Origin: Gallionella sp.
GTDB taxonomy: Bacteria > Pseudomonadota > Gammaproteobacteria > Burkholderiales > Gallionellaceae
Reading direction: 5' to 3'
Assembly: GCA_028710525.1 (NCBI GenBank)
Contig: JAQTTY010000003.1
Span: forward strand, 124,001-188,000
Length of the DNA: 64,000 nucleotides
Shown here one piece after another: positions 1 to 64,000 of this stretch; the stretch's first letter is position 1, and each line of letters opens with the position of its first letter. A model generated the notes under the pieces. That model was not told the origin of the DNA. It saw only the letters and a program-made list of their open reading frames with translations, and did no database searches. Position numbers and translations under genes: made by a program.

Positions 1-1272
1 TGCCTCATGCGCATGCGGGCCCAATCCTTGCAGTAACACCACGAACTCATCACCGCCCAAGCGCCCTACCATTCCGGCGTAACCCACACTATCCATCATG
101 CGACGAGCTACCTCTATCAGTAGTCGGTCCCCCAACTCGTGCCCTTGTATGTCATTGATACTCTTAAAATGATCCAAATCAAGATAGATCAAGCAACCCC
201 TATCGTGCTCAACACAGGAATGCTTGATAGCCGACTGCAATCTATCTTGAATTAAACGTCGATTTGGCAAACCTGTCAGCGCATCATAGAAAGCCAACTG
301 AAAGACTTCGGCTTCAACCCGCTTACGTTCAGTGATGTCATGGATGATGGCGAAATATAAATCTCTCCCGTCCACACTTAACGCCGAGACATATATCTCG
401 ACATCTCGGTAGCTCTGATCGTGCAAACGGTGTCTACAAACATGGCTCCCTATATCCTGCTCAGAATTAAGTCCCACCCAGGACATTTCTATGTCTTGAG
501 GGCTCATTTCCTGTAATTGCTCAACACTATATTGATAGAACTTAGCCGCCGCCTCATTCGCTGCCACAATCCGATTGCTTGTCTTATCAATCAACATCAT
601 CGGTGTGACGGGACGTTCGAACATCTGACGGAAGCGCTGCTCGCTGCTGAGCAAGACTGTGTTCCTACGCGCAGAATCTAGTCTTAACTTGATGTTCTCA
701 ATAAGATAATGATGGATACGCCACATACTGCTATACACCACAGTGAGGAACAACACAGTGGCAAAACCCATTGAAATCGCAAAGGCCTCTAGGGGTAAAA
801 ACATGCGAAGCATGAACGGAATTGTGGCGGCCGTGAAGAATGGAATTGCCGAATGCAGATCCACAGCATAGCCGATTGCTACACTGATACCGAGTCCAGC
901 CAAGGCGAAACCTATGAAAGTCTGGTGCCAAATATCATGTTCAGGAAACAAGAAGATACATGCTGAGGCCCACACCATTGCAGTGGCATAGACGCCCAAG
1001 CGAAAACGTATCAGCCAATGGTTTCCCTCATTGACCTCGATAGCTCCACGCAAAAACAGACTGGCATCCCAAAGTCGCAGTATCCCAATTAAGATCAGCG
1101 TCAGAAACCAACTCGATGTAGCTTGTAAGCTAATCACCTCTGATAGAAAAGAAACCAAGATCAGCGCCAAGACCAAGCCACTGCTGACTGCCAATTTTTG
1201 CCCGGAATAAAGCACGCGTAGCTGCTCTAGCCGAACTGCCCCCTCCAAGGCTGTATCTTCTGTTCGATTCAT
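1..1272 (-). CDS. membrane-anchored PAS-GGDEF diguanylate cyclase (C-terminus cut by window edge)
   Basis: Partial gene: the ATG at 1272 opens 424 codons that run off the left edge. The first ~180 residues hold five or six hydrophobic segments (a MASE-like membrane sensor). A PAS domain follows, starting near the stretch RFRQMFERP, then a GGDEF domain with DALTGLPNRR and an intact LGGDEFVVLL. GGDEF proteins make c-di-GMP from two GTP at the inner membrane. The usual RxxD inhibitory site five residues before GGDEF is absent (GYAG is there), so product feedback through that site is not expected. Whether an EAL domain follows cannot be seen. It is the last gene of a minus-strand c-di-GMP cluster. 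Its ribosome site is weak (an AAAGAA stretch). Confidence 0.9.
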   Translation of the reverse strand, partial: MNRTEDTALEGAVRLEQLRVLYSGQKLAVSSGLVLALILVSFLSEVISLQATSSWFLTLILIGILRLWDASLFLRGAIEVNEGNHWLIRFRLGVYATAMVWASACIFLFPEHDIWHQTFIGFALAGLGISVAIGYAVDLHSAIPFFTAATIPFMLRMFLPLEAFAISMGFATVLFLTVVYSSMWRIHHYLIENIKLRLDSARRNTVLLSSEQRFRQMFERPVTPMMLIDKTSNRIVAANEAAAKFYQYSVEQLQEMSPQDIEMSWVGLNSEQDIGSHVCRHRLHDQSYRDVEIYVSALSVDGRDLYFAIIHDITERKRVEAEVFQLAFYDALTGLPNRRLIQDRLQSAIKHSCVEHDRGCLIYLDLDHFKSINDIQGHELGDRLLIEVARRMMDSVGYAGMVGRLGGDEFVVLLQGLGPHAHEA

Positions 1273-1426
1273 ATCGTATTCTTTTTTTATGTTGTACTGA
1301 GCGCTGTGCGTCTCTCGTACACATATTACAGAGCACAAAGATAGTCTGTCGACCAAAACCTACCAAAGAAAGCCAGCTCCAAAGGCTGTAGCTTGTAATT
1401 ACCCCCTATAACCTAGATAGGCCCAC

Positions 1427-1825
1427 TCAAGCCGAAGCGTTTGCAGACAAACTGGCCGCAGTTCGCTCCAATAGCGCCACATCCAGCGTACCTATACATT
1501 GTTCGACCATAAAGATACCGTCTAAAACGACGGGGAACTCAGTTTCAGTAAATGCCCAAACATCAGTCGCATCTCCTCTGACTCTAATTTGCACCAGTGC
1601 GGCAACCGCTGCATCCAGCGTCTCGACTGCGTTGGGGAGATGTGTGTCCTTGTGTTCCAGTGCAGTCAATACCACTGCGATGGCGCTTGCTAATCGACTG
1701 AATAGTTCAACATTGAGCTTTCCTAAGCAAGCAGCCTGATATGCCGTATGCATATCCAGCGCATAACTATCCTTCAAACCGGCTGTAACAGGTACACGTA
1801 GAGGAGTACTTTTCTTCATATCCAT
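1427..1825 (-). CDS. small soluble protein of unknown function within the c-di-GMP cluster
   Basis: About 130 residues, no signal peptide or membrane segment, rich in Ala, Leu and Val, and probably all helical. I do not recognise the family. The frame can be opened from a TTG at 1840, but an AAGGA lies just upstream of two closely spaced ATGs (1825 and 1819), so one of these is the likely start; the AAGGA spacing fits 1819 slightly better. It sits between a GGDEF-EAL gene (stop at 1886) and the truncated GGDEF gene (start at 1272), all on the minus strand. It may therefore be co-transcribed with them, which is the only hint of function. Confidence 0.6.
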   Translation of the reverse strand: MDMKKSTPLRVPVTAGLKDSYALDMHTAYQAACLGKLNVELFSRLASAIAVVLTALEHKDTHLPNAVETLDAAVAALVQIRVRGDATDVWAFTETEFPVVLDGIFMVEQCIGTLDVALLERTAASLSANASA

Positions 1826-1885
1826 TTTTCCTTGTATCAACAGACCCTATATTCGCGTCAAAATGACGCAACAAAATCCAACACT

Positions 1886-4699
1886 CTAAACACTCAACTT
1901 CTCTAAGAATGCCACTGCCTCAGTGGCCGGTACTGGGCGGCTAAACAGATAGCCCTGATATTCTTCACAATGCAAGTCACGCAAGAAATCCAGCTGTTGC
2001 TGCGTCTCCACACCTTCCGCGATGACCTTCATCTCCATCGCATGGGCCAAGACCGTGGTCGCACTGACGATGCTCTCGTCGTTCTCATCAGTCGCGATAT
2101 CACGCACGAAGGACTGGTCTATCTTCAGCGATTTAACTGGTAATAACTTCAAGCGGCTGAGCGAGGAATAACCGGTACCAAAATCGTCCAGCGCCAGATC
2201 GAAGCCCGCCTCGTCCAGACGCTGCATGATGTCCAGACTGTTCACACCCACATCCATCAACATGCTTTCGGTGAGTTCTAACTCTATGTACTCGCTAGAC
2301 AATCCAACTTCGCGCACGATGGTCGATATCTTCTCTACCAGATCGTGCTGGGCAAACTGGCGTGCCGACAGATTCACTGCAACCGGCACGATGCGATAAC
2401 CCAACGACTGCCAGATACGTTGTTGCAGGGCGGCCTGACGTAACACCCAATCACCGATTTCATTGATTAGGCCGTTCTCTTCCGCAACAGGAATGAATTG
2501 CGCGGGTGAAACAAAGCCAAGTTCAGGATGCTGCCAACGCAACAAGGCCTCCATACCGACCACGGCGCCGCTGGCAATATTCACTTTTGGTTGGTAGTAC
2601 AACAGCAACTGTCCCTTGGTCATCGCCTTGCGCAAGTCGTTCTCCAGTTGCATGCGCAACATGGCTTTATCGTTCATCTCCTGCTCAAAATACTGAAAGC
2701 GGTTACGTCCAGCATCCTTGGCGCGATACATCGCCATATCCGCATTACGCAGCAGGGTCACAGCATCTTCACCGTCATCAGGGAAGATGCTTATTCCTAT
2801 GCTAGTGGTGATGGCTAACTGGTGTTCTCGTATACCGAACTGGCCGCTCAAGGATGAAATCATCTTCTCAGCAACGAAAGTAACTTCGTCTGGAGAGTCG
2901 ATGTCTCCGAGCACCGCCACGAACTCGTCCCCCCCCTGACGCGCTAGCGTATCCGAACGTCGCAAACAAGACTTGAGACGCTCTGCGGCCATCTTCAGCA
3001 TCTCATCACCCACATCGTGACCGAGAATATCGTTGATGTTTTTGAAGTGATCCAGGTCCACAAACATCACAGCCATCTTGCTTCCGTGGCGACGCGCCAG
3101 ATTCAGACCTTGGCCTAACCTGTCGTTGAGCAGGTAGCGGTTGGGTAAACCGGTAAGCATGTCGTAACTGGCGAGGTAAGCGATGCGCTCCTGTTCTTTT
3201 TTGCTGGCAGTTAAATCCAGATAGATTGCGATGTAATTAATGATTTCGCCCTGCTCATCACGCACCACGCTGATACCAACCCACTCGGGGAATACTTCAC
3301 CGTTTTTACGCTTATTCCATATCTCGCCGCGCCATTGGTCAGTACTTTCCAGCTCAGCATAAAATCCTTGGTAGAACTCAGTAGTCTGCTGGCCGGAGTT
3401 AAAAATGCGCGGATTCTTGCCTAACACATCCTGTTCGCTGTAGCCAAATATCTCGATGAAGGCGCGGTTCACCATCACAATACTGCCTTGCGCATCCGTA
3501 ATCATGATGGCCTCATTACTCTGGGCAAATACTTGCGCAGACAAGCGCAGACCATATTCTGCGAAGCGCCGCATTTCTATCTCTTGTGTCAGATGGGAGA
3601 CCATACCGTGTATTGCAGTGGAGAGATGTGCCACCTCACCTGCGCCTTCTTTTTGCGGCATATTCTGCGTGAGGTCACCCGCAGCGATCTTGTCCGCAGC
3701 CTGACTGATCAGCACGATGGGACGTGCGATACGTCCTGCTAACAACCAACCCAGCCAAGCGAATAGCACACCCAGTGCGGCACCAGTCAGTAAGATACGG
3801 TTACGCAACTGTACTGCAGGCGCAAAAGCATGCGTCACATCCTCACGCACTAAGCCTATCCACCCCATACCATGATAATCGTGATATCCGGATGACTTGG
3901 CGTAGCCCACCAGATACGTCTTACCGTCCTGCCAGCGCTCAAAAAGATAGCCGCTATCTTTGCCTGTGCCAGAGATTACTTGCATAGTCTTAGGGGCTAG
4001 TTCACTCAGGGTAGAACGTGGCGCAGCAGGGCCAGATAGAATCAAACCGTCTTGGCTGACCACGAATATATCTTTGCCGGGGGACTTCTTACTGTCCAAT
4101 ACTTCCTCCACCCAGTTCCAATATATATGCCCGCACAGCACGCCTTGCAATTTTCCATGCTGATCAATTACCGGCGCTGCCACATCAACCAGATAAAATG
4201 GAATGCCCGATGGATTGGGTAGCAACTTGGCTAACAACAATGCGTCGTGCATATCGCCCACATAGGCGCCTTTACGACCTTTAGTGCACCAAGGCCGCTT
4301 GCTCAGATTTTTTCCTTCTAGATAATGGCCTGTGCCGACCACACCTATTCCTTGTTCATCACACATACCTATCCACGCATAGGCGTTGAAATTGCGCTGA
4401 AGGTTCTCTAACAAAGCGCGCTTGCGATCTAGGCTCACCTTGGAAGAGCGCATTTCTTCCAATCCCGCGACATTTTGTATCTCGCGACCACGTTCAAACA
4501 TACTTCTGTCCATCACATCCAAAATGCTCTTGGCGCGGCGGGCAAATTCTTCGCCCTCGCGTTGCTCAATTTGGCGCTTACTGTTTTCGCCTGCGTAGAA
4601 ACTCAATACCAAGGACAGCGTGACGACCATCAAGGCGCTGGCCAAGCTGATTTGTTTGCGCAGCCCACTGACAGGACTAAATCGGCTTAACCAGCTCAT
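1886..4699 (-). CDS. Cache-HAMP-PAS-GGDEF-EAL c-di-GMP enzyme
   Basis: 937 residues. Order: TM helix (~15-37), periplasmic Cache-type sensor (~40-290), second TM (~302-322), HAMP (~322-370), PAS (~385-495), GGDEF (~505-665) and EAL (~690-930). The cyclase motif GGDEF is at 589-593 with an RxxD inhibitory site at 580-583 (RRSD). The EAL half has EALLRW at 717-722, VNLSARQF, ELTES, DDFGTGYSS and VIAEGVET, so both synthesis and hydrolysis of c-di-GMP look possible. It is the only one of the four large proteins here with a true EAL signature; the other three have EVL. The ATG overlaps the stop of the upstream gene (ATGA), with a GGGAG ribosome site inside that gene. The periplasmic ligand is unknown. 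Confidence 0.95.
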   Translation of the reverse strand: MSWLSRFSPVSGLRKQISLASALMVVTLSLVLSFYAGENSKRQIEQREGEEFARRAKSILDVMDRSMFERGREIQNVAGLEEMRSSKVSLDRKRALLENLQRNFNAYAWIGMCDEQGIGVVGTGHYLEGKNLSKRPWCTKGRKGAYVGDMHDALLLAKLLPNPSGIPFYLVDVAAPVIDQHGKLQGVLCGHIYWNWVEEVLDSKKSPGKDIFVVSQDGLILSGPAAPRSTLSELAPKTMQVISGTGKDSGYLFERWQDGKTYLVGYAKSSGYHDYHGMGWIGLVREDVTHAFAPAVQLRNRILLTGAALGVLFAWLGWLLAGRIARPIVLISQAADKIAAGDLTQNMPQKEGAGEVAHLSTAIHGMVSHLTQEIEMRRFAEYGLRLSAQVFAQSNEAIMITDAQGSIVMVNRAFIEIFGYSEQDVLGKNPRIFNSGQQTTEFYQGFYAELESTDQWRGEIWNKRKNGEVFPEWVGISVVRDEQGEIINYIAIYLDLTASKKEQERIAYLASYDMLTGLPNRYLLNDRLGQGLNLARRHGSKMAVMFVDLDHFKNINDILGHDVGDEMLKMAAERLKSCLRRSDTLARQGGDEFVAVLGDIDSPDEVTFVAEKMISSLSGQFGIREHQLAITTSIGISIFPDDGEDAVTLLRNADMAMYRAKDAGRNRFQYFEQEMNDKAMLRMQLENDLRKAMTKGQLLLYYQPKVNIASGAVVGMEALLRWQHPELGFVSPAQFIPVAEENGLINEIGDWVLRQAALQQRIWQSLGYRIVPVAVNLSARQFAQHDLVEKISTIVREVGLSSEYIELELTESMLMDVGVNSLDIMQRLDEAGFDLALDDFGTGYSSLSRLKLLPVKSLKIDQSFVRDIATDENDESIVSATTVLAHAMEMKVIAEGVETQQQLDFLRDLHCEEYQGYLFSRPVPATEAVAFLEKLSV

Positions 4700-7599
4700 A
4701 TCACACTCCCTAGTTCATGCTGCAAGATATCGTCTGGCATATTCATATCTACCCCACGATGCTCGATTGTTTCTTTAAATATATTGGGGTAGGACTGCAG
4801 CAACATTGTTTCAAACTCATCCAGCGGCACAGGGCGACCGAACAGGTAGCCTTGAAAGCTGGCGCAGCCATAGCGGTGCAACACCTGAAACTGCTCCTCA
4901 GTCTCTACGCCCTCGGCGATCACATCGACCTCGAAGTTCATGCCCAGATCGACAATGATCATGACCATCACCCGATCTGCATTGTCTGTCGTGATATCGC
5001 GAACAAAGGACTGATCTATCTTGATCTGGTCCAAGGGCAGACGTTTCAGATAACTGAGTGAGGAATAACCGGTACCAAAATCATCCATGGAGAAGCTCAC
5101 GCCAAAATCGCGCAGCTCATTCATCTTGCTGATAGTGTCCTCCACGTCGTCTAACACCAGACTCTCGGTCAGTTCCAATTTGAGGGAAGTCGGCTTGATC
5201 GCGTTACGTTCTACCGCCGCACGCACTTGGGCGACAAAATCAGCCTGACGGAACTGGCGTGGGCTGACGTTCACCGATAAGGCTAGATTGGCGAACTGTC
5301 TATCGTTCTGCCAACGCTTAATCTGTGCACAAGCGGTATCTAGCACCCATGCACCTATCGGCACGATGAGTCCGGTCTCCTCGGCCAATGGTATGAATTT
5401 GAGAGGGGGGATCAGGCCGCGCTGAGGGTGTTGCCAACGCAACAGCACCTCGGCACCCTGCGCCCGGCCTTTCGCATTGACTTGCACCTGATAGAACAAT
5501 CTGAATTGTTGCTCTTCCAAGGCCGTATGTAGATCAGCCTCCATCGCGGCATGCGCTTCGATGGCAGCTTGCATATCAGGGTCGTAGAAGCGTATCGCGT
5601 TACGACCCGCATCTTTGGCGCGATACATGGCCATGTCAGCCCACTTCAATAACTGCTCCTGTGTCTCTCCACTCTCTAGGAACATCGCCACCCCTATGCT
5701 CGATGAGCAATGATGGACGATCTCTTCGTCGCCCTGATGCAGTACATAGGGCATGGCTAAAGCTGCACGTATCTTCTCGGCTACCGCTTCAGCTTGATTG
5801 ACCGCTTCCAGCACATCCTCGGCCAACCCCTCCAGCATCACCACAAATTCGTCGCCACCTAGTCGCGCAGCACTGTCCTGCTCACGTACGCAGGAGAGGA
5901 TGCGCACAGAGACCTCGACCAGTAATTGGTCGCCCACATCGTGGCCATGCAGATCGTTGAGTGTCTTGAAGTGATCCAGATCGAGGAACATCAACGCGCC
6001 ATGTCTTTGGGTACGCGCGCAACTCGCTAAAGCCATGCTCAGCCTATCCACCAACAGTCTGCGGTTAGGAAGTTTGGTGAGTGGATCGTAGAAGGCCATA
6101 TCGTGCATACGGCCTTCCAACTGCTTACGTTCGGTGATGTCGTGCACAATGGAGAACAACAGCGCACGCCCTTCCACCTCGATGGGGGAAGAGTGAACTT
6201 CCACAGTACGGACATCACCATTGGCAAGGCGATGCAGGAACACAAAGAAGTTGCGCTCTTGGCGCTGAGCCTGGAGGCGCTCATCGGCAATTTCATCTGG
6301 AGATTGGATATTGATATCGGAGATACGCATCTCCTTCATGCGCTCGACCTTATAGCCGTAATAGATAGCCGCAGCTTCGTTAGCATTGACGATATCGCCC
6401 GTATCGGGATCGATCAGCAGCATAGGCGAGGCATGATTTTCAAACATATTCCTGAAGCGCGCCTCACTCTGTTGCAGTTCATGGGTACGTGTGGCCACCT
6501 TCTCTTCCAGACCTAGGTTCACGTTCTGCAACTCTTTGTCTAGTACACGCCGTTCGGCATAGCTCTTTTGCAGCTTACGATTGTTGCGTATCAGATAGAG
6601 CGCTGCCGTCCATGCCAACAGTAATAGCAATGAGCCTACAGCCATCAACTCCAACGTGTATTTGCGCGTGACGTCACGTAGATTGAACTCGTGCGCCATC
6701 TCGGGATTGACCTTGAGCCGCTTCATCATCGCTTCTATCGCGGAGTAATTTCCCGTAGGTGAGAAGCCATAGTAGTTGCCCAGTTTGGCTGCGGCATCAT
6801 CAGGCTGTATCTTGAGCAGAGCCAAGGTAACCTGTTTGACCAACACATCCGGCACATTGGGCATCGCAGCAACGGGCCACTCGGGATAGAGGTCCGTGGA
6901 CAACTTCTGGGGATATTTTTCTGCGGCTTGCAAGTTCAATACTTTGTACTGGCCTTCTTTAAGGCTACCTTCTTTGAGCATGCTCTCCAGCACACCGGTG
7001 CGCACAAAACCCACTTCTGCCTTGCCTGCCATCACTTCATTCACTACGTTATCGTGCGGCATGCCGGTGAAGTGCAGTGGCCCCATCTCTTTAAGCCCTA
7101 TGCCCTCTTTATAGAGCGTCCAACGTTGCATCAGATAGCCGCCCAGTGACTGTTCGGCCGGCGATGCGATCACTTTGCCGCGCACATCCTGTAAGGAATT
7201 GATGTCGCTACGGTCAGCACGGGTAAAGATCACCGCACCGAAGACGTTAACCGGATGACCATTCGCCAGCGGCATCAGCGTAGCGATGGCTGACAAGCCA
7301 TGATCTTCGCGTATGGTCACGTAGTGCTCGGGGTTGGTGAATACTAAATCGAAGTCGTGACGATTGATGGCCAGATCCAGCTCGGTGTAATAGAGCGGGG
7401 TCATGACGAAATGCACGCCATTTACATGAGCGTTGAGATAATCGATGGTCGGTTGCCAACGCTGCTGGGTCTGCTCCAGCGAGCGGAACGACAACACACC
7501 CACACGCACTTGCTGGTCTGCCGCGCACGCCTGTCCTATGACTAACAGCATCGCTATCCCTAGGACTACTGACCAGACTCTACGGAAGATAGCGTTCAT
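4696..7599 (-). CDS. PhnD-like periplasmic sensor-PAS-GGDEF-EAL c-di-GMP enzyme
   Basis: 967 residues. A signal peptide (cleavage near ACA|AD, ~26) leads into a PhnD/phosphonate-type substrate-binding domain (~28-290), which contains RVGVLSFRS and DLVFTNPEHY. One TM (~316-336), a short coiled coil, a PAS domain (~378-495), GGDEF (~500-660) and an EVL-type EAL domain (~690-945) follow. GGDEF is at 581-585, RxxD (REQD) at 572-575 and EVLLRW at 717-722; ELTES, DDFGTGYSS and AEGVET are present. Such fusions are read as one-piece receptors in which a periplasmic solute controls c-di-GMP turnover. The ligand (phosphonate, phosphite or another oxyanion) is an inference from the fold only. ATGA overlaps join it to both neighbours. 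Confidence 0.94.
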   Translation of the reverse strand: MNAIFRRVWSVVLGIAMLLVIGQACAADQQVRVGVLSFRSLEQTQQRWQPTIDYLNAHVNGVHFVMTPLYYTELDLAINRHDFDLVFTNPEHYVTIREDHGLSAIATLMPLANGHPVNVFGAVIFTRADRSDINSLQDVRGKVIASPAEQSLGGYLMQRWTLYKEGIGLKEMGPLHFTGMPHDNVVNEVMAGKAEVGFVRTGVLESMLKEGSLKEGQYKVLNLQAAEKYPQKLSTDLYPEWPVAAMPNVPDVLVKQVTLALLKIQPDDAAAKLGNYYGFSPTGNYSAIEAMMKRLKVNPEMAHEFNLRDVTRKYTLELMAVGSLLLLLAWTAALYLIRNNRKLQKSYAERRVLDKELQNVNLGLEEKVATRTHELQQSEARFRNMFENHASPMLLIDPDTGDIVNANEAAAIYYGYKVERMKEMRISDINIQSPDEIADERLQAQRQERNFFVFLHRLANGDVRTVEVHSSPIEVEGRALLFSIVHDITERKQLEGRMHDMAFYDPLTKLPNRRLLVDRLSMALASCARTQRHGALMFLDLDHFKTLNDLHGHDVGDQLLVEVSVRILSCVREQDSAARLGGDEFVVMLEGLAEDVLEAVNQAEAVAEKIRAALAMPYVLHQGDEEIVHHCSSSIGVAMFLESGETQEQLLKWADMAMYRAKDAGRNAIRFYDPDMQAAIEAHAAMEADLHTALEEQQFRLFYQVQVNAKGRAQGAEVLLRWQHPQRGLIPPLKFIPLAEETGLIVPIGAWVLDTACAQIKRWQNDRQFANLALSVNVSPRQFRQADFVAQVRAAVERNAIKPTSLKLELTESLVLDDVEDTISKMNELRDFGVSFSMDDFGTGYSSLSYLKRLPLDQIKIDQSFVRDITTDNADRVMVMIIVDLGMNFEVDVIAEGVETEEQFQVLHRYGCASFQGYLFGRPVPLDEFETMLLQSYPNIFKETIEHRGVDMNMPDDILQHELGSVI

Positions 7600-10106
7600 A
7601 TCACTAACTCCCGTATGGATGATTCGAATTTATCGATAGGCATAGGCTTGCCGAACAAATAACCCTGATAGGCCTGACAACCGCGGCTGCCAAGAAAATC
7701 TTTTTGCGCAGCGGTCTCTACCCCTTCTGCGATGACATTCAGGCCCAGCATCTGTGACATGGCGATGATGGTCTGTACGATGGCGGCATCGTTGCTATCG
7801 GTGGTGATGTCGTTGACGAAACTCTTGTCTATCTTGATTTGATGTAGCGGCAGGCGCTTGAGATATTGCAGCGAGGAATAGCCGGTACCAAAATCATCTA
7901 TGGAGAAAGTCACGCCGAGATGCTGCAACTCCAGCATTTTGAGTATGGTGCCCTCGACATCATCAAGCAGGATGCCTTCCGTCAATTCCAGTTTCAAACA
8001 ACGCGCTGGTGCACCAGTCTCTTCCAGTATCCGGCCCACTTGTTCCAAAAATTCGACATGCCGGAACTGCTTTGCACTGACATTCACCGCCAAGGTCAGC
8101 TCACGCGTATGCACATCGCGCTGCCAGCGCTTGAGTTGTAAACAGGCAGTACGTAACACCCACAGCCCTATGGGCACAATCAGCCCGGTCTGCTCGGCCA
8201 GCGGAATGAATTCCAGCGGTCCCACCATACCGCGTTGCGGATGTATCCAGCGCAGCAACACTTCTGCACCAAGATGACGTTCCGTACCGTCCACCTGCAA
8301 CTGGTAATAGAGTTGAAACTGTTCTAAGGCCAAAGCGTCACGCAGATCGTTACTCATACTCAAACGCTCTTCTATCGCCGTCTGGGTCTGCGCATCGAAG
8401 AAATGTATAGTGTTGCGACCTGCCGATTTGGCTTGATACATGGCCGCATCTGCATGCATTAACAAGCTATCTAGACTCTCGCTATGTCCGTCGAACAACA
8501 CGACCCCTATGCTGGACGTAGTGCGATGTTCATATTGTTTAAGCACATAGGGCTGATCCAATGTGGCGCGAATCTTCTCGCCCACTAACTCGGCGTGGAT
8601 CGCAGCTTCAGCACTGTCTTTGCCCAACCCTTCCAGTACCACCACAAATTCATCCCCGCCCAGTCTAGCTATCGTGTCCTCTCCCCGTACGCTGGCTTGC
8701 AAACGTTGCGCAACTTCTATTAGCAACATATCCCCTATGTCATGACCTTTGGAGTCGTTGAGGGCCTTGAAGTTATCTAGGTCTAAGAACAACACCGCAC
8801 CATACTCACCGTTACGTGCACACATCAATAAGGTCTGATGCATACGATCGGCCAGCAATCTGCGATTGGGTAAATTGGTCAGCACATCATAGAAAGCCAA
8901 CTGATGGATTTTTTCATCATTCGATTTGCGACCAGTAATATCGGTGCGTATCGAGATATATTGGGTAGGCTTACCGAATTCATTGAGATAAGGCACGATG
9001 GTGCTCATCACCCAGTAGAGATGTCCATCCTTGGCGCGGTTACATATCTCGCCGCTCCACACTTGCCCAGAAGCGATGCACCGATACATCTCGGTGAAAT
9101 ATTCGGTGGGATGCACGCCGGAATTTATGATGCGATGGTTCTGCCCCAACAGCTCGTCCAGGCTGTAGCCGCTGACCTCGCAGAACTGGCGGTTTGCATA
9201 AGTGATATTGCCCGCCACATCAGTAGTACCGACGATGGCGTGTTGATCCAAGGCGAATTTCTGATAGCGCAATTCATGCAGTGCGAGCTGTAGCCTTTTC
9301 TTTTCCTGCTGCAACTCACCTTCCGCAACGACGCGCGCACGACTATCCGCTGCTGCCACGCGCATCTGCACGATATGCAACAACATATAGGCGAACAGTT
9401 TTCCAACGTGCGCCATCATGGTGTATTTTTCATGCGGTGAAGTCGAATACAACATGCACAGGTCAGACAAGAACAGCAACACGCCCATCCAAGCCAATCC
9501 TTCAAATAAGGGATGAGTGGCACGCTCACGCCAAGCCATATAAATTACGACCAACCACAACAGTAACAGTGGAGCTTGGGTCGGGCGTTGTATCCCCAGC
9601 AATCCGGTGTCCATATATTTAGGTAGATATAAGGACAGCGCCAACAAGCCTAGCGTGATAAAGAACATACCCAGTGCGAACAGACGCGGAGAAAATTTGG
9701 ATTGGCCAGCTTTCAGATACAAGGCCCAAAACAAGGCGATAGGCAAAACATAGGTCGAGGGTGGCCAAGTCGCGGGTCGCAGGAAGCCGGCTGATTGAGA
9801 TATCCATTGCAGACTGCCCACCCACTCGATACCTATAACGGCATGCAGTATCTCGGTGAAGGCTGCTAAAGCAAATCCCACTACTAGGTATTTTCTGACA
9901 TTGGCCTTGATAGCGCTCTGCTCAGCAAGCAGAAACACTGCCAACATTAAAGACAAGATGCCATTACCGGTATCCAGCAAGAGATGCAGATTGACGAACC
10001 TCTCCGCCCCTTGGGTCGATAGCCCCAACACCACCAGCCCATACATCCCCATAAATACAAGGAAGGTCTGATGATATTTTGGCCATAGTGAGGAGCGTGT
10101 GTTCAT
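7596..10106 (-). CDS. seven-helix MASE-like-PAS-GGDEF-EAL c-di-GMP enzyme
   Basis: 836 residues from the ATG at 10106. The frame stays open to 10187, but this ATG overlaps the upstream stop as ATGA and has GGGGAG five bases before it. The N-terminal ~250 residues carry about seven hydrophobic helices resembling MASE3/MASE4 sensors, with a conserved-looking EILHAV stretch and WPPSTYVLP. A PAS domain (~285-395) has the FAL...QHAIVGTTD entry typical of sensory PAS. GGDEF is at 483-487 with RxxD (RGED) at 474-477. The EAL half has EVLLRW at 615-620, ELTEGIL, DDFGTGYSS and AEGVET. It is coupled by ATGA to the genes on both sides. The membrane signal is unknown. Confidence 0.94.
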   Translation of the reverse strand: MNTRSSLWPKYHQTFLVFMGMYGLVVLGLSTQGAERFVNLHLLLDTGNGILSLMLAVFLLAEQSAIKANVRKYLVVGFALAAFTEILHAVIGIEWVGSLQWISQSAGFLRPATWPPSTYVLPIALFWALYLKAGQSKFSPRLFALGMFFITLGLLALSLYLPKYMDTGLLGIQRPTQAPLLLLWLVVIYMAWRERATHPLFEGLAWMGVLLFLSDLCMLYSTSPHEKYTMMAHVGKLFAYMLLHIVQMRVAAADSRARVVAEGELQQEKKRLQLALHELRYQKFALDQHAIVGTTDVAGNITYANRQFCEVSGYSLDELLGQNHRIINSGVHPTEYFTEMYRCIASGQVWSGEICNRAKDGHLYWVMSTIVPYLNEFGKPTQYISIRTDITGRKSNDEKIHQLAFYDVLTNLPNRRLLADRMHQTLLMCARNGEYGAVLFLDLDNFKALNDSKGHDIGDMLLIEVAQRLQASVRGEDTIARLGGDEFVVVLEGLGKDSAEAAIHAELVGEKIRATLDQPYVLKQYEHRTTSSIGVVLFDGHSESLDSLLMHADAAMYQAKSAGRNTIHFFDAQTQTAIEERLSMSNDLRDALALEQFQLYYQLQVDGTERHLGAEVLLRWIHPQRGMVGPLEFIPLAEQTGLIVPIGLWVLRTACLQLKRWQRDVHTRELTLAVNVSAKQFRHVEFLEQVGRILEETGAPARCLKLELTEGILLDDVEGTILKMLELQHLGVTFSIDDFGTGYSSLQYLKRLPLHQIKIDKSFVNDITTDSNDAAIVQTIIAMSQMLGLNVIAEGVETAAQKDFLGSRGCQAYQGYLFGKPMPIDKFESSIRELVI

Positions 10107-12991
10107 GCATGCTCCCCGCACAACAGTGCTTGAAATTGTTTGAGGGGCACTGGTTTGCTGAACAGATAGCCTTGGAAGGCGTGACAACCGCGCAACTCCA
10201 AAAATTCCTGTTGTTCCTCGGTCTCCACCCCTTCCGCAATGACGTTCAAACCCATCGCCTCGGTCATCGCGATGATGGTCTGTACGATGGCCGCATCGTT
10301 GGGATCGGTGGTGATGTCACGCACAAAGGTCTGGTCTATCTTGATCTGGTCCAGAGGCAGACGCTTCAGATAAGACAAAGAGGAATAGCCAGTACCGAAG
10401 TCATCCATAGAGAAACTGATACCTAACAATCTCAACTCGCGCATCTTGGCGATGGTGTCTTCCACATTCTCCAGCACCGTGCTCTCGGTCAATTCAAGTT
10501 TCAAGTGCGAAGGCTTGGCACCCGTTTCCATCAGCACCTGACGGACCTGCTCAACGAAATCGGTTTTGCGGAACTGCTTGGCACTCACGTTGACCGCGAG
10601 TGACAGGTCGGCCGTAAGGCTGTCTTTTTGCCAGACTTTAAGTTGTTTGCAAGCGGTGCGCAGTGCCCATATACCCATGGGAATGATGAGACCAGTCTCT
10701 TCCGCCAGCGGGATGAACTGCGCAGGCGAGACCAAGCCACGCTTGGGACTTTCCCAACGCATCAAGACCTCGGCTCCCAGCGCACGCCTGCGTGAATCAA
10801 CTTGAATTTGGTAATACAAATGCAACTCGTCACGCTGTAGAGCGAGTTCCAATTCGGCCTCCAGTTCGATGCGCATATCGATAGCAGCCTGCATCTCTGG
10901 ATCGTAGAAACGTATTGCGTTACGCCCCGCCTGCTTGGCCTGATACATGGAGATATCGGCATACTTGAAAAGCACATCGATGTTCTCCTGATGACCTCGG
11001 AACATCACCACCCCTATGCTAGGTGTGCTTTGATGGCGGGTCACACCCAACAAATAAGGCGCACTCAAGGCTGTGCGTATCTTCTCGGCGACCATTTCAG
11101 TATGTTTTGCAGCTTCTTCTTGGCAGGTGCTCAAGCCTTCCAGAATCAACACAAATTCGTCACCACCCAAACGCGCCACCGTGTCACCTTCACGTACCAC
11201 CGTCTGCAAGCGTGCCGCTACTTCTTGCAACAACAAGTCGCCGACATCATGCCCTTTGGTGTCATTGAGTTTCTTAAAGTTATCTAAATCAAGGAGGATG
11301 ATTGCTCCATACCGTCCATTGCGTGCACTGATGGACAGCGCCTGTTGCGCGCGCTCCATCAGCAAACGACGGTTAGCGAGCGCGGTCAATGGATCATAGA
11401 AAGCCAACTGATGGATGTGCGCCTCATTCACTTTGCGCAGCGAGATATCGAGGAAGGTCGCTACCGCACCTATCACCACACCATCTTTTTCTATGGGCTG
11501 TGACCAATATTCCACCGGGACGGCAACACCGTCTTTACGCCAATAGACTTCTTGATCCGAGTGCACCGACTGATTGATGCGGAACGCCTGATACATGATG
11601 CAGTCTTTAGCAGGATAGGGTTTCCCATCAGAATGCGAATGATGGATCAAGCTATGCATATGCTTGCCCATGACCTCGTTCTCATCCTCATACCCCAATA
11701 TATTGAGTAAGGCTTTATTGACGAAGGTACAGTTGCCCTGCAAATCGACGCCGTACATGCCCTCGGAGATGGCATCCATCATCCGTTTCAAATCTTGCCT
11801 AGACTCTTGAACGGCACGCTGTGCTGCTTTGCGTTCACTCATATCACGACAAGAACCGTAGATACGTCCGTTAGGTAGCAATACCGCGTTCAACTCCATA
11901 GGCAGGCTTGTGCCCCGCTTAGTCACTAGACGTATCTCATGAACATGTCGTTCATGATTCGACAAGATGGGCGAAAAATATTGTCGGTAAGTGCGGCGCC
12001 AATCCTTGGGAACCAGATCGAACACAGTCATCTGGCACAACTCAGTACGTTCGAAACCCAGCAGGTCCACCACTACATCGTTAACATAGACGATGTCACC
12101 GTCTGCCTCCACGATGAAGACCGCATCTGGCGCGTTCTGTAAAGTCATACGCCATTTCTCTTCGCTGTCGCGCAACGCAGCAATCATTTCCTGAGATTTC
12201 GCTTCACTACTCTGTAGCAAAGCCTGATGTTCCAGCTTCAGGAACTCCAGTGCATCTGCATTCTTGCGCGCCATCCTTTGGTCGAAGAGATTAGCCAACA
12301 GCCCGCCACCGAACCAAACAAAGGCTGTCCCTGCTAGCATCTGCGCAAGCAAGCTTGGTTCTATGCGTAAGGCGTCAGTTGTGCAGAGCGCATCTGCTGG
12401 CACCGTCATGCCCAGCATGGCGGTGTAATGCATGGCGGAAATTGCCAAGCCCATAATCAGCGAACCCAGCAGCAACCTCGGGGTTTCGGTCCAAGCCACC
12501 CAGTCTTGCCGGTACATGATGAACAGGGCCCCCCATGAGGCGACGATGGCGATGATCACAGACAGGAAAAATACAGCAGAGTGAAACTCGATGGTAGGCG
12601 ACATCTTGAGCGCTGCCATACCGGTGTAATGCATGAAGCTGATACCCACGCCCATAAAAATTCCGCTGATTAGGATGCGACGTTTACTGATGACACGATC
12701 GCGCAACACACGGAATCCCAACAAGGCTGCCAGCACCGCAGGAATCAAGGAAAGCACTGTGAGTAATGGGTCATAACCTAAGGGTATGGGTAAATGAAAG
12801 GCCAACATGCCAATGAAGTGCATACTCCAGATCGCCACACCCAGGGTGCCTCCGCCGGCCAGCATCCAGATGGTCGCAGTACGCCCGCCGCTCTCGCGCA
12901 TACGCTGCGCATGAGTGAGCGCGGTGTACGAACCGATGATAGCGACCAATACTGAGAGCAGTACGAGCGATGGATTCCAAGTGATAGGCAC
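10103..12991 (-). CDS. MHYT-PAS-PAS-GGDEF-EAL c-di-GMP enzyme
   Basis: 962 residues, starting with GTG at 12991 behind a good AGAAGGG ribosome site. The membrane part (~1-235) has three repeats with MHFIGM (57), MHYTGM (120) and MHYTAM (187). This is the MHYT sensor, proposed to bind copper and sense oxygen, CO or NO. Two PAS domains (~280-390 and ~402-515) precede GGDEF (609-613, RxxD REGD at 600-603) and an EVL-type EAL domain (EVLMRW at 741-746, ELTES, DDFGTGYSS, AEGVET). It is the first gene of a coupled four-gene string. The 260-base gap upstream, shared with divergent acnA, should hold its promoter, and a 9-codon open frame with a strong ribosome site lies just before it. Confidence 0.95.
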   Translation of the reverse strand: MPITWNPSLVLLSVLVAIIGSYTALTHAQRMRESGGRTATIWMLAGGGTLGVAIWSMHFIGMLAFHLPIPLGYDPLLTVLSLIPAVLAALLGFRVLRDRVISKRRILISGIFMGVGISFMHYTGMAALKMSPTIEFHSAVFFLSVIIAIVASWGALFIMYRQDWVAWTETPRLLLGSLIMGLAISAMHYTAMLGMTVPADALCTTDALRIEPSLLAQMLAGTAFVWFGGGLLANLFDQRMARKNADALEFLKLEHQALLQSSEAKSQEMIAALRDSEEKWRMTLQNAPDAVFIVEADGDIVYVNDVVVDLLGFERTELCQMTVFDLVPKDWRRTYRQYFSPILSNHERHVHEIRLVTKRGTSLPMELNAVLLPNGRIYGSCRDMSERKAAQRAVQESRQDLKRMMDAISEGMYGVDLQGNCTFVNKALLNILGYEDENEVMGKHMHSLIHHSHSDGKPYPAKDCIMYQAFRINQSVHSDQEVYWRKDGVAVPVEYWSQPIEKDGVVIGAVATFLDISLRKVNEAHIHQLAFYDPLTALANRRLLMERAQQALSISARNGRYGAIILLDLDNFKKLNDTKGHDVGDLLLQEVAARLQTVVREGDTVARLGGDEFVLILEGLSTCQEEAAKHTEMVAEKIRTALSAPYLLGVTRHQSTPSIGVVMFRGHQENIDVLFKYADISMYQAKQAGRNAIRFYDPEMQAAIDMRIELEAELELALQRDELHLYYQIQVDSRRRALGAEVLMRWESPKRGLVSPAQFIPLAEETGLIIPMGIWALRTACKQLKVWQKDSLTADLSLAVNVSAKQFRKTDFVEQVRQVLMETGAKPSHLKLELTESTVLENVEDTIAKMRELRLLGISFSMDDFGTGYSSLSYLKRLPLDQIKIDQTFVRDITTDPNDAAIVQTIIAMTEAMGLNVIAEGVETEEQQEFLELRGCHAFQGYLFSKPVPLKQFQALLCGEHA

Positions 12992-13001
12992 AATGACCCT
13001 T

Positions 13002-13042
13002 CTAATTGACTGTTCGTGATAATAAAGTCATACCGTTCTCCT
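13002..13042 (-). other. possible leader peptide (9 codons) with strong ribosome site
   Basis: On the minus strand AGGAG (13038-13042) lies six bases before an ATG (13029-13031). That ATG opens nine codons, MTLLSRTVN, ending with TAG at 13002-13004, ten bases before the GTG of the MHYT-GGDEF-EAL gene. The spacing is ideal and the frame ends just before the next ribosome site, as in translated leaders that control access to the following gene. It could equally be chance. Nothing in the peptide (no run of one amino acid) suggests a classical attenuator. Confidence 0.3.
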
Positions 13043-13207
13043 ACTTGACCCGAATAGCTAGCTAAAAACCGCTGTAATCAAAGTCGCAGCGCACGACTCG
13101 ACTCAATCCAAACGGTATATCGGCAGGTCTATGGATTTCTTGAGGAAGTCGCGCAAATGCACTTATACAGTGCGCTGCCGAGCTCCCATACGCTGGCTGC
13201 TTGCGGC

Positions 13208-13213
13208 TATAAT
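13208..13213 (+). promoter_or_regulatory. candidate -10 box of acnA
   Basis: A perfect TATAAT lies 39 bases before the acnA ATG. No good TTGACA-type -35 is found 16-18 bases upstream, so the promoter may depend on an activator or be misassigned. GGAG eight bases before the ATG serves as ribosome site. The rest of the 12992-13251 gap shows no RNA gene or strong hairpin. Confidence 0.35.
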
Positions 13214-13251
13214 CAAGGCTTCGAACCACACGCCTAAACGGAGCCCTAGCC

Positions 13252-15945
13252 ATGTCGCACAACCTGTTCAACACTCGCCAGTCGTTCAACATCTCGAATA
13301 GCAAAGTAGGCACGCTGTATTCCCTGCCCGCGCTGCAAGCCGCCGGTATCGGTAACATCTCACGCCTACCCGTCTCTATCCGTATCGTGCTGGAAGCGGT
13401 GTTGCGTAACTGCGACGGCAAGAAGGTCACCGAGGAACATGTGCGCCAACTGGCAAACTGGAAACCCAATGGCGAGCGCACCGAAGAGATCCCCTTCATC
13501 GTGGCCCGTATCGTGTTGCAAGACTTCACCGGTGTGCCGCTGCTGGCCGACTTGGCCGCGATGCGCGATGCCGCCGCTGCGCAGGGTTGCGACCCCAAAT
13601 TGATCGAGCCATTGGTACCGGTAAATCTGGTGGTAGACCACTCGGTACAGATCGACAGCTACAACAACCCGAACGCACTCAAGATCAATATGGAGCTGGA
13701 GTTCGAACGTAATAACGAGCGCTATCGCTTTATGAAGTGGGGCATGCAGGCCTTTGATACTTTCAAGGTAGTACCTCCAGGCATCGGTATCGTGCATCAG
13801 GTCAATCTGGAATATCTAGCACGCGGCGTACTGCAAAAAGACGGCGTGACTTATCCCGACACACTGGTCGGCACCGACAGCCATACCACTATGATCAACG
13901 GTATAGGCGTAGTCGGCTGGGGCGTGGGCGGTATCGAAGCAGAAGCCGGTATGCTGGGTCAGCCGGTGTACTTCCTGACCCCAGACGTGGTCGGTGTGAA
14001 TCTGAAAGGCAAGCTGCGCGAAGGCGTAACGGCGACCGATTTGGTGCTGACCGTCACTGAACTGATGCGTAAACACAAAGTGGTGGGAAAATTTGTTGAA
14101 TTCTTCGGCGAAGGTACGTCCGCGCTGACCCTGCCAGACCGCGCCACCATCGCCAATATGGCACCCGAATACGGCGCAACCATGGGCTTCTTCCCAGTAG
14201 ATGACGTGACCGTGCAGTTCATGAAGAACACGGGTCGCACAGCGGATGAAGTGGCCGCATTTGAAGCGTACTTCAAGGCACAAGGTCTGTTCGGCATCCC
14301 TCAAGCCGGCAGCATCGATTACAGCAGCGTGGTTGAACTGGATTTGAATAGCATCGTTCCTTCCTTGGCCGGCCCTAAGCGTCCTCAAGACCGCATCGAA
14401 CTGCCTAAGATGAAGGACACCTTCAACTCCTTGTTCAGCAAACCTATCGCGGAGAATGGCTTTAACCAGCCTGCTGACAAATTGAATACCCGTTATGCCA
14501 CCGGCAAAGACGGTTTGGAGATCGGCAACGCAGATGTGCTGATTGCCGCCATCACTTCTTGCACCAACACTTCCAACCCTGGCGTATTGCTGGCTGCTGG
14601 CTTGTTGGCGCAAAAGGCAGTCGCCAAAGGCCTGACCGTCGCACCCCACATCAAGACTACCTTGGCTCCTGGCTCACGTGTCGTGACCGAATATCTGACC
14701 AATGCCGGTCTGTTGGAACCGCTGACCAAGCTGGGTTTCGGTCTGGCCGCCTACGGTTGCACCACTTGTATTGGTAACGCCGGTCCGTTGCGTGAAGATA
14801 TAGACAAGACCATCACCGACAACAATTTGATCTGTGCCGCGGTATTGTCTGGCAACCGTAACTTCGAAGCGCGTATCCACCCTAACCTCAAGGCCAACTT
14901 CTTGGCTTCGCCACCGCTGGTTGTGGCTTATGCCATCGCCGGCAAGATGAACATCGATCTGGACACTGAGCCGCTGGGCAATGGCAAGGATGGCAAGCCT
15001 GTCTACCTGCGTGATATCTGGCCGAACAGCGCCGAGATCCAGACCGTGATGAAGTTCGCTTCTGACCCTGCCGTGTACCAGAAGCTATACAGCGACCTGA
15101 CCAAGGACCTGCCGCTGTGGAACGCCATCCAAGCGCCTACTGGCAATCTTTACCAGTGGGACGACTCCACCTATATCGCACGTCCTCCTTTCTTTGATGC
15201 TGCCGTACCCGAAATCGGCGACATCAAAGGTGCCAAGGCGCTAGCGGTGATGGGTGACTCGGTCACGACCGACCATATCAGCCCAGCGGGTAGCTTCAAG
15301 CCAACCACCCCCGCAGGTAAATACCTGCAAGATCACAAAGTGGCGGTGAAGGACTTCAACAGCTACGGCTCACGTCGCGGTAACCACGAGGTCATGATGC
15401 GCGGCACTTTCGCCAACGTACGCGTAAAGAACCTGATGCTGCCGCCGAATGCGGATGGCTCACGCGTAGAAGGTGGTTACACCTTGTATAAGGGCGAACA
15501 AGTGGCGATCTACGATGCCGCGATGAAACATATTGCCGATGGCACACCAACCGTGATCTTCGCAGGTGAAGAATACGGCACTGGCTCCTCACGCGACTGG
15601 GCAGCCAAGGGTACGCAGTTGCTAGGCGTAAAGGCAGTCATCGCCAAGAGCTACGAACGTATCCACCGCAGCAATCTGGTGGGCATGGGCGTATTGCCTC
15701 TGCAGTTCAAGGGTAACGATAGCGTGGCGAGTTTGAGCCTGACAGGCGAAGAAAGCTTCGATCTGATCGGCATCAGCAATAAGCTGAAACCGCAACAGGA
15801 TGTGACACTGACTATCACCCGTAAAGATGGCAGCAAGCAAAACGTCAGCGTGTTGTTGCGCATCGACACGCCTATCGAAGTCGACTACTACAACAACGGC
15901 GGCATCCTGCCTTTCGTATTGAAAGAGCTCGTCTCCAAGGCCTAA
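13252..15945 (+). CDS. acnA: aconitate hydratase A
   Basis: 897 residues, full length for the AcnA/IRP1 type. It interconverts citrate and isocitrate in the cytoplasm (TCA and glyoxylate cycles) using a [4Fe-4S] cluster. The three cluster ligands are visible: Cys437 in [10 protein letters not shown], and Cys503 and Cys506 in [11 protein letters not shown]. These sit two residues after the E. coli AcnA positions (435, 501, 504). The substrate-binding stretches [18 protein letters not shown] and [14 protein letters not shown] are present, the last in the C-terminal swivel domain. It stands alone on the plus strand, divergent from the c-di-GMP operon, and is followed by a clear terminator, so it is probably monocistronic. 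Confidence 0.98.
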
Positions 15946-15990
15946 ACCTCCTAGTCAGCGGGTGTAACCATCCGCTGTAACGAACCATCT

Positions 15991-16024
15991 TCCGGCTACT
16001 TGCCACAAGTCGCCGGATTTTTTT
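15991..16024 (+). terminator. rho-independent terminator after acnA
   Basis: TCCGGC and ACTT pair with AAGT and GCCGGA around a five-base loop GCCAC, with one internal mismatch. The hairpin (15991-16017) is followed directly by seven T. It lies 46 bases after the acnA stop and just before the porin gene, so the porin would need its own promoter or read-through. Confidence 0.85.
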
Positions 16025-16037
16025 GAGTCCCAAGATT

Positions 16038-16844
16038 ATGAAACTGAACAAGACCACACTGACCACTCTACTCCCGTGCTTACTAGCTGGTGCTGCCTAC
16101 GCAGATACTAACGAAACCGCAATGCCCACGCCCAAAGCTAGAGGTAACGTCAATGAAGATGTGCGTATCACGATGGGGATAGGTTTGCTCAACACTGCCC
16201 GCTATATAGGTTCGAACGAACGCCGCTACCGCGTCCTGCCCGGTTTGAACGCGGTGTGGAAGAACGGTTGGTTCGCAGGCTTCCCGCGCGGCGTAGGTTA
16301 TAACTTCTCAGATCGTCCTTATATGGAATACGGCGTACGTATGACTGCGGATATGGGACGCAAACAAAATGCTTCCATGGCCTTGAACGGTCTGGGTGAT
16401 ATATCGCCACGAGCAGAACTGGGTGTGTTTTACAACTTCCCCTTGATCAAACAAGTGAAGGTAGATACCGCCTTACGCTATGGCTCGGGGCAAGATCGCA
16501 AGGGGATGCTGCTGGATCTGGGTGTGAACTATCGTTTGCCTTACGACGACGCGCAATCTTTTATCTTCGGCGTCAAGACCAGCTATGCCAACCGCAACTA
16601 TATGCAGAGCTACTTCGGCGTAGATGCGACACAAGCTTTGAACAGCGGTTACGCGCAGTACACGCCGGGCGCAGGAATACGTGAAGTAGACCTCACCGTG
16701 AGTCATATGTACAAACTAGATAAGCAGTGGATGGTGATGACGGGACTGAATTATGGTCGATTGGGTAGTGTGGCCAAGGCCGCTCCTATGAGCCGTAGTA
16801 CAACTCACAACACCCTGTTCATGCAGGCGCTCTTCACCTACTGA
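16038..16844 (+). CDS. MipA/OmpV family outer-membrane protein
   Basis: 268 residues from the ATG at 16038; a TTG at 16023 in the same frame would fall at the terminator T-tract and is unlikely. A signal peptide MKLNKTTLTTLLPCLLAGAAYA is cleaved before DTNE (~22). The mature part has alternating beta-strand patterns and family-like features (ARYIGSNERRYRVLPGL near the start, SYFGVDATQAL, C-terminal aromatic FTY), fitting a 10-12-strand barrel. MipA/OmpV proteins are outer-membrane proteins linked to murein-enzyme scaffolding or small-molecule uptake; which applies here cannot be told. The stop is one base from the stop of the convergent K+ channel gene. Confidence 0.82.
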   Translation: MKLNKTTLTTLLPCLLAGAAYADTNETAMPTPKARGNVNEDVRITMGIGLLNTARYIGSNERRYRVLPGLNAVWKNGWFAGFPRGVGYNFSDRPYMEYGVRMTADMGRKQNASMALNGLGDISPRAELGVFYNFPLIKQVKVDTALRYGSGQDRKGMLLDLGVNYRLPYDDAQSFIFGVKTSYANRNYMQSYFGVDATQALNSGYAQYTPGAGIREVDLTVSHMYKLDKQWMVMTGLNYGRLGSVAKAAPMSRSTTHNTLFMQALFTY

Positions 16845-16845
16845 G

Positions 16846-17880
16846 TTACACCCCGCCCTGTAGTAGTCGCACCAAAGCGGTACGGCCCTGCGGAGTGGCC
16901 ATCACCATCAATACATCACCGTCCTCGACCTGGTGGTCGCTGCGCGGATTGAACAGCCACTTACCCAGCGGTTTGCGTGTCGCCAGCAACATATAGTCTC
17001 GGCTATACGTGGACAGAGCTTGCAAGTTTTTGCCCGAGAAGCTGACGGGCACGATGACTTCTTCCATACGTAGGTTCTCATCCGATTTGAGCATCTCGTC
17101 GAGAAAGGATACGACCTGCGGCCTCACCATGGCTGAGACCAAACGCAGGCCACCGGTGAAATCAGGCGAGACGATTTCATCGGCACCCGCACGGCGAGTC
17201 TTTTCCTCGTTCTTCATATCGTGACAACGCGCCACGATACGTATCTTGGCATTGAGTTGCCGTGCACTCAGGCAGATCACTAGATTCAGCGTGTCATCAT
17301 GTGCCACCGCGAAGATGCCTCTCGCTTGCCCCAGTCCCGCTGCCATGAGCACATCGTTATCGGTGGCATCGCCATGCAGATAGAGTTGTTCAGGATGTTT
17401 GGCCAGATAGCTCCCGATATTCTCTAGACTGGCGTCGATCAACACGAAGGGGCGGCCTGTCATGGCAAGTTCATGCGCGATATTGCTGCCTATCCTACCC
17501 GCCCCGCAGACGATGTAATGGTCGTGTAACTTATCTATCTTCTTTTGCATCTTCTTTCTCCGCCATGCAACATTAAGGTCGCTTTCCAACATAAAAGCCG
17601 TGAAGGTGGACAACACATAACCCAACACACCGATACCTGAGATGGCAATGAACACAGTAAATAAACGCCCATACTCATAATGGGTCACATCTACCGCTTC
17701 GGTATAGCCTATAGTGGAGATGGTGATGAAGGCCATATAAAAGCAGTCCAACCAAGAATAGGCCGGCCCACCAAGCACGCGGTAACCTACAGTGCCGATG
17801 AGGAGTACCACCCACAGTGCGGCGATTGCGATCAGTAGATTGCGCAGCACATTCGAACGTTGCAACTCCGAGAGTTCCAT
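16846..17880 (-). CDS. two-helix potassium channel with TrkA (RCK) domain
   Basis: 344 residues. Two TM helices (~13-33 and ~70-95) flank a pore loop whose selectivity filter reads TIGYTE, in place of the usual TVGYGD. A cytoplasmic RCK/TrkA-N domain (~105-230) has the nucleotide-binding motif VCGAGRIG, and a TrkA-C domain (~255-344) follows. The protein probably gates K+ flux across the inner membrane in response to a nucleotide or ion. The ATG follows the def TAG with no bases between, so translation is likely coupled to def. The altered filter leaves the ion selectivity open. Confidence 0.9.
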   Translation of the reverse strand: MELSELQRSNVLRNLLIAIAALWVVLLIGTVGYRVLGGPAYSWLDCFYMAFITISTIGYTEAVDVTHYEYGRLFTVFIAISGIGVLGYVLSTFTAFMLESDLNVAWRRKKMQKKIDKLHDHYIVCGAGRIGSNIAHELAMTGRPFVLIDASLENIGSYLAKHPEQLYLHGDATDNDVLMAAGLGQARGIFAVAHDDTLNLVICLSARQLNAKIRIVARCHDMKNEEKTRRAGADEIVSPDFTGGLRLVSAMVRPQVVSFLDEMLKSDENLRMEEVIVPVSFSGKNLQALSTYSRDYMLLATRKPLGKWLFNPRSDHQVEDGDVLMVMATPQGRTALVRLLQGGV

Positions 17881-18414
17881 CTAATCGTCCTGTATGTCTG
17901 CGTCGGGGAACAACTCTCGGGTAAAGCCGAACTGCGTCATATCCTGTATGTGCATGGGATAGAGTATGCCGTCGAGATGATCGCATTCGTGCTGCACCAC
18001 GCGTGCATGGAAACCACTCACAGTGCGGTCTATCAAGGCGCCCTGATCATCAAAACCCTGATAGCGGATTTGACTATAGCGCTCCACTACCCCGCGCATA
18101 CCGGGCACGCTGAGACATCCTTCCCAAGCCATGTCAGTCTCATCGCCTACCGGCGTGATGACTGGGTTAATCAGCACCGTCTCGGGCACACTGTCGGCAT
18201 CGGGATAACGGGAGTTTTGTTGTACGCCGAAGATCACCACTCGCAAGCTCACGCCTATCTGCGGAGCTGCAAGACCCGCGCCGTTCATGGCTTGCATGGT
18301 GTCACGCATATCCTGCAATAAAGCTGCCATCTCAGGCGTAGCGAACTTCACCACCGGCTGCGATACTTCCCACAAACGCGCATCACCCATGCGCAATACG
18401 GTACGGATTGTCAT
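17881..18414 (-). CDS. def: peptide deformylase
   Basis: 177 residues. It removes the formyl group from nascent N-terminal fMet using a metal ion. All three family motifs are seen: GLAAPQIGV (motif 1, near residue 46), EGCLSVPG (motif 2, Cys ligand) and QHECDHLDG (motif 3, two His ligands and catalytic Glu). It starts one base after the upstream phosphorylase stop (TGAGATG). It is not next to fmt here, so this may be a second def copy in the genome; that cannot be checked from the window. Confidence 0.96.
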   Translation of the reverse strand: MTIRTVLRMGDARLWEVSQPVVKFATPEMAALLQDMRDTMQAMNGAGLAAPQIGVSLRVVIFGVQQNSRYPDADSVPETVLINPVITPVGDETDMAWEGCLSVPGMRGVVERYSQIRYQGFDDQGALIDRTVSGFHARVVQHECDHLDGILYPMHIQDMTQFGFTRELFPDADIQDD

Positions 18415-18415
18415 C

Positions 18416-19162
18416 TCAAGTCACGCTACAGTGGACTACACATTCCAACACCTTGCGCACCCGCTCCATCGCTGCTTCGGCCGTGGCATTGACACTTTCC
18501 ATGTTGATGCGATGGGTGTTGTCGCCGCGCCCCGCGGCATGATTGGCCACCACCGCGATGGTGGCGTAATGCAGTTCCAATTCCTTGGCTAAAGCGGTCT
18601 CCGGCATGCCCGTCATACCTACCATGTCGGCACCGTCGCGCTCATAGCGGTTGATCTCGGCGATACTGTCTAGACGTGGGCCTTGGGTGGCGGCATAGAC
18701 GCCACCGTCGACGAACTGCTGGCCTGCGGTCACGGCGCTACTCAAGATGCGCTCACGCAACTCGCTGCTATAAGGCAAGGTGAAGTCGGCATTGCTATAG
18801 GCTTTGTCGCGCACTTCATAAAAAGTCGAGTCGCGTCCGTGTGTGTAATCGATGATCTGGTCCGGCACCACGATCACACCGGGTTTTAGGTCAGCGCGTA
18901 TACCGCCAACCGTCGCTACTGACACGACTTCGGTGACGCCCTGCTCGCGCAAGGCCCACAGGTTGGCGCGATAGTTCACCAGATGCGGCGGTATGGTGTG
19001 GCCGTAGCCATGACGTGCGAGGAATATCACCTCGTGATGGTCTAGGGTGCCGAATAGGAAGGCACCCGATGGTTCGCCGTATGGCGTACGCATCACCTGA
19101 CGGTGTGTGATCTTAAGATTGGCTAATTGCGAGAGTCCTCTCCCGCCTATGATGGCTAACAT
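18416..19162 (-). CDS. S-methyl-5'-thioinosine / methylthioadenosine phosphorylase family
   Basis: 248 residues. MTAP/PNP-type nucleoside phosphorylase with the phosphate-binding start AIIGGRGL, FLARHGYGHTIPPH, the active-site stretch MVGMTGMPETALAKEL and a late NHAAGRGD. Family members split methylthio-adenosine or -inosine with phosphate, releasing adenine or hypoxanthine plus methylthioribose-1-phosphate. The ~245-residue bacterial branch includes the methylthioinosine enzyme of Pseudomonas. The hpt gene ends one base upstream. Hpt would re-use hypoxanthine, which supports the thioinosine reading, but sequence alone does not settle the base specificity. Confidence 0.85.
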   Translation of the reverse strand: MLAIIGGRGLSQLANLKITHRQVMRTPYGEPSGAFLFGTLDHHEVIFLARHGYGHTIPPHLVNYRANLWALREQGVTEVVSVATVGGIRADLKPGVIVVPDQIIDYTHGRDSTFYEVRDKAYSNADFTLPYSSELRERILSSAVTAGQQFVDGGVYAATQGPRLDSIAEINRYERDGADMVGMTGMPETALAKELELHYATIAVVANHAAGRGDNTHRINMESVNATAEAAMERVRKVLECVVHCSVT

Positions 19163-19163
19163 A

Positions 19164-19715
19164 TCATCCTTCCTTTACTGCGTAGATGGCCGGCAGATTA
19201 CGCCAAGCGCCTTGTATATCCATACCGTAACCGAACACGAATCTGTCCGGTATTTGCATACCGACGAAATCCGCATATATCGGCTTGCTCTTACCATGTA
19301 GTTTATCGGCGAACACCGCACTGTAACAACGCTGCGCACCCAAAGCCATGACACGCTCATGCAGTGCATGAAGTGTGTGGCCTTCGTCTAAGATGTCGTC
19401 CACTAACAGCACAACACGGCCGCGCACATGCTCGCCCGGTTCTACCTTCCACTTCATCGCACCACCGTGCCGCGCATCGCCATAGCGCGACACATGGACA
19501 TAATCAAAATCTAGCGGGAAATCTAGCAAGGGCAAGAGCTGGCCGCTGAAAATAACAGCGCCGCCCATCACCGATAATACCAAGGGAAACTGCTCAGACA
19601 ACGCAACATTGATCTGGGCCGCGACGGCATGTAAGGCTGCCTGCACCTGCTGCTCGGTATAGAGCAGATCGGCTTGTTGCAAGATTTCTCGGGCTTGTTG
19701 TGTATTCAATTTCAT
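19164..19715 (-). CDS. hpt: hypoxanthine-guanine phosphoribosyltransferase
   Basis: 183 residues from the ATG at 19715; the frame also opens at a TTG (19751), but the family's usual N-terminus fits MKLNTQQ. The PRPP-binding loop is VVLLVDDILDEGHTL, preceded by the loop VMGGAVIFSG; these are type I phosphoribosyltransferase hallmarks. It converts hypoxanthine or guanine plus PRPP to IMP or GMP. It is first in a tight minus-strand run hpt-phosphorylase-def-K+ channel with gaps of 0-1 base. The first two genes form a natural purine-salvage pair. The promoter should lie in the 186-base gap shared with the divergent AlgI-like gene; I see no convincing boxes there. Confidence 0.92.
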   Translation of the reverse strand: MKLNTQQAREILQQADLLYTEQQVQAALHAVAAQINVALSEQFPLVLSVMGGAVIFSGQLLPLLDFPLDFDYVHVSRYGDARHGGAMKWKVEPGEHVRGRVVLLVDDILDEGHTLHALHERVMALGAQRCYSAVFADKLHGKSKPIYADFVGMQIPDRFVFGYGMDIQGAWRNLPAIYAVKEG

Positions 19716-19901
19716 TTGGACATGCGATAGATAAAAGTTGTGGGGGGTCAATAAATATTATTTCCTTGAACTCACCATACACACTGCACTTCCGTCTAAG
19801 GCTACAATCTGCGACTTTGACAAGTGTCTAGATTTTAGCCGCCTTTGTCGCCGAATGGCAGCGCGTCAAACGCTTCCTCTTAAAATTTTATTTTTATCGC
19901 T

Positions 19902-21287
19902 ATGGTCTTCAGTTCGCAGTTATTCCTGTTCGCATTCCTGCCTTTGTTTTTGATTGGCTATTACCTCACACCAACACGCGCAAAGTCTCTGTTCATTCTG
20001 ATTGCAAGCTACCTTTTTTATGCTTGGTGGCGCGTAGAGTTTCTCGCACTTCTAATCGGAATCACGGTAATGACTTACTCCAGCGCACTGGCGATTTCGT
20101 CAAGCAGCGACGAGCTTAAACGTTACCGCATCCTGACGCTGGGTGTGACCCTGAACTTGGCAGCGCTAGCCTACTTTAAATACGCGAACTTTGGCATAGA
20201 CAGCATGAATAGCCTGTTGCATGCATGGGGCTATGAAAAAATCGGTTTTACCGAAGTCCTGCTTCCGATCGGATTGTCTTTCTATATCTTTCATGCGATT
20301 AGTTATCTCGTGGACATCTACCGCAAGGAAGCACTACCTGCCCGCAATCTGATCGACTTTGCGGCCTTTATCGCGCTATTCCCGCATTTGGTGGCAGGCC
20401 CGGTGTTGCGTTATCACCTATTGGCAGAACAGTTCCGCCAACGTGTGCATAGTCTGGAGCGTTTCGCACGTGGCAGCGCATTGTTCATGACAGGATTTTG
20501 TAAGAAAGTCCTCATCGCAGATGCCGTCTCTCCTTTAGCTGACATCGCTTTCTCCACAAACTCCCCCTCAATGGCAGATGCCTGGCTTGGTGCGACTGCA
20601 TACAGTATCCAGTTATTCTTCGACTTTAGTGGCTATACCGATATGGCTATCGGGCTGGCACTAATGATAGGTTTCGTATTCCCCGAGAACTTCAACGCAC
20701 CCTATTTGGCAAACTCCATCACAGACTTCTGGAAACGCTGGCATATGTCACTGTCTAACTGGCTGAAGGAATATCTCTATTTCGCTCTAGGCGGCAATCG
20801 CAAAGGACGATTGCGCACCTACGTGAATTTATTCCTCACCATGTTGCTAGGAGGACTCTGGCACGGTGCGAATTGGACCTTTGTCCTATGGGGTGCATGG
20901 CATGGCGCATGGCTGATGGCTGAACGCTACTGGCACGACCGCATAGGTGCGCCGCTGCTGCCGGTCTGGCTGGCCACCTGCAAAACGATGCTGTTAGTGA
21001 TGTTGGGTTGGGTGATGTTCCGCGCTACCGACTTGCACATGGCGGTGGAAATGTACCGTGGCATGGCCGGTGTCAATGGTTACTCCTTCAGTCCCAATGT
21101 GGCGTTAACCTTGACGCCCGACCACTGGATCATGTTGCTAGTCGGGATTGCGATCATCTATCTACTACCTAGATTCAAGCAACAACTCGCTCCCGTGAAC
21201 AACTATCTGCTCATCCCTCTATTTCTTTGGGCGTTGGTGACGCTAACCTCGCAAAGCTACACCCCTTTTCTATATTTCCAATTCTGA
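19902..21287 (+). CDS. MBOAT-family O-acyltransferase, AlgI/WssH-like
   Basis: 461 residues with about eleven TM helices. MBOAT hallmarks are RYHLLAEQFR, FFDFSGYTDMAIG, FWKRWHMSLSNWL and GGLWHGANWTF, with its invariant His. AlgI-type proteins pass acetyl groups across the inner membrane for O-acetylation of alginate or, as WssH, cellulose. The next gene (AlgJ-like) starts six bases later, and AlgX-like and AlgF-like genes follow on the opposite strand, completing an acetylation set beside the cellulose operon. No clear ribosome site precedes the ATG. A TTGACA at 19817-19822 lacks a matching -10. Confidence 0.93.
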   Translation: MVFSSQLFLFAFLPLFLIGYYLTPTRAKSLFILIASYLFYAWWRVEFLALLIGITVMTYSSALAISSSSDELKRYRILTLGVTLNLAALAYFKYANFGIDSMNSLLHAWGYEKIGFTEVLLPIGLSFYIFHAISYLVDIYRKEALPARNLIDFAAFIALFPHLVAGPVLRYHLLAEQFRQRVHSLERFARGSALFMTGFCKKVLIADAVSPLADIAFSTNSPSMADAWLGATAYSIQLFFDFSGYTDMAIGLALMIGFVFPENFNAPYLANSITDFWKRWHMSLSNWLKEYLYFALGGNRKGRLRTYVNLFLTMLLGGLWHGANWTFVLWGAWHGAWLMAERYWHDRIGAPLLPVWLATCKTMLLVMLGWVMFRATDLHMAVEMYRGMAGVNGYSFSPNVALTLTPDHWIMLLVGIAIIYLLPRFKQQLAPVNNYLLIPLFLWALVTLTSQSYTPFLYFQF

Positions 21288-21293
21288 TCGGTC

Positions 21294-22430
21294 ATGAAAA
21301 TCCCATCACAACCTTCACCGCGCATCGCACCTCACCACTTGGCGGCAGCACTCACCTTGCTGGCAACGCTCACCTTAGGTTTATGGCAACTCTTTCTTGC
21401 GGCCCGTGACATCGCATACAAGGAGATACCCAGCAGTCAACACGACGTCTTAACTGGCAAAACAGCTAAGCACCTAGAGTCCCAGTTGGAAAAATACTTG
21501 CCGGCTAGAGAGGGACTCATCAGCACAGCCAACATCCTGCGCTATATCGTCTTGCATGGGGCAGGAGAGCAAGTGCAACTGGGTAAGGAAAATTGGCTCT
21601 TCCTGAGCGATGAACTACGCGTATATGACCAAGCTCAAGAAAACATGGATGCACGCATTAAGCTGATTGAAAATGCCGCTTCAGCTCTACAGCGAGCTAA
21701 CGTACATCTGATTGTCGCCTTAGTGCCTGATAAATCGAGAATCTACGAAAATCAATTAGACTCAGCGACTAGACCCGCCGAGCTATTGCCGCGCTATAAG
21801 GACACACTCGCTGCTTTACAACAAGCGGGAGTAGACGCTGTCGATCTGGCAACACCGTTAGTCGCGGCAGCTCAAAAACAAGAAATTTATTACCGCACCG
21901 ACACACATTGGAATCAGGTGGGTGCCAGAGTAGCTGCGGATGCGGTCGCTACGATCGTAAGACGCAACACCAATGATCTGGCAATGATAAACTACGTTAC
22001 GCAGTCGGTTGGAGCAGTAGAAGAGCGTCCCGGTGATTTAATCAGATTGATGGGACTAGAACACGCTCCCGATATGCTAAGGCCTACACCCGATAGAGAA
22101 ATGATAGCCACAACGACACGAACTGAAGCAGACTCCGGTGAATCTCTATTCGGGGATAGTCAAGTAGCAGTCGTACTGTGCGGCACTTCCTACTCATTGC
22201 GGGGTAATTTCCACGGTTACTTGCAGCAAGCACTGTCCAGCGAAGTGCTGAACACCGCCAAGGATGGCGGTGGCTTTCTCAACTCCATCACAGCTTATCT
22301 TCAAGACGAGGCCTACCGCACTACCCCACCTCGCGTACTAATATGGGAAGTTCCAGAACGCTTTCTGCAAACGCCGCTGGATACAGAGGTCCACTGGCTG
22401 GAATCAGTGGGTTTGAACCGACCTCACTAA
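21294..22430 (+). CDS. AlgJ/WssI-like SGNH acetyltransferase
   Basis: 378 residues. One N-terminal TM (~16-37) anchors a periplasmic SGNH-type domain. The family signs are GKENWLFLSDELRVYD (~97), the catalytic Asp-x-His in TDTHWNQ (D203, H205), and the nucleophile serine in CGTSYS (297-301). AlgJ/AlgX proteins transfer acetyl from the MBOAT carrier to sugar hydroxyls. It is probably co-transcribed with the AlgI-like gene. It ends tail to tail with the AlgX-like gene on the other strand. Confidence 0.9.
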   Translation: MKIPSQPSPRIAPHHLAAALTLLATLTLGLWQLFLAARDIAYKEIPSSQHDVLTGKTAKHLESQLEKYLPAREGLISTANILRYIVLHGAGEQVQLGKENWLFLSDELRVYDQAQENMDARIKLIENAASALQRANVHLIVALVPDKSRIYENQLDSATRPAELLPRYKDTLAALQQAGVDAVDLATPLVAAAQKQEIYYRTDTHWNQVGARVAADAVATIVRRNTNDLAMINYVTQSVGAVEERPGDLIRLMGLEHAPDMLRPTPDREMIATTTRTEADSGESLFGDSQVAVVLCGTSYSLRGNFHGYLQQALSSEVLNTAKDGGGFLNSITAYLQDEAYRTTPPRVLIWEVPERFLQTPLDTEVHWLESVGLNRPH

Positions 22431-22439
22431 GGCCGGTTC
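22415..22439. terminator. hairpin between convergent acetyltransferase genes
   Basis: GAACCG-A-CCT pairs with AGG-C-CGGTTC (one mismatch) around the loop CACTA. It spans the stop codon of the AlgJ-like gene and lies just beyond the end of the AlgX-like gene. No T-tract follows on either strand, so it may be a weak two-way terminator or a 3'-end stabiliser. Confidence 0.45.
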
Positions 22440-22450
22440 AGTCGTACCTA

Positions 22451-23842
22451 TCAGCGCAGCAAATCCTCTTGCTGGCGACAAACTTTTAAGTCACGCAATG
22501 AAAATGCGCTATTGATACCTGGATAGATTCGCGCACTGGTATAACCACCTTTCGCCGAAGGCAGCGGCGTCTTAAATGCATGTGCATCGCCATCTCCCGC
22601 CAAAGCAAATTCGAACTTGCGGCTTTTACCCTCTACGCTGGCTTCTATACGCATGGACTTAGAGCCCGAATTTGAGATATCCATACTGATGTAATCGAGT
22701 TGTTGCAGTGGTTGATCGAAGGCCAAATCTACATAGTCCTGATCCGAAGTCGCTACCGTTTCCAACGCTGCTGAAGCTCGCTTGACCAACCCTCCGATAG
22801 TAAGACTTGCTTTAGTCACCGCAGGTCTGCAATCTTTTTCCACCCAAGCAGCGGCACGCAACAACCACTCGGTGTTGTCACTGAGGTAACGTGCATCTCG
22901 GAAACGATAGTCAGGTGGTGCACGCATATCGCGCTCTGGCATCTCCCATATCATCAGCTTGGGACGCTGGGTCTGGAAGGCATCGTCACGCAGATAAGAC
23001 TCCATGCCTACCCATGAACCGCGATCTGCACCCACTGCAACATCCAATATGTCACGCTGCAAGGTGTAACGTAGGGCATCAGCAAAACCTGTCCATTTCA
23101 TGGAATAACTGCTGCCCAATAAAGTGACTTGAGGATCATCTGCCTCGCCCAGTAGTTCTGTATTAGATTGTTTGCTTCGCTTCACATAGAACAAACGGGT
23201 GATTTCGGGTGAGTAAGACTGAGCCCCTGCAGGGAGTTGCTCTACCAAATCGCGCGAATGAGTTCTAACTTTGCGTTTGGACCATTCCATATCATATTCG
23301 CTGACAGGTGTTGCACTAAGTGCCTGTTGCAGAGAAGGATACTGACTCATTCCAGCACGTAGCGTCTCGGCTGCTAACATCGCTCCGGAAGGCGCCCAAT
23401 GCGTATCCAAACGAAAATACAGGGGCTCCTCTGGGTTCTTAGCTACCGCATTAAAAAAAGCTGAATTTAGATCTAAGATTGCGACCTGCTGGTCACGCAA
23501 TGCCTTGCTCATACGCTCATAATTACCCGACAAATAGGGAGTGAGTTTGATTTGATCTGGAAGATGTTCAGCGTAAATACGGGCCTTCAAGGGCACCATA
23601 GTAAAAGCCATGGTTACCCCATTACGGGACAGCACACGGTTAAATTTGGCCACCAAACTTATTGACTGCTCGGTCGTATGCAAATCTGCGGGCCCACTGA
23701 TCTCGTAACTGTAAAACAGCCAATCATCCTTACCAGCAATACCAGGTGTATCACCTGCCGCCCATACATTCGTAACACCTGTAACAGCAATACTTACCGC
23801 CAATATGAAAAATCTAGCCATACGACTCTTGAAACGTTGCAT
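22451..23842 (-). CDS. AlgX-like SGNH acetyltransferase with C-terminal carbohydrate-binding-like domain
   Basis: 463 residues. The signal peptide ends near VWA|AG (~28). The SGNH domain (~33-340) shows GKDDWLFYSYE, FRLDTHWAPSG (D146, H148) and LLGSSYS (243-247), so the catalytic triad parts look intact. The last ~120 residues (~345-463) look like a separate beta-rich domain, the position of the carbohydrate-binding module in AlgX. Together with the AlgJ-like protein this gives two periplasmic acetyltransferases. Good ribosome site (AGGAG). Third gene of a minus-strand unit: deacetylase-like lipoprotein, AlgF-like, AlgX-like. Confidence 0.88.
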   Translation of the reverse strand: MQRFKSRMARFFILAVSIAVTGVTNVWAAGDTPGIAGKDDWLFYSYEISGPADLHTTEQSISLVAKFNRVLSRNGVTMAFTMVPLKARIYAEHLPDQIKLTPYLSGNYERMSKALRDQQVAILDLNSAFFNAVAKNPEEPLYFRLDTHWAPSGAMLAAETLRAGMSQYPSLQQALSATPVSEYDMEWSKRKVRTHSRDLVEQLPAGAQSYSPEITRLFYVKRSKQSNTELLGEADDPQVTLLGSSYSMKWTGFADALRYTLQRDILDVAVGADRGSWVGMESYLRDDAFQTQRPKLMIWEMPERDMRAPPDYRFRDARYLSDNTEWLLRAAAWVEKDCRPAVTKASLTIGGLVKRASAALETVATSDQDYVDLAFDQPLQQLDYISMDISNSGSKSMRIEASVEGKSRKFEFALAGDGDAHAFKTPLPSAKGGYTSARIYPGINSAFSLRDLKVCRQQEDLLR

Positions 23843-23879
23843 CCTCTTCTCCTGTTAATTGATAACGTGCTGTATGCGC

Positions 23880-24554
23880 CTATCTACCTGTGTATCGTTC
23901 TACTTTGTTCTGCACCACGTATGCCTTCAATCCATCATGTGGAGCAGGTAGTAACATGATGCTGTAAGTACCTCCCGGCGCCATATCTAGGGACATAGTG
24001 GCCAAACTAAGCGCCTCTTGGAATGCTCCCAACTTGATCTTGATTGGATTAACGGTGATAGTGCGCATCGCCCCTGGCACCAGTGCTTTGAAAACACTAA
24101 CCTTGCCGTCGGCGCTGCGTATATCCAATCCAGCCATCCCCTGCGCAAGCGGATAAACAGCTAGTACTGCCTTGAGCTTGTTGGCATTAGCGTGATCTTC
24201 GAACAATTGTGGCGCAACCTTTGCATCTTCTGAGGTAAATGCAACCGTCATGGCGCGACCAGCGATTACATCCAATGTCGCGGTATATTTTGGCTCATGG
24301 TGATCCGCCGTTGAGAGTATGAGGGTGTGCTTGCCGGCGGGTATTACCATATAGTCACTAGGCATGCCTTGTTCAATTCGAGATCCACGTGCCTTACCAT
24401 CGACTTGTACATTCATAGCCTCTCGCGATGATACTGCGATGACGCGCACATAAGCCGAATCCGTTGGTGGTTCGGGATCATAAAGCAACCCCTGCGCATA
24501 AGCTGAGCCCATCAATATGCAGAACAAAATCCCAGCACCGAATACTCTTTGCAT
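23880..24554 (-). CDS. AlgF/WssG-like periplasmic acetylation protein
   Basis: 224 residues from the ATG at 24554, which has AGGGGA upstream; an earlier in-frame opening at 24662 would overlap the previous gene and bury the signal peptide. MQRVFGAGILFCILMGSAYAQ is a clear signal sequence. The mature start LLYDPEPPTDSAYVRVI matches the AlgF pattern (short tag, then an SxxVRV strand), and two beta-sandwich-like halves follow. AlgF is needed for alginate O-acetylation and is thought to bridge the acetyl donor and the transferases. The stop is 37 bases before the AlgX-like start. Confidence 0.8.
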   Translation of the reverse strand: MQRVFGAGILFCILMGSAYAQGLLYDPEPPTDSAYVRVIAVSSREAMNVQVDGKARGSRIEQGMPSDYMVIPAGKHTLILSTADHHEPKYTATLDVIAGRAMTVAFTSEDAKVAPQLFEDHANANKLKAVLAVYPLAQGMAGLDIRSADGKVSVFKALVPGAMRTITVNPIKIKLGAFQEALSLATMSLDMAPGGTYSIMLLPAPHDGLKAYVVQNKVERYTGR

Positions 24555-24580
24555 CGTTATCCCCTGAAATAAAAAAGTGA

Positions 24581-26707
24581 TTATTTTGCTACCGAACCAA
24601 ACTGCAGGAACCAATGGTGAGTCCCTGGAGCCAACTGATTTAACTCTATATCCGTGCGCCACACGTCTCGGCGGACCACGACTGGATAGGATTGCTCTGT
24701 ATCATCTTGGAGCAATCGCATACTCGCATTCGGACGAGGCAGATTGACCATTACCGTTACAGGTTGCTGCAATGGCTGTGCTCCCTCCACAACCACGGTC
24801 AACATGGCCGGCGTGACCGAACTATCAAGACTCACACTCACGCGCGCACGTTCTTGCCACCAGTCCACAACCTCTATACCACTCGCCACCCACATAGATT
24901 TATCGAACTGCTTCAGTTTTGCCCCAAACTGCGCCCATTGCTTGTCATCCATCATACTGTCGCCAGGTATACGCAAGACATTCAGCCCCCCCATACGCTC
25001 TGAAAGCGAGAGTTCGGCCAGAAAATCCTTGAAATCCAGACCTTCACCAAGCACATCATCAGGACCATTCTGGGTGCGTGGGAGAATCAACAACCCCGCT
25101 GTTACAGCATCACCCGCATAACTGGGCAAACGCGACTCAGAGGAACTGGAATCTCCAATCAGATAGCGAAAACCATTTTCCTGCAGCATCTTGATAGTCG
25201 TGGGATCATAACTTTCCATCGGCGCATGAAAACCCTTACATGCAATGCTGAAGCCAGCAGCGTCCATCTCACCCATCATCTGCTTAACTCGTTTTTTTTG
25301 TACTCGAGTGCTCTGACCACCAAAACCATCGAAGCTGTCTCCCATGCAGCCCAGCTCATGTCCACGTGCCAACAGGATTTGCATTTGACTCTTTATATCA
25401 GTCACTTGCTGAGATAAAACATAATAACTGACGTGTCCAGAGAGACTCTCTGCAAGATCTGCATAACGGTATTCGGTGTCGCCCCATTGAGTGGATTCAT
25501 CTAGCGCTATGACCATTGCACTGCGATGATGTGCTGGCCAAGTTCCCAGATACGCAGCAGGTCTTCGCTCCAGCCAAGTGAGTGCATCCAGCGCAATCGC
25601 ATCCATTGCAACTGGATCAGCGGCAAACCAAGTACGCTCGGGATAACCCAACACTACGACTCGCGAAGAGAGACCATTTGCCTGCATGCGCTCGTTATAA
25701 CTAATGACGCTGTTCGCTTTTTCAGCATGCACACTGCGTGACCAATCCATTATGGCCGCAGCAGAATTTACTCCTGCCAAACGCAATGGATACCATCCTG
25801 CAGCGCGTGGTGTCCAGACCCTCAGACCCGCCGCAAGGTGATGCGTTACGGGACTATCACCGTAAGGAATGAGATAGACATCGTCCTCATCGTCACTAGT
25901 ATCTCCTACTACGGCAGTGTTGAGATTACCCGCCATGAAATCAAAGCCCGTCCACTCGCCCAAAGCACCGCGCACCCCGCTCAACCATGTTGCCAGTACC
26001 GAACCTCCGCGCTTGCGATAATCTGCAAGTGCATCTCGCTCTTCTGCATTTAGTGCAACCGCAGAAGGCAATATCAAAACTCCTGCTGGACGATGGTAAC
26101 GCAGTACATCCATGTCTTTAACAACCTCGTACTCTATCCCATGACGCGCCATGAATTCCTGCCAGACCGACAAGCTGAGCTGATAGTCCACACCTAATAC
26201 CGCAAAGTGCGCGAACGTCGTAGGAGACGAATACAACGTTACTTTCAATGCAGGCGCGGCTTGTACCCGACCTAAGGTTTGCCGCTCTACGTTTGTATTG
26301 CTCAGGCTGAGTAGCGCTAACTCAGCGCCCGCCACACTATCCATCGCACGCGATGCTGGCACAGCGGCGACCTGAGCACGCATAGTCTTGAAAATGCCGG
26401 GCGGCAGGATAGATCCTGGGGGGAGGCTGCCGTCTTTGGCACTATCAAACAGCCAATGGCTTTGTACGTCAGGTGCTGCAGTTTCTGCTGGCTTGGTTGC
26501 GGCTTGCTGAGCGCCTTCCTTACGCTGCACATGGGCCGCCGGCACGCTAAGCAAGACTGGCACGGCAGTGGGTTGCACGGATGGTGCGGACGATGGCGCA
26601 GGCGCTTTAGTTTGAGTAACAGAGGTACAAGCTTGCAGTAGAGACAGACTCAACACTAGCAACAGGTAGCTGGTAAACTTTAGTGCGAATCTGAGCGAAT
26701 CTGGCAT
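24581..26707 (-). CDS. lipoprotein with GATase-like domain and degenerate NodB (polysaccharide deacetylase) domain
   Basis: 708 residues from the ATG at 26707, chosen because AAGGAA lies five bases upstream; it also gives a clean lipoprotein signal with lipobox LQAC (Cys27). Layout: Pro/Ala-rich linker, a domain (~150-385) with LILPSAVALNAEER and GGSVLATWLSG resembling glutamine-amidotransferase-like folds, then a NodB-like domain (~395-560) and a beta-rich tail. The NodB motifs are eroded: ALDEST replaces TFDD (near 403), GCMGDSFDG has no HxxxH zinc ligands (near 455), and FHAP replaces FRAP. It is a paralog of the protein at 32096-33994, which keeps these residues. Probably a non-catalytic binding or scaffold protein; first gene before the AlgF-like and AlgX-like genes. 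Confidence 0.82.
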   Translation of the reverse strand: MPDSLRFALKFTSYLLLVLSLSLLQACTSVTQTKAPAPSSAPSVQPTAVPVLLSVPAAHVQRKEGAQQAATKPAETAAPDVQSHWLFDSAKDGSLPPGSILPPGIFKTMRAQVAAVPASRAMDSVAGAELALLSLSNTNVERQTLGRVQAAPALKVTLYSSPTTFAHFAVLGVDYQLSLSVWQEFMARHGIEYEVVKDMDVLRYHRPAGVLILPSAVALNAEERDALADYRKRGGSVLATWLSGVRGALGEWTGFDFMAGNLNTAVVGDTSDDEDDVYLIPYGDSPVTHHLAAGLRVWTPRAAGWYPLRLAGVNSAAAIMDWSRSVHAEKANSVISYNERMQANGLSSRVVVLGYPERTWFAADPVAMDAIALDALTWLERRPAAYLGTWPAHHRSAMVIALDESTQWGDTEYRYADLAESLSGHVSYYVLSQQVTDIKSQMQILLARGHELGCMGDSFDGFGGQSTRVQKKRVKQMMGEMDAAGFSIACKGFHAPMESYDPTTIKMLQENGFRYLIGDSSSSESRLPSYAGDAVTAGLLILPRTQNGPDDVLGEGLDFKDFLAELSLSERMGGLNVLRIPGDSMMDDKQWAQFGAKLKQFDKSMWVASGIEVVDWWQERARVSVSLDSSVTPAMLTVVVEGAQPLQQPVTVMVNLPRPNASMRLLQDDTEQSYPVVVRRDVWRTDIELNQLAPGTHHWFLQFGSVAK

Positions 26708-26823
26708 GGTATTCCTTGAATTCATGGACATAGCTGCATACTTTCCATCGCCGAACAACCGGACAAAAGCTTTGTGTAGCTAGTAATTAAAAATGCTAAT
26801 TATGAGGGGTTATTTAGGTTTAA

Positions 26824-26872
26824 CTAACAATAGCATGCAATTAATGCGTGTTAGAATCGATGCGCACTAACA
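26824..26872. promoter_or_regulatory. repeated CTAACA half-sites in a divergent promoter region
   Basis: CTAACA occurs at 26824-26829 and 26867-26872, and inverted (TGTTAG) at 26849-26854. The last two form a 6+6 inverted repeat with a 12-base spacer. They sit in the 207-base gap between the divergent deacetylase-like and bcsE genes, where a regulator of both polysaccharide units would bind. Not matched to any known factor. Confidence 0.25.
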
Positions 26873-26914
26873 TACACGCACTCTTTACCGCATAGTATCA
26901 AGGCTCAATCAACC

Positions 26915-28831
26915 ATGCAAAAACCAAATATAGACAAGGTCTGCGCCAGACTGAACATATCAGAATTGCCCAGCTTGACGGACAGCATGTCCAAAGGTGG
27001 CATGTATGCACTTATCACAGAGACGCCCCCTACCCGCTTTCCTATACTAGCCAGTTGCTTACATGCCGCCCTGCAAGATGGTCTGCCCTGCACTATCATC
27101 CTGCCCGAACAAGCGGCGAACTTTCTGGAGCGACTTGAATCCTTCGGTCAATTGAATACCAGTTACGCAATCAGCGATGGTACCTTGCAAGTCCTGCTCT
27201 GCCAAAACGACTTTACCAAGAAAATGTTTCGCTTCGGCGCGGACACTTTTGCCAAAGAGCTAGATCATTTCGACACTCGTCCTAACGGCTTGCTGATCTT
27301 TGACAAAGCTGACGATCTATTCAGTTTGCATGACATTTCGCTGGCGCTGACACAGGCCGACACCCTTGCCGACTGGTGCGCCGAGCGCAACGTCACCGCT
27401 TTGCTTTGTTTCTCGCACCTATCCAGTGCCGCAGCCGGTACGCTGCAATCCTTGATGGACAAACTATCGGGCATGGTCCATCTGGATGGTGACCGTGACG
27501 GCTTGGGGCTGTCCTTCGATTACTGGCAATCGCCGGAAGGCACTATCGCAGCAAAGCATTACCCGCTGACGCCAGAAGTGTCCGGATTATACAAAGCCAT
27601 ACGTTTGATAGAGCAGACCAACCCTGGGTTTGACATTCCCGCTCAGCCACCGCTGGGCGAACAGAAGTTCTATTACATGGATGCCCAGCTAGACAGCATG
27701 TATAAGCAACTGCCTGGAGATTGGCAATTCGTCGACTCGATGGTCAGCGTGGTCTATGCCACTCGCGGCAACCCGCTCGCCACCGTGGTACTTAGTTACG
27801 ATAAGACCACCAATCTGCGCGAACTAGCCGAGACCGTGCACACACTCAGACTAGGTCTAGGTAAGCGCGCCTGTATCGTGGTACATGAAAAAGCTTCTTC
27901 ACTGCGCTACCAGAACGAGGCGCTGTTGTTGCGCTTGGGCGTCAATCTGGTGATTCATCGTGATGTTGCCACCGGTCGATTGCCACTCTTGCTGGAATCG
28001 GTCAAAGGCCAAGTATTTGAACGCAATATGGAAGTGAATTTCGAAGCGGCACTGGCCAGCGTTTTTCCTTCCTCCTTGCGCGGCTACCAACCACCCGCCC
28101 GCTTCACCAAAGAAATTCATAACATCTTGGTGCGCAGCGAGCGCATCAATATCCCTAGCACCTTGTTGATAGGTGTGCCCGTGAACGGCACTGATATCGG
28201 CGAGCTATTGTCTGGCATCGTGCTGAGTCGCGCCGGTGACTTGAGCTGCAGTGATGGTGAATACTGTTACCTATTCCTAAATGGCTGCCCCGAGTCCGCC
28301 ATCTTGGTGACGATAGAGCGTTTGTTGGGTATGGATATCGATGCGGTGTTCCAGAGCCACCGCTTCGTCACCCGTAAACATGATATCCAAGCTGAACTGG
28401 ATGCGCTGAACCGAACCGCAACCGTCAGAGAGTTGCCCGACTACAGCGAACACTTCCGTAGTGCGAAACCTGAAAGCAGCTTAACAACTGAGACTACTCC
28501 ACGCCCTGAGATTCAGACTGCACTTATTGACACCGTGCCAACCTCTACAGCTCAACCAGAAACACCAGGCCCGATATCAGAACCCCAAGCTGCGCCACGC
28601 TTGTTTGCACAGAGCCCGCTCATCAAGACTGCTAGTATCGCTCCCAAGGTTGCTGCTCGCGTAGTTGAAGTTCCGCAAGTGTCGAAACAAGATGGGGTCG
28701 TAGAGATTCCCTCCGCCCCCAATGCCACTTTTGCACGTAATCATCCTTCCGGTCATATCGTGTTTGGCAAAGAGCCTGTTCCGCGTGCCAAGCGCAGCAT
28801 AGATAAGCCACATCACAACAAATCCAGATGA
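26915..28831 (+). CDS. bcsE: cellulose-synthesis c-di-GMP receptor BcsE
   Basis: 638 residues, soluble. N-terminal and middle parts resemble the degenerate receiver/ATPase-like region of BcsE. A GIL domain (~385-500) contains the c-di-GMP motif SRAGDLSCSDGEYCYLFL, in which R439-A-G-D442 matches the RxGD binding site. The tail (~530-638) is a Pro/Thr-rich linker ending in a basic stretch. In enterobacteria BcsE binds c-di-GMP and the BcsR-BcsQ pair and boosts cellulose output at the membrane. Here it is not in the bcs operon but heads a plus-strand operon of another synthase, overlapping the next gene by ATGA. The N-terminus is more divergent than the GIL part. Confidence 0.82.
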   Translation: MQKPNIDKVCARLNISELPSLTDSMSKGGMYALITETPPTRFPILASCLHAALQDGLPCTIILPEQAANFLERLESFGQLNTSYAISDGTLQVLLCQNDFTKKMFRFGADTFAKELDHFDTRPNGLLIFDKADDLFSLHDISLALTQADTLADWCAERNVTALLCFSHLSSAAAGTLQSLMDKLSGMVHLDGDRDGLGLSFDYWQSPEGTIAAKHYPLTPEVSGLYKAIRLIEQTNPGFDIPAQPPLGEQKFYYMDAQLDSMYKQLPGDWQFVDSMVSVVYATRGNPLATVVLSYDKTTNLRELAETVHTLRLGLGKRACIVVHEKASSLRYQNEALLLRLGVNLVIHRDVATGRLPLLLESVKGQVFERNMEVNFEAALASVFPSSLRGYQPPARFTKEIHNILVRSERINIPSTLLIGVPVNGTDIGELLSGIVLSRAGDLSCSDGEYCYLFLNGCPESAILVTIERLLGMDIDAVFQSHRFVTRKHDIQAELDALNRTATVRELPDYSEHFRSAKPESSLTTETTPRPEIQTALIDTVPTSTAQPETPGPISEPQAAPRLFAQSPLIKTASIAPKVAARVVEVPQVSKQDGVVEIPSAPNATFARNHPSGHIVFGKEPVPRAKRSIDKPHHNKSR

Positions 28832-30546
28832 GGCTGACATCCCCAAAATCCCCAGTCGATATGCCATCCAGACTGCAGAAAGTGCTGTTCCACATCAGCA
28901 CCGATTTACCTGCCGTTGCATTGTGTTTATTGCTGTCACAGGTATACGTAGCTCAAGCGGCTCAAACAACCACCACAGACACAAGTAATGTGCAGCAGCT
29001 CTACGAGGCGCAAAACTATAAAGAAGCCGCCAAAATTGGACTGGAAAAATTATTGAGCGAACCCTGGAACCATGAGCTGCGGTTCTTGGTTGCAGACAGT
29101 CTGCAACGTCAGGGAAAATTCGAAGAAGCGGCAATACAGTTTGAGGCACTAGAGGGCACACCGTACGCCGAACGTGCCATGATCAGACTCAATGCCATAC
29201 GCACTAACACTCCACCTACTGAGCCGATAATATTGAGTAGCGTCGAAGCGAATACTCCCGCGCAGCCAACCGAACCCCAAGTGCCCGCCACAGTGATAGC
29301 ACCTTCCAATAACCGTGGTCTTGCTTACACGCTGTTACCTGCGGCTGAAACTCCCCCTGTCCACAACCCCGCCCTGCAGCACCTCTATGACCTCAACGCG
29401 GCCGGTGACTATCAGGCTTTAGGCAGCCGGGGAATGAGCAGTTTTGCGCACACTAGTCCTGATGACCAGACACGTCTGATGGTCGCGAACAGCCTGGCTT
29501 GGACTGGACGTCCCAAACAAGCTGAGGCCCAGTACAAATTGATAGGCCCAGGCCGCTACAAGAGCGATGCCGATATCGGTTTAGCCAATCTGTACCGTTG
29601 GCGTGGCCGCGATGACTTGTCCTTACCGCTCTATCAAAATGTGTTGCGCGAAAATCCGAAAAACGAAGCTGCGCTTGAGGGTTTGACACTGGCCAAACGC
29701 GAACTGCAACCGCGCACCATGATCAGTTTTAGTGGGTCTTCCGATTCAGGGGGGGAGACGCGCCATCCCGGACTAATCAACCATCGCTGGCGGGATACCA
29801 GCGGCACGAATCTATTTGAGCTTGAAGGTGGATTCATCGCGTCTCATCAAAATTTGGCACGCACTAACCAAGGTGATCTGACCGCTCGTTACCAGTCGAT
29901 GACATTACCCTTTCATCCCAAGTTCGAACTGGCACAACAAGTGCAGCCTGCCAAGCATCTGTTTGGAAAAGTTGGCGTGAGTTTCGCTGACAACGAAATT
30001 GCGCTAGAGGCCGGTCGTGACAACTGGGGTAAAACTGCGGCAACCACACCAGCACTGATATACGGACTGGGGGCTAATCATCTAGGTGCCAGCGCGAACC
30101 ATGTCTTCGATTTTGGGCAAATACTGGCTGCGGCCGACTTCTATTCCATCTCAGACGGTAACTCTATCCGTACCACTAAGCTTGATTACAAACCTGCATG
30201 GACACCTTTAGGTGCCCATATCAAACCATACCTAGGTATGGAGACGCGCGACGCCAAGAGCAACACTCTGTTGTACTGGTCTCCTGCCATAGGCTTTGGT
30301 ACCGCCTATGCAGGGCTTCAAGCCGAATGGGGGAAAGAGTCATGGAGTCTGTTTGGCAGTGGGCAATTGGGTACACATCTGTATGGCGAAGCCGGCACCA
30401 GCTGGAGCATCTCTGGCGGCGGAAAGTACTGGCTGACGCGTGACATCGCAATCAATCTTAATCTGTGGAAGATGCAGAGCTGGCGTAACAACTCCACCTA
30501 CAGGGCAAAATCTTTCAATCTGGGCCTGGAAAAACTTTGGGACTGA
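28828..30546 (+). CDS. TPR and beta-barrel outer-membrane export protein (PgaA/BcsC-like role)
   Basis: 572 residues. A hydrophobic signal stretch near 27-45 ends AQAA|QTT. TPR-type helices follow (~50-115 and ~185-290, e.g. YEAQNYKEAAKIG and ANLYRWRGRDDLSLPLYQ). From ~295 to the end (WD) alternating strands of an outer-membrane barrel are seen, with a C-terminal Trp-Asp. PgaA and BcsC combine TPRs and a barrel in the same order, but PgaA is ~800 residues, so this is a short version. The ATG overlaps the bcsE stop (ATGA). An internal ATG at 28861 is a possible alternative start. Likely guides the product of the next gene's synthase through the outer membrane. Confidence 0.78.
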   Translation: MRLTSPKSPVDMPSRLQKVLFHISTDLPAVALCLLLSQVYVAQAAQTTTTDTSNVQQLYEAQNYKEAAKIGLEKLLSEPWNHELRFLVADSLQRQGKFEEAAIQFEALEGTPYAERAMIRLNAIRTNTPPTEPIILSSVEANTPAQPTEPQVPATVIAPSNNRGLAYTLLPAAETPPVHNPALQHLYDLNAAGDYQALGSRGMSSFAHTSPDDQTRLMVANSLAWTGRPKQAEAQYKLIGPGRYKSDADIGLANLYRWRGRDDLSLPLYQNVLRENPKNEAALEGLTLAKRELQPRTMISFSGSSDSGGETRHPGLINHRWRDTSGTNLFELEGGFIASHQNLARTNQGDLTARYQSMTLPFHPKFELAQQVQPAKHLFGKVGVSFADNEIALEAGRDNWGKTAATTPALIYGLGANHLGASANHVFDFGQILAAADFYSISDGNSIRTTKLDYKPAWTPLGAHIKPYLGMETRDAKSNTLLYWSPAIGFGTAYAGLQAEWGKESWSLFGSGQLGTHLYGEAGTSWSISGGGKYWLTRDIAINLNLWKMQSWRNNSTYRAKSFNLGLEKLWD

Positions 30547-31895
30547 ACGAATTCAAGCGCTATCTCACTGCCGCACTGGTGCTGGGCGGCATACTTGTAT
30601 TGGGTGCTTATGGCTTCTATAAGGTGCGTCAGTATGACTTGGCCTCTTTCAGCATCATCCTTGAAAGCACCATCCTCACAGCGATCTCCATCTATCTGCT
30701 GATTTTCCTTACGCTGCTGATCATCCGTTATGCAGTATTGATCATGTATTCCTTTATGGAGCATCTGGAATATCTGGTCAAACGCAACGAAGAATCTCAT
30801 GCCGATCCGATCTCGGATGCAGCGCTGCCTATGATTACCTTGGTGGTGCCCGCGTACAACGAAGGTATGGTGATTCAAGCTGCAGTACGCTCTTTGCTGC
30901 TATTGGACTATCCCAATTATGAAGTGTTGGTGATAGATGATGGCTCATCGGACGACACCTACGAGAAGTCACTGGCTGTGGCGCGCGAAGATCACGATGT
31001 GCCCATACGCGTCATTACCAAACCCAACGGCGGGAAAGCCGATGCGCTCAATACCGGTATGACCCATGCGCGCGGAGAGTTCATCCTGAATATGGATGGG
31101 GATACTAAGTTGTCGCGCAACACCCTGCGAGCCTGCATACGCCATTTCGATAATCCCAGCATTGGCGCAGTGGCGGGAAACGTCAAAGTACTGAACCGCG
31201 ACAATATCTGGACCAAGCTGCAAGCACTGGAATATGTCGAGGGCTTGGCAATGGCACGCAAGGCACAAAGCTTCATGCGCGCGGTGAACATCATCCCTGG
31301 TCCTTTGGGCATGTTCCGCAAGACCGTACTACAACAAGCAGGCGGCTATGACCACGATACTTTCGCTGAGGATTGCGACCTGACGCTCAAATTGCTGATG
31401 CGCGGTTGGCATATCGCCTATGAACCCACCGCGATCGCTTGGGTGGAGACCCCCAGTCGTTTGTTGGACCTACTCAAACAGCGCTATCGCTGGACGCGCG
31501 GCATCTTGCAGGCAACACGCAAGCATCGCTCTGCCATGTGGAACCCGCGTAAGGCCGGTATCAACTTCTTCATCTTGTGGTACATGTTGTTCGAGGGCAT
31601 CTTGTGGCCGTTCTCAACTGTATTGGGCAATCTATTTTTCGTCTATATTGGTTTGAAATACGGCGTGGTGATCTTCCTATTTTATTGGTGGTTGCAACTC
31701 ACCATTTTGGATATCGTCGCGGCTTCTTACTGCGTCATCGTAGAGGAGGAATCACCCTCGCTGATCATGTACTCGGTAGGGTTCAGACTGTTTTACATTA
31801 CAATAATCGACATCTCCAAAGTCTTTGCCACCATAGAAGAATGGCGAGGCACCACGATGACTTGGGGAAAATTACAGCGTGAAGGAAAACTCTAA
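30537..31895 (+). CDS. family 2 processive glycosyltransferase, PgaC-like
   Basis: 452 residues from a TTG (30537) that overlaps the previous gene by ten bases; no nearby ATG would keep the first TM helix. Two N-terminal TM helices (~9-30 and ~45-70), a GT-A domain (~98-330) and three or four C-terminal helices. Catalytic residues of processive GT2 enzymes are complete: DDGS (134-137), DGD (187-189), GPLG, the base in AEDCD (278-279) and QRYRW (315-319). There is no PilZ domain, unlike BcsA. Size and topology match PgaC/NodC-type synthases that polymerise N-acetylglucosamine. The sugar is inferred from the family and the deacetylase neighbour, not proven. Confidence 0.88.
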   Translation: MGLNEFKRYLTAALVLGGILVLGAYGFYKVRQYDLASFSIILESTILTAISIYLLIFLTLLIIRYAVLIMYSFMEHLEYLVKRNEESHADPISDAALPMITLVVPAYNEGMVIQAAVRSLLLLDYPNYEVLVIDDGSSDDTYEKSLAVAREDHDVPIRVITKPNGGKADALNTGMTHARGEFILNMDGDTKLSRNTLRACIRHFDNPSIGAVAGNVKVLNRDNIWTKLQALEYVEGLAMARKAQSFMRAVNIIPGPLGMFRKTVLQQAGGYDHDTFAEDCDLTLKLLMRGWHIAYEPTAIAWVETPSRLLDLLKQRYRWTRGILQATRKHRSAMWNPRKAGINFFILWYMLFEGILWPFSTVLGNLFFVYIGLKYGVVIFLFYWWLQLTILDIVAASYCVIVEEESPSLIMYSVGFRLFYITIIDISKVFATIEEWRGTTMTWGKLQREGKL

Positions 31896-32096
31896 ATGGA
31901 TCTGATCTCCATACTTGCAACCGTGATCCTGATCACCACCATAGGTACGCTGGTAGTCGGTGTCGCCGCCTACGCCGCATTTAAATTGCGCGACAAACGC
32001 CGCCCAAAGAAGAAGGACCCGACCGCCAACCAGAACCAGTTCGACAACCCGATCTTCCTGAAACGTTACGATCCTAAAGCAGACCAAGAGGCCTAA
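31896..32096 (+). CDS. small one-helix membrane protein, possible PgaD-like synthase partner
   Basis: 66 residues. One TM helix (~5-28) is followed by a strongly basic patch (KLRDKRRPKKK) and an acidic/polar tail. I do not recognise the family. The ATG follows directly on the TAA of the glycosyltransferase, GGA lies eight bases upstream, and its own stop overlaps the next start (TAATG). In pga operons the small membrane protein PgaD follows PgaC and the two together sense c-di-GMP. Position and topology suggest a similar partner role, although PgaD is larger with two helices. Confidence 0.75.
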   Translation: MDLISILATVILITTIGTLVVGVAAYAAFKLRDKRRPKKKDPTANQNQFDNPIFLKRYDPKADQEA

Positions 32097-33994
32097 TGGC
32101 AATCAGTCTCTACACCTCATTACGTATGCCAAATCGCGAATTCAACATCAATGAGAAACCCCCACTTTATGCAAGAGTGGGTTTATACCTGCCCCTGCTG
32201 ATCATCATCGGCCTATCCATCACCATCCTTTCATTCGTTGCATCTATGAAGGTATTAGGATGGCAAGTACCTAGTTTCTTTGGTGGCAACAGTGCCCTGT
32301 CTACCCTGTCCCGCCCTAGCGTGAAAAACAGCGATATCGCAATCTATTCTTCCCCCAACACGGACCGTTACTTCAGCGAGATTGGCGGCAACTACCAGCG
32401 CCTGACCAATCCTTGGCGTGGCTATTTCAAAGACCGAAAACTTGATGTAAGCGAACTAAACACGATCGAGTCCTTGCATGATTACGACGGTGGAATCCTC
32501 ATCCTGCCCTCAGCAGTTGCGCTCAGCGATGATGAAAGGTCAGCAATATTGAAGTTCCAAAGTCAGGGCGGCTCTGTCTTGGCGACTTGGGCGACCGGCA
32601 CACGCGACCAGAAGAGCGAATGGCTAGGCTGGGATTTCTTAGCCAAGCTGGGTGCAAAGTCTTGGGGAGAAATGCCAGCCGACTCGGAGGCACACTATCT
32701 GGTCTTGGATGGTGAATCTCCTTTGTCCTACACCCATGCCGCGGGCATGCGTATCTGGATGGGCAAGACTGCAGAACACCCATTATTACTGTCAGGCGAA
32801 AAGCTAGCTGGACGTGTGATGGATTGGGCGCGTATCCCCGTCATCGAACAGGCTGGCCAAGGCGCTATCGTCTACTCTAATGGAGCTTCCAACGGCGGTC
32901 GCTGTGCGGTGTATTCCTTTGCCGAATCCTCTTGGGAATCACAACCCCAACCTATCTACACTTTGGTCGATGACACCCTGAGTTGGCTAGCACATCGTCC
33001 TGCCATCGTCAGATCAGCCTGGCCTAATGGCAAGCGCGCCGCGGAAGTCGTCGAGATGGATACCGAGGATGGTTTCCCCAATGCCTTACGCTTCGCCTCT
33101 ATGATGTCTTCCGTGGGCTACAAAGGCAGCTTCTTTATTCTGACCTCGGTTGCAAAACTCTATCCCGATGTTTTGTATACCTTAGCCAAAGACTTCGATC
33201 TCGGCTATCACGGCGATATACATATCAGCTTCAAGGATCAGCCAGAGGCCCAGCAGGCTCAGCGTATCGACACCATGATTGCGGACATGCATGCCCTATT
33301 ACCCGAACAATCGCTACTGACTGGTTTCCGTGCCCCGACCGAGGGCTATGACAAAACTACCGCAAAGTTGCTACAGGCCAGAGGCATACGCTTTCACGTG
33401 GCCGACCCAAACAGCACAGAAGCACGTCTACCCTTCTTCGACAAAATTGAAGGTGTAGACAATGCTGACACCATTGTGATTCTGCCGCGTACTCAACGGG
33501 ACGATATCAATCTGGCTAATCAAGAACTGAGTGTAGAGCAAACCGCCCAAGCGCTGATAGAAGATCTGCGTTACACCATGGATATGGGTGCTTTAGGACT
33601 ACTCAGCGTGCATAGTCAGAACTACAGTGACGGTGCCAATCTGACTAAGGCAATGCCTACCTTTTTGACAGAACTGAAAAAGCATAAAGACAAACTGTGG
33701 CTCGCCTCCGGTTCCGAGGTTTCGCAATGGTGGCGCGAGCGCGATAGGCTCAAAGTGTCTTCCGAGATACTGGGCAAGCGTATGGAGTTCGACGTCACGA
33801 TACAAGGCGAAAAACCTTTCGATGGAGCAAGCCTGACACTGATGCTGCCGCAAAAAGGAATGACCGAAAATATCCAAGGCATCAAGACCGGTATGCCCGA
33901 TGTCAAAGTCGTGCGTATCGATGACTATAGGGTATCAGTACAGTTCGACAGGCTTGAGCCTGGCAACTACGCTTATCAAGTGACCTTCGAGTAA
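32096..33994 (+). CDS. membrane-anchored GATase-like/NodB polysaccharide deacetylase
   Basis: 632 residues. One TM (~29-50) anchors a periplasmic part with a domain (~75-300) carrying LILPSAVALSDDER and GGSVLATWATG, and a NodB domain (~308-470). NodB motifs look usable: MDTEDG (322-326) for TFDD, the zinc pair in YHGDIH (H372, H376) and FRAP (411-414). The last ~90 residues are beta-rich. It probably removes N-acetyl groups from the exported polymer, as PgaB does. A good ribosome site (AAGAGG) and TAATG overlap couple it to the small membrane protein. It is homologous over nearly its whole length to the lipoprotein at 24581-26707. Confidence 0.86.
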   Translation: MAISLYTSLRMPNREFNINEKPPLYARVGLYLPLLIIIGLSITILSFVASMKVLGWQVPSFFGGNSALSTLSRPSVKNSDIAIYSSPNTDRYFSEIGGNYQRLTNPWRGYFKDRKLDVSELNTIESLHDYDGGILILPSAVALSDDERSAILKFQSQGGSVLATWATGTRDQKSEWLGWDFLAKLGAKSWGEMPADSEAHYLVLDGESPLSYTHAAGMRIWMGKTAEHPLLLSGEKLAGRVMDWARIPVIEQAGQGAIVYSNGASNGGRCAVYSFAESSWESQPQPIYTLVDDTLSWLAHRPAIVRSAWPNGKRAAEVVEMDTEDGFPNALRFASMMSSVGYKGSFFILTSVAKLYPDVLYTLAKDFDLGYHGDIHISFKDQPEAQQAQRIDTMIADMHALLPEQSLLTGFRAPTEGYDKTTAKLLQARGIRFHVADPNSTEARLPFFDKIEGVDNADTIVILPRTQRDDINLANQELSVEQTAQALIEDLRYTMDMGALGLLSVHSQNYSDGANLTKAMPTFLTELKKHKDKLWLASGSEVSQWWRERDRLKVSSEILGKRMEFDVTIQGEKPFDGASLTLMLPQKGMTENIQGIKTGMPDVKVVRIDDYRVSVQFDRLEPGNYAYQVTFE

Positions 33995-34048
33995 TAGTTG
34001 CACTAGATACACGCATGCATAAATACATTGCATAGATGAGGAATATTA

Positions 34049-34114
34049 AGCGATGGTCTAGCGATGGTCTATTGTCGGCCAGCAAGAGACTGTCGCTATA
34101 GTTGCTTTAAAGCA
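34049..34114. repeat. 11-bp tandem repeat and 12-bp palindrome in a convergent gap
   Basis: AGCGATGGTCT is repeated head to tail at 34049-34059 and 34060-34070. TGCTTTAAAGCA, a perfect palindrome, lies at 34103-34114. The 128-base gap separates the ends of the convergent deacetylase and GH18 genes. I see no gene here and no clear T-tailed terminator. Confidence 0.5.
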
Positions 34115-34122
34115 TTTCACAA

Positions 34123-35193
34123 TTACCTAGCCTTAGCATGCTCTTTCAAATGGTTGCGTACCAACGCCCCCTGATCGTAACCCAGCGCGAAGAATGCCAA
34201 GCCTCTTAAGCCCTGTGCTGCTATGAATTCACTCTTTTTGCGTAAGGAATATCCATCCTCGAACCAGCCCACATACCAGACGTTGTTTTTTTGGTAGGTG
34301 TAGTAAGAGGAAGCACTGACAGCATCATAGACATAGCCATAGTGATCTAAACGATCTCGTATGCTGTTACCGTCTCCTTCATCTGTTGCGGCCGAGTAGT
34401 ACAGCACACGGCCCCCCCCTATGGTCTTGGATTTTGGCTGTGATGATTGCACTGGCCATTCATAACCGTACAAAGGAAAACTCATCACCACCTGCTCGCG
34501 CTGAGCGCCCGCATCCAAAACCTGCTGTAATGAGCTAGCCCAAGTCTCTCTTTCATCTCCCGCCAAAGGCGAGAGCGGGCCTGACTCATCCCCCCGTTGC
34601 CAATGTGAGTCATAGCCCTGCACTACTACATAATCAACTTGAGCCAGAGACTCTGAGTCATACAAAGCCGTGGCATCGCCCACGCTGTAAAACACCGTAA
34701 GTTTACGGGCTGGACTCATCTGATGCAGATGTGAGGAAAGTGTACTCAGAAACTGGCGATAAGCTGCTATCGTTTCTGGCTTGAGCGCATCGTATATCTC
34801 GAAGTCCAGCTGTATGCCCGCCACGCCCTCATCTGCCGCGATACGCTCTGTCTCAACTAGCAAACGCTTTACTGCGGCCGGCTTGTCGAAGACATTGCTC
34901 ACGATGTTGGCGTCGAAACAGCGCACAGTGACATCGATTGGTGTAAGGCTAGCGGCGCTGCGAAACTCACTCCAGTTTTCAGGCCAACCGTTACGCTCTG
35001 AGATATTACCCTGCTCGTCTATCGCCAACTCGAAGAACACCAAACGTTCGAAATCCTGCAGCGCAAGATCTCGCCAACCATCTGACATCCACGCTGCTAC
35101 ATAGCCCCAAGTTTTAAGTGGTTGTGCTTGCGCACTAAGCGTACCGCAGAGGAACAGTGCCGCGAGGAAAAGACGCAGCAAGCTACGCCTCAC
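34123..35193 (-). CDS. secreted GH18-family glycoside hydrolase-like protein
   Basis: 356 residues from a GTG (35193). Signal peptide ends SAQA|QPL (~24). The rest reads as one GH18 (chitinase-like) barrel: WGYVAAWMSDGW at the first strand, the active-site strand VAGIQLDFEIYD, VVQGYDSHW and MSFPLYGYEW. In the DxxDxDxE signature the last D and the catalytic E are kept, but the first two acids are A and Q, so activity is plausible but altered. GH18 enzymes cleave beta-1,4-GlcNAc polymers. That does not fit cellulose but would fit a product of the nearby PgaC-like synthase. Last gene of the bcs operon; overlaps the upstream ATPase gene by 11 bases. Confidence 0.8.
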   Translation of the reverse strand: MRRSLLRLFLAALFLCGTLSAQAQPLKTWGYVAAWMSDGWRDLALQDFERLVFFELAIDEQGNISERNGWPENWSEFRSAASLTPIDVTVRCFDANIVSNVFDKPAAVKRLLVETERIAADEGVAGIQLDFEIYDALKPETIAAYRQFLSTLSSHLHQMSPARKLTVFYSVGDATALYDSESLAQVDYVVVQGYDSHWQRGDESGPLSPLAGDERETWASSLQQVLDAGAQREQVVMSFPLYGYEWPVQSSQPKSKTIGGGRVLYYSAATDEGDGNSIRDRLDHYGYVYDAVSASSYYTYQKNNVWYVGWFEDGYSLRKKSEFIAAQGLRGLAFFALGYDQGALVRNHLKEHAKAR

Positions 35194-35932
35194 AATGTAT
35201 CAGTAGCCAATCGACGAGATCATTGATATCCAGACTAGCTTTGCCAGTTGGGTTGTATTGCAGCACAGGACGCTCATAGGCCAACGCTTCAGCCACTGAT
35301 GCATCTTTATGGATGGCGACTGGGACCATGATATGGGCATAGTTGTCGTATAGGGCTGCACGCACCTGCTGGCCCAAGACACTCTTCTCGGTCATCTGAT
35401 TGACCAACAGATTCAGACCGTTAAATTCACTACGGCCGCTGGTGTGCTCGGCTGTCAAAGACAATAGCTTGGGTATGGTGGTGAAAGATGCTGCATCCGC
35501 CAACACTACCGCAATAGCCTTCTGAGCTGCGTATAGCGCCTGTTTTAGAAAGACAGTCGCTCCAGGCGGCGTATCAATTAGCACGTAGTCTATTTGTTTT
35601 GGATCCAGCGCCATCAAGCCTTTGTGGATGAAGTTGGGATCGCTACGCAATACCGCTTCAAACTCGGCCAACTCGTCGTCGGCCACATTTCCGAAGGGGA
35701 TGAAGTTGACTCCAAATGGACTCTCGAATACAGACTCGGGAGAGATGCCCTCGCGCGCCAAGCCCGCGATCTCGTTGGGATCCAACCCCAAATGAATGGA
35801 TACGGCGTTCTGAGGGTCTAGGTCTATAACCAGCACGCGTTTGCGGTGCTGACCAAGTGCGATGGCCAAATTGGCCGTCACTGTGGTCTTACCGACGCCG
35901 CCTTTACCTGAGACTAGTGCTATTACCTGCAT
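35183..35932 (-). CDS. BcsQ/WssJ-like MinD-family ATPase (second copy)
   Basis: 249 residues. Deviant Walker A GKGGVGKTT near residues 9-17, Walker A' VIDLDPQN and a switch IDTPPGA mark the ParA/MinD superfamily. The pattern LDPQNAVSIHLGL and VLADAASFTTIP follow BcsQ (YhjQ). In cellulose systems this ATPase is placed with polar positioning or assembly of the synthase. A first copy lies at 46167-46931 in the same operon. The wss operon of Pseudomonas also has two MinD-like genes, wssA first and wssJ last, so this one matches the wssJ position. It follows the small TPR gene by 48 bases. Confidence 0.88.
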   Translation of the reverse strand: MQVIALVSGKGGVGKTTVTANLAIALGQHRKRVLVIDLDPQNAVSIHLGLDPNEIAGLAREGISPESVFESPFGVNFIPFGNVADDELAEFEAVLRSDPNFIHKGLMALDPKQIDYVLIDTPPGATVFLKQALYAAQKAIAVVLADAASFTTIPKLLSLTAEHTSGRSEFNGLNLLVNQMTEKSVLGQQVRAALYDNYAHIMVPVAIHKDASVAEALAYERPVLQYNPTGKASLDINDLVDWLLIHCEA

Positions 35933-35980
35933 ATACTTTTGAACCTTGGTTATTGTTTTGCGCTAAGTGATGTCAGCTGT

Positions 35981-36463
35981 TTAAGGATACACGCCCGGCA
36001 CATAGTGCAACTGTTTGATCATTCTCAGTTTGGGGCGAATCTCGATTGCAACTCTGGCCGCTGCGGCTGAACCCCATAACGGAGGCAGTTCGGCGAATTC
36101 ACGCGTCGGTTTGTGCCAGATAGGACTCACTTGTGCTGAATTACGCACGCCGTTGTCCTGACGCATCCAATCACGTAAGCGATTCATATTGTCACGTATA
36201 TCGGTGCGCTTAGGCGCAAGCTTTACAGCTCGCTGTAACAGATCCATAGCCGCCTGATAGTCACCCTGTGCCGCTTTGGCCACAGCCAAGTTGTTATGCG
36301 CAACCGGATCGAACGGGTTGAGGTCCACAGCTTGGCTATAACTACGCACCGCTGCGGCGTTATCACCTTCAGCTAGATAGGCGCGTCCATATTGCATGTT
36401 ATCGACTGCTTGTGCGTTACCCACAAGCAGCAAGGCAAGTATAGTCAGTACTAGGGACTTCAT
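35981..36463 (-). CDS. small periplasmic TPR protein of the cellulose operon
   Basis: 160 residues from the ATG at 36463. This ATG overlaps the bcsC stop (ATGA) and has AAGGGGG at good spacing; the ATG two codons earlier is too close to that site. Signal peptide MKSLVLTILALLLVGNAQA is cleaved before VDNM. Two or three TPRs follow (~22-100: AYLAEGDNAAAVRSYSQAV, AKAAQGDYQAAMDLLQRAV), then a non-repeat tail with PPLWGSAA. Function unknown; it may help BcsC or link it to peptidoglycan. Such TPR proteins are adaptors, so binding to a partner in the export channel is a fair inference. Confidence 0.72.
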   Translation of the reverse strand: MKSLVLTILALLLVGNAQAVDNMQYGRAYLAEGDNAAAVRSYSQAVDLNPFDPVAHNNLAVAKAAQGDYQAAMDLLQRAVKLAPKRTDIRDNMNRLRDWMRQDNGVRNSAQVSPIWHKPTREFAELPPLWGSAAAARVAIEIRPKLRMIKQLHYVPGVYP

Positions 36464-39400
36464 AGCCATCCCCCTTGAGCAATAGATCGCAACGGTTTGG
36501 GCGGGAAGCTCAAAGGCTGCGGTAAATGATCGAATGAATAACGTAGATAGGCCATCAAAGATTGCTGAGAATAGTTGCTGCTGTTATCCATCGCCAATTT
36601 GAAACCAACCGAAACTTGCGTCCCCACCGGCATCTCGGCACTGCCGAACAAACCATAGCCTAAACCGTTGACCGAACTACCCGCATACTGGGAAGCATAG
36701 CCGGGTAAGGCTGCAATCTGTGTCTGCCAAGCCAGTTGCATGGCAGGATCTCCGGGATAGTAGACGATGGGGTCCGCACGGAAAGCGCGCAAGCCTATAT
36801 CAGCACCCACCTGGTAGACCACATCTCCGTTGCGTCCGCTCAAATCGAATGGCACCCCCGCGCTGACATAACTTTGCGGACTGAAATATCCACCGTGCCC
36901 CAAAGTGAAATAGCTCAGGTTATGTCGATAACTCATAAAGGAGAAGTTCACGCCTACCGTCATCTCCATATCCGCCGTGCGGTAAGGTTTGGTATACGCG
37001 CCCGCCGACAACTCCAACTCATTATTGGTCATCACACCTGAACCCGTCAGCGCGGAGTAAGCAGCGCTAGCATATACACCTTTACCGTTCCGGTCATAAT
37101 CGGCCGAGACACCCAAACCTGTCTTGACCACCCCACCCCATGCCTTACCGGTGCGAGGATCGGTCGCACCTGCATAAGACAGTAAGCTGTCTGTGACGGC
37201 ACGGCGATCTACACCCACACGTACCCCCACTCCCGGACCGACCTTACTCGCCAGACTCAAGCCACCTACGAAGTCGGTGACCTTAAAACCCAAGGGAGTC
37301 GTACCCAGATCGACAGTCATATTGCCCTGTCTATAAGCACCGTTCAATGCGACGCCCGCAGCATTTTGAGCAGTCGCAGCAGTAGGTGCCGCGAGGAAAG
37401 GCCCCAGTCCGACCGAGCCGAAACGCACAGCATTCTGTGGTACGGCAGAATTCAAAGTGCCCGCACTCAATAGCACTGGGGTGGCGCGCAGGCTGAGCTG
37501 TGCACCGTGGTCCATAGGCATATCGTATTGCGCTGCCATCTCGATTTCAGAGAGTGTACTCAAGCCTGCTTCGCCGGTACGGTTACGAAATCCAGCACCC
37601 GCAAGGATGCTATCCGACGATGCAGATTGCATCGCAGCAATCTCGTCGCTCACTGTTGCTGCGCGTCGTGGTGTCGCGGGGACTTCTCCAAACTGTGGCG
37701 CCGGGGCACGTACAGGCGGATTTTCGGCATAAGCCAGCGCAACGGGGGCACGCTCGCTAGGCGCAGTTTCGGCGAATGCGGCGGGCAGTTCGCTACGTGC
37801 AGCGCGAGGTTGCACCGCGACTGAGCTGGCATCGGAATGTGGGCCAACACTGCGCGACATCTTGAGACTGTTACGGTCTAGTACATCGGGCACAGGCAGC
37901 AAATCATCGCGGCGTGGTGTCAGGTCAGCCGGCACAGGAAGCAGCTCAGGGCGTTCCTCCTGCGGAAACTCATCGACCAGTCGCAAAGATAGGCCACCGC
38001 TGGAACCATCGAACGCCGCTTCTTCACGCTCCAAAGCTTGGGCGTACTGGAAGTACTCCATCGCCTTGTCATAGTTGCCATTGGCCTTCTCGGCTCTGCC
38101 GGCGGCAGCCAATGCGCGAGGATGATTGGGCTGCAAGGCCAGTGCTAATTGTGCGTGTTGTAAGGCTTTGTCGTTCTGATTCACCGACAACGCCATGCTG
38201 GAGGCGAACAAGTGGTTGTCGAAATCATCCGAGTTACGTGCCAACACCTCTTCGGTAATACGCAAGGCCGTGTCAGGTTCATTACCCGTGTTGTACAAAC
38301 GAGCCAAAGCCATTTGTAGACGTGGGTCGTCGGAGCGCGCCAGCGCAGGCTGCAAGACTCGGTAGGCATCGGCAAGATGCCCCCCTTCACGTAGGCTGTC
38401 GGCCTGACGTATGGTGTAAGCAAGAATGATGTCGTTCAAATCTTTCTGTTGCGAGACGCTCAGACGCTCAGGTGCGGCGGAGAGCGCGCGTAGCAGCGCC
38501 CCCAGTTCCACATACTGTCTGCCATTCAACAATAGCCCAGCATATTGGATACGCGTGTCTATGCTGCTGTTCGGGTAACTTACCATTACCTTGCGCATCA
38601 CCCGCAATGCATCGTCACTCTGACCGATGTCCGACCAACCCGTGGCGGTGACCGCCAATAGCTCCTTATCATTGCCAGACTCGCGTTCCACAAGACGCAT
38701 GGTGTTCTGTGCGGCAGCCGCTTGTTTGGCCTCGAACAATTGTTGCGCACGTTGCGCTTGGGCATGTATCCAGAAGCGACGTTGCTCACGCTTAAGCGCA
38801 GGTGTACGCGACGCAGGTGGGATGCGTTCCAGCGTACGCAATCCCTCTGCCCAACCCTTCTGCTCTGCATAGAGCAAAGCACGAGCATGGATACCCTCGG
38901 GAAAATCAGGATAGGCATCGACCAGATTGTCTAGCAAGGCATTCGCCTCAGATGGGTAGCCCAACTTTTGATACTGTCTAGCCAAAGATAAACGTATCCA
39001 AGGATTGACAGGGTCGAGCAACAGCGCGTCTTCCAAACGACTGGCCGCGCTGCGATAGTCGTGATTCTTCTCATCTAACGTCGCCATCTGCACCAATACC
39101 GCGGATTTGATCTGTTCATTGCCTGCGCTCTGCAGCGCACTGGAGTGTTCATAGTCAGCCAGCATCGTGCGTGCCTCGCGCTCGCGACCCGTCTGGATCA
39201 ACAATGAAAGTAGGCCCGCAAAGGCATTCACTTCATTAGGCTTGCGGCGCAGCACGCCACGATACAAGGACTCGGCTTGATCATAGCGGCGCTGTTCGGA
39301 GAGCAGGTCGGCCAACATGACCGTCGCTGCTGGTTCGCTCGCATCGATGCGGCGAGCACTTTGCAGATCGCGCTCAGTCTCACCTATATCGCCTGCATCA

Positions 39401-40461
39401 CGTGCCACATTGGCTTGCTGCACCAACAACCAATAGCGCGCACTGTTGCGGGCCTGCGTCCAACGTCTGCCGTGTCTGTCGTAACGCTTAGCTTGATCAA
39501 AATAGTCTATGGCGGGAGCGAACGACTCCTGACGCAAACGAATCAGCCCCATACCACCCAAGGCATCCGGATCATGTGGATGTTTGGCGAGTATGGTAGT
39601 GAAGCGCGCCTCGGCTTGCTCTAGATCACCTTGGTTCAGCGAACGGAAACCGCTCTGACGTGCCAAGGCTTCGGCACTTGGTCTGTAGCTACGTGTAGGT
39701 CTATCCAAACTAGCCAGTCTAGATTTAATGCCCGCATCTTCTGGATGTCGCGCTAAAAATTCTTCGAACAACTTGCGATCGCTCTTCTTGGCGTCCAGCC
39801 AAACCAAGGCCTGACGCCAAGCGCGGTCTGCCTCGACATCGCTGGACAAGGCCACCAGCTGGCGTATTCCTTCGCGGCGCGTGGTCTCGCGGTAGGTCAG
39901 ATGCTTAGCCAGTGCCAACAAATAGGTCTTGTCGCCGGGATGGTTCTTGGCCAGCGTCTCCAAGCCCTGACGTGCTTCACCCCAACCTTCACGGGTGCCG
40001 CCTAGGGTTTGGTAATACTCCAGTCCAAGTGCGCCTGAGGGACGCTCACCTTTCAAAGCCTTCTTGTATTGTTTGACTGCCGCATCGGGCTGTCCGGCCT
40101 GTGCCTGTTTGCGCGCCACATCGAGCTCGCTCGCGGGCACTGTACCCATGCGCAAACTTGAGGCGAGTTCGGTCAGCCCGACGGGTGGTGGACTCAATCT
40201 GGCGGCACGTTCGTAAAGCGCTTGCGCTTCTGTCACATTGCCAGCACGCAGTTCTATCTTGGCCAGCTGTATCAAAGCCTGCGGATGATTCGGTTCGGCG
40301 CGCAACAATTTGCGCCAAGCGTCACCGGCTAAGTCGTCACGGTTCTTCTGCTGCCAATATGTGGCTTGTTCGATCAGCACTTGGGAAGCGTTATCAACTG
40401 CCGCCCAAGCTGGGCCAGCCCCCTGCGTGAGGGCCAGCACCAGACAAGCCAGTTTGGTCAT
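36460..40461 (-). CDS. bcsC: cellulose export outer-membrane protein BcsC
   Basis: About 1333 residues if started at the ATG 40461, which overlaps the bcsZ stop (ATGA); an ATG at 40470 is an alternative. Signal peptide MTKLACLVLALTQGAGPAWA|AVDN. About nineteen TPR-like repeats fill ~20-870. An unusual Pro/Ala/Glu-rich segment (~890-1010) joins them to the C-terminal BcsC barrel (~1030-1333; LGTTPLGFKVTDFVGG and LGYGLFGSAEMPVG are typical). BcsC spans periplasm and outer membrane and exports the glucan chain. E. coli BcsC has 1157 residues, so this one is longer, mostly through the linker. Confidence 0.94.
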   Translation of the reverse strand: MTKLACLVLALTQGAGPAWAAVDNASQVLIEQATYWQQKNRDDLAGDAWRKLLRAEPNHPQALIQLAKIELRAGNVTEAQALYERAARLSPPPVGLTELASSLRMGTVPASELDVARKQAQAGQPDAAVKQYKKALKGERPSGALGLEYYQTLGGTREGWGEARQGLETLAKNHPGDKTYLLALAKHLTYRETTRREGIRQLVALSSDVEADRAWRQALVWLDAKKSDRKLFEEFLARHPEDAGIKSRLASLDRPTRSYRPSAEALARQSGFRSLNQGDLEQAEARFTTILAKHPHDPDALGGMGLIRLRQESFAPAIDYFDQAKRYDRHGRRWTQARNSARYWLLVQQANVARDAGDIGETERDLQSARRIDASEPAATVMLADLLSEQRRYDQAESLYRGVLRRKPNEVNAFAGLLSLLIQTGREREARTMLADYEHSSALQSAGNEQIKSAVLVQMATLDEKNHDYRSAASRLEDALLLDPVNPWIRLSLARQYQKLGYPSEANALLDNLVDAYPDFPEGIHARALLYAEQKGWAEGLRTLERIPPASRTPALKREQRRFWIHAQAQRAQQLFEAKQAAAAQNTMRLVERESGNDKELLAVTATGWSDIGQSDDALRVMRKVMVSYPNSSIDTRIQYAGLLLNGRQYVELGALLRALSAAPERLSVSQQKDLNDIILAYTIRQADSLREGGHLADAYRVLQPALARSDDPRLQMALARLYNTGNEPDTALRITEEVLARNSDDFDNHLFASSMALSVNQNDKALQHAQLALALQPNHPRALAAAGRAEKANGNYDKAMEYFQYAQALEREEAAFDGSSGGLSLRLVDEFPQEERPELLPVPADLTPRRDDLLPVPDVLDRNSLKMSRSVGPHSDASSVAVQPRAARSELPAAFAETAPSERAPVALAYAENPPVRAPAPQFGEVPATPRRAATVSDEIAAMQSASSDSILAGAGFRNRTGEAGLSTLSEIEMAAQYDMPMDHGAQLSLRATPVLLSAGTLNSAVPQNAVRFGSVGLGPFLAAPTAATAQNAAGVALNGAYRQGNMTVDLGTTPLGFKVTDFVGGLSLASKVGPGVGVRVGVDRRAVTDSLLSYAGATDPRTGKAWGGVVKTGLGVSADYDRNGKGVYASAAYSALTGSGVMTNNELELSAGAYTKPYRTADMEMTVGVNFSFMSYRHNLSYFTLGHGGYFSPQSYVSAGVPFDLSGRNGDVVYQVGADIGLRAFRADPIVYYPGDPAMQLAWQTQIAALPGYASQYAGSSVNGLGYGLFGSAEMPVGTQVSVGFKLAMDNSSNYSQQSLMAYLRYSFDHLPQPLSFPPKPLRSIAQGGWL

Positions 40462-41612
40462 TTTGTGCATTGCGCTACTTTCTTCAACACCAGACTCCCA
40501 TTCGATTCGAAGCGATAACGCTGCTCCATCCAACCCTGCGCGAACAACCCCAGCGCTCGTTCGTAATACACCTTGGGTATACCCCCCATGGCGACGATAC
40601 GTGTCTGCTGCAGATGCACAGATTGCTGGTCTCCCCACGCCGACAGTATGGGCAGCACCGCCGCCGAGAAACCTACCGGCCCTGCGCCACTGACCTTGCC
40701 ATCCGTCACATCTATCTTTTCTGGGGGCAACATATCGCGCTTGATTGCCGCGCGCATACCAGCCAAATGCCGCAATAATATCGCACGTCGCGGATCATGA
40801 GACGACAACATGCCAGCCCAAAGATACACACGTATCGCTTCGTAACCACCTTGTAGGCCCACATTCGCATCGATTACGAATCCCTGCTTGGGCTTTACCA
40901 CCACCCAATCTGCTGCCAATGCTGCAGGTGTAGTCGCCGCAAACATATCCATCGTGGACTTTGCCAGAGCTGCCCACGGCCCTTGTTTGACCTGATGTGC
41001 CAGCCCTGCAAGCAAGAACAGCGGCTGATAACTAGGGTTGAGCTTATAAGCCCCCGATGATAACGAGTAACCTTGTGGGCCGGGCAATAATACTGGGCCA
41101 ACTCCAGCCACATCGACGACCAATTCTTTTGCGATGCGCGCCTGCAACAACTCGGCCAACGCACCTAGCTTGGGTTCATGCCAATGGTTGCTGGCTTGAT
41201 ACAGTGTATAGGCCAACCAGATATCGGCATCGCTGGCAGCATGCTCGTCCAATACGCCCCAGCTATGGTCGGGCCGTTCGCCCCACTTCCATGCCATCAA
41301 GCGTGCTGTGAAATCGCCACCCGCCAGATTGTTACGTGTCCAATCCAAGATGACATCGAAGTGTTTGCGGTCATCCGCCACCAACGCAAAGAACAAAGCG
41401 TATGCCTGCCCTTCCGAGGTGGTGCTGCCCCCCATACGGGTATCGATGACACGGCCATCTTCTTGCACGAAATCCTGCTTAAACGTATCCCAAGCCGGCC
41501 AGCCTGCACAGCCCGATAAGCCGGCGGCATTGCCTTCTAATGCACAGCCGGCCAGCACCGAGCAGAACATCGCCGCGCTAGACTTGATGAAATGACGACG
41601 CGTATAACTCAC
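40458..41612 (-). CDS. bcsZ: cellulose-operon endoglucanase BcsZ (GH8), predicted Tat lipoprotein
   Basis: 384 residues from a GTG (41612). The N-terminus YTRRHFIKSSAAMF carries a twin-arginine motif and ends in a lipobox LAGC (Cys23), so a folded, lipid-anchored periplasmic enzyme is predicted. GH8 residues are in place: Glu67 in TTSEGQAYALFF and the Asp in SDADIWLAY (128-130). BcsZ trims beta-1,4-glucan in the periplasm and is needed for full cellulose output. It lies between bcsB (gap 17 bases) and bcsC (ATGA overlap). The Tat plus lipobox signal differs from the plain Sec signal of the E. coli protein. Confidence 0.93.
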   Translation of the reverse strand: MSYTRRHFIKSSAAMFCSVLAGCALEGNAAGLSGCAGWPAWDTFKQDFVQEDGRVIDTRMGGSTTSEGQAYALFFALVADDRKHFDVILDWTRNNLAGGDFTARLMAWKWGERPDHSWGVLDEHAASDADIWLAYTLYQASNHWHEPKLGALAELLQARIAKELVVDVAGVGPVLLPGPQGYSLSSGAYKLNPSYQPLFLLAGLAHQVKQGPWAALAKSTMDMFAATTPAALAADWVVVKPKQGFVIDANVGLQGGYEAIRVYLWAGMLSSHDPRRAILLRHLAGMRAAIKRDMLPPEKIDVTDGKVSGAGPVGFSAAVLPILSAWGDQQSVHLQQTRIVAMGGIPKVYYERALGLFAQGWMEQRYRFESNGSLVLKKVAQCTK

Positions 41613-41629
41613 TCAGACTATCGTCCCGC

Positions 41630-43933
41630 TCAATGTTTGGTACTCAGACGCTTTGCTGCGATCTTACGCAGCATGCGGTACATCAACACCGCCAACAGAA
41701 TAGCGATCAGCAAGCCCAGCAACACCGCGATAATCGGATGCTGGGTGATCAACCAACGCAACTTGGTGTACCAGTCCAAATCACCTACATAATAAGTATC
41801 CGACACTCTCGCGTTCACTACATTCTTATTATCCAAAATGATGAAATCGCCCTGCATATCGGCTATTTGAGTGCGGCTATAGAAAATATCACCTATCTTC
41901 GTCAAGTCAGATGCGTCATCGGCATACATCACCACCGCACTGCGCTTGGAATGTAAGGGCGATTCAAACGCCATGATGGTCGCCAGACTGCTGCCGCCTT
42001 TGAAGCTCAACTTGGCTTCGGGGTGATCGCTACCCAAGGTGTCCAGTCCCGCCCATCGATAATAGAGGCGCTTAAAGATATTGGGCTCGCGCACGTGACG
42101 CTCGCCGTCCTGTTCCACGATAGGCAGATAATCGGCCCACTTGTGCAGTAAATCCTGATGCTGAGACGAGGCGATGACGATTAAGTCATCCTTACTGACC
42201 TGGTCAATATCAGCGGACGACACCAACGTGTGGCGCAGCGCTGGATAACCGGTCGATTCGCCCATATGCCCCATCACAGAAAGATAGAGACCAATCTCAC
42301 CTGCATTTGGTTGTGCAGGCAGTACCACTGCGCTGTCAGACAAATCCGCCATGCGTGTGTAAGGGAATCCCAGATTGGCAAAGGCAGCCAAATCGGGCAA
42401 CGGCGCATAGTGCGGGAACTGGCTGAAATCCAAGGTCGAATCAGCATCGATGGAGCCTTGCATATTGTTCAGATAGTTATCCCTGCACTCACCTTCCTTG
42501 GTCATATCAAAGTAGTAGTTGAGCTGCAACTGGTTCCGTGCGATCAATTGATAGGGCGGAATGAGCACCGATTCCTCACGTTTTGCCTCGTCTCCATCAC
42601 GCAGCAAGGCTGCTGTCTTCTCGGTGATGCTGCCATCACCCATAAAATCATTGAGCGCCATCGCCTGCACAAAACGATTGTTGATATCGATGTTCAGACT
42701 AGAGCTCTTGTTATAAGGCAAATTGGTGTAGCGGTACTTCAGGTCCACCGGCACACCGGCACTACGCCAAGTGAACAAATCAGGCGGAATACGGAAATCG
42801 AGTTTAATCGGATCGTTGAAATAACCGTGTACCTGCAGATCGTCCAATTTAGCCAACTCGCCAAAATGCACCGGCCTATCCGTGGGCAACCAAGAAGGTG
42901 CATCGTAAGGTTTACGTGCAGGCGGTTCAGTCGATTCGCTGATCAAAGCGTGTTGCCCGGTCAAGGAGTTATGATTGAGCGTGATGGCACGCGCGGCACG
43001 CAGCATCTCCTCATCATTACTACCCGACACCAGCAGTAGCTTCGCCCCCGGCACCGTAGGGTGGGACAGCAAGGACACCGAAGCACCATTGCTACCACTG
43101 AGCGTGCCGATATGTTCATTGCTCTGCAGGAACACCACCGCATTGCCCTCTGGCAATTTATCCAGCGTCACTGGGAAGCGGGCACCACGATAGCTGGCCA
43201 GTCCGCCGAACCAAGATGCCGTGACACCGGCAGCCTTCAACGTCCCCAGCGAGGGGGCGGCAGAGAATACGAAAGGCAGGTCGAGGTTGGCATTGTCGCG
43301 TCTATCGAAGAACGGCAAAGGCAACAGTTTGAGGTCGTTCTCCAAGGTCAGCGGTGCCAGCGTCAACTCTATGACACCCAGATTGCTCAGCTCCAACCAC
43401 AAGGAAGAGTGCATAGGGTCTTCGCACTTGTAGGTGTAATGGCCAATCAGTTTGAACTTGAGCTTGTTGAAATCAGTGAAGAAACGCGGATCGATATCGA
43501 ATTCGGTACGATTTGCATCGCCCTTGTCCTTATCGTGTGGCAAGGCCAATACATGCACGACTTCGTCGTTCATCATCACCATCAGATGACTCAACTCAGG
43601 CAGCATGGCCGGAGAATAGTTGTAGTTCAGCTTGAGTTTGGCACCGACCACGACCTCGTCAGAACGTATCGAGAAGGGAAATAACATAGAGCCTTCCACA
43701 CCGCGCAACATGACAGGCTTTTGCGCTCCCATTTGCTTGAGGCTGTAGTTGACGACACGCAACTTCACCTTGTTCTGGCTGGCATCTTCCGTACCTAGCT
43801 GTATGACTGTGTCGTCTTTGCGCGTCTTGGCTTCAGCGCTGAGGCTGAGCATAGAACACAGCAATGCCGCTATCACCATCGCCACGCCCATTTGCGTGCG
43901 CAATCCCCTATTCATTCCGGCCTTGCTAGTCAT
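41630..43933 (-). CDS. bcsB: cellulose synthase periplasmic subunit BcsB
   Basis: 767 residues. Signal peptide (~13-35), two pairs of carbohydrate-binding and flavodoxin-like domains, and a C-terminal TM helix (~735-757) by which BcsB holds on to BcsA. VVGAKLKLNYNYSPAM, FPVTLDKLPEGNAVVF and LDFRIPPDLFTW are typical BcsB stretches. It guides the nascent glucan through the periplasm. The ATG overlaps the bcsA stop (ATGA); an in-frame ATG six codons later is an alternative start. Confidence 0.95.
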   Translation of the reverse strand: MTSKAGMNRGLRTQMGVAMVIAALLCSMLSLSAEAKTRKDDTVIQLGTEDASQNKVKLRVVNYSLKQMGAQKPVMLRGVEGSMLFPFSIRSDEVVVGAKLKLNYNYSPAMLPELSHLMVMMNDEVVHVLALPHDKDKGDANRTEFDIDPRFFTDFNKLKFKLIGHYTYKCEDPMHSSLWLELSNLGVIELTLAPLTLENDLKLLPLPFFDRRDNANLDLPFVFSAAPSLGTLKAAGVTASWFGGLASYRGARFPVTLDKLPEGNAVVFLQSNEHIGTLSGSNGASVSLLSHPTVPGAKLLLVSGSNDEEMLRAARAITLNHNSLTGQHALISESTEPPARKPYDAPSWLPTDRPVHFGELAKLDDLQVHGYFNDPIKLDFRIPPDLFTWRSAGVPVDLKYRYTNLPYNKSSSLNIDINNRFVQAMALNDFMGDGSITEKTAALLRDGDEAKREESVLIPPYQLIARNQLQLNYYFDMTKEGECRDNYLNNMQGSIDADSTLDFSQFPHYAPLPDLAAFANLGFPYTRMADLSDSAVVLPAQPNAGEIGLYLSVMGHMGESTGYPALRHTLVSSADIDQVSKDDLIVIASSQHQDLLHKWADYLPIVEQDGERHVREPNIFKRLYYRWAGLDTLGSDHPEAKLSFKGGSSLATIMAFESPLHSKRSAVVMYADDASDLTKIGDIFYSRTQIADMQGDFIILDNKNVVNARVSDTYYVGDLDWYTKLRWLITQHPIIAVLLGLLIAILLAVLMYRMLRKIAAKRLSTKH

Positions 43934-46170
43934 GCTTGTTCTCTCCTGGCTTTGAAGCTCGAATAATACTTTCTAGTTAACTCGCCCAACAGTGTGTTGA
44001 AGCGTAAAAATCCCGTAACACTGATCTGAAACACCTCTTTCAAGCCGGTAAGCGGATGATCGGTCTTGTGTTCACGCAGCCATTCCTGCCATGCATCTCC
44101 ACGTGAGAAGGTTGCCGCCACCAACATCTGGTAGTCTTCCATCTGCATGTCGTCAAAACGGATGCGCAGCACCTTGCCTTGATTTGATGCAACGATGCCA
44201 GGAAAACTGAATTCGCGGTCGCCACGGAATATCGCCAAATGCAAATGCGCTTCCTGCTCTACATCCAGATGCGCTGGCATACGCAGCGCGAAACCGCCTT
44301 CGGAAAAATCCTCGGTGTGACAAGTCATGGTACGACCATTCTGCAATCGCACCATAGCAGGCAGATTGAGATTGACGCGCCAATGTTTGCGTATCTGGCG
44401 CGTCTCGAAAGCTACCGCCAAGGTGGCGAACAACAGCATCAGGTTATACACAGTCCACAGCAGATTCAGCAACACCGTGCCCCACTCGTCCGAGTTCCAC
44501 CAGAACAGCCGGATGAAACCGAAGATGAGACCAAGTATATTCAGACCTAGGATGGTTAAATAAGGACCTGCGATGTCCCAGTCGAAGTATTCCCTATCCA
44601 CCATACCACCCTTGGCGGTCACGTTGAACTTACCCAATTTGGGGTTGATTAGCGCAACGGTGGTCGGCAGCAAGATGTACCAAGCCAGTGCGGTCTCGTA
44701 CACCTCGGCCCAAAAAGTGTGGCGATACTTGCCCTGGATTCGGGAATTGGCAACGTTGGCGTGGATTAGATGCGGCAAGGCATATACCGCAATCAAATCA
44801 GCTGAGGCCTGTATCACGTGCGCTTCAAAAAACATATAAGAGAGTGGCGCGGTGAGAAAGATGATGCGCGGAATACCATAGAAGAAATGCATCATGGCAT
44901 TGGCATAGCACAGCCGTTGCGGCCAATTCAGACCTTTTGCGAGTATAGGATTATCGACTCGAAAGATTTGCGCCATTCCCCGCGCCCAACGGATGCGCTG
45001 ACCGACGTGCGCAGACAAACTTTCAGTCGCCAGACCTGCGGCTTGAACGATGCCCAGATACGCGGTGTTGTAGCCGAGTCGGTGCAACTTGAGCGCGGTG
45101 TGTGCATCTTCAGTGACCGTCTCGACCGCGATACCACCTACTTCCAGCAGACGGTCACGACGTATCACCGCACAAGAACCGCAAAAGAAGGTCGCGTTCC
45201 ACAGATCGTTACCATCCTGCACTAAGCCATAGAACAACTCACCCTCGTTTGGCATATGACGGAACTTGCCAAGATTACGTTCGAAAGGATCGGGAGATAG
45301 GAAATGGTGAGGCGTCTGAACCATGGCCAACTTCTTATCGGCCAAAAACCAACCCACACTCATCTGTAAGAAAGATCGCGTCGGTATATGGTCACAATCG
45401 AAGATCGCAATCAACTCGCCGTTTGTGTTAGGCAAAGCCGCATTGATATTGCCCGCTTTAGCGTGGAAGTTATTGGTACGCGTGACGTGGGTTGCGCCGA
45501 CAGACTCTGCAAACACTCTAAACTCGTCACGTCTGCCATCATCGAGGATATAGACCTTGAGCTTATCGCGCGGCCAATCTAGGGCCAATGCAGCGATCAC
45601 AGTTGGGCGTACCACCGCGAGCGGTTCGTTATAAGACGGAATGAAGATATCTACACTAGGCCACAAAGAGGTGTCCTCGGGCATAGGGATAGGTTTGCGT
45701 TTCAACGGCCAAATGGTCTGGAAGAAACCGATCACCAGTACCGCCCAAGCATACAACTCCGCAACGATCAGACCGACACCGAAGAGCATATCGAAATCCA
45801 GCGAGGCTCCAAAAGTCTCCGTGATGCGCCAATAGATGTAGCGGGTCGACACAATGAGTGACATGAAGATCAGCACCAGTGTCACCAGTGTCCCCACATA
45901 GCGACGGATGTACATTGCCAATCCACCGAAGGCCAGCGAGAACAGGAACTGCTCCCACAAAGTAAAAGGCACGGCAATGATGAACAGCGCAATCAATGCA
46001 CACGCCACCCCGACCAGCAACATCACACCCGGTATAGACCAGGCCTGATGATCAATGAGTAAATCTCCCCATTTATTAGGCAGGCCATAGCGATACAGCG
46101 AGTTGACGGTAGAACGACTACTCCAGCGGTAGCGCGCTCTAAAACTGGCTAGTTTCCGCCGTATTTTCAT
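43930..46170 (-). CDS. bcsA: cellulose synthase catalytic subunit BcsA
   Basis: 746 residues. Multi-helix inner-membrane GT2 synthase making beta-1,4-glucan from UDP-glucose. Motifs: LDDG (209-212), DCD (258-260), FFCGS (328-332), TED (353-355, catalytic base) and QRIRW (391-395). Helices lie at ~45-150 and in four or more segments after ~420. The C-terminal PilZ domain (~590-690) has R594-K-H-W-R598 and D621-F-S-E-G-G626, the RxxxR and DxSxxG c-di-GMP site, so activity should depend on c-di-GMP, linking it to the GGDEF/EAL block. ATGA overlaps join it to bcsQ and bcsB. Confidence 0.97.
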   Translation of the reverse strand: MKIRRKLASFRARYRWSSRSTVNSLYRYGLPNKWGDLLIDHQAWSIPGVMLLVGVACALIALFIIAVPFTLWEQFLFSLAFGGLAMYIRRYVGTLVTLVLIFMSLIVSTRYIYWRITETFGASLDFDMLFGVGLIVAELYAWAVLVIGFFQTIWPLKRKPIPMPEDTSLWPSVDIFIPSYNEPLAVVRPTVIAALALDWPRDKLKVYILDDGRRDEFRVFAESVGATHVTRTNNFHAKAGNINAALPNTNGELIAIFDCDHIPTRSFLQMSVGWFLADKKLAMVQTPHHFLSPDPFERNLGKFRHMPNEGELFYGLVQDGNDLWNATFFCGSCAVIRRDRLLEVGGIAVETVTEDAHTALKLHRLGYNTAYLGIVQAAGLATESLSAHVGQRIRWARGMAQIFRVDNPILAKGLNWPQRLCYANAMMHFFYGIPRIIFLTAPLSYMFFEAHVIQASADLIAVYALPHLIHANVANSRIQGKYRHTFWAEVYETALAWYILLPTTVALINPKLGKFNVTAKGGMVDREYFDWDIAGPYLTILGLNILGLIFGFIRLFWWNSDEWGTVLLNLLWTVYNLMLLFATLAVAFETRQIRKHWRVNLNLPAMVRLQNGRTMTCHTEDFSEGGFALRMPAHLDVEQEAHLHLAIFRGDREFSFPGIVASNQGKVLRIRFDDMQMEDYQMLVAATFSRGDAWQEWLREHKTDHPLTGLKEVFQISVTGFLRFNTLLGELTRKYYSSFKARREQA

Positions 46171-46931
46171 TGTGCCAAATATAGCGCCAGTTGCTTGGCG
46201 ATATTATCGAGATCACGGGTGGATTGGCTGTGGGGTGCGTAAATGGACACAGGTTGCTGGAAAGCCAACGCTTCAGCAACCGCTTCATCGCTATGAATAA
46301 CGTTCTTAATGACCCGCTTACCCAAATGGCTGCGCACGACTTCGATGACATCCAGCCCCAAAGTATTCATGCCATCCACTTGATTGAAGAGATACAGACT
46401 TTGGAAATCAGGACGTTCAGCTTGCACTTCCGCCAACCAAGCCTCCATTGCGGGGATAGTGGCATAGGAACCCCCGTCGGCTAGCAGAACGGCAATCGCG
46501 AGGTCTGCGCAATTTGTAGCTTGACGAAGGTAGACGGAAGGACCGGGCGGCGTGTCTATTAATACCACGCGTTTCTCAGAGAGCCCTGCATGCAAAATTT
46601 GCTGGTAGACAAAGTCAGGCTGCTCTTCCAACAACGCCTCGAAGGCCTCACGTCCAGATTCGGTAACATCCCCATACGGCACGCAGTCCACGCCGTACTC
46701 ACTCTGATACATTACCTCGCGCCAACCTACACCTTGCACTGACTGCGATGACAATCCGGTGGTGACTGCGTTACTTTGTCCAAAGTGTAAACGCAGAGAA
46801 TTCTGCGGATCAAGGTCTATAACGCCGACGGCCCCCTGCCCTAACTGCTTCGCCAGTGCGGCGGCAATGTTGGCGGTGGCAGAGGTTTTGCCCACCCCGC
46901 CTTTCATGGAGATTACGGCGATTACGATCAT
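46167..46931 (-). CDS. bcsQ: cellulose synthesis ATPase BcsQ (WssA-like)
   Basis: 254 residues. MinD/ParA-type ATPase with deviant Walker A MKGGVGKTS (~9-17), VIDLDPQNSLRLHFG and LIDTPPGPS. BcsQ helps localise or assemble the synthase at the membrane and, in E. coli, pairs with BcsR and BcsE. It is coupled by ATGA to bcsP upstream and bcsA downstream. A second, diverged copy lies at 35183-35932. Confidence 0.95.
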   Translation of the reverse strand: MIVIAVISMKGGVGKTSATANIAAALAKQLGQGAVGVIDLDPQNSLRLHFGQSNAVTTGLSSQSVQGVGWREVMYQSEYGVDCVPYGDVTESGREAFEALLEEQPDFVYQQILHAGLSEKRVVLIDTPPGPSVYLRQATNCADLAIAVLLADGGSYATIPAMEAWLAEVQAERPDFQSLYLFNQVDGMNTLGLDVIEVVRSHLGKRVIKNVIHSDEAVAEALAFQQPVSIYAPHSQSTRDLDNIAKQLALYLAQ

Positions 46932-47518
46932 GGTCGGCCCAGACGACCCAACAGGCCTTTGCGCAACACCGGTGCAGCGGTCTCTTCAGTCTGCTGTCCT
47001 ATGCGCTTAAAGACGCTAGACAAAGCATCATCAGATTGGGCTTTGGACTTAGTACGAGCGTTCTGTTCGCCCGCAAAAGAAAACATTCCCTTGGGCTTAC
47101 CCTGCGCTGGTGGAGTGACCTCAGTTTGGCCCAACTTAGGCAACATGGTGTTGCGATTACCACGGCTAGTTGCAGCTTGCACTGGTGCTGCTACCGGCTG
47201 CGCCAAGCTAGGATTGGATTGCTTAGCCGCTAATTGCTGCTTGAGACTATTGGAAAGTTTATCGCCCAGACCGCCTGCCTGTTTGGTCGGCTTGCTCGCA
47301 CGTTGCGCATGTTGCTCAGGTGCTCGCCAGGATTGGGATTTTTCTGCTTTGGAGAGCAGCGGTGGCAATTCACGTTTATCTGGTTGCACAGAGGATAACA
47401 AAGGCCAGCGCGATTGTGCTTCACTCGCGTCGGCTTCTCTAGCTAATTCCTGAAACTCATTCGCATCTGCCCCGAAAGACCTGAATAGCTTCTTAATATC
47501 GTCGTTGTCTTTTTTCAT
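46928..47518 (-). CDS. bcsP: BcsP-type cellulose accessory protein with BcsR-like N-terminus
   Basis: 196 residues, no TM. The start DDIKKLFRSFGADANEFQEL and the following SRWPLL (~36-41) resemble BcsR, in which a KRWPLL motif ends the small regulator. The rest is Gln/Pro/Lys-rich and probably disordered, closing with a conserved-looking FKRIGQ and a basic LLGRLGRP end. BcsP proteins replace BcsR in many proteobacterial operons and may bind BcsQ. It lies 31 bases after bcsD and overlaps bcsQ by ATGA. Confidence 0.78.
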   Translation of the reverse strand: MKKDNDDIKKLFRSFGADANEFQELAREADASEAQSRWPLLSSVQPDKRELPPLLSKAEKSQSWRAPEQHAQRASKPTKQAGGLGDKLSNSLKQQLAAKQSNPSLAQPVAAPVQAATSRGNRNTMLPKLGQTEVTPPAQGKPKGMFSFAGEQNARTKSKAQSDDALSSVFKRIGQQTEETAAPVLRKGLLGRLGRP

Positions 47519-47549
47519 CGCCCTATCCCGTCAGTGAGCCCGGCCACGG

Positions 47550-48014
47550 TCATCGTCCTAACTCCAGACGCAAACTCATGGCAGTAGACTCCTCCATCAC
47601 TACACTGACATGCATATCGGCAGATGCACCTAATAACTTGAATACTTCATCGTAAAAACCTTCCAGCAGACCAACGCTCCACGCCAAAGAAGATTCTCCG
47701 AATGCCTCGGCCAAAGGGGCGGCCTGATGTGAAATTTCCACAACAGCAGAAGATTCGCTGATTTCCACCCATCCCCAATTTAATTGCATCCAGAACTCAT
47801 TGAGCGTCTCCTGCAATTCGCTCAAGGTAGAGATACCTTCACAGCGTGGAGCAATTTCCTCAGCAAACTTCTTTCCCGTATTAGAAAACAAGATACGCAA
47901 ATCTTCCACGCTCGCATGACGTTCGAGTTCTATAGAGAGCGAACGCAATATCGGCAACCATTGCAAACTGATCTGTTGCGTACGGAAATATTGCTCGAAA
48001 TTATCCTGTGACAT
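47550..48014 (-). CDS. bcsD: cellulose synthase subunit D
   Basis: 154 residues from the ATG at 48014, preferred over the ATG two codons earlier because AGGA lies six bases upstream. The region ETLNEFWMQLNWGWVEI (~70-90), the LFSNTGKKFAEEI stretch and the C-terminal SLAWSVGLLEGFYDEVF fit the BcsD family. BcsD forms a periplasmic or cytoplasmic ring in Komagataeibacter that helps order glucan chains into crystalline ribbons. It is first in the bcs operon; the 107-base gap to ligA has a weak promoter candidate. Confidence 0.82.
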   Translation of the reverse strand: MSQDNFEQYFRTQQISLQWLPILRSLSIELERHASVEDLRILFSNTGKKFAEEIAPRCEGISTLSELQETLNEFWMQLNWGWVEISESSAVVEISHQAAPLAEAFGESSLAWSVGLLEGFYDEVFKLLGASADMHVSVVMEESTAMSLRLELGR

Positions 48015-48082
48015 GTGCATTCCTAAAACGGGTTGGGCTGTGCCTACCGAGTTCAGCGCGGAGACAAATCCTGCAAACTGCG

Positions 48083-48113
48083 ATTATCAGGCTTATAACT
48101 CGTGATGATACAA
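48083..48113 (-). promoter_or_regulatory. weak promoter candidate before bcsD
   Basis: On the minus strand TTGTAT (48108-48113) and GATAAT (48083-48088) are separated by 19 bases, longer than ideal. It is the best pair seen in the short gap between the ligA stop and bcsD. Read-through from zipA-ligA is also possible, since no T-tailed hairpin is seen there. Confidence 0.25.
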
Positions 48114-48127
48114 CGGATTTATTACTT

Positions 48128-51234
<3,107 letters not shown>

Positions 51235-51275
51235 AACATATTTCCCGATTGCACTGCGTGAAGGAACGTGGGGCG

Positions 51276-51304
51276 ATTATCTCAAGGGGTAGGTCAAATG
51301 GCAA
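51276..51304 (-). promoter_or_regulatory. sigma-70-type promoter of zipA-ligA
   Basis: On the minus strand TTGCCA (51299-51304) and GATAAT (51276-51281) are separated by exactly 17 bases, each differing from consensus by one base. Transcription would start near 51270, about 35 bases before the zipA ATG. Confidence 0.6.
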
Positions 51305-51331
51305 AGCAATGCGCGAATTTCAACCATTCAA

Positions 51332-52378
51332 TTAGGCCAGCGGCAATTCACTATTACTCATACCTATGCTGGCAACTTCATCCAGCGCCTTAAGGAAGAT
51401 TGCTTGTTCATGCAATTTGGCCAATGCGACTGCATGCGGCATGCCGCGCATATGCGCGAGTCGTGCACGACTGGTAACCGGCATTTCCCAGCGCAGACCG
51501 GCCAGCAACTCATCGGCCGATTCCGGCTTGTTGCATACCAGCACCATGTCACAACCCGCATGCAGAGCCGCTTCAGCGCGCTGCACGATGTTGCCTGCCA
51601 CCGTTGCACCTTCCATGCTTAGATCATCACTGAAAATAACACCGTCGAAACTCAGTTGTCCGCGCAAGATATCCTTGAGCCAGACCGGTGAAAAACCTGC
51701 CGGCCTAGCATCCACCTTGGGATAAATCACGTGTGCAGGCATCACGGCAGTCAGTCCGTAGGAGATCATCTGGCGGAACGGGACGATGTCGGCCAACTCG
51801 ATATCGACGAACTCGCGTTCATCCACTGGGATGTCCAGATGCGAATCTGCTGTGACATAGCCATGACCGGGGAAATGTTTGCCCACGGTATGCATGCCAC
51901 CCTGCTTTAGTCCTTGCAACAGACTATGTGCTAATTCGGCAATGGCTTGCGGATCGGTATGGAAGGCGCGATCACCGATCACACTGCTTTGTCCGTAGTC
52001 CATGTCCAGTACAGGCGTGAAACTGAAGTCCACCCCACAACCGCGCAATTCAGCAGCCAACACATAACCAGCTTGTTGCGCTAAATGGCGTGCCTTCTGC
52101 GGATGGCTATCCCATATCTTGCCCAGCTCTCGCATAGCTGGGATACGAGTGAAACCTTCACGGAAGCGTTGTACGCGACCACCCTCGTGATCGACCGCGA
52201 TCAGCAACGGTGGTGTGCGCACTGCCTGTATCGCGGTGGTCAATTCGGTCAACTGCGCGGGCGACTCATAGTTGCGCTTGAACAGGATGACACCGCCAAC
52301 CATGGGATGACGCAGTCGTGCCTCATCCTCTGCCGTCAGACTCGTCCCCACCACATCCAGCATCACCGGACCCAACAT
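51332..52378 (-). CDS. nagZ: beta-N-acetylhexosaminidase NagZ (GH3)
   Basis: 348 residues. Cytoplasmic GH3 enzyme that removes GlcNAc from muropeptides in cell-wall recycling. Signatures: [13 protein letters not shown], the active-site loop [14 protein letters not shown] (NagZ His on a mobile loop) and the nucleophile in [10 protein letters not shown]. It has a good AGGAG ribosome site and starts eight bases after acpS. Last gene of the lepA-to-nagZ string. Confidence 0.96.
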
Positions 52379-52386
52379 AAGTACTC

Positions 52387-52767
52387 CTATCGTTTCTCTA
52401 ATACGACAAAGGCGACCACCATGTCGCGTTCATCGCTCAAACTCAGATGACATCCAGCTATACCCAAACCGGACAAATAGTCGCTGAGCACTTCATCAAA
52501 GCACAGCACGGGTTTACCTGCAGAATCGTGTTCGATGGTGATTCGGCGCAGGCTAACCGGATGACGCAAGCCGCTGCCTACGGCCTTGGAAAAGGCCTCC
52601 TTGGCAGCAAAGCGTTTGGCCAACATGCGTGCCGGATCGCTAACTAATGAGAACTCGGACAACTCAGCAGGGCTGAGTACGCGCTGAGCAAAACGCTCAC
52701 CGTGGCGCGCATACATATCCACGATACGCGCATATGCGACGATGTCCGTGCCTATGCCGTGGATCAT
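52387..52767 (-). CDS. acpS: holo-[acyl-carrier-protein] synthase
   Basis: 126 residues, normal for the family. Transfers phosphopantetheine from CoA to acyl carrier protein. Motifs [12 protein letters not shown] (start, Mg-binding Asp) and [16 protein letters not shown] (catalytic Glu) are present. Starts two bases after pdxJ. Confidence 0.97.
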
Positions 52768-52769
52768 GG

Positions 52770-53486
52770 TTATCTGACCAGAAGTTGCTTCATCTTCGTG
52801 ATCGCCGCTTCCAACCCGATGAACAGCGCTTCAGAAACTATGGCGTGGCCGATATTGAGCTCAACCAGTTCCGGTATGGTTACGATGTCCTGCACATTGT
52901 GGTAATGCAAGCCGTGTCCTGCATTGACCTGCAGACCCTGCGCATGAGCGTGGGCACTCGCGACACGCAGACGCTGCAACTCATGCGCATGCTCGGGCAC
53001 GCTATCGGCTTCGGCATATTTTCCGGTATGTAATTCGATGACAGGTGCGCCAGCGCGCTGCGCCGCATCGATCTGTTTCTGGTCCGGATCGATGAATAAG
53101 GACACGCGTATGCCTGCTTCCGCGCAACGTTTGCATGCGGAACGTATGATGTCGAAATAACGCACCACATCTAAACCGCCCTCGGTGGTCAGCTCTTCGC
53201 GGCGCTCAGGTACCAGACACAGATCATGCGGCTTGGTGCGCAAGGCGATAGCGATCATCTCTTCAGTGACCGCGCTCTCTAGATTCATCCGCACCTGTAA
53301 CATCTCGCGCAAAGCGATGACGTCGTGATCCTGAATATGGCGGCGATCTTCGCGCAGATGCAGCGTGATGGCATCAACACCTGCCGACTCTGCCAACAAT
53401 GCCGCACGTATCACATTGGGATAGCGCGAACCGCGCACCTGACGCAAGGTCGCGACATGGTCGATGTTCAAGCCTAGTTTGATCAT
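52770..53486 (-). CDS. pdxJ: pyridoxine 5'-phosphate synthase
   Basis: 238 residues. Condenses 1-deoxyxylulose 5-phosphate with 3-amino-2-oxopropyl phosphate in vitamin B6 synthesis. Family stretches [32 protein letters not shown] and [11 protein letters not shown] are all seen. The ATG overlaps the recO stop (ATGA). Confidence 0.97.
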
Positions 53487-54214
53487 ATCTTCTGTAACTC
53501 CTTAATCAATTCTCGGGTGTGCAATGCCTTACCACCCAGATGGTGGTTCAACAGCACCCGCATCAGTTGTTTGCTCTGCTGCGCAGTCTGCGCATCACGG
53601 TAGTCATCGGCCGCCATATCCAGCAGGGTCTTGCCCGACACAGGCACCCCAGCGCGTGCATCACCGTCATCCAATACCGGGCCATGATCCAAGGCATAGC
53701 GGTATGCGGCATCGAGGCGCAGCGGGACAGCATTGCCAGCCTCATGCTCCAGCACCAGCGCATAGCCTAGTTCCTGCAGCAGATGCTTCTCGAAACAGCG
53801 CAAGGTGGCAGCATGGTCAGTCTCATGCGCCAAGCGATACAGCGTGGCGCGGTAGTAATCGAACAACTGCTCATGCGCATCATCGCGTGCCAGCATATTG
53901 ATCATCAACTCATTGAGATAGAAACCGCACATCAACGCCGTACCCTGCAGATAGGGCTGACCACCCTGCCATTGTGCACTGTGTAAGGTACGCACCTCAC
54001 CCTTGCCAAACCAACTCAATAGCACTGGTTGGAAATTCATCAGCAGCCCGCGCAGATTAGACTTAGGCCTACGTGCGCCACGTGCGACGATGGCTAAGCG
54101 CCCGTGACTACGGCTGAAGACATCCAGTATCAGACTGGTCTCGCGAAAAGGGTAGCTGTGCAGCACAAAAGCAATCTCGTCCTGCTGCTTGTTGTGCCGC
54201 GTGGCTGAGGTCAT
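53483..54214 (-). CDS. recO: DNA repair protein RecO
   Basis: 243 residues. N-terminal OB fold ([23 protein letters not shown], then [13 protein letters not shown]) and a helical C-terminal part. RecO works with RecR to load RecA on SSB-coated DNA. Overlaps era and pdxJ by ATGA on both sides. Confidence 0.94.
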
Positions 54215-55119
54215 TCGTAACCCAAGGTCCGCAACACACGCGCATCATCCGCCCAACCGCTACGGACTTTGACGAACACTTCTAGGAACACCTTGCCATC
54301 GAACAACTTTTCCATATCCAAACGAGCTTGAGTAGCGATCTCCTTGAGTTTCTCGCCCTTACTACCGATCAACATGGCCTTGTGCACTTCCTTATCGACG
54401 AGGATAGCCGCGCTGATACGGCGCAACTTACCTTCCATCTTGAACTGCTCGATGATCACGCTGACCGAGTACGGCAGTTCGTCACCGGTAAATCGGAACA
54501 CTTTCTCGCGCAACATCTCAGCAGCGAGGAACTTCTCAGTGCGATCGGTGATGTCATCTGCAGCGTAGATCATCTCGCTCTCGGGTAGGAAGCGACGCAA
54601 GGACTGCTTCAACTCTTCCAGACGTATGCTCTTCTTGGCGCTCACAGGTACGATTTCGGCGAACTTAAATTCCTTCGCTACACGCTCAGCAAAACTGAAC
54701 AACTGCCCCTTGTCTTCCACTTCATCAATCTTGTTGATGATAAGCAGCACAGGAATATTATCAGGCAAGAGCTTGAGCACTTCTTGATCGCGCTCGTCAA
54801 AACGCAAAGCTTCGAGCACATACATGACCACCTGCACATCGCGCAGACTGCTAGTGACCACACGATTCATACCGCGATTGAGCGCGTTCAGATGTTTGGT
54901 CTGGAAACCAGGCGTATCGACGAATACGAACTGTGAATGCTCGTCGGTATAAATGCCGTGGATGCGATGTCTGGTGGTCTGCGCCTTGCGCGAGGTGATG
55001 CTGATCTTTTGTCCAATCAGATGGTTGAGCAAGGTGGACTTGCCTACATTAGGGCGCCCCACGATGGCGACGTAGCCACTGCGAAAGGATGTGTCTGCTA
55101 CGTTATTTTCTTCGGTCAT
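54211..55119 (-). CDS. era: GTPase Era
   Basis: 302 residues from the ATG at 55119 (GGA seven bases upstream, one base after the rnc stop). G1 [10 protein letters not shown]3 DTPGF, G4 NKID and G5 VSAKK, then a KH domain with [16 protein letters not shown]. Era binds the 3' end of 16S rRNA and assists 30S maturation. The rnc-era-recO order is conserved. Confidence 0.97.
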
Positions 55120-55120
55120 A

Positions 55121-55804
55121 CTATTTTCCAATCAATTGATATGCTGCCAGCGCGGCTTGTTGTTCGGCGTTACGGCGGCTGCCACCCTCGCCTCGTGTGG
55201 ATATATTGAGTGCAGGAATGGCACACTCCACCTGAAAGATCTGCTCGTGCGCCACGCCGCGTATCTCCAGTACGGTGTAGTTGGGTAAGGCTATATATTT
55301 ACTCTGCAAGAATTCCTGTAACAGGGTCTTGGCATCCTTACCCAGGGTCTTAATGTCCACCTGCGCCAAATAAGGTAAATAGAAATGCAACACTACTTGT
55401 TCCGCCGCTTCGAAGCCACCATCCAGAAACACTGCACCAAATATTGCTTCCATAGCATCAGCTAGGATGGAAGGACGACGATGGCCCGCACTCTTGCGTT
55501 CTCCGTCACCCAACTTGAGGTGACGCCCCAAGTCTAAGCGCTGCGCCAAGACCACTAGGGTCTCTTCTTTGACCAGATTGGATCGTAATCGAGACAGCTC
55601 GCCTTCGGTGAGCTGAGGGAATGCAGAACACAGATGATGCGCTATGGCACAACCCAACACGCTATCTCCTAGAAACTCCAAACGCTCGTAGTGATCGGCA
55701 GCATAACTGCGATGGGTGAGCGCACGTTGCAACAACTGGGGTTGTTTGAAACGGTAGCCCAATTGCACGTGTAGTGCTTCCACGCTTGTCACTGGGGTAT
55801 TCAA
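55121..55804 (-). CDS. rnc: ribonuclease III
   Basis: 227 residues. RNase III domain with [12 protein letters not shown] (signature, catalytic acids) and [18 protein letters not shown]-terminal double-strand RNA-binding domain (~155-225, [11 protein letters not shown] and [15 protein letters not shown]). Cuts rRNA precursors and other double-stranded RNA. The start used is a TTG six bases after the DUF4845 stop; a GTG a few codons later is possible. No strong ribosome site is seen, so translation may rely on coupling. Confidence 0.95.
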
Positions 55805-55810
55805 AGAGAA

Positions 55811-56182
55811 CTACTTACCTGCACTCGAAGGTTGGAATTCAATTAGCAGGCTGACATTTCCACCCACTTTCACCTTGACCGGGTAACTGGCACTCAATAT
55901 GGGTCGTCCATCTTGTCCTTTATCTACTTCAATGTCGCTGGATCTAATAGCATCTATCCCTTCGACCGAAGCACGCCTATCGAACGATAGGAGCAGATCA
56001 TGCATATTCGCACCCTGCATCGTGGCATCGTGAGATATTTCCTCGAACACATGCTGGATCTTTGCATTCTCGATATAAGCCGGCACCAGCTTAAATCCGA
56101 ACAGTACTACCACTATTAGCAGGAAGGCGAGAACGATAAACCCACTAAATGAAACTCCCGCTTGCTGTTTAGGCATACTCAT
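55811..56182 (-). CDS. DUF4845 family membrane protein
   Basis: 123 residues. One N-terminal TM helix (~12-33) and a periplasmic part that includes KLVPAYIENAKIQHVFEEI. It is the DUF4845 protein commonly found between lepB and rnc in betaproteobacteria; function unknown. AGGGG six bases before the ATG supports the start. Confidence 0.85.
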   Translation of the reverse strand: MSMPKQQAGVSFSGFIVLAFLLIVVVLFGFKLVPAYIENAKIQHVFEEISHDATMQGANMHDLLLSFDRRASVEGIDAIRSSDIEVDKGQDGRPILSASYPVKVKVGGNVSLLIEFQPSSAGK

Positions 56183-56196
56183 GATGATCCCCTTGG

Positions 56197-57000
56197 TTAA
56201 TTGATCGACAAACCTACACGTTTCAAATCTGAGAAGTTCATCCAGATAAAGAAAGCCTTACCGACAATCTGATTATCCGGCACAAACCCCCAGTAACGAC
56301 TATCGCGACTATTATCACGATTGTCGCCCATCATAAAATATTGGCCTGCTGGCACCCTGCAGGTAAAACGTTTTTCTTGGTACTCACAATTCTCACGACC
56401 TTTAAAATCAGCGACTGATCCCAGATGAGCATTGGGCATATCAGGATTGATCAGCACGTCATGTGTATGCTCGCCCAATACCTCGCTGCGCCTTTCTGTA
56501 TGCACGAAATTTAAGCCGCTCTCTACATAGTTATACTCGCCTTCAGCGTTCTGCTTCTGCTCGACATCGTTGATATACAGATGCTTTTCTCTATATTCAA
56601 CACGATCACCCGGCACGCCAACTACGCGTTTAATATAGTCTACTGAAGGATTTTCCGGATAGTGAAACACCATCACATCGCCACGTTGCGGGTCACCCAG
56701 TTGCACGAGCTTCTGATTGATTATAGGCAGGCGTACACCGTAGGTGAATTTATTCACTAGGATGAAGTCGCCCACCTGCAGGGTCGGAATCATGGAACCT
56801 GAAGGTATCTTGAAAGGCTCGAATAGAAACGAGCGTATGCAGAACACCAGCAAGATGACGGGAAAGAAACTCTTGGCGTACTCGACCCACCAAGGTTCCA
56901 CTTCCCCTGTGCTGCGCTTTTTGGAGAGTGCCAAGATATCCAGCAACCAGATCGCTCCGGTGACCAGCATCAGCACAAACATGATCAATGCAAAATCCAT
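56197..57000 (-). CDS. lepB: signal peptidase I
   Basis: 267 residues. Two TM helices (~3-24 and ~42-60) and a periplasmic catalytic domain. Catalytic Ser69 in PSGSM and Lys124 in DYIKRVVGVPGDRV form the Ser/Lys dyad; GDNRDNSRDSRYWG is the conserved box E. Removes signal peptides of secreted proteins. It follows lepA by nine bases with AAGGAAG as ribosome site. Confidence 0.97.
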   Translation of the reverse strand: MDFALIMFVLMLVTGAIWLLDILALSKKRSTGEVEPWWVEYAKSFFPVILLVFCIRSFLFEPFKIPSGSMIPTLQVGDFILVNKFTYGVRLPIINQKLVQLGDPQRGDVMVFHYPENPSVDYIKRVVGVPGDRVEYREKHLYINDVEQKQNAEGEYNYVESGLNFVHTERRSEVLGEHTHDVLINPDMPNAHLGSVADFKGRENCEYQEKRFTCRVPAGQYFMMGDNRDNSRDSRYWGFVPDNQIVGKAFFIWMNFSDLKRVGLSIN

Positions 57001-57009
57001 ATTCTTCCT

Positions 57010-58800
57010 TTAACCGTCTACACGCAGGATAGCCAAGAAGGCTTCTTGCGGTATCTCGACGTTACCCACTTGTTTCATTCGTTTCTTACCTGCCTTTTGT
57101 TTTTCCAGCAGTTTTTTCTTACGTGAGATGTCGCCGCCGTAACACTTGGCCAAGACATTCTTACGCATCGCCTTGACGTTCTCGCGCGCAATGATGTTGG
57201 CACCTATGGTGGCCTGTATCGCCACGTCATACATCTGGCGAGGGATCAATTCGCGCATCTTGGCCGCAACTTCGCGACCACGATATTGACTGTTGGCTCG
57301 ATGCACGATAACTGCTAGCGCATCGACCTTATCTCCGTTGATCAGCATATCGACCTTGACCACATCCGCAGATCGATACTCTTTGAACTCATAATCCATC
57401 GAAGCGTAACCGCGCGAGTTCGATTTCAACTTATCAAAGAAATCCATAACGATCTCAGCCATGGGCATCTCATAGACCAGATTGACTTGCTTGCCGTGAT
57501 AACTGATATTGATTTGGTTACCACGCTTCTGCGTACACAAGGTGATCACCGCACCCACATACTCGTTGGGCATATACAGGTTCACAGTGACGATAGGCTC
57601 ACGTATTTCCTGTATCTTGGCAGGATCCGGCATCTTGGACGGGTTATCCACCATCACCACAGATCCGTCGCGCAACTCCACTTCGTAGATTACGGTAGGA
57701 GCCGTGGTAATCAAGTCCATGTCGAACTCACGTTCCAAGCGCTCCTGCACGATCTCCATATGCAACAAGCCCAAGAAACCGCAGCGGAAACCGAATCCCA
57801 GTGCCTGAGATACCTCCGGCTCGAAGCGCAAAGCAGCATCGTTCAACTTGAGCTTTTCCAAAGAGTCACGCAGTGCCTCATATTGATTGGACTCAACAGG
57901 GAACAAGCCTGCAAACACCTGAGGTTGCACCTCTTTGAAACCAGGTAAAGCCTGTGCCGCTGGACGAGCAATATGAGTGATAGTGTCACCGACGCGTGCG
58001 TCCTTGAGATCCTTGATGCCAGCGATGATGAAACCTACCTGCCCTGCACTCAAGGTATCTCTGTCTTGCGCCTTGGGCGTGAACACACCGATATGCTCGG
58101 TCAGATGCTGTGCGCCGGTGGCCATGAACAATATCTTTTCCTTGGGTCTAAGCGTGCCGTTCTTGACGCGTACCAACATCACCACGCCAACATAATTGTC
58201 AAACCAAGAATCAACAATCAACGCTTGTAACGGCGCATCAACATCACCCACGGGCGGCGGCACTTTAACTATCAACGCTTCCAATACGTCTTGAACACCC
58301 AGTCCGGATTTTGCAGAACACAAGGTGGCATCATGAGCTTCTATGCCGATGACCTCCTCGATCTCTTCAATTGCGTTCTCTGGATTGGCCGAAGGCAGAT
58401 CGATCTTATTCAAGACCGGAACTACCTCCACACCCAGGTCCAAAGCGGTGTAGCAGTTCGCTACAGTCTGTGCTTCCACACCTTGTGAAGCATCTACGAC
58501 CAGTAACGCACCTTCGCACGCAGACAGGGAACGGGACACTTCATATGAAAAGTCCACGTGTCCGGGCGTATCGATGAGGTTGAGGTTATATATCTGGCCG
58601 TCTTTAGCTTTGTACAACAGTGCCGCTGTCTGAGCTTTGATTGTGATACCACGCTCACGCTCCAAATCCATGGAATCGAGTACCTGTGCTTCCATCTCGC
58701 GATCGGAAAGTCCACCGCACAATTGGATGATACGGTCGGCCAAAGTAGATTTACCGTGGTCGATATGGGCAATGATGGAAAAATTACGTATTAGCTGCAT
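57010..58800 (-). CDS. lepA: elongation factor 4 (LepA)
   Basis: 596 residues. Translation GTPase with G1 [10 protein letters not shown]2 [12 protein letters not shown]3 DTPGHVDF and G4 NKID, followed by domain II, EF-G-like domains and the LepA-specific C-terminal domain ending [14 protein letters not shown]. It acts on stalled or initiating ribosomes. Only 16 bases separate its ATG from the T-tract of the hairpin after mucD, so its own promoter must lie inside or before that hairpin, or it depends on read-through. Confidence 0.98.
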
Positions 58801-58811
58801 GGGGTTCCAAA

Positions 58812-58874
58812 TAAAAATCCCGCCTTAATCCGGCGTTTTCGCAAAGCGCGAATTCTAGCCGAATTGGGCGGGAT
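58812..58874 (-). terminator. terminator after the rpoE-mucD operon
   Basis: On the minus strand ATCCCGCC pairs with GGCGGGAT (arms 58867-58874 and 58817-58824), with further pairing possible in the 42-base loop, and TTTTT follows (58812-58816). It lies 17 bases after the mucD stop and just before lepA. The long loop makes it weaker than a compact hairpin, and partial read-through into lepA is possible. Confidence 0.65.
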
Positions 58875-58891
58875 ACGTAGGACTGTTATGT

Positions 58892-60289
58892 TTACTTCTC
58901 GTCCAACCGGATGGCGATATAGGACGCAGCATCTTCACGCTTAACCAGTAAGGCAACATTGCGGTGAGGCGGCACCTGCTTCAGTATCTGGCTGAATTGC
59001 TTGAGTGAGCGTATCGAAACATTGCCTATCGCCAAGATCACATCACCACGCTGTAGTCCAGAGGCACGCGCAGCACTACCTTTGACATCTTGTATCAGCA
59101 ATCCTCCAGCCACCTCAATTTCCTGCATTTGTTCTGGCGTCAACTCACTAACGGCCAAACCCAAACGTGAGATGGTTTCAGATGCCTCGCCTCCATTCTT
59201 AGAAGAAGACTGTGCCACCACCTTTTCGTCCTGCATCTTGGCGATGACCACATTCACTTTCTTCAATGCACCTTTGCGCCACAATTCCACAACCACACTG
59301 CTTCCCGGCTTAGTCGCTGCGACGATACGTGGCAAATCACTGGAACTGTTGACCGCCTTGCCATCAAATTTGAGAATCACATCGCTGACCTCTATCCCTG
59401 CCTTGTCAGCTGCGGCGCCCTTCTCCACACTGCTAATGAGCGCCCCATTAGGTTTAGCCAGGCCGAAGGACTCAGCTAACTCGCTGGTCAGTTCCTGTAT
59501 GGTCACTCCTATGCGCCCGCGCGTCACTTTGCCGGTGCTGCGCAACTGATCCGCCACTTGAGTGGCAACATCGATAGGGATAGCGAAGGACAGCCCCATA
59601 GAACCACCGGAACGAGTGTATATTTGGGAATTGATACCTACCACCTCACCGCTCATATTGAATAGCGGACCGCCTGAGTTGCCAGGATTGATGGCGACAT
59701 CGGTCTGAATGAAGGGGACGAAATTATCCTGCGGCAATGAACGACCTTTGGCACTGACTATACCGGCCGTCACGCTGCTGTCGAAACCGAATGGTGAACC
59801 TATGGCAACTACCCATTCCCCGACTTTCATCTTATTAGGGTCACCTACCGTGACTTTGGGCAGACCGCTGGCATCGATTTTGATCAAGGCGACATCGGTA
59901 CGTTTATCGGCTCCGATGACCTTTGCACTGAACTCGCGTTTATCGGTTAGTCGTACTGTGATCTTGTCGGCATGATCGACAACATGTGCATTGGTCAGGA
60001 TATAACCATCCGCACTGATGATAAAACCGGAACCCAAAGATTGAGATTCCTGCTCACGAGGCATCTGTGGGGCATAGCGCTTGAAGAATTCATAGAAAGG
60101 ATCCCCCTCAGGCAGATTGGGCATACCGCCCTCTGTACGAACGATTTGGGTGGTGCTGATATTGACGACCGCTGGGCCTTGTTTTTCGACTAACTCTGTA
60201 AAATCGGGCAACTCTTTAGCATAGGTAGCCGCACTGAAAATCAAACTGGCTAACAAACCAAACAACAAAGCACTGACTCTACTGAACAT
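58892..60289 (-). CDS. mucD: DegP/MucD-family periplasmic serine protease
   Basis: 465 residues from the ATG at 60289 (GGGAG eight bases upstream). Signal peptide MFSRVSALLFGLLASLIFSAATYA|KEL. Catalytic triad His102 (LTNAHVV), Asp132 (RTDVALIK) and Ser205 (NPGNSGGPL), then two PDZ domains (~260-345 and ~370-460). Do-type proteases degrade misfolded envelope proteins. Its place at the end of the rpoE-rseABC operon is that of mucD, so it should be induced by sigma-E. Confidence 0.95.
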   Translation of the reverse strand: MFSRVSALLFGLLASLIFSAATYAKELPDFTELVEKQGPAVVNISTTQIVRTEGGMPNLPEGDPFYEFFKRYAPQMPREQESQSLGSGFIISADGYILTNAHVVDHADKITVRLTDKREFSAKVIGADKRTDVALIKIDASGLPKVTVGDPNKMKVGEWVVAIGSPFGFDSSVTAGIVSAKGRSLPQDNFVPFIQTDVAINPGNSGGPLFNMSGEVVGINSQIYTRSGGSMGLSFAIPIDVATQVADQLRSTGKVTRGRIGVTIQELTSELAESFGLAKPNGALISSVEKGAAADKAGIEVSDVILKFDGKAVNSSSDLPRIVAATKPGSSVVVELWRKGALKKVNVVIAKMQDEKVVAQSSSKNGGEASETISRLGLAVSELTPEQMQEIEVAGGLLIQDVKGSAARASGLQRGDVILAIGNVSIRSLKQFSQILKQVPPHRNVALLVKREDAASYIAIRLDEK

Positions 60290-60317
60290 ACTCCACTCTC
60301 CCGTCGAACAGAACAAA

Positions 60318-60767
60318 CTACTTAACGATCTCTACCCATCTCCTAGCCACAAAGGGGCGATTCTGTGAGCGCGACAAACGCTTAGCAAGGCTATGTGACG
60401 TCCAAAAACCTATTACCAATCCCAGCATGCCACCATCAGCAACATACAAGTCACCATTTGCCGTCGTGCCGGACAACCAACTTGCCAAGCCCGCACCCAA
60501 CACCATAGAAATTATTGGGAGCAGATAAGCTAGGCCTATACCGCGCAGCACAGCCCCGTCCGCAACCGATACGATGACCTCATCGCCGGGCTGGGCTGCG
60601 ATTGGATTATCAACTTCAAAATATCTGGGTTTGCTGCAGAATAGTTGCGCGACCTTGCTGGAACCACAACCTTGACCGTTACATTGCTCGCAACCGCTGA
60701 CCTGGTTGGCATTGACCATAGCCCGGCCATCATGAATCTGAACGATAGTGGCACGCGTCTCTAGCAT
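60318..60767 (-). CDS. rseC: RseC/MucC-type sigma-E regulator
   Basis: 149 residues. Cys-rich N-terminus (CEQCNGQGCG, near 27-36) and two TM helices (~77-97 and ~105-125): the SoxR-reducing/RseC family. RseC modulates RseA-RseB control of sigma-E; the cysteines may have a redox role. Starts one base after rseB and ends 28 bases before the mucD ATG. Confidence 0.92.
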   Translation of the reverse strand: MLETRATIVQIHDGRAMVNANQVSGCEQCNGQGCGSSKVAQLFCSKPRYFEVDNPIAAQPGDEVIVSVADGAVLRGIGLAYLLPIISMVLGAGLASWLSGTTANGDLYVADGGMLGLVIGFWTSHSLAKRLSRSQNRPFVARRWVEIVK

Positions 60768-60768
60768 T

Positions 60769-61731
60769 CTACTTGCCGTTGTAGCGTATCGAATCCAGCA
60801 CCCGCATCACAGTGCGGGGTGGCACTTCGCCCACTACGGTATATAGATTTTTGTCGACCACCTTGTGGTACATATGCACCGCACCACGGCTGGACATACC
60901 CTCCACATCATCTTCATCGGAATCGACCGGCTCGATAAAGACCGATATGGCACTTAAACCATCTGAATAGACTATCTGCGTTACCGGCGCATGCTTGCCC
61001 GGCATAGGACGCTGAACCTCAGTCATCTTGGTGAAGCCGACGGGAATCGCATCAGCTACCCAGCCACTTTTATACATTGCAACTCTAGCTGAATTCGCCT
61101 TAGGAGCTTCAACTTGTACTTTTGCCGCCGATTTGCTCGGCACTAGCGAGGACCTATCCAGATCTCCGCCTATCTTCAATTGAGTGAAAGCATATTGCTC
61201 GACCACTTGACCACGCTCACTCAATACTGTGGCTTTCAATAACAGCCCAGTATCGGTATTGACCCACAATTTATGGGTGTAGCGTAGATCATCCTTGGGC
61301 TTGAAGAGCACTATCTGTGCGTTGTAACCGGCCACCGTACCCTGCCCAACATCGGAGATTATGTAGTTCTGGTTCAATGCGGACAATTCATCAGACAACA
61401 GACTAGGGAAACCTCCTCGCCCCTGCTGACTATCCACTTGCACCATCTTATGATTGAGATAACACCAGACTTGACCGTGATGGCGGACGATCTCCCGCTT
61501 GGGGCCATCTAGGCTTTCCAGCTTTTCGTACTCGCTATCAGCCTCAATCAGATGTGTGATTTTGGAAGTTTCGAGACGATTTCCATATTGATAGACAAAG
61601 ATGCCGGTGTACTCAGTCTGGTGCCCAGCAAATGCAGCCGTCTTAAGCCAATTCAGATTGGCTTGCCCTTCCAATGCATAGGCTTGACTGATCGTAAGCA
61701 GCAAACCACAACAGACGAACCAACGTCTCAT
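60769..61731 (-). CDS. rseB: periplasmic sigma-E regulator RseB/MucB
   Basis: 320 residues. Signal peptide MRRWFVCCGLLLTISQAYA|LEG. N-terminal lipoprotein-carrier-like domain (YTGIFVYQYGNRLETSKITH, LDGPKREIVRHHG) and a smaller C-terminal domain (~225-315). RseB binds RseA in the periplasm and protects it from cleavage until lipids or LPS intermediates accumulate. ATGA overlap with rseA. Confidence 0.94.
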   Translation of the reverse strand: MRRWFVCCGLLLTISQAYALEGQANLNWLKTAAFAGHQTEYTGIFVYQYGNRLETSKITHLIEADSEYEKLESLDGPKREIVRHHGQVWCYLNHKMVQVDSQQGRGGFPSLLSDELSALNQNYIISDVGQGTVAGYNAQIVLFKPKDDLRYTHKLWVNTDTGLLLKATVLSERGQVVEQYAFTQLKIGGDLDRSSLVPSKSAAKVQVEAPKANSARVAMYKSGWVADAIPVGFTKMTEVQRPMPGKHAPVTQIVYSDGLSAISVFIEPVDSDEDDVEGMSSRGAVHMYHKVVDKNLYTVVGEVPPRTVMRVLDSIRYNGK

Positions 61732-62228
61732 TGTGCTTTTTCCTCTGGGCTGTATGCCACGGTACGGATATATGAAGCACCGCCATTCATATCATTACTG
61801 GGTGAAAACTCCTGATGGGCCATCAGGTAATCGTTTGATTTAGCCTGCGCCTTCATGCTGACCGGTCGTATATTAGATTGCTGCAAAGCAAGTTGAGGGT
61901 TGGTTTCGGGTGTGATCTGCACCGACATCCATGTAACCACGCCCAAGGCCATCAAAGAAGCCGCGGCAGAAAGCGCGATATTTCTGACTTTCTGCGTGAG
62001 TCCACGGGTGCGCGGGGCAAGTACGGTGGCTTCATTCTTCATACGCTCACGCACGCCGGCACTAATATCTTTGCGCACATACTCAGGTTGGCGCAACACA
62101 TCGCCTATCAAATGATAAGTCGCCCAATCACGATGCGCACTGGCATCACGCTTAATCACATCTAGCAAGGCATCTGCTTCATCCTCAAAGAGCTCCCCGT
62201 CCATCATTGTAGAGATATTGTTTTTCAT
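61728..62228 (-). CDS. rseA: anti-sigma-E factor RseA/MucA
   Basis: 166 residues from the ATG at 62228 (AGGTGG six bases upstream); a GTG three codons earlier overlaps rpoE and is less likely. N-terminal anti-sigma domain (STMMDGELFEDEADALLD, ATYHLIGDVLR), one TM (~83-105) and a periplasmic tail that would bind RseB and be cut by DegS-type proteases. Confidence 0.92.
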   Translation of the reverse strand: MKNNISTMMDGELFEDEADALLDVIKRDASAHRDWATYHLIGDVLRQPEYVRKDISAGVRERMKNEATVLAPRTRGLTQKVRNIALSAAASLMALGVVTWMSVQITPETNPQLALQQSNIRPVSMKAQAKSNDYLMAHQEFSPSNDMNGGASYIRTVAYSPEEKAQ

Positions 62229-62230
62229 GG

Positions 62231-62830
62231 TCACCACCTATTACCTTTACTTGTTTCTAACAATGGACGGAGATTCTCGGCTATAGCCTCGCGCGCCCTG
62301 AATATTCGAGACCGCACTGTACCGACCGGACAATTCATCACACTTGCGATCTCTTCATAACTAAGTCCCTCGATCTCACGTAACGTCAGCGCACTACGAA
62401 GATCTTCAGGTAACTGCTGCAATGACTGCTGCACCACATCGACAACTTGTTTGCTCATGAGTTCATTTTCGGGGGTACTAACTTCTTGCAACAAACCTGC
62501 GTCCTCAAAACCCTCAGACTCTTCGGCATCGAAAGGAGTGCTTGTGGGCGGCCTACGCTTACTCGCCAACAGATGATTCTTCGCAGTATTAATACCTATG
62601 CGATACAGCCATGTATAAAAAGCACTTTCACCACGAAAGCCTGGTAAAGCACGATACGCCTTGATAAATGCATCCTGCGTCACATCCTCAGCCTCGGCCG
62701 GATCACGCACAAAACGCGATATCAGCCGCCCCAAACGACGCTGATATTTCGAGACCAGCAAATCGAATGCATGCTTATCCCCGCGCTGAACGCGTTCTAC
62801 CAATTGCTGATCGACTTCTCGGTCTGCCAT
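62231..62830 (-). CDS. rpoE: RNA polymerase sigma factor RpoE (AlgU)
   Basis: 199 residues from the ATG at 62830, which gives the family's usual start ADREVDQQLVERVQRGD; a GTG at 62878 would add 16 unusual residues. Region 2 is RRLGRLISRFVRDPAEAEDV with AFYTWLYRIGINTAKN; region 4 is LREIEGLSYEEIASVMNCP and GTVRSRIFRAREAI. Directs transcription of envelope-stress genes, and in Pseudomonas the homolog also drives exopolysaccharide genes. A matching promoter lies upstream. Confidence 0.97.
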   Translation of the reverse strand: MADREVDQQLVERVQRGDKHAFDLLVSKYQRRLGRLISRFVRDPAEAEDVTQDAFIKAYRALPGFRGESAFYTWLYRIGINTAKNHLLASKRRPPTSTPFDAEESEGFEDAGLLQEVSTPENELMSKQVVDVVQQSLQQLPEDLRSALTLREIEGLSYEEIASVMNCPVGTVRSRIFRAREAIAENLRPLLETSKGNRW

Positions 62831-62933
62831 CCCTGAAATTTCCAAATATTTATTATTTTGCGGGTCGAATAACGACACTGAACGACTGACTGGGAATACT
62901 TAAACCTTAAGTCATCAAATCACCGCAACGGCA

Positions 62934-62962
62934 CACTGACTGCAAGTATTCAGAATAGTTCC
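62934..62962 (-). promoter_or_regulatory. sigma-E-type promoter before rpoE
   Basis: On the minus strand GGAACT (62957-62962) and TCAGTG (62934-62939) are 17 bases apart, close to the sigma-E pattern GGAACTT-16-TCTGA/TCAAA. It would place the start about 100 bases before the rpoE ATG and give the usual self-activation. No other strong boxes are seen in the 194-base gap. Confidence 0.5.
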
Positions 62963-63024
62963 CAATAAGCCGCACATTCTAATACCAATTAGGCCTAGCT
63001 TGATGATTTTGCCCCCATACTCAT

Positions 63025-64000
63025 CTATTTCAAGGTGAGATGCTCACTCATTTTCAGGGGGATGGCACCCGCAGGCGCGGTATATTCATCCTTATATTTA
63101 TTCGATTCGGTAGCAATCACACCGCTGACAGGGGGATGCGCCTCGGTAGGCTCAACAACAAAGGAAATAGGCTGAACCTTGACCGGCGAAGTTGCCGCTT
63201 GATGTTGTGGGAACAAAAAGCGACCTCCTACCCATCCGAAGGACAAAAACAATATGGCCGATAGTATTTGCACAGAGTTGACGCCTCGCTTCCTCGACCG
63301 AGTCTTTATCGCCCCCACTCCGACATCAGCCAAATGACGAGACTCGGAATCTAACTGCCCAGAAAAAACAACATCATGATTCTGCACCAGTAACTTCTCC
63401 TCATAGGCAAATGGATCATATGCAGGCGCTTTGATCACTGCTAAGTCACTCTTCGCTTGAGGTATCGCAATAGATTTAAAATCCAAAGTAATCAAAGGTT
63501 CTGCAACTCCCCGAGCTTGAGCTGCCAATCCTCCATGTGACTTTTCATGCTTAACTTGCGAGCCCGGTATCGTACGAGGCTGAGCACCCTCAGCAAGTTC
63601 AGAGCGTTTTACCAGCTCCAGACTTGCCAAATGCTCTTCTGCCATTTGCTTCCTCTCCAACGCAATGATTCTTTCCTCTTCAGCGATACGAGCGAGGCGT
63701 ATCTGCTCAAGTCGTTCTAACGCAGCACGACTTGCGGCTTGCGCATCCGAAATTTGTTTGCGTGCCGCTACAACGGCAAGTGCTTCCAAGCGCACCTTCT
63801 CTTCCTCTGCTTGCAGCGCTTTGCTATGAGTCTCATCGCTTAGCTTAGCAAGATGTAAGGAGCGCACCTTTGCCATCTCTATGCGATCTGCAAGCACGCT
63901 GGAATCAGATTGCTTAATCGAAGTCTCTCTCCCTCCGAGCAAGGGCATGTCAGCCGCAGAATGAATAGATGTCGAAGTCTTAGGTACTCGCCATTGCCGC
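63025..64000 (-). CDS. coiled-coil, single-TM protein of unknown function (5' end beyond the window)
   Basis: The frame stays open from the stop at 63025 to the window edge without a stop, so the gene probably begins outside; an ATG at 63948 is only an internal possibility. A charged, Ala/Glu/Arg-rich coiled coil (about the first 120 visible residues, with QAEEEKVRLEAL and EEERIIALERKQMAEE) leads into a polar linker, one TM helix (ILSAILFLSFGWVGGRFLF) and a ~60-residue tail, presumably periplasmic. I do not recognise the family. It lies upstream of rpoE in the same direction but 194 bases away. Confidence 0.7.
   Translation of the reverse strand, partial: RQWRVPKTSTSIHSAADMPLLGGRETSIKQSDSSVLADRIEMAKVRSLHLAKLSDETHSKALQAEEEKVRLEALAVVAARKQISDAQAASRAALERLEQIRLARIAEEERIIALERKQMAEEHLASLELVKRSELAEGAQPRTIPGSQVKHEKSHGGLAAQARGVAEPLITLDFKSIAIPQAKSDLAVIKAPAYDPFAYEEKLLVQNHDVVFSGQLDSESRHLADVGVGAIKTRSRKRGVNSVQILSAILFLSFGWVGGRFLFPQHQAATSPVKVQPISFVVEPTEAHPPVSGVIATESNKYKDEYTAPAGAIPLKMSEHLTLK

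Follow-up and report, generated by a model that had tools for sequence, protein, structure and literature searches.

The question raised by this locus is which synthase its BcsE serves. Two reports (PMC7439463; PMC11470070) present BcsE as a regulator of cellulose. In the window, i.e. the whole 64,000-nucleotide stretch of a Gallionella sp. contig analysed here, a bcsE gene heads an operon with a glycosyltransferase of another kind. The first-pass annotation had read positions 26915-33994 as a self-contained polymer synthase operon, and all of its open reading frames were found: five abutting or overlapping plus-strand genes encode BcsE, a TPR/barrel protein, a GT2 enzyme, a 66-residue protein (TM66) and a NodB-type deacetylase (Table 1). 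The answer that we regard as probable is that BcsE, with BcsQ2 and BcsP, is the c-di-GMP receptor of the GT2 synthase and helps in its assembly.

Table 1. Features of the window, with coordinates, strand and supporting evidence.
Feature	Coordinates	Strand	Remarks
O-acetylation module	19902..24662	both	MBOAT, AlgX-domain protein, AlgX, AlgF
MBOAT	19902..21287	+	PF03062 117.8 bits
AlgX-domain protein	21294..22430	+	PF16822, one of the two scores 256.3/192.9 bits
AlgX	22451..23842	-	PF16822, one of the two scores 256.3/192.9 bits
AlgF	23880..24662	-	PF11182 55.4 bits
Divergent NodB paralogue	24581..26758	-	PF01522 21 bits, below cut-off
bcsE	26915..28831	+	Predicted degenerate NTPase-REC-GGDEF c-di-GMP receptor, GT2-linked subfamily
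TPR + presumed outer-membrane barrel protein	28828..30546	+	4-base overlap with bcsE
GT2 processive synthase, PgaC/IcaA-like	30537..31895	+	TTG start; 10-base overlap with TPR/barrel gene
TM66, 66-aa single-TM protein, presumed GT2 partner	31896..32096	+	Abuts GT2 gene
Membrane-anchored NodB/CE4-type deacetylase	32096..33994	+	1-base overlap with TM66 gene
GH18 glycosidase	34123..35193	-	PF00704 81.6 bits; D130, E132 near-invariant in 22 sequences
bcsQ2, second BcsQ ATPase	35183..35932	-	TIGR03371 193.2 bits, cut-off 157.85
Small TPR protein of bcs operon	35981..36469	-	Pfam TPR
bcsC, cellulose export porin, intact	36460..40638	-	PF05420 330 bits
bcsZ (GH8)	40458..41612	-	PF01270 203 bits
bcsB	41630..43933	-	PF03170 705 bits
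bcsA	43930..46170	-	Catalytic and PilZ motifs intact; TIGR03030 882.7 bits
bcsQ1	46167..46931	-	PF06564 120.7 bits; TIGR03371 209.2 bits, above cut-off
bcsP/bcsR-like, BcsR-like N-terminus and longer tail	46928..47518	-	PF10945 54.7 bits, residues 5-44 of 196
bcsD	47550..48020	-	PF03500 58.5 bits

The catalytic residues claimed for the GT2 protein are all in place. It keeps DDG, DGD (DxD), ED and QRYRW (QxxRW), the motifs of a processive GT2 synthase, which are near-invariant in an alignment of 55 sequences, and it matches PF13641 with 120.6 bits in Pfam. The top NCBIfam profile is PgaC/IcaA (TIGR03937), about 100 bits above the next, with NodC at 105.7 and CelA at 79.4 bits; its score of 220.6 bits is below the equivalog cut-off of 422.3 and leaves the protein outside that family. 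This shortfall and the weak CelA match would fit a GT2 that makes glucan or another neutral polymer, the operon then being a second glucan pathway. We consider this unlikely in view of the lead of the PgaC/IcaA profile, the NodC score and the deacetylase and GH18 genes of related loci; the polymer would probably be based on N-acetylhexosamine.

The TPR/barrel protein matches TPR_14 in Pfam (25.7 bits, above cut-off) and no NCBIfam profile, neither PgaA nor BcsC; its position and sequence suggest a barrel, and we presume it to be the export porin of the GT2 system. Its 10-base overlap with the GT2 gene recurs in an Undibacterium locus (L017). The NodB protein is barely above the PF01522 cut-off (25.7 versus 23.1 bits), and its D322, H372, H376, R412 and H506 are near-invariant in 44 sequences. 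With no PgaA-type NCBIfam match for the barrel protein and only PF01522 in Pfam for the NodB protein, the genes do not qualify as a Pga operon. The TM66 family, aligned from 15 members spanning several phyla, has a conserved cytosolic tail, PIFLKRYDP. TM66 resembles BcsF in size and topology, which we retain as an analogy. Hhalign against E. coli BcsF returned a probability of 0.4%, and a PDB profile search gave chance-level matches only; sequences this short are hard to test, and TM66 was not taken to be a BcsF homologue.

The first gene product scored 249.1 bits against PF10995 (cut-off 25) over residues 11-515, which places it in the BcsE family. It aligns with the E. coli BcsE chains 9fnn, 6ybb and 6tj0 and is the sole PF10995 match in the 2.83-Mb genome. 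Both cellulose BcsE equivalogs of NCBIfam score it below cut-off (TIGR03369, 188.5 versus 244.65 bits; NF011619, 81.6 versus 929). Its I-site reads RAGD, an RxxD motif from which c-di-GMP binding is predicted, and RxGD is retained in 26 of the 29 genomes, this one included, in which the site of a GT2-linked BcsE is readable. The C-terminus carries a GKEPVPRAKR motif. The BcsERQ components are present as well, the genome encoding two BcsQ above the TIGR03371 cut-off and a PF10945 protein; the latter has 14 prolines within its last 151 residues.

Next to the operon lies a minus-strand run of bcs genes, which ends with the GH18 gene 128 bases away and has bcsA about 10 kb off. BcsA counts as a live synthase, with TIGR03030 above cut-off and every catalytic motif present. 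In Undibacterium, bcsQ2 also adjoins the GT2 operon, and bcsAB is absent from the 21-kb locus. Upstream, the NodB paralogue appears by motif comparison to have degenerate deacetylase motifs, and O-acetylation genes are repeatedly linked in relatives.

The intact cellulose synthase and the lack of another BcsE mean that dual or cellulose use is possible in this particular genome. BcsE might be shared, as a receptor made from the GT2 operon for both the cellulose and the GT2 complexes, a possibility that we take seriously without thinking it the probable one. It would suit the single BcsE and the adjacent, intact BcsA, BcsB, BcsC, BcsZ, BcsQ and BcsP-like proteins. In Noviherbaspirillum malthae, where a second bcs cluster is present and live, each cluster comes with its own BcsE, as expected if every scaffold needs one. 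Against sharing, BcsE remains with the GT2 genes and not with bcsAB when the two are separated. Sharing is compatible with, not opposed to, the GT2 assignment that we favor.

As the first-pass annotation had proposed, BcsE leads a PgaC-like GT2 operon, and the gene order is conserved. It lies directly upstream of the TPR/barrel and GT2 genes in 24 of 29 related loci and also in G010 and G591, including cases where bcs is distant (380 kb in Polynucleobacter, 51 kb in G010) or on another contig (Undibacterium G432-434, with two BcsQ at each of two loci). As this order is kept across genera, chance association is ruled out. Most related loci continue with a NodB-type deacetylase gene, and GH18 genes are common. 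The sole BcsE found in G451 and G452 sits in a cellulose cluster, and their GT2 contigs end before bcsE; in G447 and G440 BcsE is apart from the GT2 genes; and in G445, a 2.5-Mb MAG with GT2, no BcsE was found.

BcsE distances track those of GT2 (Spearman 0.93) and NodB (0.95; 12/14 genomes) more closely than those of BcsB (0.85), the gap between 0.93 and 0.85 being modest and the genes compared often linked. A BcsE tree parts GT2-linked from cellulose-linked proteins (92/78), where 7 of the 18 "GT2-linked" rows entered through a protein search, with no genomic context to go by. The cellulose-linked side is weak (58/42) and includes a row (L072) from a 6.6-kb contig on which no bcs gene was detected. 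The tree gives no indication of the order of origin.

The operon is not self-contained, contrary to the first-pass annotation: it nearly always occurs alongside bcsB (24 of 28 genomes, plus G000, G010 and G591) and bcsQ. The earlier proposal is therefore partly supported, the combination of BcsE and GT2 being right and its independence not. A restriction of BcsE to genomes with bcsQ/bcsP had been named beforehand as evidence against the combination, and we found nearly that. The exceptions are two MAGs, G457 (3.8 Mb, also without a BcsC barrel) and G450 (2.2 Mb), the only ones, and possibly incomplete, in which BcsE-GT2 was found without bcsB and without bcsQ or CelA above cut-off. The presence of bcsQ/bcsP need not mean cellulose, however, as they also accompany clusters in which BcsA is a pseudo-synthase.

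In 15 relatives, the "bcsA" of the cluster has lost TED, QxxRW and the PilZ DxSxxG motif. TED and QxxRW were absent from 14 of 14 dead rows and present in 26 of 26 live rows, DxD was retained in 5 dead proteins, and the fifteenth (G591) is alike; NFPxxx replaces DxSxxG in all of them. The thirteen dead rows included in the BcsA tree form one clade, and the window's intact BcsA is among the nearest live relatives. The dead protein (BcsA*) does not pass as a live synthase, and its predicted fold is still closest to BcsA in the PDB. Some of these proteins are named "cellulose synthase (UDP-forming)" in databases. The BcsC barrel was not found in many of these relatives.

It could be argued that the dead clusters are decaying pseudogenes without a role. 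Their GT core is changing fast, with 32% identity to the window where live BcsA has 75%, and of three proteins scanned with Pfam, two had no GT2 or PilZ domain and the third GT2 only. BcsE may be decaying in four genomes, being shortened and without RxGD in G444, G449 and G455 and split by a stop codon in G454. We nevertheless find this reading improbable. Long open frames persist in several genera (13 of the first 14, the other being cut by a contig end, and G591), codon-position differences follow 3 > 1 > 2 in 8 of 8 pairs tested, 55 columns are near-invariant, and the linked BcsB stays well conserved. Among the best 120 database matches there were 43 dead and 2 intermediate proteins, and NFP was present in 42 of the 43.

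These clusters also bear on the suggestion that BcsE is merely co-transcribed here and serves the cellulose complex only. This fits the cellulose operons from which BcsE is known (available parts of PMC7439463 and PMC11470070), the position near bcs genes of 12 of the 13 further BcsE loci in the order, the rarity of GT2 operons without bcsB and the damage to BcsE in the four genomes above. It fits poorly with lineages in which bcs is distant or BcsA dead. In 12 of 30 genomes BcsA is dead and there is no other CelA match above cut-off, yet the GT2 operon, bcsB, bcsQ and BcsE (PF10995 above cut-off) are kept; there, BcsE hardly serves cellulose. The sequenced part of BcsE is undamaged in 8 of these 12 and in G591, which was found via its dead BcsA alone, likewise lacks CelA above cut-off and also has the BcsE-GT2 operon. 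Together with G457, G450 and the distant operons described below, this makes an exclusive cellulose role quite unlikely and argues for BcsE as a partner of the GT2 synthase.

In Deltaproteobacteria and Cellvibrionales, a KaiC-REC-degenerate-GGDEF (GGDEF*) protein occupies the BcsE slot of GT2 operons. These leaders have an invariant RxxD and are remote homologues of BcsE by a full-length profile match. A profile of 19 GT2-linked BcsE, with broken or cut ones excluded (its "invariant" RxGD fails in three of those), matched only N-terminally with 5 leaders and over 426 columns with 54, with a match over 115 columns seen only when realignment was turned off. By itself, the REC part of BcsE gave no significant match to the leader REC; hence, the case for homology relies on the NTPase and GGDEF* parts and on collinearity over the full length. 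Foldseek lists BcsE as a leader match at low TM-scores (0.28-0.30); BcsE is not among the VIA-align rows, which are confined to the KaiC domain. Campylobacterota leaders L053 and L057 were rejected as BcsE homologues, with no significant profile match and only an RxxD-like string (RFGD, L053). The leaders share slot, domain order and RxxD with BcsE and differ by a recognizable Walker A, a clear REC domain (L048) and the lack of BcsQ above cut-off in the three leader genomes searched, of four. We found no description of such a leader in the literature searched, and no paper on dead BcsA or on BcsE with a PgaC-like operon in the open-licence literature, which mostly leaves out subscription papers and preprints.

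The E. coli type II Bcs system, as far as the available parts of PMC7439463 and PMC11470070 describe it, resembles the locus in the BcsE family, the RxxD site, the BcsQ and BcsR-like genes, and an operon with BcsE first and a short one-TM protein. It differs in that here a PgaC-like GT2 has its own presumed porin and deacetylase and a TM partner not detectably BcsF; many relatives have dead BcsA and no BcsC barrel found. With PgaABCD/IcaADBC of PNAG the locus shares the logic of porin, GT2, small membrane partner and deacetylase, and PgaC as top GT2 profile. It differs by lacking a PgaA match and a PgaC equivalog score, and by having a one-TM partner instead of PgaD and BcsE as predicted receptor; E. 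coli PgaC and PgaD themselves bind c-di-GMP (PMC8461298, available part). PelD, which PMC7439463 names as structurally closest to BcsE GGDEF*, likewise serves a synthase as a c-di-GMP receptor with a degenerate GGDEF domain; its architecture differs from that of BcsE.

The five genes would thus form a c-di-GMP-controlled, synthase-dependent polysaccharide machine, for which we infer the physical contacts, the sugar and the direction of control. The GT2 and its one-TM partner would build a polymer across the inner membrane from a nucleotide-sugar, for which UDP-N-acetylhexosamine is the likeliest candidate, NodB would trim acetyl groups and the TPR/barrel protein would export the chain. BcsE would bind c-di-GMP via RxGD and BcsQ2 would dock on its C-terminal tail, so that, with the BcsP/BcsD scaffold of the neighboring operon, the GT2 complex is assembled or activated; a contact of BcsE with GT2 or TM66 is a proposal. 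With BcsA and BcsC intact, one BcsE may serve both synthases in this genome, and in the sister lineage the other Bcs parts may persist as scaffold around a pseudo-enzyme, GT2 being the only recognized live polymerase of the set. More tentatively, and as a possibility short of probable, a cellulose complex may have been converted into a scaffold, in which GT2 does the chemistry, BcsE, BcsQ, BcsP/BcsD, BcsB and a dead, probably c-di-GMP-blind BcsA* form the frame, and BcsE is mostly the sole recognized c-di-GMP sensor. BcsE would then descend from a KaiC-REC-GGDEF leader of a GT2 operon, later recruited by cellulose, and the window would show the state before BcsA died.

If this is true, the pairing of BcsE with another synthase and the existence of Bcs complexes with a dead yet conserved synthase would make the Bcs frame modular and re-usable, nature would have set scaffolding by BcsA/B/Q/P apart from catalysis, and the odd NTPase-REC-GGDEF build of BcsE would have a testable origin. 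Also, calls of "cellulose producer" based solely on bcsA/bcsB may be wrong, as such genomes may make no cellulose.

The ORF coordinates confirm the five plus-strand genes that the first-pass annotation had placed in an operon running from bcsE to a NodB-type deacetylase gene. In a search of the window's genome, bcsE was found in a single copy. The best profile for the GT2, a PgaC-like processive synthase, was PgaC_IcaA at 220.6 bits, which is below the cut-off of 422.3; the lower-ranked profiles reached 118.7 (XrtG-type), 107.9, 105.7 (NodC) and 79.4 bits (CelA). Its DDG, DGD, ED and QRYRW motifs are all retained. Convergent with this operon, on the minus strand, lie bcsD-bcsP/R-bcsQ1-bcsA-bcsB-bcsZ-bcsC-small TPR-bcsQ2-GH18. 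The window is a cluster with one BcsE and two live synthases, i.e. synthases with intact catalytic motifs. Upstream of the GT2 operon are an AlgF/AlgX/MBOAT acetylation set and a divergent, apparently degenerate NodB paralogue. With its metal and catalytic motifs seemingly degraded, this paralogue would appear to be a second pseudo-enzyme of the cluster. Four long adjoining ORFs (863-967 aa) occupy the left end of the window (1886-12991, minus strand).

Genes of the GT2 operon and the neighbouring NodB paralogue in the window
Feature	Position	Strand	Remarks
bcsE	26915-28831	+	PF10995, 249.1 bits (cut-off 25)
TPR/barrel gene	28828-30546	+	
GT2	30537-31895	+	TTG start
TM66 (66-aa one-TM protein)	31896-32096	+	
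NodB-type deacetylase	32096-33994	+	
NodB paralogue	24581-26758	-	motifs look degraded: GCMGDSFD for GYHGDIH; LRIPGDS for LSVHSQN

A contig scan of genomes with the window's GT2 yielded 42 loci, 29 of them at an identity of at least 59% (L017-L044, L058). In 24 of these 29, bcsE, which is cut, short or split in some of them, stands directly 5' of the TPR/barrel gene. The remaining five comprise L036 and L037, which are truncated at contig ends and in whose genomes (G451, G452) the sole BcsE found sits in a cellulose cluster; L032 and L025, whose genomes hold a GT2-type BcsE at another place; and L030, in whose genome BcsE was not found. The combination of BcsE with a GT2 operon, as first annotated, is real and conserved. 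The description of the operon as self-contained does not stand, as only two MAGs, of unknown completeness, are without a detected bcs set; many of the genomes compared are MAGs. The operon also occurs in G010, a relative of the same genus. In a set of 399 genomes from the window's order, BcsE exceeded the cut-off in 14 and the GT2 was found at E <= 1e-60 only in the window's own genome; the 13 other BcsE loci have bcs genes nearby in 12 cases and this GT2 in none. As the operon is rare and scattered, its horizontal spread is likely.

BcsE travels with the GT2 rather than with bcsAB. In Polynucleobacter rarus, BcsE-GT2 and bcsB share a contig, at 1.243 and 0.862 Mb; a distance of 51 kb separates them in G010, and three Undibacterium species have them on different contigs. 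Undibacterium pigrum combines a live bcs set with BcsE-GT2. The Undibacterium GT2 loci have their own BcsQ1-type and BcsQ2-type genes, with a BcsR/P-like gene detected in two of the three, and the bcs locus holds a further pair of BcsQ; each genome (G432-G434; loci L017-L019, L103-L105) contains four BcsQ over the TIGR03371 cut-off, two per locus. Noviherbaspirillum malthae has two BcsE, one in each cluster. Over 14 genomes shared by the comparisons, the distances of BcsE correlated with those of GT2 (0.93), TPR/barrel (0.92) and NodB (0.95, 12 of the 14 genomes) versus 0.85 for BcsB; this gap is modest, and the genes are often linked.

In 13 more distant GT2 loci (L045-L057, 42-58% identity), BcsE was found neither at the loci nor in the genomes (0/13). 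A leader gene precedes the porin, GT2 and TM66 genes at L045, L048, L054 and, in two copies, at L046. Its product joins a KaiC-type ATPase to a REC domain, matched by Pfam in L048, and to a degenerate GGDEF domain at the C-terminus with an LRFED-type RxxD, R455 and D458 being invariant in 54 relatives. In L049 and L055, from Firestonebacteria and Elusimicrobia MAGs, the GT2 follows stand-alone KaiC genes, and in L049 an AAA gene as well. In hhalign comparisons, the 54 leaders matched 16 cellulose-type BcsE with P 1.1e-9 over 481 columns and 19 GT2-type BcsE with P 1.3e-5 over 426 columns; the scores were 54-86 versus at most 23 for 3 reversed and 24 shuffled nulls. By part, the similarity was strong in the NTPase, moderate in the degenerate GGDEF and without significance between the REC parts. 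KaiC was the top match of a leader model (pLDDT 90.3), with E. coli BcsE at ranks 9, 17, 23 and 25, the E-values being roughly 2e-14 to 5e-14 over 557-571 columns. The tree unites the GT2-linked BcsE in a single group (92/78), in which G457, G010 and Polynucleobacter, genomes with bcs undetected or apart, branch first. This homology and the branching order make it plausible, though not proven, that BcsE arose in the GT2 operon; a reverse transfer of BcsE is a conceivable alternative. The two leader genes of L046 (761-2455 and 2591-4138) form a tandem pair ahead of a single GT2 operon. In the leader alignment (A6, residues 28-35 of P0006), the Walker A of deltaproteobacterial leaders has arginine for lysine (GPSGSGRT; R34 in at least 90%), and that of the Cellvibrionales leader is GYSGTGKT.

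In many related genomes, the bcsA adjoining bcsB scores low against the window's bcsA. A motif table of 40 BcsA contains 26 live ones, including those of the window and E. coli, with DDG, DCD, TED and QxxRW, and 14 dead ones, all without TED, QxxRW, FFCGS and a full DDG. DxD remains in 5 and the PilZ RxxxR in 4 of the 14, and the PilZ DxSxxG has become NFPxxx in every one. The 13 complete dead BcsA form a single group (100/100; 200/200 bootstrap trees), which together with the window and G435 makes up a supported set (99/98), so that the intact BcsA of the window belongs to the closest live relatives of the dead ones. In mean identity to the window's BcsA, the dead proteins reach 32% in each of three parts, against live values of 75% (GT core), 35% (N-terminal membrane part) and 37% (PilZ). 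Codon-position differences follow the order 3 > 1 > 2 in eight dead bcsA pairs, a mark of selection still acting on the protein. The eight best PDB matches of an AlphaFold2 model of one dead BcsA (pLDDT 73.8; input alignment of 48 rows, 8 of them live) are BcsA chains; a Pfam scan of three dead BcsA found the GT2 domain in one and PilZ in none. A database search with one dead BcsA returned 212 proteins at E <= 1e-30. The best 120 of these comprise 43 dead (P0300 partial), 75 live and 2 that we count as intermediate although the R and W of QxxRW are missing; NFP is present in 42/43 dead versus 0/75 live proteins.

Among 30 genomes searched, TIGR03030 exceeded its cut-off in 14, and 12 (G436-439, 442-444, 446, 447, 449, 454, 455) had a dead BcsA without it; neither was found in four MAGs (G440, 445, 450, 457). 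G452 and G456 have a dead and a separate live BcsA, and G443 an additional 620-aa ORF matching CelA weakly, at 114 and 92 bits. The BcsC barrel (PF05420) occurs in 12/14 live genomes versus 1/13 dead-only genomes including G591 (Fisher p 7e-5), the exception being G436 at 105 bits. BcsB is kept in all dead-BcsA clusters and, as far as the contig extends, so are BcsD, BcsQ1 and BcsQ2, and usually BcsP/R and GH18.

An independent check was made in the family of G436, where a search of 399 genomes with a dead BcsA gave 44 matches at E <= 1e-30. Judged by their coordinates, the stops counted in this search fall upstream of the open frames. The GT-core match is continuous in G436, G447, G591 and G715; by motif, the BcsA of G591 is dead and that of G715 live. 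Four of the 44 genomes have the GT2 (G436, G447, G591, G441), i.e. 3/3 with dead BcsA versus 1/41 others (p 3e-4), or 2/2 versus 1/41 (p 0.003) without the search centre G436, where G715 and G441 among the 41 were motif-checked and the remainder taken as live from a split match pattern. G591, reached via the dead BcsA alone, carries bcsD-R-Q1-A-B-Q2-GH18 with this dead bcsA and, about 60 kb away on the same 4.9-Mb contig, AlgX-AlgX-AlgF-paralogue and BcsE-TPR/barrel-GT2-TM66-NodB.

According to two studies (PMC7439463, PMC11470070), E. coli BcsE binds c-di-GMP via R415xxD418, its tail lies along BcsQ, and BcsF draws it to the membrane; the latter (PMC11470070) describes betaproteobacterial BcsP as having a BcsR-like N-terminus and building BcsD scaffolds. 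RxGD is kept in 26 of the 29 genomes, the window's included, whose GT2-type BcsE is readable at the site. A C-terminal BcsE motif, G[KR]xx[AV]PRAxR, is present in the window and in 15/19 further genomes whose fetched loci include a BcsQ2-type gene (exceptions G440, 444, 448, 449), and in 0/6 genomes without one (G010, 441, 453, 457, 458, 472; the single BcsQ of G458 scores only 137); G455, with its second BcsQ just outside the fetched stretch and BcsE cut short, was left out of this count. The motif also occurs in G450 and L040, where BcsQ2 status is unread. This co-occurrence suggests that BcsQ2 may be the partner of the GT2-linked BcsE, with the tail motif as the predicted binding site.

Since the PilZ motifs are lost, BcsE appears, on motif evidence, to be the sole recognised c-di-GMP sensor remaining in most dead-BcsA clusters. 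A GT2-type BcsE is present in 14 dead-BcsA genomes (the 12 dead-only ones, G456 and G591), of which 11 keep RxGD, among them G454, whose bcsE is split by a stop. RxGD is lost together with part of the REC-GGDEF half in G444 (RLGE), G449 (SQGE) and the truncated BcsE of G455, which argues against its c-di-GMP sensing being strictly needed in this lineage. In these three genomes, with the shortened bcsE at L029, L034 and L041, a signal loss or change may be under way. With G454 included, damage to BcsE affects four of the dead-BcsA genomes. An intact BcsE is found in dead-BcsA-only species such as Noviherbaspirillum galbum or a Rhodoferax.

The pseudo-BcsA scaffold found in the window's relatives is the more surprising fact. 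Dead BcsA such as P0266, P0277, P0284 and P0292, among others, are named 'cellulose synthase (UDP-forming)' or 'glycosyltransferase' in the database, and such names probably give rise to false predictions of cellulose.
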